From assembly GCF_026914265.1 (NCBI RefSeq), contig NC_069132.1, forward strand, positions 32,668,932 to 32,732,931: a DNA stretch of 64,000 nt, written 5' to 3'. The translations under genes were made by a program, and so were the position numbers. Below the pieces are notes generated by a model that saw only the letters and a program-made list of their open reading frames with translations, ran no database searches and was not told where the DNA came from. Below, in pieces: positions 1-64,000 of this stretch (positions are counted from its first letter, which is position 1; the number at the start of each line of letters is the position of its first letter). This DNA is from Mya arenaria (lineage: Eukaryota; Mollusca; Bivalvia; Myida; Myidae).

Positions 1-3000
1 GACAATATGTTGAGGCATGTACATTGTTGTCTGATCACTCTGGCAGAATATTCTTTGGAATTATGCCCCTTGGTTTGTTAATTGGAAAATAAATGAGTGT
101 TTGCACTTACGCATACGCTTGTCATAATTGCTGCATTTTTAAATTTTTGAACAACAAGAATGACCTTTATTTGGTATAACAGTGATTTTACCAAGAAAAA
201 AGTGTGAGATTACATTGTGAGAGATCGGAATGTTATTAAGTAATACTATTATTTCAACAGAATAGTTATTAACACATCAACCTTAATATTAATTAAAAAG
301 GCAGGATCACTCATACGCACAGGGTACAGAAGGTAGAACATTCAGCTTTCTATATGCTTATCAAATAGTGCTCACCATGAGCCAATTTCTGACCACTGTG
401 CGCAAGAGTGGGATGTTTTCTTGATGCAAATTAGATAATTATATGCTGAGTATTTTTTGTCATTTCGAACATCATTTTCCAATTATCATCACAAAAATCT
501 CTCAATTGCTCCAAGCTTTTGCACATTCAGTACACAGTTAATTAAACAAAAAATATGATGAACTACTTGCAAACTTGCAATTATATTGGTCTAACTTTGA
601 TGAAGATAAGAGAAACATCAAGTTATATGAAAAACAGCTCAAAATGTAGAACAACACTTGAAGATGTGATGTTATAAGTTTTACACGGGGAGATGCAATT
701 ATACAAATATTGGTTAGTCAGCAAAGGGTGGTACCTAGTTCATGTAATTGGTATGACGATGTTGTGACTTTCAATAAGGCAAAAGTACCATGAGATGATT
801 AAACCCTCCTCTATTTAATGGTCATATCTATTACTGACCAATTAATTAAGCGTTGCATTTATTGATAATGTAATTGTCCTTAAATGCATGTCATCAGGAG
901 TTCAAGGATGATTTTCGATCTAATGTCTTCTTTGTGACATATAACAGGTAACATCATGCATACTAATTATGCAGTATTTGTTAATTATAATGAATTCCCG
1001 AGATTTCTCATTTCTTACATTAGACCTTACAAAAACACCTCTGATTATGGTCCCTCGACCTTACCTACGAAATAGGTGCCAACCCTACCGTTTTTAAAGT
1101 CCAGTGGTTAAAAAAAAATGTTATTGTATTTTAACATTTAGTTTGAAAAGCTTCTACTGATAATTACTGATATACTGATATAACATTAATGCCATCACCC
1201 AATTATGGCAATAAAGTTCTTACATAAACCATAATAAAATACAGCCTTCCTACTTGTTTTTTTGGACAAGATGTAACCCCTAACCACACATTTTTTGAGG
1301 CCTAACTGTAGCAATAATGAACATTACTCATAAAAATGAAATAATAAAATCAGATGTAGACATGGGTATGGCATTAATCAACAGGTGAGCTGTATTTCAA
1401 GACCTGTCTACCAGTATCTAGCAAATAAAATGTATTTTCTGGAGTTGGCAGCTTTGTATTGCTTTTCTCATTATAAGTGCTGAAAAAAAATAGAGCCATT
1501 ATTCTCGCTGATTTCTAGAGGAGTTATTTTCCCATCACAGTTTTGTGATCATCCTCTGTTTCAGCCGTGCTATGTATGGCGTGATGCCAAGAAAACTGAG
1601 AATAAACCAAATGAGGGTTATGTAGGCCCATCTTTTATTTATAATATATATCTTCCCTGATGCCTGTATGATACTTATCAAGTTTTGTTCACTCTGTGAT
1701 AACAGTGAAAGTTATACTGTACCTTCATTAAGTAGGTCAGGGACTATACATACTTGGCCTAGTTATGTTATGTAATTCACCATGAAAACATATGTGTTTT
1801 TTCCTCAATGTTAGTGTATCATGTATCCTTTACCCCAAACATATTTTGTCAAAGCCCTGTAGTTCTCATCAGGCAGTGGTTGGTTGTATGGTTAACCTTA
1901 TTATCTGTAAGCTAACTCTACATCCTTTTTCCAGTATACATGTAATATGCTGATGCATTATCATGATATGAATAAATACTGTTTAACCCAATCTTCTTTA
2001 TTGTCAAAACTTGGTAGCAAGTTCCATCACTCTGGCTAATATAGTTGCCCCTTGCCCTTAATCAAGATGGCTGTTGGTATACTCATGTAGTGTTAATAGG
2101 TTTTTGTGGGTCGTGTGTTGGAATAGATTGACTAAGATTTGAGTATTACGATACTTGGCTACAAGACAAAACATGTTAATGGCAATTTGAGGATGTATTG
2201 GCAATCTAAGAGATACAACATGCATATTTGTTGTACAATTGATGACATAGATTACATATCAGGGGCGGGTATAGGTTTTGGTAACAGGAGGAAACGAAAA
2301 TCCACAAAAAGTGGATTAAGGTGTAGATTTTGCTACTTTTAGTCTGAAATGCTGTGCACATGATGTGCATACATGAATATTAATAATGCATTAGACATAA
2401 GTATTATATTGCTCAATTGTGATGTTGCTCTACATGGGAATGCAAACTACGTCGTAAAATACGTTTTTTCCCCACTCTTTTAAAGGCAGATTGTAAATAA
2501 TTTAACGCAGTAATAAAAGGAAGGCAGAGTGTTGCAAGTGATAAATGTTTGCTTTCATACTGTGCTTCTTCATGCTTGATGATTCCGGATGAATTTATCT
2601 GTATGAAATATACATAATCTCATTTAAATTTATTACGATGACAGGAAAGAACGTTTTGAAAAACACTTCGAAGCCTGCTGCGAGATGCAATTAAATCTTG
2701 ATGTTTTTATTCAATCCCAACATGTGGGTGTTCGGAAGTTATCTCAATATCATATTCGTCTTGCTTAAGTTTGACTTAAATCCTTATATGGGAAACTTTA
2801 AGATTATGATAAGGTCGTTAATAACTTGTTTACTATATTTGACTGACTCACATTTTAAATATTTGTTATTGTATAATAACAGTAACTTATCATTAATCTT
2901 GTTATACAGATGTGTTAATGCGTAAAATTGCAGTCATAAACAAAATATAACGTTTTAAAGAGAGCCCACCACAGCCTCGCTTTAGATGAGGCTTTTTGTC

Positions 3001-4708
3001 CCAACCTTTGATTTATTTTACTTGAAAGAGGTTAATATTGCCTTAATTCAGCTGAGTAGTAGATGTCAGAAGTTACTTGTGCTATAATCGAACAAGCAGT
3101 TTTTGTTTTCCTTATTTTACTGTTGGCAATAATTATACAGGATATCTTCTGATCTTCAACATCAACATAGAAAGGCTTATGTCATTTTTTAACATATCCA
3201 GAGTTATCCCCCACCTCCTTTCAGCTTGTTTGTTTTTCGTAGGAAAAGGGTCAAGTCTTGGTGGTGGTGTTTTTAGTGTTGAACCAAAACTAATATATTG
3301 GCAGTTACTTGAAAACATTCACATGGAACTTAAAACTTGTGTTGACTTTGATGTTGACTGTCATGAGACTTTAATGATGGGTAGCCATTCCCATTACTCT
3401 GGAGCAAATACTTGTTGAGTTATGCCCCTTGTACTTCTGAGAAATATGGACAAGCTAAAGCATCCATTGGTTGGACAGGCTGTCTGTTGCAAAAGTTTGT
3501 GGAGAAAACCTCTTCCACAGTAATAAAAAAATTGTTCTGAAACCTGAGGTACACATGCAGTTCTCTCGTGATTTGCAAAAAAAATGTTATTGTTCTCTCG
3601 TGATTTGCAAAAAAATGTTATTTGAAAAATGAGAAAAAAAGTGAGTAACCCAGTAATCTGATGATTTTCTGATATTTCATGAATGTTTGTCTGTTTTGAA
3701 ATATTAAATTTGCAGGCATTACAAGTAATTTTATATCTGCGGCCCAGTAGGAGATTATGGGAGTCATTTTTCCTCGGTTTTTATGATCATATTGTATTGA
3801 TTTCATTTTCCAACCTCATATAACTTGTCATACCCTTCATCTGTGATTTATGAACTGTGTAAACTGATGAAAAGTTGCACAATTTCAAAATATACTGATA
3901 AAATTCATTGCATTTATTATTTTTGTTCTGTTATTAGGGAGGCACTTCGATGATTAAAAAAATAACATTTTTTCATGTGACAGTACTCAGTAGTAATTTG
4001 TATCAAATGAAGTTGTGGTCATAATGATTTTGATATTTAATGGATATTAAGTATTTATAGAATGTCTGAGTACTAATTTGTTTGCATTTCAAAAAACAGG
4101 TGTCATTAATATCTATTTTTTGAATATCATAGACCTCCGGCAGTCAGTTAATGTGCTTTTTATGATCAGTATGCTGCAGTATTTGGATGAGTGTCAGATT
4201 CACTTTTTATGTAGAAAACTGCTATATGAAATCACACACCAATCTTTAGATGTCTACTGATATTCTCAATTCTGAAATATTTGAAATGCATGCCAACATC
4301 TGACAGATTGGATTGCAGTGACTTTCTCTAAAGCTAAGGGGCTTAAATTTTAAGATGACTTGTTGAAAAAAATGTATTGATTGTCTCCCTTAGGAGCACT
4401 GAAAATCAACTTAAACCTCAAAGATTTTTTATTAAACACTGAGAGGTGAAGACTATATTACATACATTTGGTTTCTTTGCACAGAAAACTTGTTTTATGG
4501 ATCCAATAAGAGAGGCCTCTATGAAGTGCATCATGAGGGAATCAAGTCTCAATTAGTGTGGGACACCTGTTCCACTAGACCAACTCACACCCACATCTAG
4601 TTCATTTCTAACATAACCCACCTAATTACGCATGAATATATTCCCAGAATCGTATGATGAGTATTATCCCAGGCTTGTATGATAAAAGATTGCATTGATA
4701 TATTTCAG
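1..4708. other. No recognised exon; probable kindlin intron or upstream DNA
   Basis: I see no coding-like stretch here on either strand. The open frames are short, AT-rich and resemble no family I know. The kindlin exons that begin at 4709 start in the middle of the protein, so the missing 5' exons must lie further left and this stretch is most simply a large intron (inference). A small direct duplication around 3,558-3,620 repeats a GTTCTCTCGTGATTTGC motif followed by an A-run. Confidence 0.5.
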
Positions 4709-7700
4709 TATGATGTAGTGCGTATCAACCAGATCTATGAGCAGGCCAAGTGGTCCATCATCTCCGAGGAGCTTGACTGTACGGAGGAGGAGGCCATGAT
4801 GTTTGGGGCACTACAGGTACAGAACAGTTTACTTAATGTACACAAAATGTGGCCCATAAGGTGCCATGATATCTATGATCACGTCGTACAATTGCTTATT
4901 TGAATTGATAATAGTATCATGTATACCAGTAACTTAAACTTGAGAGATAATTTTTTTGACCTTCTGATAGTTTGTATTTCATTTTGTTGTACCCTCTTTG
5001 GTAAGATGGCCCCACTGAACATAAGGTACATGAACATACAAAATGAAATCAATATATAGAAAATAACCATAACACATGTGTTCCCAAGATGATGTGTTCA
5101 TCAGAATATGATTGCATCAAATTTTCATTGAGGAAATGACAGCAGGAGTGTAAATGTCAGTTTTATTTCGGGATAAAATCAGTGATGCCCTGGAAACTGC
5201 TTGCATGCACTTGTTTTCGTTAGTTTTAAGGTATGTGTAAGATATGTACATAACATGATTATACATATATTCTTTAGGTCCAAATCCAGCTGCAGTCAGG
5301 CGGAGTAGGAGGGTCAGATGTGATTGATGGAAGTCGGGATGAGGGGCGTGATGACATTGATGCCGCCCTCAGTAACCTGCAGGAGTCCCTAGAGGGCAGC
5401 TCCCTGGCCTCACCTGGTGATATCACCAAGGTCCCTGAGCTGGCTGACTATGTCAAGTTCTTGAAGTAAGGACTATACTTGCTACTGTTGTATTTGTTGC
5501 TGTAAAACACTTTGAAGTTTAGTCACTGTGCATAATGCCAACTATGTCAAGTTCTTAATGTAAGGATGTTGTGATATTTTATTAAATACCCTTTGATGTT
5601 TAGTTGATGTGCATAATGATGACTATGTCAAGTTCTTGAAGTGTACACAAGATTCTAGTCTCTCTGTCTAAAACATTGATCAGCATTATATTGATGAATT
5701 ATTATTGAGTACATCGTATGCCATGCGTAATTATATATATAAAAAATGCTTTCATATAAACCAAATAAATCATAAACCAATAAACATATAAAAATCAGGT
5801 GGTATGTCTTTGAGGAATCCATTGTATTTGACATGTTTACCCTGCAAAGTGCTGAAACAGAAATACGTCAGTTGTAGCAAGAAATAAGGACAATCTCATG
5901 GATAAGCTGCATTTCTCCATTCTCTGATTTTTACATTTGAGGCCCTATGAGCTGTTTTATTTCCCTTAAACTAACTTTAGGCAAATAATTTTGTGTTGTA
6001 GATTTCACTTTATAATTGAGTAGTTAACCCACATAAATTGAATCAAAATTTCATGTACAAAATAATGAATAACGCTTGAAAATTTCAGACCTAAGAAGTT
6101 CACATTGAAAAGCTACAAGCGGTACTGGTGCACGTTTCGGGACACCAATGTGGCTTTCTACAGATCACAAGAAGATGCAAATGGGACACCCATCAACAGG
6201 ATCAACTTCAAAGGTAAAGGAAATCAAAGGGTGCATGATTATGTGAACTGGTAGTTTTCATTCTTTACATTGGTTAGAAACTTAGAATCAAAAGATAGCA
6301 TACTGGTATACAGTAAGATAGAAATTGACATGCTGATATAAATACTAGCATCTAGTTACCAATAATAATGAGAGATGTACTAGTCACATGATAACCCAGG
6401 ACGAAACAATGAACTTGGGTTCAGTATATTCTTATGTTAAACAAAGTATGTATTTCTCGAGGGCTGTCATAATCCGATTTTAGCGTTATATCTAGAATGA
6501 TAGAGGTCATGATGAGACCTTTATATGTATAAGTTTCTTCTCAGGGGCGATGATTATGAACAGTCTCATATCTGAGTTCATACTGTAGTGGCAAAACTGC
6601 AAATCTTCATTTAATAACTGTAAATTTCTTTCTAGAAAAACACAACACAAACTGTATACTTGAAACAAATTTTTTTTTTAATTGTCATATAATAAAAGTA
6701 TTCTTCTGGGTCTGAGTTTAGACTAAGACTGAAGATTGTTCGTAATCATGGTGCCAGGTCACAGACTTGAGAGTGATTTAATGATCTATCATCTTTCATC
6801 ATAATTAAACAAACATAGGTTAGTTTTAAACTAAATGATAGTGCATACCGGCTTGCATCCTCATAATGGACATGAGGGGCCATAATCCATAACCAACTTA
6901 GACCTAATTTAGTGGAATCAGAGTGATTTGATTGGACTGTAAGAATCCGGAAATTGGATTGGCATGATTATCTATGCTGAGTAATGAACCAAACTGTGAT
7001 GAATATTTGCAGGATGTGAGGCCCATCCAGATGTTAACCTGCATCACGGGAAATACGGCATCAAGCTGTATATCCCTGCTTCTGAGGGCATGGAGGAGAT
7101 TTGGCTCAGATTTGACGATGTAGGTTCCTCATGTGTTTGATGGCTTGTTTAGGGGTATTTGTAATTTATTGTGGAAAATATCAAAGTAATGTCACCACCT
7201 ATGATTTATGTTTGAAGCCATTGTAAAAACATTTCAATATACTGGTACCTGATTCGGGAAGATAAGATGTCTGGCAAAGCCTTGGTAAATTCTTGTGACA
7301 TTCTATTTATATTATGAACACTATTTTAAAGATTTATAGCGCTAAACGACTTAATTTCTTAATGATGTCATGTCAAGTATTATTACACTAGTGATATACA
7401 AAAAATATATAATTTCATGGTGCCATTAGTGCGATAACATGATAAAAATAGGAAACCTTCATGTAAATCTAACATAAATAATAAAAAAAAATGATAATGA
7501 AGGAAGTCACAAACTCAAATCAATCTACAACATGTTAATCTCATTCTCTAGGAAGAGCAGTATTGTAAATGGATGGCTGCTTGCAAGCTTGTGTCAAAAG
7601 GAAAGACAATGGCCGATGCCTCGTTCGACTCCGAGGTGCAGTCACTGCAGAAACTGCTGAGTATGCAGAAAACTACGAGCAGTCCAGAGAAGAAAATAGA

Positions 7701-9195
7701 CACACCAAACCAGCTGGATATTAACTCGGAGGACTTTGTGTCACCCAGGCACTTCAAGAAAGTTAAATCAAAACAGGTGGGTGTAATGCTTATGAATCTG
7801 AATGTTCATTCCCAAGCCTTTCTACAGAGAGTAAAAACCAACATCTGTTTTGCATGAGGATGAAATGTCATGATGTAGTAATATGTCATTATTTGCTATC
7901 TGATCAGATAAAATTCTTTCCCAAAATGCTAACAGGCCATACACAGACACTATTCATTGTATGTTTAGGTTATTATTTTTTTCGTCTGTTATTGTCATAG
8001 CCTTGGCTTCGTTAAATTGACATCATTGTCAGCGTGCAAAAATTTAACCTTTTCCATAACTGATAAACAAGATATTTGAAACAAACTTAGTAAACAATTT
8101 GCCAGAGATAATACAAATATGTTAAGCGAGGCCCATAAATCTGGCTATAATAATTGTTGAATTATCCCCTTTTTTACTGAAAAAAACAACAAAAGGCAAG
8201 TGTTGGCATTTCTGAAGGAGCTCTTTATTATAGTAGTACATCTATTATGTACTCATCAATATGTTTTCTTTAGATTGTCCATCGCATAATGGAGGCCCAC
8301 ACAAATGTGCGTGACATGGGGTTGGTGGATGCAAAACTGGCTTATATCCGCGCATGGCAGGCTCTCCCAGAGTTTGGCGTCTCCTATTTCATTATTAAGA
8401 TGAACGGCAGTAAGAAAGAGGTATGTTTGCGTATCAATTACTGAAGATAGAACTAAAGATATATATGGCATGTAAAAGCTAGTAATTGGTTGCCTTTATG
8501 TTCAATTTTTTTCTGGTTGGTTACTATGTGTTCAATCTAAATCTAAAGAAGCCTGACACCAAAATAACATAATTATAAATGCATTCTATGAGTATTTAAT
8601 TGAATTGATAAAAGTTATCCTCCCATGTCATAATTAATTCCAGGTCTATAGCTGACAAAGAATAACAGTTTACTTAAGGGTTGTTCAGGAATGCTTATGG
8701 AAAATAAGTGTGATTGACACAAACTTTCTTGTTTGCAATGTTTGGTACACTCATAGTAATATTTTACACACGTAAAGTATTTTGTTATCTGGACATAGTA
8801 ATATTTTTCACGTGTAAGAAAAGATTTTGTTATCTTGACATAGTAATACATTTCACATGTAGAAAAATATCTGGATATCTTGACTATTGTTAATGTGTTT
8901 TCAGGAACTCATTGGAATTCATCCTAACAAAGTGATCCGAATGGACCTTAACAGTGGGGATTCGCTGAAGACCTGGAGATATGATGGCCTGCGTTCATGG
9001 CGTGTGAACTGGGAAGTGCGCGAAGTAATCCTCGACTTTGAGGAGGGCAAAGTACAGTTTTCATCTCTGAGTGCTGATTGTAAAACAGTGCATGAATTCA
9101 TCGGGGGTTACATTTTCTTGTCAATGAGGTCGCAAGATAAGAATCAGTCACTGGACGTCGAATTGTTTCATAAGCTTACCGGTGGACGATTGTAG
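4709..9195 (+). CDS. FERMT2: Kindlin (fermitin) C-terminal part: F2, PH and F3 regions; 5' end outside window
   Basis: Seven exons join in phase: 4709-4816, 5278-5465, 6089-6213, 7013-7119, 7552-7776, 8274-8420 and 8905-9195 (TAG), giving 396 residues. Kindlins are FERM proteins that bind integrin beta tails at focal adhesions and co-activate integrins with talin. The first exon reads [14 protein letters not shown] and DCTEEE, a kindlin F2 signature. Next comes an acidic linker, then a PH domain ([13 protein letters not shown] to [13 protein letters not shown]) inserted in F2, then F3 ending [20 protein letters not shown], nearly as in vertebrate kindlin-2. At the position I recall as the vertebrate Gln-Trp integrin-contact pair, the sequence reads RSW, so Trp is kept and Gln is Ser. 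Vertebrate kindlins are about 680 residues, so roughly 280 N-terminal residues (F0, F1, start of F2) lie outside. Molluscs probably have one kindlin; the symbol names the closest vertebrate type. Confidence 0.95.
5446..5642 (+). repeat. Triplicated exon end with splice donor in kindlin
   Basis: The exon that ends at 5465 finishes with GACTATGTCAAGTTCTTGAA followed by GTAAGG. Near-identical copies lie in the following intron at 5541-5565 (ends in a GTAAGG donor-like motif) and 5621-5642 (followed by GTGTAC). The spacing is about 94 and 81 bp, so this is a short diverged tandem array that starts inside the coding exon and carries its 5' splice site. Confidence 0.85.
8745..8890 (+). repeat. Short tandem repeat just upstream of the last kindlin exon
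   Basis: Three imperfect units of about 55-60 bp share CATAGTAATA, a TTTCACACGT-like core and TTGTTATCTTGAC. They end only about 15 bp before the acceptor at 8904. No function is evident. Confidence 0.6.
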
Positions 9196-12070
9196 GATTG
9201 TAAAAATATTTAGAACATCGTTATGAGGGAAAGAGAATTAACTGTGCCTGACTTTGCTTATGTGGTGATACGCACTTGACAAACACAATGCCTCATTAAG
9301 GGTTCCAACTTCCGTGTGTGCAAGTCAGTAAAGGGAGGAGTCAAGGAAAAATGGCATTTATTTGTTGTTGTCCTGAATATAGTGCTTATACATTTATTAT
9401 GTTTATCACATTTAACAGTTTACCTCTGAACCGTAACTTTCTGTATATAACTATATAATTACTTCGGAAAACAGTTGGATATAACCTTAAATACTGATTG
9501 TAAATTTTGAGATTATGAGATTTATTAACCGTATTGAAAGCAGATGGATTTAATTGAATAACTGCTTGGATACATATTGTTCAAATTGTTTGATAAATAT
9601 TGTTCATTTGACAAAGGTGCTTTTATAACACGAGAAAGCTTGTTTAGTGAGTAGTAATACAAAATGGTGGATTGTTTCAGTGTGGCAGTTTTTAGTCAGT
9701 TTTGACTGCATTCAGTTAGCTCTGAAGATGTTGTGGAAGTCAAGTTGATAGACAAAGGACTTTATGTGTTTAGCTTTTCTGTTTTGTGAAGAAAACAGGT
9801 TGAGGTCTTGTGTCACAGCCAAGGGTTTTTAATGTTTCATCATCTTGGGTATTATCGTCGTGAGAATTTAAATATTCACATAAAACTGTGTACACAGGTC
9901 TACAATGGCTGTTGCACGTATGAAACAAGGCCCATAACTCCTAATAATTTAAAATTATTGCGTTATGCCTCTTATTAAACTCAGAGAAAAAATAGACCCG
10001 CATTGACATATACTTGCAAAGATCTTGTGTTTTCTAGTATTTCTACACTCATAAGTCACTATACAGTTTTATTGTAGTTTTACATATAAGTGTTACACAA
10101 TCATACAATACTATACATTTCTGTAATACGGTCTTACTGTTGATATAATTGGCTTTGTTTTTAGTCTTGTATTTGGCATGTATACATTTGTATATTTGAT
10201 AGAATATGGTTTTTCGATTAGTGTGTAAAGAAAACATGAACATGTTTCTTCATTTTATATTTTAACCAAGTATTTAATTGGTTACATGTTTCATAAACTT
10301 CGAGTGATATTATATATTGAACTGATGAGAAAAACACGTCATACATGTATACATGTAATATACTTGCATTGTGCGTAAAATAATGTCTTTCATTGACATT
10401 TGGAGATAAATTAATGAAAAGCAAACAGCCTTTAAATGAGGGAGGCAAATTTCACTCCTCGGCTCTTGTTTAATTTTGGCGTTTGGAAATTGGATATTTT
10501 AATATCTTAAACTGTTATTCCATGAAAACACTTGGTCCTGTCTTACCTTGGTGATAGTGGTGTAAATGTTGTCATGCAAAATGGGTACTTAGGCCATTAC
10601 TCCGGAAATATCACAGGATATTTGCTTAATGTGTATTTGTTCAAAGATTGATACACTTGTTTCATCTGACATTTATCCAGGTTCAACAAGTCAGGTCACT
10701 CGGAATCAACGGATTTTTGGAGTTATGTCCCATGAGCATTTTAGAAAATGCTTTCTCAGCAAGTAGGCAGATATGTGTTGGTTTCCAAGTGGTTTTTGTT
10801 GATATTAGGATGTAATGATTTGTTACATGCAAATGTTTTTGTGAATGTAAAAGTCTTGACGAAACAGTGCTACAGGGTTAGGATGTTAAGATAAGAATAT
10901 TGAACAAATCTAGGCAAGGGGAACAACTGGTTATACGTTCGGTTTATGATAGTGTTCGTCTTAATGTGTTTATCAATCTAAATGTTGTCAGGCCTGGCAC
11001 AGGGCTTCAGAGGTACCACTTCGATTTGATATAATGCACACCAACAGACATTAACCGGCTTAGTGTTTAAAATTATATTATGTCTACTGGTCCAGATTGT
11101 TTAAATTAATAAAACCAACCAATGTTCCTTGTCAAAATGAACACTAAAATATATCTGAAGGTATTTCTGTTGCTTCAAGTCTGCAGGGGCTGTATTCAAT
11201 AACCAATAAGATCATACTTAAGAGTAGAAGCTAAGTGTTTTGATTGGACTGTAAAAATCAATGGCCAGTCAACTGAATGAACTCACTGAGGCATATCTTA
11301 AGGATAAGAATAATATTGGATACTGCCCCTGGTATTATCACGGCAAAGTAGAAGAGCAGTCTGATTTAAAAAAGGGAAGAGAATGAGTACTTGACAAGAG
11401 CCAAAATATTAAACTTCTTTTTGGGGTTGAAAACATGATAAGTAATATAAACATTATTGTATTTATTCTGTTATCGTTCTTTTCATTTGATTTTTTTAAA
11501 GATATTTTATTAAATACTTCAAGTGAACCATAAATTACAAATGCCATGTGTGATTTCAAAGATGAATTGATGTATAAGATACATCCACTGTTGATTCAGT
11601 ATATGATTTATTTAATTATTGTTATTATTTGTGTGCATGAGTTGTGGCCCTTTTTTCTCAAGTTTTATTCAATTTAAGACAAACAAGAAGTTATAGGATA
11701 AACAAGTTTAAAGTTATGACTGAAAGAAGTTAATGATTTTTTTTTTAGTTCACAAATATCACATGTATTTTATAGAAGACAAATTGCTACTCTGAATTCC
11801 AATTTTATTTTGAAAGTGATTCTATGAACAGGTTCTCCAATTCACAAGGAAAGGACCACAACTTGTGCTCTGTATTTATTGTCAGGTTAATTATAAGTGC
11901 CTATGTATAGTTATATTGTGCCTTGTTTTTAAATGTGTTTCATTATTTACTGTTTAAAACCGTAATAAGTGTTCCCAACCTGTTGTTGTTATAGGTAGAC
12001 AAATTTTCTAGGAGACGATTCAAATTTGTCATTTTTTTTATCAGTTTAGGTCGTTGTACTTTTTTTCTTT
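9196..12070 (+). other. Kindlin 3' region, AT-rich, no further gene seen
   Basis: This follows the kindlin stop codon and holds no convincing coding sequence on either strand. Part of it should be 3' UTR. Several AATAAA-like motifs occur between 9.5 and 12.9 kb, but I cannot choose the cleavage site from sequence alone. Confidence 0.45.
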
Positions 12071-12420
12071 AAAGCTGCACTCTCACAAATTGACCGTTTT
12101 GACTTTTATTTTATTTTTAGTCTCTGAATCAGCTGATTTGGGCAGCAATGTCTTCAATTCAGTCATATAAGATCATTCATAATAGAACAGATCTTAATTG
12201 TTTGGAAAACTGCCAAAAAATCTTTTTTCTTAAAGCGTTAGTAATGCTTTTCGCTATAAAACACCAATTTTGGAATGTAAATATGATCTTTTGTCAGAAG
12301 TCTTATATCTTTTGTCAGCAGTCTTATACCACTGGTGTGCAGACATTTATGCACAAAATTGGCTCATTTAAAGACAAAAAATAAGTTGTCAAAACGGTCA
12401 ATCTGTGAGAGTGCAGCTTT
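12071..12420. mobile_element. MITE with AAAGCTGCACTCTCACA inverted termini, copy 1
   Basis: The left end reads AAAGCTGCACTCTCACAAA then TTGACCGTTTTGAC. The right end at 12388-12420 is its reverse complement with one mismatch. The 350-bp interior has no transposase-like frame. A second copy of the same family lies at 35769-36099 inside PSMA3, which confirms it as a dispersed element. TTAA/TA-like bases flank it, but the target duplication is not clear. Confidence 0.85.
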
Positions 12421-13932
12421 TAATTCTTTACTTTGTTCTAGAATACTAGTTTAATTAACATTTTATAAATCATCAGAAATGTTATTCATAGATGAGGAAT
12501 TTTTGTAAGTTTCATCAGAAAAATACGTTACATACCTGTAATATTACCATGAGAATGTATTTGTGCATTATAATGCCAGTTACAAAACCATTGACTTTTA
12601 TTTGCAATCAATTATTGACAGTATACCTGCATGTATATAAACGCTTTGTTGTCCACCAATGTTGCCATGAATTATATAATTCTGCTGAATACTGGTATCT
12701 TCCTGTAAAATGCTGCAGTAATTTCGCTATCAATTCTTTATTCTGTGCAACTCATTTTACCATTATACTGTATTTATAGATCTCATACTGTTATCATGTA
12801 ACAAGTACTATTGCAAAATAAACTACAAATATTCAGATGGGTTTTTTATGTGATATTGGGGGATGAATATAACTTGTCCTTGGTGATGTGATGATACTTT
12901 ATAATTGATTTGCTCTTTTACAAACATTGATATAATACAAATTGAATTACTCTCAACGTCACCAACTTCCTTAACTTCATGAGCAAAAGATACCTTCTAT
13001 TTGTTCTACAAACAATGGTATAATACATATTGAATTACTCTGAAAGACACCAACTTACTTAATTACTTGAGCAAAAGTACTCAGTGAGGTTAAGACCTTC
13101 ATTTGTGGACATATTGGTTTGTGAACACTGGAGCCAAATTTTCTACCTAACCTATGATACTTAAGACGGATTTTCTCTTGGTTGATTATGAGTTATGAGA
13201 TCAACAAGTACTGTAGGTCACGTGGTCGCAGGTTTGGAAAAGCTCAATAACACATTAAAACTTAAATTTTCTAGCAAATACTGCAATTCTCATTAAAACT
13301 TGGTCAGGATGTTTGTCTCTTTAAATTCAACATTGAAGGTCAAGTTCGATCATGGATCACCACATGTCAGAATGTTTGTTAGAAGTCCAGGTAATACTTG
13401 GTATTTTCTACTGTCTGTTCCAGAAAAAATTACAATATCAGAAACTGGGGTGAACGTGAGCAATATGGGGTCTTCATTGACCTCTTGTTTACGCAATTTT
13501 ACGATGACGAACAAGCTGATTATCAAGTACCTAGTTTGGTTTAATGTAAGGACATCAAGACCATACTTATCGTCACCGGAATAGGACTTCAAAACACATC
13601 TTCTACAGAACAACACATTTAATTGAACACTATAAATCAACATATTAATGCAATAATTCGCCCGCCATGTTAATAATTAAGTCATGATGCGCAGAGACCT
13701 TGAAACCACGGTGGTTTAATTAAACCTGCCGGATTTCGGAAGGACATTTCTTATCAGTTGTTAAATGGCGATGTACAGACGAACACAAAAAATTAAAGGT
13801 CTGCACAAATGTTGAAGCTGAATTGCATGCACTAATCATACGTGAGTGCATAGCTTCCACGTAAAACATTTCATGCACACTTGGTCGTGCAAGGCAAACA
13901 TAAATGTAAATCTATCTCTCCCACACGCGTTT
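12421..13932. other. Intergenic, no gene seen; degenerate duplication at 12.91-13.08 kb
   Basis: A direct duplication of about 100 bp (12,915-12,990 and 13,010-13,080) shares ATAATACA, ATTGAATTACTCT and CACCAACTT. Open frames on both strands at 13,300-13,640 overlap one another, lack a recognisable domain and look like chance frames. Confidence 0.4.
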
Positions 13933-14418
13933 TCACCGAGGGCGACGCGTCTTGACCGGTAGATGTTGATGGAAATGGTGAGAAAAGAATCGGCCACAAA
14001 ACGCCCTCCCCTGTGTGTCATCTGCCAGACCCTTCATGTCCATGGGTGTGGTAGTAAACACACAATCATGCTTGTTCGAAGGCTGTCCTCGTCGTCGCTG
14101 TGACTGTTTTAATTTATGGACCTTAGTTTCCAGCTGTGGGATATCGGAGTAGTTGGGGAGCCGCCGTGGAATATTCCGGAGCACGTTTTTGAGTTTGTCC
14201 CTCTCTACCTGAAAGCGGTGCTCTGCTGCCGTCCTGTATTGTAACAACTTCCGTTCCTGCACGTGGAGTCTCATATCGAGCTGCGAGTTGAGGACGCGCG
14301 TCCTCTCCATGCTGCTAGCGTCCAGCTTGTTGAATATATCCGGTATACAAGCGTTGTTGGACGGCGGCGCCACATCCCCACGCCTTTCTGGTAAGAACCA
14401 AGCCGCGTCCGTCGACAT
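13933..14418 (-). CDS. Unrecognised 161-residue basic protein with a helical, coiled-coil-like centre
   Basis: I do not recognise this protein. The frame is open for over 600 nt; I chose the start at 14418 (MSTDAAWFLPERR) because the sequence becomes protein-like and more GC-rich there, while residues further upstream look like translated AT-rich DNA. The centre (SSMERTRVLNSQLDMRLHVQ and RTAAEHRFQVERDKLKNVLR) is charged and likely helical. The C-terminus is rich in His, Arg and Lys. Base composition stands out from the AT-rich flanks. The last 30 residues could be intronic read-through if a donor lies near the MDMKG codons, so this may be one exon of a longer gene. It lies downstream of, and on the same strand as, the CARD gene. 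Confidence 0.5.
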   Translation of the reverse strand: MSTDAAWFLPERRGDVAPPSNNACIPDIFNKLDASSMERTRVLNSQLDMRLHVQERKLLQYRTAAEHRFQVERDKLKNVLRNIPRRLPNYSDIPQLETKVHKLKQSQRRRGQPSNKHDCVFTTTPMDMKGLADDTQGRAFCGRFFSHHFHQHLPVKTRRPR

Positions 14419-14544
14419 TAACTTACAGAAAATCACCAACTGAAAAATATCCTTTGAAAACCCGTTTATTCCATGTTGATTTTTATCTTTCCCACCAATT
14501 GTTTCACTGATTTCAATTCGACACTCTATTTCTGAAGCATACAC

Positions 14545-17500
14545 TTAATTAAGTGTAATTATTAAACATTAGTTTCAGTCCAGTTTCTAACATTTTCATC
14601 AGCTATCCGAATGACTTTAATTAAAATGCAGGACATTATCGAGGCTATTACCATATGTACATGCGCATCTATGCAAATGTTTTTCAGCATAATATTTAAA
14701 TCTTAAATATAATCTTCTACCATAATGGCTATTTCGTATATTTCAATGAATGCCGATCTTGATTACCTTGCATCCCATGCTTTGGCCTAAAAATGAAAAT
14801 GCCGCCTGTCTTTTGATCTCTCTGCCTGATATATACTTACCGATTACCATTCCTATAATTTTACTCAAGAGAATCAACGACATCCATAAGCCTTTTTCAT
14901 ATGCCATACAAAATAAACCTTTCACATTTTATACAATTCGTTCAATTTCACTTAAAAGCCCGCGCATTATTCTAGCTTCAGTCAATAGAGTTATATAGCT
15001 TCATTCCTTTTTCTCCATTATAACGTATTATCTACGCACGTCTTTCATTCGCATTTTCCAATCTCCAACCTCTATATTCATAATTTCCGACCTACAAAAG
15101 TCATGTAACCTACAACTGGTGTCAATTGAATAGAAAATTGATTTGAATACATTTAATTTGGTACATCAGTTTGTTTGTCGCGTCATCTGATTTACTAAAT
15201 AAAACCTACAACTGGTGTCAATTGAACAGAAAATTGGTTTGAAGTTTGAACAGATTTAAATAGGTACAACAAAGAGTTCTCTGTCGTGCACATAACGTGA
15301 GAGCAACGACCAGTCCACACGTGTACACATGTACGTGCCGCCTACGTTGATACCATGGTTATATTAATATTATTGACTTACTAGAGATAAGTATTTTAAA
15401 AGTCTTCTGTACCGATGGATGGAAAGAACGAACATGTAGGGCCAACTTTTAAAGTTTTTTCTGTGCTTTATATGTGAACATTTAGCATTGGGTTGCTTCA
15501 TCGATAGGTTCCAGGCGATTTTTCTCAAACCCCAAGATTGTAAATGGGTGTGGGTGCTATTCCTTAAGGAGCCCATATGCATGGCTCGCATGATGCGGAA
15601 CAGACTCAAGGCCATTTCTGCGAAGCGCACGTCGAATACTAGTTCTCAGTCACAGCAATTCAGCTATTATCAAACCGATTTGAACATCCCGAAGCTTGCC
15701 GGAGTTGGCCGAGTTGTTACGATTGGTCGAATACTGCCTAACGGCCTTGTGTACAAACGTATCGCGACATTATTTTTTTTTCATGAGATCAAACAATGAA
15801 CGAATATTTCGAAGCCATAAACTACATGCATCCGTGCTACTAGATAAGTCATGCAACAATCTGTTAGTATTAGTTTGTTCATACTAAATCAGTTATTTAA
15901 GCTGGATTCCGTGGCGGAAGCTTATAATAGCTTGTGACCGTTTGTAGCCACGAGTGAAATATTTACTTTGGTTTTCACGATGTGAGATATTTCACGATCG
16001 TACACTGAAACAAACATTTTTTTTTATTATATGCTAAAAAAAATATAAAACGACATTTTATTGTATTTTTTTTTCTGGAAAGCGCGCCAAACTCAAAGCG
16101 AAAGGAACGTCATTTCGGAAATGACGTCGTTGAAATTGTGTCCCAGCCCTGCGCGCGCTGATGTTTGATATTGACGTGGGAATGCGCTAAAATTTCAAAA
16201 CAGTTAAATATATCAAATTATTTTTTCACTGTTTGAAATAGTGAAAAATCCTGAATATAAGTTGTATCCGAGTGACGTAAGTTTTATGGCCGACTTTATG
16301 GTGAATGTTCTTCGCGAACGATTTCTCAATCATATATGCAGGCGCGTAGCGGCCTATACGCGAGTACGCGACTGAATCCGCATGATTCTGACAACAAAAA
16401 TCAGCCAAAGGGCAGTATGCGTAATTGATCACATGATCCTAAAACTGGCCATATTCCTGTACTTAATAGCACCTCAGAACGCCAAGACTGCACCATGATT
16501 TGCAAAATTTTGGCATGCCCCCAAACCCCCTGCAGCCAATTATGTATCCACATAAATGGAGGGCTAGCTACGCCTCTGATATGTGCACGTAAATTCGCAC
16601 AAACTGGTACGGTGCATGTACAAGTAATGTTTCGCACCTCTAGAGACCACTTGTTGCTCAAACAATGATCGATATAATATTTATAATGGTATTAAATGTT
16701 TCGTAAAACATCATTCATATATCTCATAAACCAAATAAATGATTTATTTTCCTATCAAATCGAAAAGGATAGTTTTATAGCTTGCACTCCTACCACCGAA
16801 GGCATAAACCAAATAAATTCGCTTCGAGGTGGCCATATACAATGTAGAAGTGCAGATCTCGTCTGTCTAGTTTACTTTCACTTTTTGATTGATCGCCCGC
16901 TGTTTCTGAATACCGTATACAAAATGCATTTGAATACGTTGTCTGCAAAATAACAGCACCCATAAAAGGCTTTCGAATGGTCTTAATCACATTCACAGAC
17001 GAAATGAATACCCTTTCATTAAATCAGATCAATGCTGTTTTCAGAATAATAATTCATGTTATTCCCTGACCATTTTTCATTGTTAATTCCCTAGAGTTAG
17101 AAATGAATAGTATGAGCCATTGTGAACGAGGGTTGAACTTTGCACGTGCACGCCGTGTGTGACGTCATCATGGTCTGAGTCGTGCGCCGTTAACAACATG
17201 TTAACAATTGCCCTTCAACCTTGACACTTCTCTGAACCGCCGGAAGCCAAATTCAGTCAAACGCTATGGTAAGGTTTCTTGGATAGTCATATTTCAAAAT
17301 TCGCAAGAAGTCTCAAGAATTGTATGGAATTCTGTACCACACACACTGGTTGCGATAGAAACCAAACGAAAAGTGCGTTTTGAATAGTCTTGATGAACTA
17401 GATGAAGTTTCAGGTCATCTACAAGTTTGTTTGTTTGGGGGGGGGGGGGGCAATATTGTAACACCATGCTTTTAATACATCCCAGGTACTGCTAAGCTGT

Positions 17501-18008
17501 ATACGATTAGAACTGAACACTTTATGTGTGATTTTCTTTATCTTTTGATTAAAACTAGAAATTAAGTAATTTTATAATGTTACTAGTATGTGATGTCGAT
17601 GATATAATGGTGACATTAAGTATGTGCCCATATACGGACTACTAAGTAGTATAATAGAAAACGACAAAGTTCTGCATTCAATATAATTTATGGTAACAAT
17701 AAATTATGCGAATTAGAATGATACTGTTTCATTGGACATTGTATAGGTTTTGGAGGAACCTAGCTAGTCTACTGTCTCACGGTCAATGTTTAGACATGTA
17801 TGCAACTTGCCATGCTAACGTCATAGGCATGTTTTTGTGTTTGTGAATGTTCAAAGTTCATAACACTTGTACAGCTCTTATTTTCGCTTAGAGCTGTCAA
17901 ATTTCCTATACAAATATGATGTAACGTTATCCTTTTTAACACGTGTACGTAAAGAACTCATGAAAAAAACCCACAGCGGCTTCTATTGTGGGAATCTATG
18001 CGAGCAAT
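14545..18008. other. Intergenic stretch between two minus-strand genes; repeats, no supported gene
   Basis: Opposing open frames around 15.37-15.80 kb lie in slightly GC-richer DNA but match nothing I know. A direct repeat (CTACAACTGGTGTCAATTGA) occurs at about 15,112 and 15,207. At 15.9-16.2 kb a CpG-richer block contains TTTCGGAAATGACGTC. A canonical CRE, TGACGTCA, lies at about 17,160 in another CpG-richer patch and could belong to a promoter. A poly-G run sits near 17,440. Confidence 0.4.
15112..15270. repeat. Two-copy direct repeat, ~93 bp spacing
   Basis: CCTACAACTGGTGTCAATTG followed by AAyAGAAAATTG(A/G)TTTGAA occurs twice, the copies starting about 93 bp apart. It looks like a local tandem duplication with slight divergence. 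Confidence 0.7.
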
Positions 18009-18072
18009 CATTCGGAATTCCTCGGCCATTTTCTATCGCAAACGATAGAAAATTGCCGAGGAGTTCCGAATG
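18009..18072. repeat. Near-perfect 30-bp-arm hairpin with 4-nt loop
   Basis: The left arm 18009-18038 (starts CATTCGGAATTCCTCGG) and right arm 18043-18072 are reverse complements with two mismatches, separated only by CAAA. Such a tight, long inverted repeat is far from chance in this background. Confidence 0.9.
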
Positions 18073-18575
18073 GTGCGCAACATGTCTCCGCATGAATCGA
18101 TTTAAAATGACTATACGCAGACAATACCAAACAAATAGAGAATGCCCCTGATTAATCATCCATAACGTATGCGCATTGCAAATTAATTGTTCTGGTTCAA
18201 AATAGTTTCTTGCACAAACAAAAAAAAAACTTAATTATTTCATGTTTGGATGTCCCTTGGTACTAGTCATTTTAATATTAAAAATCTGTGCAAAACTGTC
18301 GTATTAGTATAAATAGAATTGAAATGTCTCTTACTCACATACTATACGACTGATAATTTAAATAAATGAAGCATGTTATAGTTATAAAATAAAATTCATT
18401 ATCCTTTGGAACGTGAATCGTTTTACATATTAATTATTTTACCAGTTTTTCCCAAAACAAACAACATTTGAAGTGAATGCATGTGTTAGAATGAACACAT
18501 TCAAAACGATATTAAAACCACCCTACATTTATAAAGTGATAAAATATTAAATCCATATAATATAGTTTCATAAGA

Positions 18576-21500
18576 TCATTTCCCCTTTTTCCCCGACGAA
18601 TCACCCCGCCACAACATGTTTTTAGAATTTTCCAACTTTCCGTAGGGATTAAAAGGTCTGTTTAGGTTCATGCTTTTGGAGAGTGCGTGTATATACCGGC
18701 TGTTACGGCCATCGTTCCCGGGGGTAGAGGGGAGTGGCGGTAGGCTCTCTGCGCGGGAGGAGGAGCCACCATACGTTCCTCCGGCACCGCCGCCACCGCC
18801 TCCGCCGCCAAGGCTGCCCTCAAGCCGCTGCATCTGCTCTTGAATCATCCCTATCTGTGCCTGCTGAAAATTGAGCTGCCGCTGTTGGGCCGCCATCTGT
18901 GAAGCCGCCTCGTCTTTTTCTTCATGTAACTGGATGATGTCATTCGCCTGTAGATTTATTTTCTTTGTCAACTTCTCTTGTCCGTCAACTAGAGTCTTAT
19001 GTTCTCCAACCACACGTTCGATCATGGCCAGCTTGCTGACAATTTTCTCCTCCTGTGACCTCATCTTGGCTTCCTGTTCGGTCAGCTGATCTCTGAGCCG
19101 CCCCAGCTCGCCGTTCCGTTCCCTCAACTCGCTCTCCAGCTCGTGGCGCTCCCGCACGCCCTTCCGTAACTGCTCGTTCTCAATCTGCAATCGCGTCACC
19201 TGGCGGAAACAATGACATCATTGCATGTATTGTAACTTTTTGACGAATCAATTAGACGAAGGGTTTTTGTTATTCTCTACAGTTTGTTTAATATATTGTA
19301 CGCCCTTTGTTACATACATATGATACAATTGTCTTTTAACATTGCGTTCTATAACGCATTCCGTTAAATATTATATCACTCAGTACGTGATATTGTTTAA
19401 AGCATACCGTACGGCACCGTACCACAACACAAACCGTATCCAGGGGAGGTTCCAGGAGTCGACGTTAGAGGGGCGTAACTTAGAGGCGTAACGTTTTGAC
19501 TAACGCCCTCTATCAGAACCGAAATTAATTAAAGTGTTGGCAGGGGGGTACTCCCCCGAGAAAATTTTATCAATTTCTAGTCCGATATTGTGGATTTTGA
19601 ACGTATTTTATTTCTTCTCCAATATTAAAATAAAAAGTAAACTTGGACGATTTTAGGGGATCCGCTAGTGGTAGCGCACGGTACCTTTTCCGTATATTTA
19701 TTGTTGGTTTCTCTGAGTGAGGACATGGCTTTCTGCAGCTCGAGGTACTTCCGCTGCATGGCAACTAGCTCCTCGTCGCGGCTCCGCAGCTGCTCCCGGA
19801 GACCAAGCTTCTCCTGCCGCTCGGCTATCAACATGTCCTTAGCACGGTCCAGGGACTTCATCACCTGGCGAAAAACATTTCACAATATAGCACGGTCCAG
19901 GGACTTTATCACATTGGGAAAACGTTTCACAATATAGCACGGTCCAGGGACTTTATCACCTGGGGAAAACATTTCACAATCTAGCACGGTCCAGGGGCTT
20001 TATCACCTGGGGAAAATATTTCACAATTAGCATGGTCCAGGGACTTCAATGCATTGGGGGAAAACATTTCATAATCTAGCACGGTCCAGGAACTTTATCA
20101 CCTTGGGAAAACATTTCACAATATAGCACGGTCCAGGGACTTTATCACCTTGGGAAAACGTTTCACACTAAAGCACCGTCCAGGGACTTTATCACCTGGG
20201 AAAAAAAAACATTTCACAATCTAGCACGGTCCAGGGACTTCACCACCTGGGAAAAAAAACATTTCCCAATTAGCACGGTCAGGGACTTTATCACCTGGGA
20301 AAAAAAACATTTCACAATCTAGCACGGTCCAGGGACTTTATCACCTGGGGAAACATTTAACAATCTAGCACGGTCAGGGACTTTATCACCTGGGGAAAAC
20401 ATTTCCCAATTAGCACGGTCAGGGACTTTATCACCTGGGGAAAACATTTCCCAATTAGCACGGTCAGGGACTTTATCACCTGGGGAAAACATTTCCCAAT
20501 TAGCACGGTCAGGAACTTTATCACCTGGGGAAAAAAAACATTTCCCAATTAGCACGGTCAGGGACTTTATCACCTGGGAAAAAAAACATTTCACAATCTA
20601 GCACGGTCCAGGGACTTCACCACCTGGGAAAAAAACATTTCCCAATTAGCACGGTCAGGGACTTTATCACCTGGGAAAAAAAAACATTTCACAATCTAGC
20701 ACGGTCCAGGGACTTTATCACCTGGGGAAACATTTAACAATCTAGCACGGTCAGGGACTTTATCACCTGGGGAAAACATTTCCCAATTAGCACGGTCAGG
20801 GACTTTATCACCTGGGGAAAACATTTCCCAATTAGCACGGTCAGGGACTTTATCACCTGGGGAAAAAAACATTTCCCAATTAGCACGGTCAGGGACTTTA
20901 TCACCTGGGAAAAAAACATTTCACAATCTAGCACGGTCCAGGGACTTTATCACCTGGGGAAACATTTAACAATCTAGCACGGCCAGGGACTTTATCACCT
21001 GGGGAAAACATTTCCCAATTAGCACGGTCAGGGACTTTATCACCTAGGGAAACATTTCACAATCTAGCACGGTCAGGGACTTTATCACCAGGGGAAACAT
21101 TTAACAATCTAGCACGGTCAGGGACTTCATCACCTGGGGAAAACATTTCCCAATTAGCACGGTCCAGGGACTTTATCACCTGGGGAAACATTTAACAATC
21201 TAGCACGTTCAGGGACTTTATCACCTGGGGAAACATTTAACAATCTAGCACGGTCCAGAGACTTCATTAACTAAGGGAAATAAACACTTCACTTAAACGA
21301 GGAAAATTCAAAACAGCGCAGGGCCTTTGCGTTATATTTGCCCGAAGTTTGTCATAACGGTCCAAGTGGTAAATGCACTAATATGGAGGGCGACATAGTA
21401 CAGACAGCATTTGTTTACACTAAAAAAAGAAAGAACAAAATACACCAATGACACGATATCTTAACGAGTTTGTGAGCTTGTATAAAAAATGAATACACAA

Positions 21501-24500
21501 GCAATACCTACATGTACCCGGACATTTTTACTCCAGTTTCTGCTTACAAAATCAATACATAAATGAGTTGCTTCTCCATTTCGTACTGGTGCTCCACGAT
21601 GAAGGAAACACTTATTTGGCGGAATGGACTTACCGACAAGTAAGGACTAAAATGTGTACCTTGACGAGTTGCTTCTCCAGTTCATACTGGTGCTCCACGA
21701 TGAAGGAAACACTTATTTGGCGGAATGGACTTACCGACAAGTAAGGACTAAAATGTGTACCTTGACGAGTTGCTTCTCCAGTTCATACTGGTGCTCCACG
21801 ATGAAGGAAACACTTATTTGGCGGAATGGACTTACCGACAAGAAAGGACTAAAATGTGTACCTGGACGAGTTGCTTCTCCAGTTCATACTGGTGCTCCAC
21901 GATGAAGGAAACACTTATTTGGCGGAATGGACTTACCGACAAGAAAGGACTAAAATGTGTACCTGGACGAGTTGCTTCTCCAGTTCATACTGGTGCTCCA
22001 CGATGAAGGAAACACTTATTTGGCGGAATGGACTTACCGACAAGAAAGGACTAAAATGTGTACCTGGACGAGTTGCTTCTCCAGTTCATACTGGTGCTCC
22101 ACGATGAAGGAAACACTTATTTGGCGGAATGGACTTACCGACAAGTAAGGACTAAAATGTGTACCTGGACGAGTTGCTTCTCCAGTTCATACTGGTGCTC
22201 CACGATGAAGGAAACACTTATTTGGCGGAATGGACTTACCGACAAGAAAGGATTAAAATGTGTACCTTGACGAGTTGCTTCTCCAGTTTATACTGGTGCT
22301 CCACGATGAAGGAAACACTTATTTGGCGGAATGGACTTACCGACAAGTAAGGACTAAAATGTGTACCTGGACGAGTTGCTTCTCCAGTTCATACTGGTGC
22401 TCCACGATGAAGGATACAAATATTTGGCGGAATGGACTTACCGACAAGTAAGGACTAAAATGTGTACCTGGACGAGTTGCTTCTCCAGTTCATACTGGTG
22501 CTCCACGATGAAGGAAACACTTATTTGGTGGATTGGACTTACCGACAAGAAAGGACTAAAATGTGTACCTGGACGAGTTGCTTCTCCAGTTCATACTGGT
22601 GCTCCACGATGAAGGAAACACTTATTTGGCGGAATGGACTTACCGACAAGTAAGGACTAAAATGTGTACCTGGACGAGTTGCTTCTCCAGTTCTTGTTGG
22701 CGTTCAACAATAACGGAGAATTCTCGCTGGGAGGCTTTGGCGTCCCTGGAGAGGGCGCTGAGGGCCATCTTCTTCCCCTGCACGCTGAACCCGTCCACTA
22801 CCGAGTCACGCTGAGACCAATGCTCCCGTAACAGCTAAACGATACAAATTATAAATGTAAGTTTGTTTCACGTCGGATTTAGAATTTAACAGTCGAGGAA
22901 CATAATTTTCAACACGCCCCCACTCGAAATTCCAGTTTTCTATATTTTAGAAAGGACGCGGATTCCATGCTGATCCAGAGTCCAAAACATTGACCACTCG
23001 GACATCGTCAGTGTTACCAGCAAAACATGAAGATTTAGAAGCCTGTGAATGTATGACCGAATCTACAATGACGAAGCCTTCTTTTGCCACGACGCTTAAA
23101 TGACTCAATACAACTCTTTGGCATGATGTAACAGCATACCAGGACAAATTTTGATAAAAATAAATAAATCATAGAGCAATGAGAAAAAGAAACTTATTTG
23201 ACTGGGTGTGGTAACACGTCATATAAAGTAACACGTTAATATAAGTAAAGCCGAGTTTCTATTATACTGACTGCTCCTGGGAATATTCTAATCTTGTGGA
23301 AACCTGTGCTGCTGAATCAAAGATTAACACTGGATTGAGGCAATTATTTAAGACTTCAAATCTTCAAAATCTTAAATGTGTTTTAGTGTTTACGCTCATG
23401 TCGCTTCACATAGAATCGCAGCTAAACATATAGATAATACCTGTGCATTTAACAAAGAATAATTATGCTTTCGCGCGGAAACACTATAATCCAGCTTAAT
23501 ATTAAATTGAACATTATTTCCCATGTTTTTCACAGATGTTTTAAAATGAAAACAAATAAAACACTTTAAAACACAACATACTTTAGGTACTATCTGCTCT
23601 TCACTTAGCAAGACAGAGATTAAGAAAATTCAACTTTTTTTAAAATATCCTTTTAAAATGTCAACCTTTTCGGTTTAGTCGCTGTAATTCATTATTCTAT
23701 ATATGTATCCAAATTTCAGAAGGGGTATCAGGTTTTCAAGTCATCTTTGTTTATTGTGAATATCAAATATTCCACGATTGATCATAAGATAATAAATGCT
23801 AATCAATTTAAACTGCCAAATGGTGTGCACTTGACTGGATACGAGTTCTGATCGGTTCACTGTCGTACAGAAACAGTTATTCGACATTTTTTGTGTGTTA
23901 AATATTAGTCAATAATGCCTCAACACAGCAAATTATCATATAATTATCATAGAAATTTTGTTGTCTAAACCGGAGCTCTGGATAAAAGAATTTTGTTCAA
24001 ATCCCTAAGAATCCAGCCAAGTTTATTTTCGAGGTTGCGGTGACTATTCATAATGCATTTTAGTTTTGTTTTTGTTTTTTAAGTAAATTGAATGAAAAAA
24101 AAACACCAATGTGTTACGCCAAAAATATGAAAATTAACAAAGAAAGGGTCAACAATTAATTGCATATATGAATAAATTCTATGAAAAATACAGGATATTA
24201 AAGGTATTTGATGTTCAAAATTCATATATTTTCAAAAAAAAATCACTAAGAAGCTATATATGAATACGGCCCCTGTCAAATTCCTCCAGTCGGGAATCAC
24301 CCGGCCCCAATTTCAAGAAACGCCTTAAGCTTAACGGGATTATTTTAACTGGCCAAAATACATACTTAAATGTGATTTTGATAAAAAAAAATGGTTTATT
24401 GTGATAACCATAGAAGTAATTCCTATCTAAAGACTTTTAACACTTAATGAAGTTAATATTACGCGAAATAAAGACAAAGCAATATAGTGAGATGAACTTG

Positions 24501-26221
24501 ATCATGTTATAGGGGACTAAAGAAGTTTCGAGAAACTGAGGCCAGCTGTCTTAAGTCTTCTAAATATCCGCCGCACTGTCAAGGCACCATATTGCTAGGT
24601 AAATTCACATTGAATTGATGGGAATGAACTCCTGCTTTGGTGTCATTTGTCCTGTTCAAAATTTAGTGACATTTAACCTAATATGTATATGTTTTTCTTC
24701 AGATTTATCAAAAGGGTCACTCCTACCAACTAGACATTTCGAGATTTTCAGACATTGTTGAACTGCAGTAGTTCATAGTTATTTTATGCTAGATAGTTGG
24801 TAGGAGTGACCCCTTTGATAAATCTGAAGAAAAAATATATATTAGGTTAAATGTCACTAAACTTTGTACAGGTCAAATGGCACCAAAGCAGGAGTTCATA
24901 CCATCAAATCACTGTGGGTAAATTTGCCAATTTCAAAAGACTTCATTACTCATTAGTCGATGGTTTCTTATGGTTTTGGTCTGCATACATTTGTTTTGAT
25001 ATAAAAAATACTAAAAAAAGAAGTTCGGATGTATATAGATACATACCCGGGGGGTGGTATTTCCGTGGACGTCGGAAAACTCTGCAAACAGTCAAAAAAT
25101 GGTTGAGAAAACAAACGTGAAACACAAACAAATGGAATATTATGCGAGTCGGTTGATCTGTGGGGTTGCTTCACGTCAGGGTGATTGCGTAAAATCCAAT
25201 TGCACGAGAGACCAACAAATGCAGCATCACATATCAATCGACCAGCATAGTATTGCTTTGATGTCATTTATTTAAGATATATATGATAGAGAAATGGCAA
25301 AACGTTTTCTTTAAAAAAAACACCTCCAAATTCGACGACAAACGTCTTAATTATCATGCGTATTGTTGCCAAAGTAGATTTGCGCATGCGCACTAGGCTA
25401 CTGTGTGATACGGAATCAGAAAACGCAGTTCGAAGTACAGAAACTATTTTTAATGTCCATAGTTTATCTTTAAATCATCTATTTTAGGGAGTAAATTTAA
25501 TATGTATGAATTCACTAAAGAATAATTTGTAAGTCGGTTGATCTATGCGTTTGTATCACTTGGTTGCGTAAAGACTATATCGCGCGAATCTCTATAACTG
25601 ATACCTGGTACGATCGACGATAAATTTGCGTCCCCCTTCAGAGCGTCCACGATGTTGGTGTAGCCGTGCTCTTGCAGCGTCTCGCAAAGGCTGCGGTACG
25701 CCGGCCCGCTTCCCTTCATCACTTCCTGTACACACAGCTCCACCTGTGCACGTGGCGTGCCCTGTCGCATGACGTCACTTCCAGCGTCTGCACTAATCAC
25801 GCCTTTCTGCACGAGCGAGTCTACGACGCTGTTAACATTGATTTCTTCTCGTAAGGTCAGTAAATACCTGAAATTATATACTAAAGACTGGTAATTCAGA
25901 CCACAGAAAAACCGACCCAATGAAATAGTTTAACGGTTCTAAAAATATTAATAAAGGGGGCGCCTGTGATATTATATTCAGTAAACCATATGCATTTTAA
26001 TACTGTTTTTCGAAATTAGCTTTCTTATGTTCGGCCATTTCAAACTATGGTAACTGACATTTTGTTTTAGGAAAAACAATTTTAGCATCTGAGACAAACA
26101 ACATCAAGGCTTACTTTAAGAAGTCCCACTGTCCTTCGAACGCCTCATCGCTGTTATGCGAATCCCTGTCCTCCTCAACCGAGAAACGGACTCGCTTAAC
26201 TTCCGCCGTCGGCGTCGCCAT
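18576..26221 (-). CDS. CARD domain plus coiled-coil protein (five exons found)
   Basis: Exons on the minus strand: 26221-26115 (ATG), 25867-25605, 22834-22670, 19864-19685 and 19199-18576 (stop), about 446 residues. Exons 1-2 encode MATPTAEVKRVRFSVEED and then a six-helix CARD-like domain (INVNSVVDSLVQKGVISADA, RAQVELCVQEVMKGSG, YRSLCETLQEHGYTNIVDAL). Exons 3-5 are almost continuous coiled coil (RQQELEKQLVQ, EKLGLREQLRSRDEELVAMQ, ENEQLRKGVRERHELESELR), then a poly-Gly run and a basic, Ser/Pro-rich tail ending GKKGK. CARDs mediate homotypic assembly in apoptosis and innate signalling; CARD plus coiled coil recalls CARD9/CARD11, but I cannot claim orthology. Exons 3-4-5 join in phase 0. Exon 2 with a CAG|GTATCA donor ends in phase 1, so an exon may be missing in 22.84-25.60 kb or a weaker ATC|GTACCA donor is used. 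The exon 3-4 intron is largely tandem copies of its own splice junctions. Confidence 0.75.
19868..21265 (-). repeat. ~47-bp minisatellite built from the exon-4 acceptor junction, ~30 copies
   Basis: Read on the minus strand, each unit is roughly TTTTCCCCAG followed by GTGATAAAGTCCCTGGACCG and TGCTAGATTGTGAAATG. The first part is a 3' splice site and the second matches the start of exon 4 (GTGATGAAGTCCCTGGACCG at 19864). The array abuts the real acceptor. Units vary in A-run length and by one missing C. A block of about eight units around 20.2-20.55 kb recurs about 380 bp later, so a higher-order repeat has formed. Confidence 0.9.
21564..22669 (-). repeat. 101-bp tandem array built from the exon-3 donor junction, ~11 copies
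   Basis: Units repeat at exactly 101 bp (homologous positions at 21654, 21755, 21856 and so on to 22563), nearly identical, with a partial unit at the left edge. On the minus strand each unit contains GAACTGGAGAAGCAACTCGT then CCAG|GTACAC, identical to the 3' end and donor of exon 3, which ends at 22670. A second donor-like motif, TCG|GTAAGT, lies in each unit. Plus-strand frames through the array only reflect the repeat. Confidence 0.95.
22835..25604 (-). other. Intron between CARD exon and first coiled-coil exon
   Basis: No clear exon was found, although the phase mismatch between flanking exons would be solved by one of length 3n+2. The main structure is a long inverted repeat at 24.6-24.9 kb. 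The rest is AT-rich. Confidence 0.4.
24615..24907. mobile_element. Foldback element with ~115-bp inverted arms
   Basis: The left arm (from TTGATGGGAATGAACTCC) and right arm (ending GGAGTTCATACCATCAA) are imperfect reverse complements for about 115 bp, with a central spacer of roughly 50-60 bp. Shared blocks include CTCCTGCTTTGGTG, TAGTGACATTTAACCTAAT, CTTCAGATTTATCAAA and GTCACTCCTACCAACT. There is no coding potential, so it is a MITE or foldback transposon. Clear target duplications were not identified. Confidence 0.85.
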
Positions 26222-26241
26222 GACGTCACTTTGCGACGTCA
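26221..26241 (-). promoter_or_regulatory. CRE-like sites at the CARD gene start
   Basis: TGACGTCA sits at 26221-26228, directly against the start codon on the upstream side, and a second GCGACGTCAC follows within a few bases. These match the CREB/ATF recognition core. Whether they lie in promoter or 5' UTR is unknown. Confidence 0.4.
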
Positions 26242-27004
26242 CCAAATTTGCTGTGTCACTCTGGTAGTTCCGTTATTCATTCATACCCATTGTTTGGTTT
26301 GTTCATAATATTCCATGTAATTTGTGTCCAATATCAAGAAATTCTCAAGCGATAATCGATTTCTCACTTACGGATGGCAAGATCGTTTCAATTATCAATT
26401 GCAGGTAAATATATTAAATATCTTGCTTATCTCATATACATGTACATCGACGCAGACAACACATATGTGTACATAACTTCTTCATGGATTTTAGTCCTAA
26501 ACTTGGCACAGTTAACATTTTTATAGACTTTGACCTGATAACTCCGGATCTGTGTTTATCATGGACCCTTTGTTTCATTGAACAACTACAAAAGAGTCCG
26601 TTGTAGCAATACACAATCACTAATAATGCCCTTTGTGATGTGTATAAGATACTTGGCACATTATACTGGGCGCGTTTTTGTAAAATCATAACAAAAAAGA
26701 TGATTTGTCATCGCTGCCGTAAATGAAATCTAAATAAGGTGTAAAATGTTAAACATATTTTATGGAGTGCAAACAACTAATCTTGGACGATCCTTTACCA
26801 TTTGCGACTCTACTACCTTAATCAAAGTTAGAGAGCTTGGGAACCACGACATAAACGTATACTTGTATCAGGAGCTATACGTACGGGTTCGGGTTATGTT
26901 TGAAGAAGGTTTCGCAATTTCCCCATGAAGAAGTAATTGAAGGCTCACCGATAATCACTTTCCTCGTGCTTTTGTACTTTTAGGTACCATACGAAAATAT
27001 ATCA
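26242..27004. other. Upstream flank of the CARD gene
   Basis: This AT-rich DNA lies between the CARD gene start and the satellite edge. I see no coding sequence. It should contain the CARD promoter, but no TATA box or other decisive element stands out. Confidence 0.4.
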
Positions 27005-30000
27005 TGATGACGTAGCGCACACAACGTAGACGTAGCGCACATAAAATAGACATAGCGCACACAGAGTAGTGTAAAGCATACAAAGTAGACGAAGAAGTGT
27101 AACGCATACAAAGTAGACGTTACGCAAACAAAGTATACGTAGCGCACACAACGTAGACGTAGCGCATACAACGTAGACGAAGCGCATACAAAGTAGCACA
27201 TACAACGTAGACGTAGCGCACACAAAGTAGCGCACACAAAGTAGTGTACCGCATACAAAGCTGACGAAGCGCACGCAAAGTAGACGTAACGCACACAAAG
27301 TAGTGTAGCGCATACAAAGTAGACATAGCGCACACAAAGTAGATGTAGCGCATACAACGTAGTGCACACAAAGTAGTGTACCGCATACAAAGCAGACGTA
27401 GCGCACACAAAGTAGACGTAACGCACACAGAGTAAACGTAGCACACACAAAGCAGACGTAGCGCACACAAAGTAGACGTAACGCACACAAAGTAGACGTA
27501 ACACACACAAAGCAGACGTAACGCACACAAAGCAGACGTAGCGCACACAAAGTAGACGTAACGCACACAGAGTAGACGTAACGCACACAAAGTAGACGTA
27601 GCGCACACAAAGTAGACGTAGCGCACACAAAGTAGACGTAACGCACACAGAGTAAACGTAGCACACACAAAGCAGACGTAGCGCACACAAAGTAGACGTA
27701 ACGCACACAAAGTAGACGTAACGCACACAAAGCAGACGTAGCGCACGCAAAGTAGACGTAACGCACACAAAGTAAACGTAACACACACAAAGTAGACGTA
27801 GCGCACACAAACGAGACAAAGTAGTGTAGCGCATACAAAGCAGACGTCGTGCACACAAAGTAGGATGTTGCGCTCATAAAATAGACGTAACGCACACAAG
27901 GTAGTGTAGTGCATACAAAGTAAACGTAGCGCACACGAAGTAGACGTAGCGCAAACTATTTAAACGTAACGCATACAAAGTAGACGTAGCGCATACAACG
28001 TAGACGTAGCGCACACAACATAGACGTATCGCATACAACGTAGACGTAGCGTACACAAAGTAGCACATACAAAGAAAACATAGCGCACATAAAGTAGACG
28101 TAGCGCATACAACGTAGATGTAGAGCCTACAACGTAGCGCACACAAAGTCGACGTAGCGAACACAACATAGACGTAGCGCACACAAAGTAGACGTAGCGA
28201 ACACAACGTAGACGTAGCGCATACAACGTAGACGTAGCGCACACAACGTAGCGCACACAAAATAGTGTACCGCATACAAAGCAGACGAAGCGCACGCAAA
28301 GTAGAGATAACGCACACAAAGTAGTGTAGCGCATACAAAGTAGACATAGCGCACACAAAGTAGATGTAGCGCATACAACGTAGCGCACACATAGTTGTGT
28401 ACCGCATACAAAGTACACGTAGCGCACGCAAAGTAGACGTAACGCACACAAAGTAAACGTAGCACACACAAAGTAGACGTAGCGCACACAAACGAGACAA
28501 AGTAGTGTAGCGCATACAAAGCAGACGTCGTGCACACACAGTAGTATGTTGCGCTCATAAAATAGACGTAACGCACACAAGGTAGTGTAGCGCATACAAA
28601 GTACACGTAGCGCACACGAAGTAGACGTAGCGCAAACGATTTAGACGTAACGCATACAAAGTAGACGTAGCGCATTCAACGCAGACGTAGCGCACACAAC
28701 TGAGACGTAACGCATACAACGTAGACGTAACGTACACAAAGTAGCGCATACAAAGAAAACATAGCGCACATAAAGTAGACGTAGCGCATACAACGTAGAT
28801 GTAGAGCATACAACGTAACGCACACAAAGTCGACGTAGCGAACACAACGTAGACGTAGCGCATAAGATGTAGACGTAGCGCACACATCGTAGCGCACACA
28901 AAGTAGTGTACCGCATAAAAAGCAGACTAAGCGCAACACGAAGTAGACGTTGCGCATACAATGTAGACGTTGCTCATACAAAGTAGACGTAGCGCACACA
29001 TCATAGACGTAGCGCACACAACGTAGACGAAGCGTACACAACGTAGCGCACACAAAGAAGTGTAGCGCATACAAAGTAGACGTAGCGCACACAAAGTTAA
29101 GTAGCGCATACAAATTAGACGTTGCGCACACAAAGTAGACGTAGCGCAAACAAAGTAGACGTAGCGCACAAAAAGTAATGAAGCGCATACAAGCAGACGT
29201 AGCGCACAAAAAGTAGACATAGCGCACACAAAGCAGGGTAGCGCATACAACGTAGACGTAGCACACACAACGTAGTGTCGGGTACACAAAGTAGGCGTAG
29301 CGCATACAAAGTAGAAGTAGGGCAAACAAAGCATTGTAGCGCATATAAAGTAGACGTAGCGCACACAAAGTAGTGAAGCGCATACAAAGTAGTCGTAGCG
29401 CACATAAAGAAAACGTATCACACACAAAGTAGACGTAGCCCACACAAACGTGAAAAAGTAGTGAAGCGCTTTCAAAGTAGACGTCACGCACACAAAGTAG
29501 ACGTTGCGCACACAAAGTAAACGTCGCGCACGTCGCGCACACAAAGTACACGTCGCGCACACAAGGTATACGTCGCACACACAAAGTGGACGTTTCCCTC
29601 ACAAAGTAGACGTAGCGCTCACAAAGTAGACGTAGCTCATACAACGCAGACGTAGCGCACACAACATAGACGTAGCGCATACAAAGTATATGTAGCGTAC
29701 CTAACGTAGCGCACACAAAGTAGACGTAGCGCATACAAAGTAAACGTAGCGCACACAAAGTAGTGTAGCGCATACGAAGTAGACGTAGCGCACACAAAGT
29801 TAAGTAGCGCATACAAATTAGACGTTGCGCACACAAAGTAGACGTAGCGCAAACAAAGTAGACGTAGCGCACAAAAAGTAATGAAGCGCATACAAGCAGA
29901 CGTAGCGCACAAAAAGTAGACATAGCGCACACAAAGCAGGGTAGCGCATACAACGTAGACGTAGCACACACAACGTAGTGTCGGGTACACAAAGTAGGCG

Positions 30001-32748
30001 TAGCGCATACAAAGTAGAAGTAGGGCAAACAAAGCATTGTAGCGCATATAAAGTAGACGTAGCGCACACAAAGTAGTGAAGCGCATACAAAGTAGTCGTA
30101 GCGCACATAAAGAAAACGTATCACACACAAAGTAGACGTAGCCCACACAAACGTGAAAAAGTAGTGAAGCGCTTTCAAAGTAGACGTCACGCACACAAAG
30201 TAGACGTTGCGCACACAAAGTAAACGTCGCGCACGTCGCGCACACAAAGTACACGTCGCGCACACAAGGTATACGTCGCACACACAAAGTGGACGTTTCC
30301 CTCACAAAGTAGACGTAGCGCTCACAAAGTAGACGTAGCTCATACAACGCAGACGTAGCGCACACAACATAGACGTAGCGCATACAAAGTATATGTAGCG
30401 TACCTAACGTAGCGCACACAAAGTAGACGTAGCGCATACAAAGTAAACGTAGCGCACACAAAGTAGTGTAGCGCATACGAAGTAGACGTAGCGCACACAA
30501 AGTAGACGTAGCGCACACAAAGTAGTGTGGTGCATACAAAGTAGACGTAGCGCACACAACGTAGGCGTAGTGCACACAAAGCAGTGTAGCGCATACAACG
30601 TAGACGTAGCGCATACAATGTAGACGTAGCGCATTCAACGTAGTGTAGCGCACACAAAGTAGGCGAAGCGCATACAAAGTAGACGTAGCGCTCACAAAGT
30701 AGTGTAGCGCACACAAGGTAGTGTAGCGTACACAAAGTAGTGTAGCGCATATAAAGTAGGCGTAGCGCATACAAAGTAGACGTGGTGCACACAAATTTGT
30801 GTAGCGCACAAAAAGTAGACGTAGCCCACACAAAGTAGACGTAGCACACACAAAGTAGACGTAGCGCAGACAAAGTAGACGTAGCACACACAAAGTAGAT
30901 GTAGCGCACACAAAGTAGACGTAGCGCATACAAAGTCGACGTAGCGCATACAAAGAAGTGCAGCATATACAAAGTAGACTTAGCGCACACAAAGTAGACG
31001 TAGCACATACAAAGTAGACGTAGCGCACACAAAGTAGACGTAGCACACATAAAGTAGACGTAGCGCACACAAAGTAGTGTAGCGCATACAAAGTAGACGT
31101 AGCGCACACAAAGTAGACGTAGCGCATACAAAGTAGTGCAGCGCATACATAGTAGACGTAGCGCACACAATGTAGACGTAGCGCATACAACGTAGACGAA
31201 GCGACCACAACGTAGACGTAACGCATGCAACTTAGACGTAGCGCACACAAAGTAGACGTAGCACATACGAAGTTAAGTAGCGCATACAAATTAGACGTTG
31301 CGCACACAAAGTAGACGTAGCGCAAACAAAGTAGACGTAGCGCACAAAAAGTAATGAAGCGCATACAAGCAGACGTAGCGCACAAAAAGTAGACATAGCG
31401 CACACAAAGCAGGGTAGCGCATACAACGTAGACGTAGCACACACAACGTAGTGTCGGGTACACAAAGTAGGCGTAGCGCATACAAAGTAGAAGTAGGGCA
31501 AACAAAGCATTGTAGCGCATATAAAGTAGACGTAGCGCACACAAAGTAGTGAAGCGCATACAAAGTAGTCGTAGCGCACATAAAGAAAACGTATCACACA
31601 CAAAGTAGACGTAGCCCACACAAACGTGAAAAAGTAGTGAAGCGCTTTCAAAGTAGACGTCACGCACACAAAGTAGACGTTGCGCACACAAAGTAAACGT
31701 CGCGCACGTCGCGCACACAAAGTACACGTCGCGCACACAAGGTATACGTCGCACACACAAAGTGGACGTTTCCCTCACAAAGTAGACGTAGCGCTCACAA
31801 AGTAGACGTAGCTCATACAACGCAGACGTAGCGCACACAACATAGACGTAGCGCATACAAAGTATATGTAGCGTACCTAACGTAGCGCACACAAAGTAGA
31901 CGTAGCGCATACAAAGTAAACGTAGCGCACACAAAGTAGTGTAGCGCATACGAAGTAGACGTAGCGCACACAAAGTAGACGTAGCGCACACAAAGTAGTG
32001 TGGTGCATACAAAGTAGACGTAGCGCACACAACGTAGGCGTAGTGCACACAAAGCAGTGTAGCGCATACAACGTAGACGTAGCGCATACAATGTAGACGT
32101 AGCGCATTCAACGTAGTGTAGCGCACACAAAGTAGGCGAAGCGCATACAAAGTAGACGTAGCGCTCACAAAGTAGTGTAGCGCACACAAGGTAGTGTAGC
32201 GTACACAAAGTAGTGTAGCGCATATAAAGTAGGCGTAGCGCATACAAAGTAGACGTGGTGCACACAAATTTGTGTAGCGCACAAAAAGTAGACGTAGCCC
32301 ACACAAAGTAGACGTAGCACACACAAAGTAGACGTAGCGCAGACAAAGTAGACGTAGCACACACAAAGTAGATGTAGCGCACACAAAGTAGACGTAGCGC
32401 ATACAAAGTCGACGTAGCGCATACAAAGAAGTGCAGCATATACAAAGTAGACTTAGCGCACACAAAGTAGACGTAGCACATACAAAGTAGACGTAGCGCA
32501 CACAAAGTAGACGTAGCACACATAAAGTAGACGTAGCGCACACAAAGTAGTGTAGCGCATACAAAGTAGACGTAGCGCACACAAAGTAGACGTAGCGCAT
32601 ACAAAGTAGTGCAGCGCATACATAGTAGACGTAGCGCACACAATGTAGACGTAGCGCATACAACGTAGACGAAGCGACCACAACGTAGACGTAACGCATG
32701 CAACTTAGACGTAGCGCACACAAAGTAGACGTAGCACATACGAAGTAG
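27005..32748. repeat. 5.7-kb satellite of ~20-bp units with higher-order repeats
   Basis: The basic unit is GTAGACGTAGCGCACACAAA (20 bp), with 19-bp variants such as GTAGTGTAGCGCATACAAA. There are roughly 280 units. The sequence from 29096 recurs at 29799 (703 bp on) and 31272 (1473 bp on). The two 1473-bp blocks 29799-31271 and 31272-32744 appear essentially identical, and the 29096-29798 block is a shortened copy. In the left half a 681-bp period links about 27.86 and 28.54 kb. The minus strand has no stop in the unit in any frame, which creates long artificial open frames with a 20-residue period. Confidence 0.97.
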
Positions 32749-32942
32749 ACTACATGTACGCCGTACAAGTGGGATTCTGTATCATTCTTTATCAAAAGAT
32801 ACACTACCTTTGTTTAACCACTATTTTACATGTAAAATTTTCATATCTGTGGGAGGAATGCGCTAGTTGTGAAATGTGTGGCCACATGTATCCAGAGGTT
32901 TGTCAAACTGTGGCACGTGATAGCCGTTGTCAAACGTATATA

Positions 32943-33854
32943 CGAGGGTCATCCATAAAGTTCGTGGACTGCCATGATTAATGACTTAAATACATGCTAC
33001 CTAGGCAACGGATGTCAGGCAGTACGGAGCACTTTCAATAATTCGCAAAGTTTTGTTACATTCATTGCCGTAAACCAGCGATAACTTTTTAAAAAAATAA
33101 CGGCATTGTCTTCAAAATTTACCTAATGTCAATTTATACTTTCATGACGTTTACCGCCAAATTTCAACGTCATATCAGGTATATTGATATTGTTGTGTAG
33201 CAAACACGTAGCACTGTAGTTTCAATACTCAGCGTCACGGATGGCGACGTCAATTCGTACGGAGCAACGCACAGCTATAAAGTACTGCGTAAATGCTAGC
33301 TACTCGCATGCACAGACGCTTGCATTTTTAAGAACGACAGTTAAATCATCCAAGGTGTCCAGATCACTCGTTTTCAAATGGCACAGGCGTTTTTCCGACA
33401 ATAGGGACTCAGTAGCAGATGACGAACGGCCTGGAAGACCAGCGGTAGATGGGGCTTTCGTAGAAATGGTGCGACAAACCGTGATGGAAGACAGACGTAA
33501 GACCGTACCTGAATTTCTTTGTTAAAATGTTTTACAGTGACTGGTACAGAGATATTTAGGACACTTGGAAAAATTTGGACACAGCGACATAGGTTATGTA
33601 TAGCACATAACAGTGAATATTTTGAAAAAAACATTGACGTTGACGTCATTACGTCGTACAAAGTGCTCCGTACAGTTGCTTATGTGCTATGTTTCATGTA
33701 GTATACATTTGTTTGTTAATATTTTTGTATATTTTTTGTATGTAAATAGCACCAACATAGTACCGGTAATATTGAGAAACAGTGATTTTCTGTTTTTCTT
33801 TCAAAAGATGTGTTTGAAAGTACATTAGTCCACGAATTTTACGGATGACCCTCG
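32943..33854 (+). mobile_element. Internally deleted mariner-like transposon with intact inverted repeats
   Basis: Terminal inverted repeats CGAGGGTCATCC(A/G)TAAA(G/A)TTC then GTGGAC lie at both ends, flanked by TA at 32941-32942 and 33855-33856, the mariner target duplication. Subterminal copies of ACGGAGCACTTT are also inverted (about 33,023 and 33,662). The element is 912 bp, short of the ~1.3 kb of full mariners. It encodes the N-terminal helix-turn-helix part and a C-terminal tail (WTQRHRLCIAHNSEYFE, near 33.58-33.63 kb), but the catalytic DDD core between them is missing. Confidence 0.92.
33241..33525 (+). pseudogene. Mariner transposase N-terminal fragment (HTH only, 94 residues)
   Basis: The frame opens with MATSIRTEQRTAIKYC and continues with FKWHRRFSDNRDSVADDERP GRPAV, the linker motif of mariner/SETMAR-type transposases (HTH_48 region), then RKTVPEFLC and stop. 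In mariners this part binds the inverted repeats. The catalytic domain is deleted, so it could not transpose DNA itself, though it could still bind the ends if made. Confidence 0.88.
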
Positions 33855-33856
33855 TA

Positions 33857-35493
33857 TTTGTGTTTGACTATGTTCATTTATGATTGTTCATTTCTGTATG
33901 GCGATATTCCCAATACAATCAAGCAAAGCAGCCAACATTTAACTAGGCTATTTTTGAATTCACCATGCAATCAGAGACACACAGCGCACTTAACAAATGT
34001 GCGTGTACAAGAGTTTACGTTTTTTCAATACACACATACATAATATAAAATATGGCGAATGCATATTATATGAATGAATATAGCTTTATGAATAACATGA
34101 AACGCCTGACAATGGTCCAATTTTCAGCTTAATTTTTTTTTTTTAAATTAAATACTTCCCATCTTAATACAGTCATAATGTGGTAAAACAATTTCCTTTA
34201 TTAAATTCTTCTTGGAATACAATCTCATATTCAAGCGAAGTCAAGTGAAATATATACATTTCGTGACATTTTAAAACAAGACACCAGGACCTTGATCGCT
34301 TGCTGGAGTACCTCATCTGTCAAAGCTTTCTTTCTGCAAACATTTTTTGCAGTAACATATATTTGGACGACCATACTCAGTCAAGTTCATACAAATTTCC
34401 TTGTTTTAGATTTCGTTACTGGCGATCATTTTGTAAGACCAGAAGAAAGTACCCATGGTGGGAATTGAACCAACAATCTCTTGGGTGAGAGATGCACACC
34501 TATATCATAGACCACTCTCACTGTGTACAGGATTCTTTTTTCCAGTTTTTAATGCCTTAAGAGTTTTAGACCATACCTGACCCAATAATCAGAACTTGAC
34601 CTCGATTTCAGAGATATATTCTGAACAAGTTTCATGAAGATTTGGTACAAAATGTGGCCTCTTAAATATTTCTCAACCATTTGGCCTATGTTTTGAATGG
34701 GCTTGACCGACAGTAAGTATTGATCTAGTTTATAGTCTCATTCTGGCCAAGTTTCATAAAAACTGGAAAGAAAATATGGTATTTAGAGTGCTAACAATTC
34801 TTTCTCTGAAAACATTTGCCCTTGTAGCCTACTTTTAGAATTATGATCAATATCCAAATTTGACCTGGATTTCATAGAAACACACCCTGACCCAGTTTCA
34901 TTTAGTGGTGTAGAAATATGGTCTATAGGATGTCAACAATGTATTTTTAAATCAAACTTGAACAAGACATGATGAATAATCATATTTGACCTATATCTTA
35001 TAGACACTTGAATACGGTTTTTGCGATTGAGAATAGTGTTTGCCTCCTTAAGAAAGTTACCTTTGCCTCCTTAAGAAAGATACCTAGAGAAAAGACAACC
35101 ATTGAAACAGCAAGATATAAAAAGCTTTTCATTCAATATTTTAATTATCATTTAAACACAGAGCACAGTTAAGTTGAACTGTTCAATACAACAATGTCTT
35201 AAGCCAACTATCATAGCACTTAATGTACAAGTCTAAGTAAATTACCTTTTTCAATGAAACAATGTCTTTTAATAGCCAGTCATAATAATAAAGAAATCCC
35301 TCGTCTTAAAGTTTTATGCTATTTTTTAATGGTATTTTAGCACTTAATTAAGTCTACACCATGAGCGGTCCTTTGAAATACACAGCACTTGAGAACATGG
35401 AGATGTTGACGATGACAGATGATGCATTGTATATCACTAGAAGGTCCCATGGACAGGCTTGATAGGGGTGTGGTCCCGATAGTGGGCTTGGGG
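33857..35493. other. Flank downstream of PSMA3 with degenerate repeats
   Basis: No gene was seen. From about 34,560 to 35,000 there are diverged units of roughly 120-130 bp, each with a TTGACCT(C/G)GATTTCA-like block, (C/A)AAGTTTCAT and AAAATATGG. They resemble tandem-repeat cores seen in bivalve elements. A SINE head lies just before them. The 3' UTR of PSMA3 must occupy the right edge. Confidence 0.5.
34445..34521 (-). mobile_element. tRNA-derived SINE head, family A, minus copy
   Basis: Reverse-complemented, it reads GTGAGAGTGGTCTATGATAT (box A-like), CTCTCACCCAAGAGATTG and GGTTCAATTCCCACC (box B), then ATGGGTACTTTCT. It matches the plus-strand copies at 57418 and 62209. Internal Pol III promoter boxes and the shared TACTTTCTCAT junction mark a SINE rather than a tRNA gene. 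Confidence 0.8.
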
Positions 35494-44678
<9,185 letters not shown>

Positions 44679-45784
44679 TGTGTATGTCTTCGTCTAAATA
44701 GTCTAAATGGCTTTGTCATGCAGAAAACAAACTTTTCACGAATGCCGGTGAAGCGCGCTTGATTTTTGTTCAGTAGTTTAATCGAATTTGAGGGTTAAAT
44801 GCAACTATTTTTCTAATACCGTCAATTACATGTACATATTTCAACGTTATGATTCTGCACTTAATTTAATATAATTAATAGATCCATTAGCTAAAGTCTT
44901 ACAATAATGCAGAACTAAAATATAACTAAGATATTTAGATTTATTATTGAATGGATTATAAGATATAAATATAAAGATAGAAGAAAGAAATTGGATCAAA
45001 GGTTTGACCATAATGGTCTCGAGTCTGAGATCATGGTGTGTAAAGCTAATATGGGTATATAAATGGATGACAGTACTTTATATTTTGTTTACGTCAATTC
45101 ACTAGCCGGGACATAGACATTTGGAGTTAACGAAACATAATGGAGGACAAGGCGATCAGAGTGACGTGGCTTTTTTCGAATAGGCCGTTGGTTTTCCAAC
45201 GTGCCCAATGTCGAACACCGATACATGGGCGATAATTTTCTGGGTTTAAACCAGTACTTACTATTCCAAATTTCTTAGTACTTACTTGTTCTAGCATTTG
45301 ACGAGCACCATGCAGCCAAGTGTGCTGCCGATACCGTTTTTAACGTATCATCGAGTGGTCGGGATTTAATTTGAACCAACGACCTATACAGCTCTTAAAG
45401 CGGACTCTCTAACACTAGGATATCGGGGAATCAAGGAGTCTCATGTGGGTGCATACGTTGAATATTAAAGTTGTTGAAGTCATAAACACTGAATTACTTG
45501 TCAAATGGTACAAACGAAATCACATTTTTTAATGTATTCGTTATCTTAACCAGTAATGAGTATTTCAAACTGTGTCCATTTCGTTTACATTCTAATGGGC
45601 CGCGAACAACACACAGGCACATGACCTACTTGGTACAAAAAACACAATGTAAATTAAGGTCACAACTTGAAATAGGGGTGTCCCATTATAAATGGTCACC
45701 ACCTGAATACGAAAAATATTTCCTTCTCAAGAGTCAAATAAACCGATGAAGTGGGATAGCGCAAACAATAGGGGAAATATGCCG
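44679..45784. other. PSMA3 upstream region with a tRNA-like SINE relic
   Basis: The first ~150 bp should hold the PSMA3 promoter; no TATA box is obvious. Near 45,365-45,440 the minus strand reads CCTAGTGTTAGAGAGTCCGC followed by CGTTGGTTCAAATTAAATCC, spaced like box A and box B, suggesting a decayed tRNA-derived element. No gene was seen. Confidence 0.4.
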
Positions 45785-47220
45785 CATGATAAGCCCATTT
45801 CGGACAGTGATGGGACATTCACCCACCCATATCGGGAAGTGGTGGGACACTCAACTCCCAATTTCAAAGAGTAATGGTGGCATGCACCAACCCATTTCCA
45901 TTGTGATGAGACATGCGGTCACCCATTTTGTTAGGCGATGCGCATGCGCCCACCCATTTCGGCAAGTGTCCAAGTATTCCAACCTAGTCATATGCCAGTG
46001 TTGTATATATATAACATCCGATTTCCTGCATATGTGATATATGGCAATATCACCTGATTCAATGCCAATGTGACATATCATGGCTTTATCACATGATTAA
46101 ATACCAGTGTGATATATCATGGCTCCATCACGTACCTGATTTAATGCCAGTGTGACATATCATGGCTTTATCACCTGATTCAATGCCAGTGTGATATATC
46201 ATGGCTTTATCACCTGCTTCAATGCCAGTGTGACATATCATGACTTTATCACCTGATTCAATGCCAGTGTGACATATCATGGCATTATCACCTGATACAA
46301 TGCCAGTGTGATATATGATGGCTTTATCACCTGATTTAATGCCAGTGTGACATATCATGGCTTTATCACCTGATTCAATGCCAGTGTGATATATCATGGC
46401 TTTATCACCTGATTCAATGCCAGTGTGACATATCATGGCTTTATCACCTGATTCAATGCCAGTGTGATATATCATGGCTTTATCACCTGATTCAATGCCA
46501 GTGTGACATATCATGACTTTATCACCTGATTCAATACCAGTGTGACATATCATGGCTTTATCACCTGATTCAATGCCAGTGTGATATATCATGGCTGTAT
46601 CACCTGATTCAATGCCAGTGTGATATGATACATTTTCACCTGTTACTATTCTATGTTAATATGGGGCATTTCCACCTGTTTTATGACAGTGTGAGATGGG
46701 GAATATCCATCTACTTTTATGCCAGTGTGATAAGGCGCATTTCCATCTGATTGGTTTTCCACCTGGTCCTCTATCAGTGTCGGATTTGGGACATTTCACC
46801 TTTTATCATATACCAGCGTGATATGGTATATTTTCACCTGGTTCAGTGCCACTGTAATAGTGAACATTTACATCGTTTATACAAGTGTGATGTGGGGAAT
46901 GTTCACCTATTTCTGCGTCAGTGTGATATGCGGGTATTTCTATATTGTTCTACGCCAGTTTGGTATGGAACAGTTCCACTAAGTTCCATGCCGGTGTAAT
47001 ATGAGGAAGTTCCATCCAGTTATATGCCAGTGTAATGTGGGTAATTCCACCTAATTTTAAGTGTGTGCAAAATTAGGCATATCCCCCTGGTTCAATGCCA
47101 TTTCGATATAGGGCATTTCCACCGGGTCCTCTGCCAGCAATTTATTGGGATTTCAGCCTAGTTCTATGCCCGTGCGATATGGGGAAATCCACCTGATTCT
47201 ATGCCAGTGTTATGCCGTGA
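45785..47220. repeat. 39-bp minisatellite with a homogeneous core and decayed edges
   Basis: The core (about 46,060-46,625) repeats ATCACCTGATTCAATGCCAG plus TGTGATATATCATGGCTTT every 39 bp. Successive units tend to alternate GATATATC and GACATATC, so a 78-bp dimer is partly visible. On both sides (45,785-46,050 and 46,625-47,220) the units become diverged and length-variable but keep CCA(G/T)TGTGATATG and CATTTCCACC-like blocks. The 154-residue minus frame in it is a by-product. Confidence 0.93.
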
Positions 47221-47765
47221 AAAAGTGCACCCGGTCGTTCCGTAAACAATTTATTTTCCTGCAATATAATTCGGTCTATCGTCAACCTGTTGTTTTCCAG
47301 TCTTCCCCCTCAGACGAGCGCAATGAGTGCACGTGTTCAATGCATAAGCGGTGCTCCTGAGTGTTCCTAGATCTAGTAGGATGCTAGAAGCATATATCTA
47401 TAAATCGAAGGATATCAGCCTCTTAGACGACAGACATATGTTACAACAATGATTGTCGGCGCCAAGAGTTAGAAAAGAAGCCAACATGATATCATTTTAA
47501 TCTAATGTATGTTTTTTAGCATCCTGGGCACCCCAGCGTATCATAACCTAATTGCAAATATAGTATGAAAATGGTGACAGAAGGAGGAATTAGTTCCAAA
47601 ACAGGAATAATTTATGTAACAACACAAATTACATGTTTATTGTTTTTTATTATGCTACAGACAAAAATGATGTTCAATAGATATTATTGAATTTGAAAGA
47701 CCTTACTGTATACATTATGTTGTATCATGAGCAAACTATTAAATACTGATAATAACTATATGTAC

Positions 47766-47849
47766 ATATCGAGGGGTGAAAGCGAAAAGGTTCTAAGTGA
47801 CATTAAATAAAGAAGCAGATAGAACCTTTTCGCTTTCACCCCTCGATAT
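47766..47849. repeat. Perfect 30-bp inverted repeat with 24-nt spacer
   Basis: The arm 47766-47795 (ATATCGAGGGGTGAAAGCGA then AAAGGTTCTA) is exactly reverse-complemented at 47820-47849. An RNA from either strand would form a 30-bp perfect stem with a 24-nt loop, the size of a microRNA-like precursor. It may also be a tiny foldback element. Confidence 0.93.
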
Positions 47850-48152
47850 ATAACTACGAGTCATGACAGATCACTGTATTGATATTGAAACATATCCGGT
47901 ATAGGTCCGTTTTAGCAAAAACATATACTTTGACTATATTATGAAACTGAATTTTCTGTATTTGTGACCGTTTATATTTCAACAACCTTTTACACGTACA
48001 AATTAGCTCAAAGTTTAACCATTGTCTAATCAATGTGTTCTGGACGCAGACAACATCTCGTTATTCCGAAAATAATTGGTTGTAACCCCTTTAATGCGTG
48101 ATATGCTTTTGTCCCAGATTTTTTAAATGTCATAGGGTAAAGATCTGTTGAC

Positions 48153-48449
48153 TTAAGTGTCACATGTTCGATTTTGCCTGAAGATGGCGTCGGTGTTCGG
48201 ATGCCACATGTTCAGGTAGAAGAAGCCGAGTACCAGGGCGAAGGCGGTGACACACAGGAAGTACATGACAACACTGAAAGCACGTGCTCTACGGCTTGTC
48301 CACTTTTTACCGAGACGCACGGTGTACAGCGAGTGCTGCGGGCGAGGGTGTGAACGCGCGAGAAACTCGTGCGAGCGCGACATCATCTCGTCAGCCATTT
48401 CGCGAATGATGTCAAGTCGTGAACGGTCCATCGAGCATCGAGACGTCAT
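48153..48449 (-). CDS. Small single-pass membrane protein, InaF-motif-like, 98 residues
   Basis: One exon is open from ATG at 48449 (AAAAAATGACG, A at -3) to TGA-side end at 48153; an earlier in-frame Met 12 codons upstream is less likely. The N-terminal half (SRLDIIREMADEMMSRSHEF) is polar and helical. Then LGKKWTSRRARAF precedes one strong membrane segment (SVVMYFLCVTAFALVLGFFY) and LNMWHPN. Basic-Lys-Trp, a ~22-residue hydrophobic helix and a final Tyr-x-x-x-Trp-x-Pro resemble InaF-motif proteins (Drosophila inaF, vertebrate INAFM1/2); Drosophila inaF is linked to TRP channel function in photoreceptors. The similarity is from memory and short, so the family call is tentative; the gene itself is better supported by its GC-rich coding stretch. 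Confidence 0.6.
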   Translation of the reverse strand: MTSRCSMDRSRLDIIREMADEMMSRSHEFLARSHPRPQHSLYTVRLGKKWTSRRARAFSVVMYFLCVTAFALVLGFFYLNMWHPNTDAIFRQNRTCDT

Positions 48450-50004
48450 TTTTTCACAAATGTACGTCACCGGCGATACCATCAACAGTTAATTTGCTAA
48501 TGCATCCGATTTCTATAAATGTCTGTATACAATCTCCATGTATATCAATTTGATGTGTTTGAGCACAATTTCACATTATTTACGTTATTGCACATAGTTA
48601 AATCACTGTGGTTCCTTCTCCTCAACTGTCATCACATCAATGAATAATTCTGAGAACTTCTTTGAAAATGTGCCAATAATATTCACTTAGTTCTATTTAC
48701 TCAGAACGGTTACTCTGTTTGAATCCACTTGAAAAAACACTAATGTTATCAGACGATATGAAAGAGAATGTATGTCTTTGCAGAAACGATTTACCAAATA
48801 GTCTGGTATTTTTGCACGTGTAATGTTGGCGCCATCTGGGAAAACTTTCTTGAGAAATTCCTAGATTAAGAAACATTCTGCATTTTCATGGGTGCTATCG
48901 ATCTCTCAGCACAGAGAAAATGGAAGAGACAATAAAATATCCCTCGTTTCCTACTGCCCACAAATAACGGCGTTCCTCCGTTCTGCCTTGGCATTATGAA
49001 TTAACTGTCACGAGGAATTGACGTCATGTTTACAATTTGCAAGAAACATTGCATTAAAAGCACTAGTTCACCATGGGCACACCATTGATCAATTCCCATT
49101 GTTTTACATAAAAGATTTGCACATGAAATAGAAACATACGTTCGCCTATATATGTTCAAACAATTCGGGAAATGGCAGACTAAACTACCTTTTTTAAGAG
49201 TTTTGGCGGGGTGATTCACACTGTATTTTTGGTAGCACTCGTCTGCCCATATAGAGAACAGCATGTGCACCATTTTGCATACATAGAATTGAAAGTTAAA
49301 GATCACCATTTTTTGTTTTGATTAAAACTTGTATATACTATGATTAGAAATACATAGTTACAAATTTGGCAAGATTGGCAGTTCAAACACAATAATACAC
49401 CACTTGTAAATTTCTTTGACAAATTCATGATGTTCAAGTTCTTTACAGTCCGTCACAATGTACCCTTTCCTACCTTTAGCACCTTGTTCCTTTTTGCATT
49501 ACCTTGCCCTTTAAAAATCCGGCTAAAACCCTATCTTATGCAACCTTAGAATAATCATCCCCGTGAAGTTGTTAAATGTGCGCGCGCGGGTGTGTGTGTG
49601 GTTGGAAGGGGGGGGGGGGGGTCAATCGTAGTAAAGGTTTGCATATGATGCATCATTTTAAACTAAAATTAGCTAGTCAGCGCAGTGATTAGCACCAATG
49701 CAAGCCGGACAAGCGTGGGTTTCCACCGGTTTAAAATACCATATTCTCGCATAACATCGTGCCAACGAGAATGAATAAATAAGTTCATACTGAACCAACA
49801 CCCACCTAATACCAAATCGGTCCCTGAGATATCTTGGCTCTGCCATTTCGGCCCATTAAAATTATTTTTTATCAACAGGATGGGGCCGATTTGGTAGGGG
49901 TCGAAAATGTAACCGTTTCAACTAGGGGCCGACTTGGTAAGGTGTCGATTTGACTGGTAACTGCAAGATCAAATCACGTCATATTTGATTTTGTTTTAAT
50001 ACTT
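48450..50004. other. Intergenic; tRNA-like relic near 49.68 kb, poly-G tract
   Basis: No gene was seen. At 49,673-49,735 AGCTAGTCAGCGCAGTGATT and GTGGGTTTCCACC are spaced like box A and box B of a tRNA-derived SINE on the plus strand. CG/TG dinucleotide runs and a G-run lie at about 49,580-49,621. GGGCCGA(A/T)(A/T)TGG motifs recur at 49.85-49.95 kb. Confidence 0.4.
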
Positions 50005-50990
50005 TTAATGTCCACCTGCTGCGGCAATTACAGCGAGGCACCTTGTCCTCATTGATATAATATATCTGTGAAGATACGGTTGTGGAATGGCTGCCCAAAT
50101 CTGATTAATATCACGCGTGAGCACCCTGACATTTGGTTGCAGCGGATGGGCACGCACCTTACGCTTCAAAAGTTCACACACGTGCTCGATCGGATTTAAA
50201 TCCGTACTTTTTTGCAAGCCATTTGAGTGTTCGCACGTTGTTTGCTACAAGCATAACTTCTGTGCTTCTAGCCGCGTGACATGTTGCGTTATCCTGTGTC
50301 AACATCATACCGCGATTGGCACTGCTATGAGGTAAAAGAACCGGCCGAATGGCGTCATTTTGATACCTCATCGCGTCCATGTTTCCTTGAATGGGTTCAA
50401 TTGGAGTTTTCGTGTGCATGGAAACTCAAGCCCACAGCATAATGGAACCACCCCCGAAGTTATCCAGTTCTACCAGACAGTTCTCATTGTTCCGCTCACC
50501 CGACGGCGATATACGCGAGCACGTCTGTCATTCGCACGTAGTGTGATGCGTGTCTCATCAACAAATAAAACATTGGCACAGTCCGCCCTTGGTAATCGCA
50601 AATGTCGCCTGGCCCACGATGATCTTGCCTGCCTGTGTCTTGCGTTAAGAATCGACGGCACCGCAAGCCGGCGGCCCTTAAGCGATTGCGCACTGTCTGT
50701 GGGTGGATTGCGGGGTTGTGTCTGCCCACTGTATTACGGGCCGTCGTCGCTGCCGAGGTAAAACTATCCTGAAGGTGGTAATTGACATTTTGAATGTCCT
50801 GTTGGGGAGTCGTCGCTCTTCTTTTGGGGCGTCGTCGGAGATCTGCTACACTTCCGGTTTGTAATAATATAATCGAATTGTTCAAAAGTGAAAGTTAATA
50901 AGATACAATGTATTTCATTGTATGATTGGTCAGTCCTATATGACAGTCTAGTGATGAAACGATTATCGAGTACAATCAATAAATCGTCGC
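50005..50990 (-). pseudogene. Broken Tc1-like transposase
   Basis: On the minus strand, spread over three frames, are CNVLFVDETRITL-like (reads CANVLFVDETRITLRANDR, first catalytic Asp), MLTQDNATCHAARSTEVML (second Asp) and STDLNPIEHVCELLKRKVRA (catalytic Glu), in the order and spacing of a Tc1-family DDE transposase. An upstream N-terminal part (NPAIHPQTVRNRLRAAGLRC) matches the Tc1 HTH region. At least two frameshifts separate the parts: one upstream near 50.8 kb and one between the second Asp and the Glu near 50.2 kb. I found no convincing terminal inverted repeats. Confidence 0.85.
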
Positions 50991-52652
50991 TGACAATGCC
51001 ATGTCGACGACAATCGATGAAGGTTGTCCAAAATCGATGTCGCTAATTTTACTTCCGGTAACTACCTATTTGTTTTTGTTTTGTGGTAAAGTTGAGTAAA
51101 TGTCAATTTTTCTTACACAAATGCGGTGAATATAAACACTTTTGCTTAAAAATTTAGAAATCTCCCAAAATTACAAATTGTTTTTAATTGTTTATATGTT
51201 TCATAAAACCTTCTTCAATAATCTGTCTCTAAGGTGTCGTGGGTCCGGTCTTACCTGCAAATTCCGGGGATCCCGGCTCGATGCATTCAGTTTTTGAAAC
51301 CTTTTTGGTATCGTTTGTAATTAACTTATTTACTTTTTGTGTGAAAGTTTTATGAAGTTAAGATATTCTTATGAAATGTTCAATATAACAGTTTATTCAA
51401 TGTTAAGCTGGTTCACAAATATTTAATATGCTTTTACATGGATAAAATGATAACTTACTTGATGCGGCGTGCATCATTTTGCAATTGATGTGCAATTATT
51501 AAGTATGGGTTGTGTTGTTATGTTTTTTCGTTCAGTTATTAAAGACAAAAAGGTTATGGAAATTTACTTACTGTTGCAAAAAGCATGTCTATTGCATCAC
51601 AAGTACTGATTTCAGGTTAACCATTTAAATGATCATAATGATACTATGTATAAAGAATGTATTATTTACTGATATTAGGAACTTTCGATTATTGTCCGAT
51701 AGTAAATCGAAATGCTTGGTCCGATTCGATTCGATTATCGATAGCAAATGGAGTCCGATGTTAAAACACTATATGACACACTGGTATTGTATTGTTGACC
51801 GCCCGTGGTATTGTTTACGACTGTTTTTACGTAAATAAGAAACACCTACAGATTAATATAAACAAACATGTTTATGTCAATATTTTGCACTTAATAACAA
51901 ATAAAAACACATATTGCAACTTTTATAACGACACATAACATGCCTGTCTGATGGGGGTGCCGGCACGAATCATTCCGACGGCTTGCACGCGTTCTGCAAT
52001 GCTCATTCTCGCCATATTTAATGTTTTTCATAAAAGACAATCCTCGAAGAATCCATTCCAACCATATTCGACAACTACCATGCCGTGCACGAGAAACTCG
52101 AGCACATAGTCTATTTTCCACCTACCCGGTTCCGCATGGATGATTTTGTACATTAATACGTGTTTTCTTTAAGTAAATCGATATATTGGTGTGTACAATA
52201 CAAGAATTACCAACAATTAGATTTATTGATTAAAAATGTCGCATAGCATCATATTTTATATAGTGGCCAATTGGAAATTCGTCGAAGTGTATACGGAATA
52301 AAGTACCGTGGCAGTTGCCGACGATGGATCTCAACATTTGTATACATTTTTGCGAAGTTATTTCAAAATCCCAATATGCGTGACATTTTCATATTCCGGT
52401 TTCTGAATGTTTTACAGCTGAGAAGACTGCAAACTTCAAAATGAGATATGCACGCAACATGAACAATAACAGTGGATTTAAAAAAAAAGCCGTATAACAA
52501 ATTTATAATACAGGCATGCGCAAGCTCAATGACACGGGATAAAAAGGCCATTTTAATGGAAACAAATTGTTTTTTGACAATCAAGCACACCATACTGCAA
52601 GGTAGATAACTCTGTGCTTAACAGAAAAGTAAATAACTAAAAAGTGTTGAGA
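50991..52652. other. Intergenic before the propeller gene; no gene seen
   Basis: The DNA is AT-rich. ATCGAT/TCGAT-rich short repeats occur at 50.96-51.05 kb and 51.68-51.74 kb. None of the short open frames is convincing. The propeller gene promoter should lie at the right edge. Confidence 0.4.
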
Positions 52653-55600
52653 ATGAAACTGAAAGACAGTGTCCTCTCGATACAATTTATTGCCGTTTTC
52701 AAATTTCAGACACCTTATAAAATAAACTGTTTACGGTTTGGTAACGCTTTCAGGTAAGTTGATTGAAAATTACAATTTTAATTTTAGAAATTAAAGTGAA
52801 AGTTGAAACTGAAAGTAAAATGAACTGATGGCAGTGATGCGATTACAGGAGCAGGGAGAGCGCTTCTGGCACATCCTTATCCTTCAAGTTATGTCATTTT
52901 AAATTTAATTTTTTATTGAAATCATAAATTTCTTGAATTTTTCATTTGCATTTTTTGCAGTGTACATGTAGGATGTGAGATCCCAAAATACATAATAACC
53001 TCAAATTTCATTGAAAAATATTAAAGTGTAAAGAAGAATAATGGAAAAAGCTTAGTTTAGCGTATACTTATATACATACAGTATATACCAGTGTGTTCTA
53101 TATACAGTACAGTATACATGTATGTAAAAACAACACAATAATTTCTGTATTAAATATCTGACCCAAGGGGACATGACTGTGGAAGCAAGTTACATGGCTT
53201 GCAGATTTACCAGCCTATTAGCCTGCCCAATTGGTGGATTTTTCGATAATGCAAGAATCTTAACATATTTAATTTGCATACGAATATTTGCTCTACAATG
53301 ATAATACAAGCCCAATAATTGTATTGTTTTTCTTTGTTTCAGAAAAGACACAAGCGGCCTTGTGGTTGGGGGAGAAGATGGGATAATTAGAATTTATGAT
53401 TTGTCTTCTGAAATACAGCCAGATAAGCCACAGGTCTGGGACCTTTTTCATGAATGATATCATAGTCACCATTAGGAGTTTTAAACATTTTATGTTCTTT
53501 TGATGCTGTGAAAGTACGTTTTCCAGATTTTGAAGCTGAACAAAAATCACATACACATGTAGCATTATTTTTTTCTTTCTATTACATGAAATTGTTTAAA
53601 CATTCAGTCTTTTAGATTTTAAGACGTTTTATTTTTTAGTGGCTTTATATATCTGATTTGGTAGTAATTGAGAGTATCACAATTACTTTCACCACTATTA
53701 CTTTTTCAATTATCATCTCATCGTTTTTTTTCAAGTTATTGCAATAGCCATGGAGTCATTGGCATTGTTGACATTGGTGGGATATTGATTGGCCGTATTA
53801 CAACAAATGTTCAAGACTTTCAAATGAAACATTGTACTGATGTTTCCAGAGACAATGCACAGAAATGCCCACAATTTTGGCTTTAATAATTGTCATGTTA
53901 TGGTCTGAGAAAAAATATCAGGCGAGTAATGGAATTTGCGCCTCGGCTCCTTTGTTTTATATGGTATTATTTTTTTTACAGATATTCTTAGAAACAAAAG
54001 GTGGCCCTATACAGTCAATTGCCATACACGATGTTACTAAGTTCTACAATGATGACATTGTGGCTGGAGACTCCGTTGGCATGGTTACCATATTCTGCAA
54101 TCGTCAGATTCTCACAAGACACAGTCTATCAAAAAACAGCATTCACTGCCTAAATATTCACAAAAATCCTTGTAAGTATCTTATTTTAAAAGTTTGCAAT
54201 CTATTCTATGACCCTGACATGACTGGAATACTTATACAAATTCTGCCATTCATTGCTTTTGCCAGCGACGATACTGGAGTGGTTGGCATATTTGATTCTT
54301 GATCTGAGGGTCCTGAGTTTGTACATGGAGCTTTGTGTAAGTTTGTTGAAATTTAAAAGCTCTTAAGATCTAATTCTACTAGTTAAAATAAATTATGATC
54401 TTAAATTAATCTTTCAGTGGGTAACTGTGCAATAGTTGCTGCAGATGAATCTGGTTACATTTGTGCTATACAGCCATCACAAGAACTGTGGAGAATTAAC
54501 TTGAACAACCTCGCTATAAACAAGGTAACGAACCATTTAGCATTTGTTGAAACCAATGTTGCATATTCCGCTAGCACTGTACTAAATATGTGGTACATGT
54601 AGTAATAGTTATGTGTAATGATGCAATTCAGTTGATATATTCCACCCTGGAATTACTGTTTAATGTTATAAAGTGTTTTATCATTTGTTTCCGTTTACTT
54701 CTTAGTTGTTACCCTTTCTCCATTGAGAATGGGTTTTCATCATACTTCCAAAATGAGAGGAAGTTTCAGAAGTTCTGCTAATTGTTAATGTGAAATTCAA
54801 TATGGGAAACCCCTAAACCATTGCTATATATTTGATACAGTTTGAAGTTGTCCAGACAAATCAAAAGAAATTCATTTTTTTTTACCTACAGAGTTTTCTA
54901 GTGTGAGCAATGGCATTACATTAGCGTAATGAATTAAAAAATAATGCTATCAATCTTATAGGGTCCATCAGAAAAGGCGATTGTAACAAGTCTGCTGTGT
55001 GCTGATCTCACCACACCGAGTGGGGAAGTGTGCAGCTACATTCTTGCAGCAGACAACAGAAAACATTTGCTGGTAGTGAATCAGGGCGAAGTTGTTATGA
55101 CAATCAACACCCCCGATGTTGTTACTGCAGTAAGTAAATAACAGGGATAAGTGCTTTTTTGGTATACATTGTGAACATAATTGCTCAATAGATGATAGTT
55201 CTCTTGATTTGGAGCTCACAGCAATGTACAGGTTGCCATATATGTTTTCAGGAGTTAAATAACTATATATTGGAAATTAAAACCTCAAATGCAATTTTCT
55301 TCCTGATTATTTTACAAGATAGAGGCTCCAAAATTGCAATTACATTGATCATGTCTATGATGTCTCATGTTTATTGGCTAAAGTTCTCTTTTTTGTTTTT
55401 CTAAATTTATGACCATTGTTCACAGAGCTAGGAAAAAAAAAATTCATAGATTTTTGTTAGTTGATACAAAACCGTTAACACATTTTCTCATTGTTTATTC
55501 TAGATGTGCAGTGGTGCTTTTATTGATGCTGAGCGTCTAGATACTGGAGGTGAGACGACCCAGACCAAAAACACAACGCAGGTTGCTCTTGGCTGTGCCA

Positions 55601-58031
55601 GCGGGGCAGTCTACATTATGCATAACTTTACTGTTAGTGAACTACAAGATTATGCATGACTATTGCTCTTTCAAGTCACAATGGGCCAATTGTTCAGATT
55701 GATTGATTAACGAGATCATTGTTAACTTTTAAGGGTGAAATATTTGATGATGTGCTCACATAAATAAATATAAACAAGTACAGCTGAAACAGTTGTCTCA
55801 AAGATTATAAGAAATATGGCAGATCACAAGTGTATCCATTCAACTTCAAGAGCAGTAGCAGTTTGAAAGGTAACAAGGATGAGGTAAACAACGTTGTTAA
55901 ACTTAACAAAGTTCTGAACAATTTGCCCAATGTCAGTCAACTTTAGCTGTTGTGTGATACTAAAACCATGATCTATGCCCTAAGCCTGAATCTGTACATA
56001 ATGTTAGAAACATGCTTTGTACAAGTGTGGACTACCTGAATGTAAACCAGTTACATGTATGTGCAGAATTTACATTCTTGCATACCAGACAAGTATTTCC
56101 TGTCATATGATGAGTGCCAGGAAAACTGATCTTCCAATCTCCGTGGAAAATGAGTCATGTTGGACAAAATGCCAAATAAAATTATTCTAATGTATAATTT
56201 TTTGCAATTTTAATTATGACATTTCAAAAGAGCAAAATTAAGTTACAAATTTTTGCAAACACACTGTAGTAAGGCTAAGTTCTCAGGAAATATTTGATGC
56301 CGACTGTAATTTCAAATCATTGCACATCATTATTTCAGTATATTTTTTTTAGTAAAATGTACAAAAACTGTGTTTTGAAGGTCAAAATTCATTAAATTTT
56401 AAAGTTAAAGGTATGTAATAAAAAGTATCAATCATATGATTCAAGTAGGGATGGAAAATCCAACAATAGGGCAAGATAACCAGTTTTGCAATTGCCCTTG
56501 GGTCAAATGTTTACATTTTTCTTGGAAACACATGAAACATACTTCTAAGATTAAAGCATCTAGCTAATATAGAGGACATCGGCACATGCAAAATGTGTAA
56601 CTAGTAATTAAATTGCACAGTTTTGAGCAGGCCCACATAAAATCTATCAAATTTATACATGCTTTCAATAGTAAAGAAATGTACAATATCACAATTAAAG
56701 CCTAAAATGAGTATCAATGAGCCCATACATACAAGGAGAGATTCATTAATGACTTGTTAGTCCAACAACACCTTTTACTTGAATGTGTAGCAACAAGTAC
56801 AAGTACAAGCTGTTTTTCTTTATTATGACATGAAACTTCTTAAAACAATGCCAATAAGCCCACCAAATTTGGTAAAATGTTGGTAGAGTTTTGCGCCTTG
56901 ATAGACTAAGAAGAACAGATCAGCACCGTCACCCCCAGGCTGCACCCTTGTCTAAGATTAACTCAGGAATGTAAGGTAATCTGTCATTTATCATAGCCTC
57001 AACTACTCTGTGTTTAGATAACAGAAGATGAGTTTGTGAATGCACAGTACCGCATTGGGCAGTTACTGGCGCATCCCTGCACCACACGAGACACTGACCT
57101 CATACTCTGTGCCGGACACTTCAGCTCTCTACAAGTCTTCCATGATGGAAAGGTAAGGTCTATGACATTTAAACATTAAACCCACCCAAGGAAGGCACTT
57201 TCAAATTCAACTGTTCCCATTTGTCTTTTAGAAATGGTTTTAAACTTGATGTAGCAAAAAAGAGGACCAATATGTTTTTATTTTGCCTTTATGGCGTTGA
57301 AATGAAATGTTTAAATGAAAGTGAAACAATTGTTGATCTAGGGTTCAACTAAAGGAAACCACATGAACTGATGTCAATAGTTATTGTGTGGCATGTGCAG
57401 CATGGCCAACATACAGGGTGAGAGTGGTCTAGTGGTATAGGTGTCCGCCTCTCACCTGAGACATTGTGGGTTCAATCTCCACCAGGGGTACTTTCTCATA
57501 GCCTCTCAAAAAGGACACAGTACTGGTTTCTGCGCAGGAAACGGACTCGAGAGTGATTCTATAAGCTATCAGCTGTTGTCACAATCGAGTTTAAATAAAT
57601 TAGTATAAACCAACATACAGAGATCATGCTGCCTTGTGTCATCATTCCCAGCATTACAATTTCATTTCTGCTCTTTAACTATGACATTTCTTCTCCAATA
57701 TTTACAAAACGAAATAGTTTTGATTAACAGTCAGATCCCCATTGTCACTCTAAGAGTTATGGCCCTTTTATTGTCAGAGGTGACTCACACGATTCACAAA
57801 ATTCTAGTTTTTGTTCACACTAGTCTTGTTCAAAATGCTCTTTTGGCATTTGGTGTAACACCTACAATGTATTTTTTTTCTGCCTTTCAGAAAGTAGGAA
57901 ACTATGACACTCCAGACTGGATCCGAACTATGGACATCATGTATACATCAGGGGAGAGAAAACCGCAGATTGTGATTGGCTGCCTGAATAACTCTGTACA
58001 GGGGTTGTCTCTCTTGGAAGGCAGCTCCTAG
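52653..58031 (+). CDS. Beta-propeller (WD40-like) protein, eight exons, 353 residues
   Basis: Exons 52653-52753, 53343-53433, 53982-54171, 54418-54524, 54962-55129, 55504-55632, 57018-57152 and 57891-58031 (TAG) join in phase. I do not recognise the family by name. The protein is a series of beta-blade-like repeats: SGLVVGGEDGIIRIYDLSSE, NDDIVAGDSVGMVTIFCNRQ, NCAIVAADESGYICAIQPSQ, SYILAADNRKHLLVVNQGEV, QVALGCASGAVYIMHNFTI, DLILCAGHFSSLQVFHDGKK and PQIVIGCLNNSVQGLSLLEG. Seven such strands fit a seven-bladed propeller, a scaffold for protein contacts. The start is uncertain: ATG at 52653 runs in frame into the exon, but TTTCAG before ACACCT at about 52,710 could be an acceptor with the true start upstream. 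A coding-like segment at 54266-54336 in intron 3 was left out because including it breaks the frame. Confidence 0.8.
54266..54336 (+). other. Coding-like 71-nt segment in propeller intron 3: decayed or poison exon
   Basis: It is bounded by CATTGCTTTTGCCAG and GTAAGT, a plausible acceptor and good donor. In one frame it reads ASDDTGVVGIFDS, like a propeller strand, then TGA at 54300-54302, then SEGPEFVHGAL. Skipping it keeps exons 3 and 4 in phase; including it shifts the frame and gives an early stop in the next exon. Confidence 0.5.
57418..57612 (+). mobile_element. tRNA-derived SINE, family A, fullest copy
   Basis: The head GTGAGAGTGGTCTAGTGGTA (box A) and GTGGGTTCAATCTCCACC (box B) is followed by TACTTTCTCATAGCCTCTCA, AGTACTGGTTTCTGCGCAGG and a tail ending TTTAAATAAATTAGTATAAA. 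The same body is shared with the copy at 62209. It lies in the last intron of the propeller gene. Confidence 0.85.
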
Positions 58032-60018
58032 CGATTTCTGATGTTGTGTTGGTGTGACGGGTTAACATGTACAAGGGGAGAGACTCATTACCAAGAAATT
58101 AAGTTTCTGTCATGTGTTTGTGATGATTAAGGGCACTATGAAGGGAGAGGACTTGAAAAGTTGAGCTTCGAATTAGTGAAAGCTGGAGGATTGATCTGCT
58201 GCCAGTGCGGAGATTTTCGTAGAAAATAAGACTTTTTCCAGAAAATAGACTAGTTTAAGTCCCATGGCAATTGCTTAAAAAAAGTTTCAAGATATTTAGG
58301 TGAAACTGCACAGTACAAAAGACAAAATGAACTGTGCAGCAAGACCAATAACTCTTGCTCCAATAATTGTTGAGTAGTGCTCCTTTATTCAACTTTATTC
58401 AACTAAACAAAGTGATATTCTCAAAAAAAAAATTAAGACGGCAATGTTTAAATCGGTCTATTAAACATGTCCAACCATTGAAATATGCTTCTTTTTCAAC
58501 TGAAATATCTTCTAATAAAAAAGCTGTATAGGATTTACATGTTTTTGATGGTACTGATTATCACTAGGAGACTGCTGTTATATTTCATTTAACTGTAAGG
58601 CTTTGTTGTTACTATGATGGCCAGTGTGTTTGTGGAAAAGCGCTCTTGTAATAGAAAGCCATAGCTCAGTAACAATAGTCGTTTTGTTAATTGCAACAGT
58701 GAAAGAATACAATAGGTGAGTTTGACGCCACCCTCCCACCGGCCCTCACAATCAACGACGCACCGTACGTCATTTTTATAACCACATTGTGAAAACATGG
58801 TTAAAAGTCAATGAAGGGTTTTTAGGGTTATTAAGGAGTGATGTTATCTTATTGTCAGATGTTCGTCAATAATTGTGTGAAGTATTAAGTCAATTGAATG
58901 AAAGGTACTGGATATAGAAGTTATTAGTAAATTAGAGGGCCAAGTGGCCCTATATCGCTCACCTGCTGGACAAAGGTTACTAAAGTAATTGATTGGACAA
59001 CATCCTGAATGCCTCAAGCCCATAAGCCACAGGTGAAACTGTAATACATCCCGTTTTTTAAATGGGCTTATAAAGATATAAAAAATATGTATTTGATTAA
59101 AATGTTACAAAGGGCCATAACTCTTACAATATTAAGGAGCTTTATAACTTGTCACAATAGAGCACATTGTTACTGTGAATAGGTTCATGAAAGTTTGTTG
59201 ATACCTTCAATATTGTAAAACAATGAAGAAAAATAAAAAAGAAATTTATATATAAAAATTCCCCCCCCCCACCAAAAAAACAAACCCAAAGGAACTTCCT
59301 CCTGCCCACCATGGGTTTTTTAATGCATCAACATGGGTGAAGGAATTTGACAGAGGATCACCTTAGGAACATAACTGTAAAATTATTTTCAATCGGGCCA
59401 AAAGTTTCTAAAGAGATGATTTTTCAAGGTTTCCATTTAGACTTGAAATAAAAAGTAGCCTTGGCATTTTGCAGTTAGATGCGGCTAGCCTTTATGAATT
59501 TAGTGATGTAAAATCTCTGAAACAGAAAAAATGCAACTTCAGCATTTTAAAGTTTGGCAATCGATATGCTTTAAAGCTCAAAGTGGTTTACTTAAGTCTA
59601 ATGACATCTTGTTAACAACATACATTACAAACATTTATTCATTAAACAAAAATACAAAAACAGATTTGATAAAATACTAGTGTATTGCACTTTCATTGGG
59701 TTTACATGAAGCACCAGATTGGTCCAATGTTACCATCACAACCCATAAAATAACATGGCTACATCTGAATATACAGTTATGTACAAGAACACACAATACA
59801 CAATGCGGTCTCTTTCCAGAGATCAGTAAAATTTAAAATCACAAAACCTTCAGTATATTTTAATGGCACAGCTTTTTCCTTTCTTCATTCTAACACTGAC
59901 TTTCTCATATGTATTCATTTCAATGTCAGAAGCGTTCTAAATACACATGTATGAAGACACAAGTTCCTATCCTAAAATCTGTCCACTTATATTGATGGCA
60001 AATGATGCTTGGGTGAGT
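58032..60018. other. Convergent intergenic region with 3' UTRs and a repeat
   Basis: The plus-strand propeller gene and minus-strand seipin gene end towards each other here. A bivalve-type repeat starts at about 58,935 with GAGGGCCAAGTGGCCCTATA then TCGCTCACCTG, and has internal AGGGCCATAACTCTT. On the minus strand GAATAAATG at about 59,632-59,640 is a candidate poly(A) signal for seipin. No other gene was seen. Confidence 0.5.
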
Positions 60019-62547
60019 TTAGGTTACATCAGCGGGCCTGGATAATCTTTGTCTAACACCTGGGGTATGTGTATCATGTTGAGTCCGTACTCCTGTTGAT
60101 AAGAGACTTGTCTCCTCAGGATCCCTTGGTTGCTCTGTGTCACTGCTGTCATGGCTGCCTAATGTCTCTAGTGCCAATCTGCCGCCACTAGCACCCGTAT
60201 CTGAAGACATTTTGTTTATGTTTTGTTATATACAATGATAAACTGTTCATTAAGGTTAGAGATATATACATGTATGTAGATTTGAAATTGTATAAAGTAA
60301 TGCCATTTTTGTGTTATTTCAATCATTTAAGATGGCTGATGCGCATAATCTAGATGAAATGTATCAATAGTGAACAGAATTTCAAAATCCATCTGTTTTC
60401 AAGATAATTTTTTTTTTATCAAAATGGACCTATTCCATCATTTTTATTATTTATAGACAATGAACTACAAATACTAAAATAATAAATATTAAGTTTAGGG
60501 AAAGTTATGACTACAACTTTTCTGTTACAAGCTTCATAAATGGCAACGAATGTAAGATCACTTTTATCACATCACAAAATTTTCCTTTTTTTTCAGTATA
60601 AAGTTGAAGATAAGTTAGTATAGCCGAATAAAGTCAATGCGAGCTATATTAACACTAGTGTAATGCACAAAATTCTGTAACAATTGTACTGAAAAACAAG
60701 GAACATCATGTAATACTTGATATTCCTCAGCTAACCTCTTTTCTGTTTCACTGGGGATTCCCTTTTCCTGTTTCTGGAGAGGTTTACCCGAACAACTGGG
60801 TTGTTTTCATCTTGTTTCCATGGAAACCGGAATTGGTACCAAAATATTAGCACTGCAGAGCTGATTGTGACAAAGTTTGTGGCTATGCCTATTACCATGG
60901 AGGTGATAGGCCAGTAATACAGAAAATACCTGGAAAATAACATAATTATTTTTAGGATTACTAGGTTATGCAAACGGATCAGATGAGAGACTCAGAAAAT
61001 ATTTTATTTGGTTAATTCTCAATTCACAACAACCTTAACCCTTGACCAACTGTCCTCCAAATTCAAAGGAGTCATCTGCTTGGCATGACTAATCTGCCTA
61101 CCAAGTTTGAGGTCTCTAGGCCTAAAAGTGCCCAAGTTATTGAACGGAAACCAAACTGAAGGACAAACTGATGGACGGTCAGATTACACTATGGTGTTGT
61201 TTGGGGCATAAATAATTGCTCTGGCCTAGAAACATTAAATAGCAGGAGAAAAATGATAACATGTACACACTGCTTAAATTACAAATAAACTTAAAGCTGT
61301 TGTTTTGACAGATATTTTTAGATATTGACATTAGCAATGAACATTTATCTGTTATCTTTTTGAATCTCCAATATCAGTGTAACTTAAACGGGCATACATG
61401 TAAAATGCATAAAGATAAGATTACTTTATGCCTGAGAACTGGGCAAACACACGAAGAACAGCCTGGTAGATCTCCACTTTAAAACTCTCGACCTCGATCG
61501 TCAGACCTACAGATGGGTTGAACTGGGAAAGGGAAAACAAACATTATAAATACAGTACAGTACAATAGAGCTGTAGATATTGTTGCAAAAATCCAAATAA
61601 AACTTGATCAAGTGCCTGATATTGTGCATTAATTGAAAAACAAATCCTGTTTGCCAAAAAAAAATGGCATTTAAATGTTTTGCTGGCATTGTTAACCCTT
61701 CCAAAATCAATGATTGTCTACTGAACAATTTAAGTTGATATTATGGACCCACTAGCACAGGGTGACTTGAGCCTGTTTTAAATATTGAGTCTGTCTTTCT
61801 AGTTTGTGTGGTATAACATGATCTGATCATTGGTGCAAAAAAACAATGTCAACGGGCTTTGTTTAACTGCTTGACAAGCATGTTTTGTTAAGTTTATTTT
61901 CAATGAGCAGTATTTTAAACTAAATATACTTATGAAAGTTCCATAATAACTGTAAGAAATTAGTTTTGCCGAAAGTATAATTATGTTTCTCAGACTCTCT
62001 GATCATTTGAGGGTAAAGTCTGAGAAATATAACTAAAACTCCACAAATCAAGAAACCTTAATTTAGAGAAAGCAAAATTGAATATTCTTAAGGAATTCAT
62101 TTTTAAAATGTTTCATTTCATGGTCATTCAAAATAACAGTCCTAGCTCAACTCCCTTTCTGCTTCATTGAATCACTGAATACATAAAACGAAACCATACT
62201 GCACAAGGGTGAGAGTGGTCTACGGGTTTAGGTGAGTTCCTCTCACAAAAGAGGTTGTTGGTTTGATCCCCACCAGCATTACTTTCTCATGGCCTGTCAA
62301 AATGGACACCAGTACTGGTTTCTACACAGGAAACAGACTAAAAAGTGATTTATATCAGATTTCAGCTGTAAGCATTAAAGAGAGAGAAAAAATAAGAAAA
62401 AGCGAAACATACAGCGCTATCTGTGTACTCCGGGAAAAGCTCGACATGCAGGAACTGTTTCTGTTCGATGTAGCCAAACAGGAACATGGGAGCAAACACC
62501 AGTGTCTCAAGCGTACGGAGTAACTCAGACTTGTAGTGCAGGGTTGA
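60019..62547 (-). CDS. BSCL2: Seipin C-terminal half; 5' exons beyond the window
   Basis: Minus-strand exons 62547-62413, 61522-61425, 60929-60736 and 60200-60019 (TAA) join in phase to 202 residues. Seipin is an ER membrane protein that forms a ring at ER-lipid droplet contacts and is needed for droplet biogenesis. The first exon reads LHYKSELLRTLETLVFAPMF LFGYIEQKQFLHVEL, matching human [20 protein letters not shown] and FGFAEQKQLLEVEL in the lumenal beta-sandwich. The next exon continues it (NPSVGLTIEVESFKVEIYQA to FAQFSGIK). The third holds the second membrane helix (YWPITSMVIGIATNFVTISS AVLIFWYQF), then a basic cytosolic stretch. The last exon is a Ser/Thr/Asp-rich tail with LETLGS, a motif also near the human C-terminus. 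The N-terminal membrane helix and early lumenal exons lie beyond 64,000. Confidence 0.96.
62209..62370 (+). mobile_element. tRNA-derived SINE, family A, diverged copy
   Basis: It starts GTGAGAGTGGTCTACGGGTT, has box B GTTGGTTTGATCCCCACC, then TTACTTTCTCATGGCCTGTC and CAGTACTGGTTTCTACACAG. It lies in a seipin intron, close upstream (in plus coordinates) of the exon at 62413-62547. Confidence 0.82.
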
Positions 62548-62734
62548 CTGCAGAGAAAAACAAAGCATGGTCTTAATTTTTTTGTTTTTAAATACTTTTG
62601 CTGTTATACATGAACATATATGTAAATAACTTAATATACATTACAAATGCCTACCAGTACTAAAAAAGGCAATGCTATTCACAATGGCCCTATAATAATT
62701 GTATTAAGACTTCAATTGTCAGCTTGATTTAACA

Positions 62735-64000
62735 AGAGGGCCATGATGGCCCTAAAACACTCACCTAAAGAAAGAGCCACAACTCTGTGATAAAGCATAA
62801 ATAAAAATGTTACAATTTAAACATATCTTTACTGATGACAATGCCTCGATTTATATTTGTAAAGGGTCATGCAAGCTATCTGTTAAGTTTTATTAAATTT
62901 GGCCTGGTTGTTTCAAAGATTTTTTTTAAAGCAAAACAGTAAGTCAGCCATTTTGTTGTTGTTGTTGTTGTTGTTGATCAATCTCAATGCCTTGTTGTAT
63001 TTTTGTAGAGGGTCATGCAATGAAGCTTCCTGTAAAGTTTCAGTGAATTTGGCCTGGTAGTTTCAGAGGAGATGGTTTTTTTAAAGCAAAAAAGGAGGTC
63101 GGCCAGATTGTTGTTGTTGTTGATAAATTGTGACCCCTTGTTGTGTTTTTGTAGAAGGTTACCCAAGGAAGCTTCCTGTAAAGTTTCATTGAATTTTGAC
63201 TGGTAGTTTTAGAGGAGATGTTTTTTTATAGCAAAACAGGAAGTTGGCCATTTTGTTGTTTTTGTTGTTGTTGTTGATCAATCGTGACCCCTTATTGTAT
63301 TTTTGTAGAGGGTCACCCAAGGAAGCTTCCTGTAAAATTTCATTGAATTTGGAGTGTTAGTTTCAGAGGAGATGTTTTTTTTTTAAAGCAAAACAGGAAG
63401 TCAGCCATTATGTTGTTGCTGTTGTTGTTGTTGTTGATCAATCGTGACACCTTGTTGTATTTTTGTAGAGGGTTACCCAAGGAAGCTTCCTGTAAAGTTA
63501 CATTGAATTTGGATTGGTAGTTTCAGAGATGATGTTTTTTTAAAGCAAAACAGGAAGTAAGCCATTTTGTTGTTGTTGTTGTTGATCAATCATGACCACT
63601 TGTTGTATTTTTGTAGAGGGTTACCCAAGGAAGCTTCCTATAAAGTTTCATTGAATTTGGACTGGTAGTTTTAGAGGAGATGTTTTTTAAAAGCACAACA
63701 GGAAGTTGGCCATTTTGTTGATGTTGTTGCTGCTGTTGATGATCAATCATGACCCCTTGTTGTATTTTTGTAGAGGGTCACCCAAGGAAGCTTCCTGTAA
63801 AGTTTCATTGAATTTGGACTGGTAGTTTAAGAGAAGATGCTTTTTAAAGCAAAACAGGAAGTCGGCCATTTTGTTGTTGTTTTTGTTAATCAATTGTGAC
63901 CCCTTTTTGTTTATTTGTAGAGGGACACCCAAGAAAGCTTCCTGTGAAGTTTTATTGAATTTGGCCTGGTAGTTTAAGAGGAGATGCTTTTTAAGCAATT
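62735..64000. repeat. ~150-bp tandem repeat with (GTT)n runs, continuing past the window
   Basis: Units of 148-157 bp share TTGTATTTTTGTAGAGGGTC, CCCAAGGAAGCTTCCTGTAA, TTTGGACTGGTAGTTT, AAAGCAAAACAGGAAGT and a variable GTTGTTGTT run. AAGCTTCCT recurs near 63021, 63169, 63324, 63481, 63632, 63788 and 63937. The left edge begins with GAGGGCCATGATGGCCCTA then CACTCACCT, the same small hairpin head as the repeat at 58.94 kb. It lies in a seipin intron. Confidence 0.93.

Follow-up and report, generated by a model that had tools for sequence, protein, structure and literature searches.

A clam intron composed largely of tandemly repeated copies of both its splice junctions: a probable double-ended mirage

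How does an intron come to consist mostly of copies of its own splice junctions, and which of those copies would be spliced? The fourth intron of a CARD/coiled-coil gene of the soft-shell clam Mya arenaria raises both questions. The gene occupies 18576–26221 on the minus strand of the window, by which we mean the whole 64,000-nt stretch of DNA analysed, and has six coding exons (in order 26221–26115, 25867–25605, 25081–25047, 22834–22670, 19864–19685 and 19199–18576, all on the minus strand). Intron 4 (19865–22669, minus strand) is a phase 0 intron of 2,805 nt, about 90% of which is taken up by arrays of junction copies. A sequence-only reading had proposed that this intron is built from tandem copies of both of its own splice junctions. 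TRF, the sequence itself and the protein models bear this out, except that the flanking exons, numbered 3 and 4 in that reading, prove to be the fourth and fifth of the six coding exons.

The borders of the intron are defined by protein models. Joined and translated, the six exons reproduce the Mya arenaria protein P0001 letter for letter (457 aa), a model that carries the name 'keratin, type I cytoskeletal 10-like'; the CARD match is weak (exon 2 frame, 25–98, E 8.2 × 10⁻⁴, under the Pfam cut-off). Coding exon 4 (22670–22834, minus strand; 165 nt) ends in ...CTCGTCCAG, and coding exon 5 (19685–19864, minus strand) measures 180 nt. The identity with P0001 makes both 22670 and 19864 exon borders of a protein model. 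A second model, P0002, has the same KQLVQ|VMKSL join, so that both Mya models found use the native pair of intron 4: the 5' splice site CAG|GTACAC (22668–22669, minus strand) and the 3' splice site TTTTTCGCCAG|GTGATGAAG (19865–19866, minus strand). Both models may themselves derive from prediction. All 39 homologous proteins, among them the two Mya models, sequences of bivalves such as Dreissena, Mactra and Ruditapes, and many others, some of these being fragments, are ungapped at the exon 4/5 junction and contain no insertion there.

At the donor end, the array spans 21565–22693 on the minus strand (1,129 bp; TRF period 101, 11.2 copies, 97% matches). It begins 24 nt inside exon 4, and its 101-bp units combine about 50 nt of exon-like sequence with 51 nt of intron. 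The native junction is followed by ten intact copies and a twelfth, distal copy that has decayed and lost its AG|GT; the 11 GTACAC junctions recur at a constant interval of 101 nt between 22669 and 21659, and AG|GT is present in 11 of 11 intact units. The ten decoy 5' splice sites (21658–22568, minus strand) have their first bases at 22568, 22467, 22366, 22265, 22164, 22063, 21962, 21861, 21760 and 21659, with CAG before GTACAC in seven and AAG in three. A further donor-like sequence, TCG|GTAAGT, lies 26 nt downstream of the junction in every unit, including the native one. In all ten intronic units, moreover, a CAG precedes the junction by 27 nt, and the intervening 27-nt segment is open in phase 0, giving ten putative in-frame microexons (21660–22595, minus strand) of the form CAG|TATGAACTGGAGAAGCAACTCGTCCAG|GT and variants thereof.

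The donor units look younger than their seed. Each of the ten intronic copies departs from their own consensus at only 0–3 of 101 positions, which indicates a young expansion. The consensus matches the native exon perfectly over the last 24 exon nt, but the preceding 26 nt agree at 16 of 26 positions (shuffle p 1.8 × 10⁻⁴, same register), and this low identity makes the seed duplication look old. The encoded peptide of the diverged stretch remains similar (SFIVEHQYELEKQLVQ in the unit, SVIVERQQELEKQLVQ in the exon). On these sequence comparisons, a seed of about 50 exon nt and 51 intron nt would have been duplicated long ago and expanded recently, and a later exchange between the native junction and the array may have covered the last 24 exon nt.

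The acceptor array (19840–21292, minus strand) begins 25 nt inside exon 5 and holds 31 copies, the native junction included, in units of 45–51 bp. TRF delimits it to 19840–21264 at a period of 45 (30.4 copies, 87%) or extends it to 21292 in a 377-bp reading (1,453 bp). Since the 377-bp period scores highest, we treat the array as a higher-order repeat of about 377 bp; judged by eye, this organization occupies the middle of the array, while the units on the exon side are more varied. Each unit contains 25 nt of exon sequence, GTGATAAAGTCCCTGGACCGTGCTA, often one G shorter (GTGATGAAG in the native copy), and about 21 nt of intron that end in a T/C tract, mostly followed by AG. Of the 31 copies, 28 retain the AG and 24 the sequence CAG|G. 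Counted per column over 30 units, deviations number 0–5 in the first 14 exon nt, 0–1 in an 8-nt exon block ending in GTGCTA, 0–2 in the intron motif AAATGTTT, and 5, 1 and 2 at the last three positions. The A and G of the decoy AG deviate in one and two of 30 units, respectively, which is within the 0–5 of 30 seen in the first 14 exon-part columns, and the decoy AGs therefore give no sign of special conservation. The native unit has no CTAAT and a tract of 8 pyrimidines of 12; 12 of the 30 units carry CTAAT 21–25 nt before the unit end, and 10 of the 30 have 10–11 pyrimidines of 12, one of these ten being a unit that has no AG.

Between the two arrays lies a 272-bp spacer of non-repeat sequence (21293–21564, minus strand). 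The earlier claim that both arrays are anchored at exon borders and include exon bases together with the splice signal stands. When the gene's ten inner borders were probed, the intron 4 pair returned 11 and 13 copies and the other eight a single copy. Inverted repeats of at least 25 nt are absent from 19000–23600, and we rejected a looping of the intron by pairing between the arrays. A DNA search of the 1.216-Gb, 18-contig assembly, of a kind that skips very common words, found the donor array in one place only, and for this array a mobile-repeat origin was rejected. A paralogous source was rejected too: all five matches listed as best candidates in a genome search with P0001 fall within the CARD gene locus. 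The sequence CAGGTGATAAAG is shared with the 46-kb array, but units of that array that look older by eye lack it, and we take the sharing as chance.

To what extent is such an intron surprising? Coincidence had been called unlikely. When arrays of 1,129 and 1,453 bp were placed at random in the window, both landed on CARD-gene borders in 6.75 × 10⁻⁵ of 400,000 trials, a value obtained after the fact, for two of the five window arrays of at least 300 bp, and with the two borders free to belong to different introns. The genome is rich in arrays, however. TRF identified 25 arrays (period at least 15, at least 2.8 copies) covering 12.5% of 220 kb, sampled as 22 stretches of 10 kb, 20 of them drawn from ten other chromosomes and the remaining two adjoining the window. 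In so array-rich a genome, a few introns of this kind could be expected to arise somewhere in 1.2 Gb. The case is therefore locally striking, and one or a few such introns would need no special cause in a genome of this size. By eye, the 25 sampled arrays included no clear border array (38 open frames inspected, up to two per array end). Three candidates were discarded: an array at a kindlin-like exon (8774–8884) ends 20 nt short of the exon, an array in L018 (8408–8652) has acceptor-like units but no exon at its ends by eye, and one in L032 (1346–1405) stops before its exon. The probe used on the CARD gene was also applied to 110 coding-block ends at five myosin loci (55 merged blocks from comparison of the loci with one another, some of the loci being paralogues; block ends approximate exon borders only roughly, as some blocks may contain several exons). 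None had an array like those of intron 4, and 103 had no repeated 36-mer. The seven flagged ends all belong to locus L031, with 2–4 copies and block starts 441–743 bp apart, and look like duplicated exons rather than arrays.

We consider it probable that intron 4 is a double-ended 'mirage', the name used in amphioxus for minisatellites that span an intron/exon boundary: two unrelated junction minisatellites with old seeds and recent expansion, spliced at the outermost pair and neutral. Each minisatellite would have been born by a tandem duplication straddling one splice junction, and both would have expanded later, by slippage or unequal exchange. Selection would hold the true exon at the outer edge of each array, leaving the inward copies as intron, free to expand and decay. 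The spliceosome would then use the outermost donor and the outermost acceptor, and inner copies would be ignored or yield non-productive RNA when used. In this account, the duplication mechanism, the neutrality and the use of the outermost pair in RNA are what we infer; the anatomy of the arrays is observed, and it displays several traits of a mirage. The units span the boundary, with 24–50 exon-like nt per donor unit and 25 per acceptor unit; the copies contain splice signals (11 of 11 intact donor units, 28 of 31 acceptor units); and concerted evolution inside the arrays is accompanied by divergent edges, as seen in the decayed distal donor, the acceptor higher-order repeat and the edge units that are varied by eye.

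The reading frame constrains what the copies could do. Dozens of competing donor/acceptor pairs had been suggested, and 22 donor-like and 28 AG-bearing acceptor sites do exist, but of the 616 pairs they form (native included) only the outermost, native pair gives the full-length protein and the other 615 break the frame. The suggestion that the arrays tune isoforms consequently finds no support in the reading frame, nor does the idea that they buffer splicing, no decoy pair being able to substitute for the native one. The one further in-frame option that was sought, and found, is inclusion of the 27-nt donor-unit segments (10 of 10 in frame). Since only the native pair yields the full protein and the homologues are ungapped at the junction, one would expect products of inner sites, if made, to be non-productive.

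Local signals give no reason for inner sites to be passed over, since some inner units have a longer pyrimidine tract than the native acceptor, or the CTAAT that it lacks. Native and decoy sites have local signals in common, so that selection of the outermost pair, if it occurs, has to depend on context. With flanking exons of 165 and 180 nt, exon definition predicts just this pair, whereas intron definition would point to the innermost one, the donor at 21659 (alternatively the GTAAGT at 21633) with the acceptor at 21270, a distance of 389 nt for GTACAC-type donors. Because the signals of native and decoy sites are identical or almost so, and only splicing at the outermost pair is productive, intron 4 offers a natural experiment that sets exon definition, which would take the closest border of an exon of 165 or 180 nt, against intron definition, which would take the innermost pair. 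The local signals count against the mirage account. So does the presence of two arrays on one intron when the 110 myosin block ends have none (the seven flagged ends being read as duplicated exons), which might reflect a cause that is local or tied to borders. Also against it are the proposed recruitment of mirage copies as exons (PMC3087553) and the lancelet PGBD5 gene model that annotates repeat copies as exon, though without transcript support (PMC3902484).

A use for the arrays is unlikely on the present evidence, whether through inner junctions that drain a share of transcripts away as non-productive RNA or through in-frame inclusion of donor units as 27-nt microexons; if it were real, array length would be an inherited dial on CARD protein output or on coiled-coil length. 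The draining version, in which inner pairs introduce premature stops, the RNA is degraded and array length tunes gene output, has a small chance of being correct. Seven of the ten intronic donors match the native CAG|GTACAC, many acceptor copies have a longer pyrimidine tract or CTAAT, and 615 of 616 pairs break the frame; yet the decoy AGs have no extra conservation, and regular splicing of the Adh3 and globin mirages has been suggested in the sections of the amphioxus globin study concerned with them (PMC3087553). The microexon version appears highly improbable. It would make the donor units tandem 27-nt microexons (YELEKQLVQ) of variable number that lengthen the coiled coil in frame, as the CAG before an open phase 0 segment in all ten intronic units would allow. 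However, the stretch preceding this CAG (GTGGAGCAC) is purine-rich, nine residues do not fit a heptad register, and none of the 39 homologous proteins, the two Mya models among them, has an insertion at the junction.

Also unlikely is a process linked to replication, repair or transcription that prefers exon-intron borders, so that arrays would arise there more often than elsewhere in genes. Two independent arrays on one intron, starting 24–25 nt inside the exons, the low frequency of such a placement by chance, and border arrays in several amphioxus genes, as far as their published descriptions go, would all suit such a process. Against it, eight of ten CARD-gene borders are single-copy, none of the 110 myosin block ends has such an array (reading the seven L031 ends as duplicated exons), and arrays away from borders are common. 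Survivorship, too, places arrays at borders, because copies on the intron side are harmless. Misjoined or inflated arrays in the assembly seem improbable: long arrays do assemble badly, but here distinct variants follow one another in order along the units, with a higher-order repeat inside, and the exons on either side are complete and correctly ordered.

The closest known counterparts are the amphioxus mirages, minisatellites across intron/exon boundaries of several genes. The globin study, in its passages on these repeats, attributes the term to work on Adh3, counts six and three units in two BflGb6 haplotypes, describes repeats at either boundary, takes its RT-PCR and the Adh3 data to suggest that regular splicing is undisturbed, and puts forward a recruitment of mirage copies as exons or in intron gain (PMC3087553). 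For PGBD5, 60- and 108-bp repeats at splice sites are described, TnC is cited, and repeat copies are annotated as exon in one lancelet gene model that lacks transcript support, according to the relevant part of that report (PMC3902484). As these sources portray them, the mirages of Adh3, BflGb6, BflGb9, TnC and PGBD5 resemble intron 4 in that the unit spans the boundary, many units carry AG or GT, and the edge units lie outside homogenization (PMC3087553, PMC3902484). Set beside the globin and PGBD5 descriptions, intron 4 differs in belonging to a bivalve mollusc and in having arrays at both boundaries of one intron, with 11 intact copies at the donor and 31 at the acceptor, compared with three and six in two BflGb6 haplotypes and at most seven in PGBD5. 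In the literature searched, which mostly excluded subscription journals, we found no mollusc case of junction-spanning arrays.

Outside amphioxus, the nearest case is that of human exon-intron boundary repeats, the variable internal tandem repeats of segmental-duplication genes, which are likewise minisatellites at exon-intron boundaries and are discussed as sources of new splice patterns; by their description, they change exons or form novel introns, whereas in the clam the arrays occupy an intron that already existed and leave the modelled protein unaltered (PMC2812944, in the portion dealing with these repeats). Intron gain by duplication of an AGGT-containing segment, as outlined for potato RdRp (PMC4974935) and in the Rogers model as summarized in PMC3087553, shares with intron 4 a duplicated sequence that holds splice signals. 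In that model the duplication makes the intron; in intron 4, each array copies a junction with its own intron side. An intron gained in this way should open with the first bases of the downstream exon and close with the last bases of the upstream one. Intron 4 does not: it starts with GTACACATT where exon 5 starts with GTGATGAA, and ends with TTCGCCAG where exon 4 ends with GTCCAG. We conclude that a neutral double mirage is the most likely account of intron 4, which brings the amphioxus pattern into a mollusc and places it at both ends of a single intron.

Upstream of the CARD/coiled-coil gene lies a tandem array of a 20-bp unit, GACGTAGCGCACACAAAGTA, present in about 290 copies over 5.7 kb (27009–32750; TRF, which also gives longer periods inside it). 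The predicted start codon of P0001, the 457-residue protein model of this gene, is located about 790 bp downstream of the array. On the other side, frames at about 6072–9195 on the forward strand, convergent with the CARD gene, resemble a kindlin-type gene, with only a weak, below-cut-off PTB match in Pfam. A further frame (48156–48488, reverse strand) contains an InaF-motif match over the cut-off (PF15018, E 3.7e-6).

TRF also detected a 157-bp-unit array reaching the window edge (62873–63998) and, at 46037–47000, 15 copies of a 39-bp unit with decayed CAGGTG units beyond the copies. The 39-bp array and the acceptor array of the CARD gene have CAGGTGATAAAG in common, a likeness that is probably due to chance. 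Outside the window, an acceptor-like motif, TGTGTTTTTACAG, is included in the unit of a 57-bp satellite that occupies an entire 10-kb genomic stretch (L013, 1–10000).

In L031, one of the five myosin loci compared, four coding blocks spaced 0.4–0.7 kb apart (1715–3662) have similar 36-mers at their ends. These blocks are likely duplicated alternative exons of the myosin gene.
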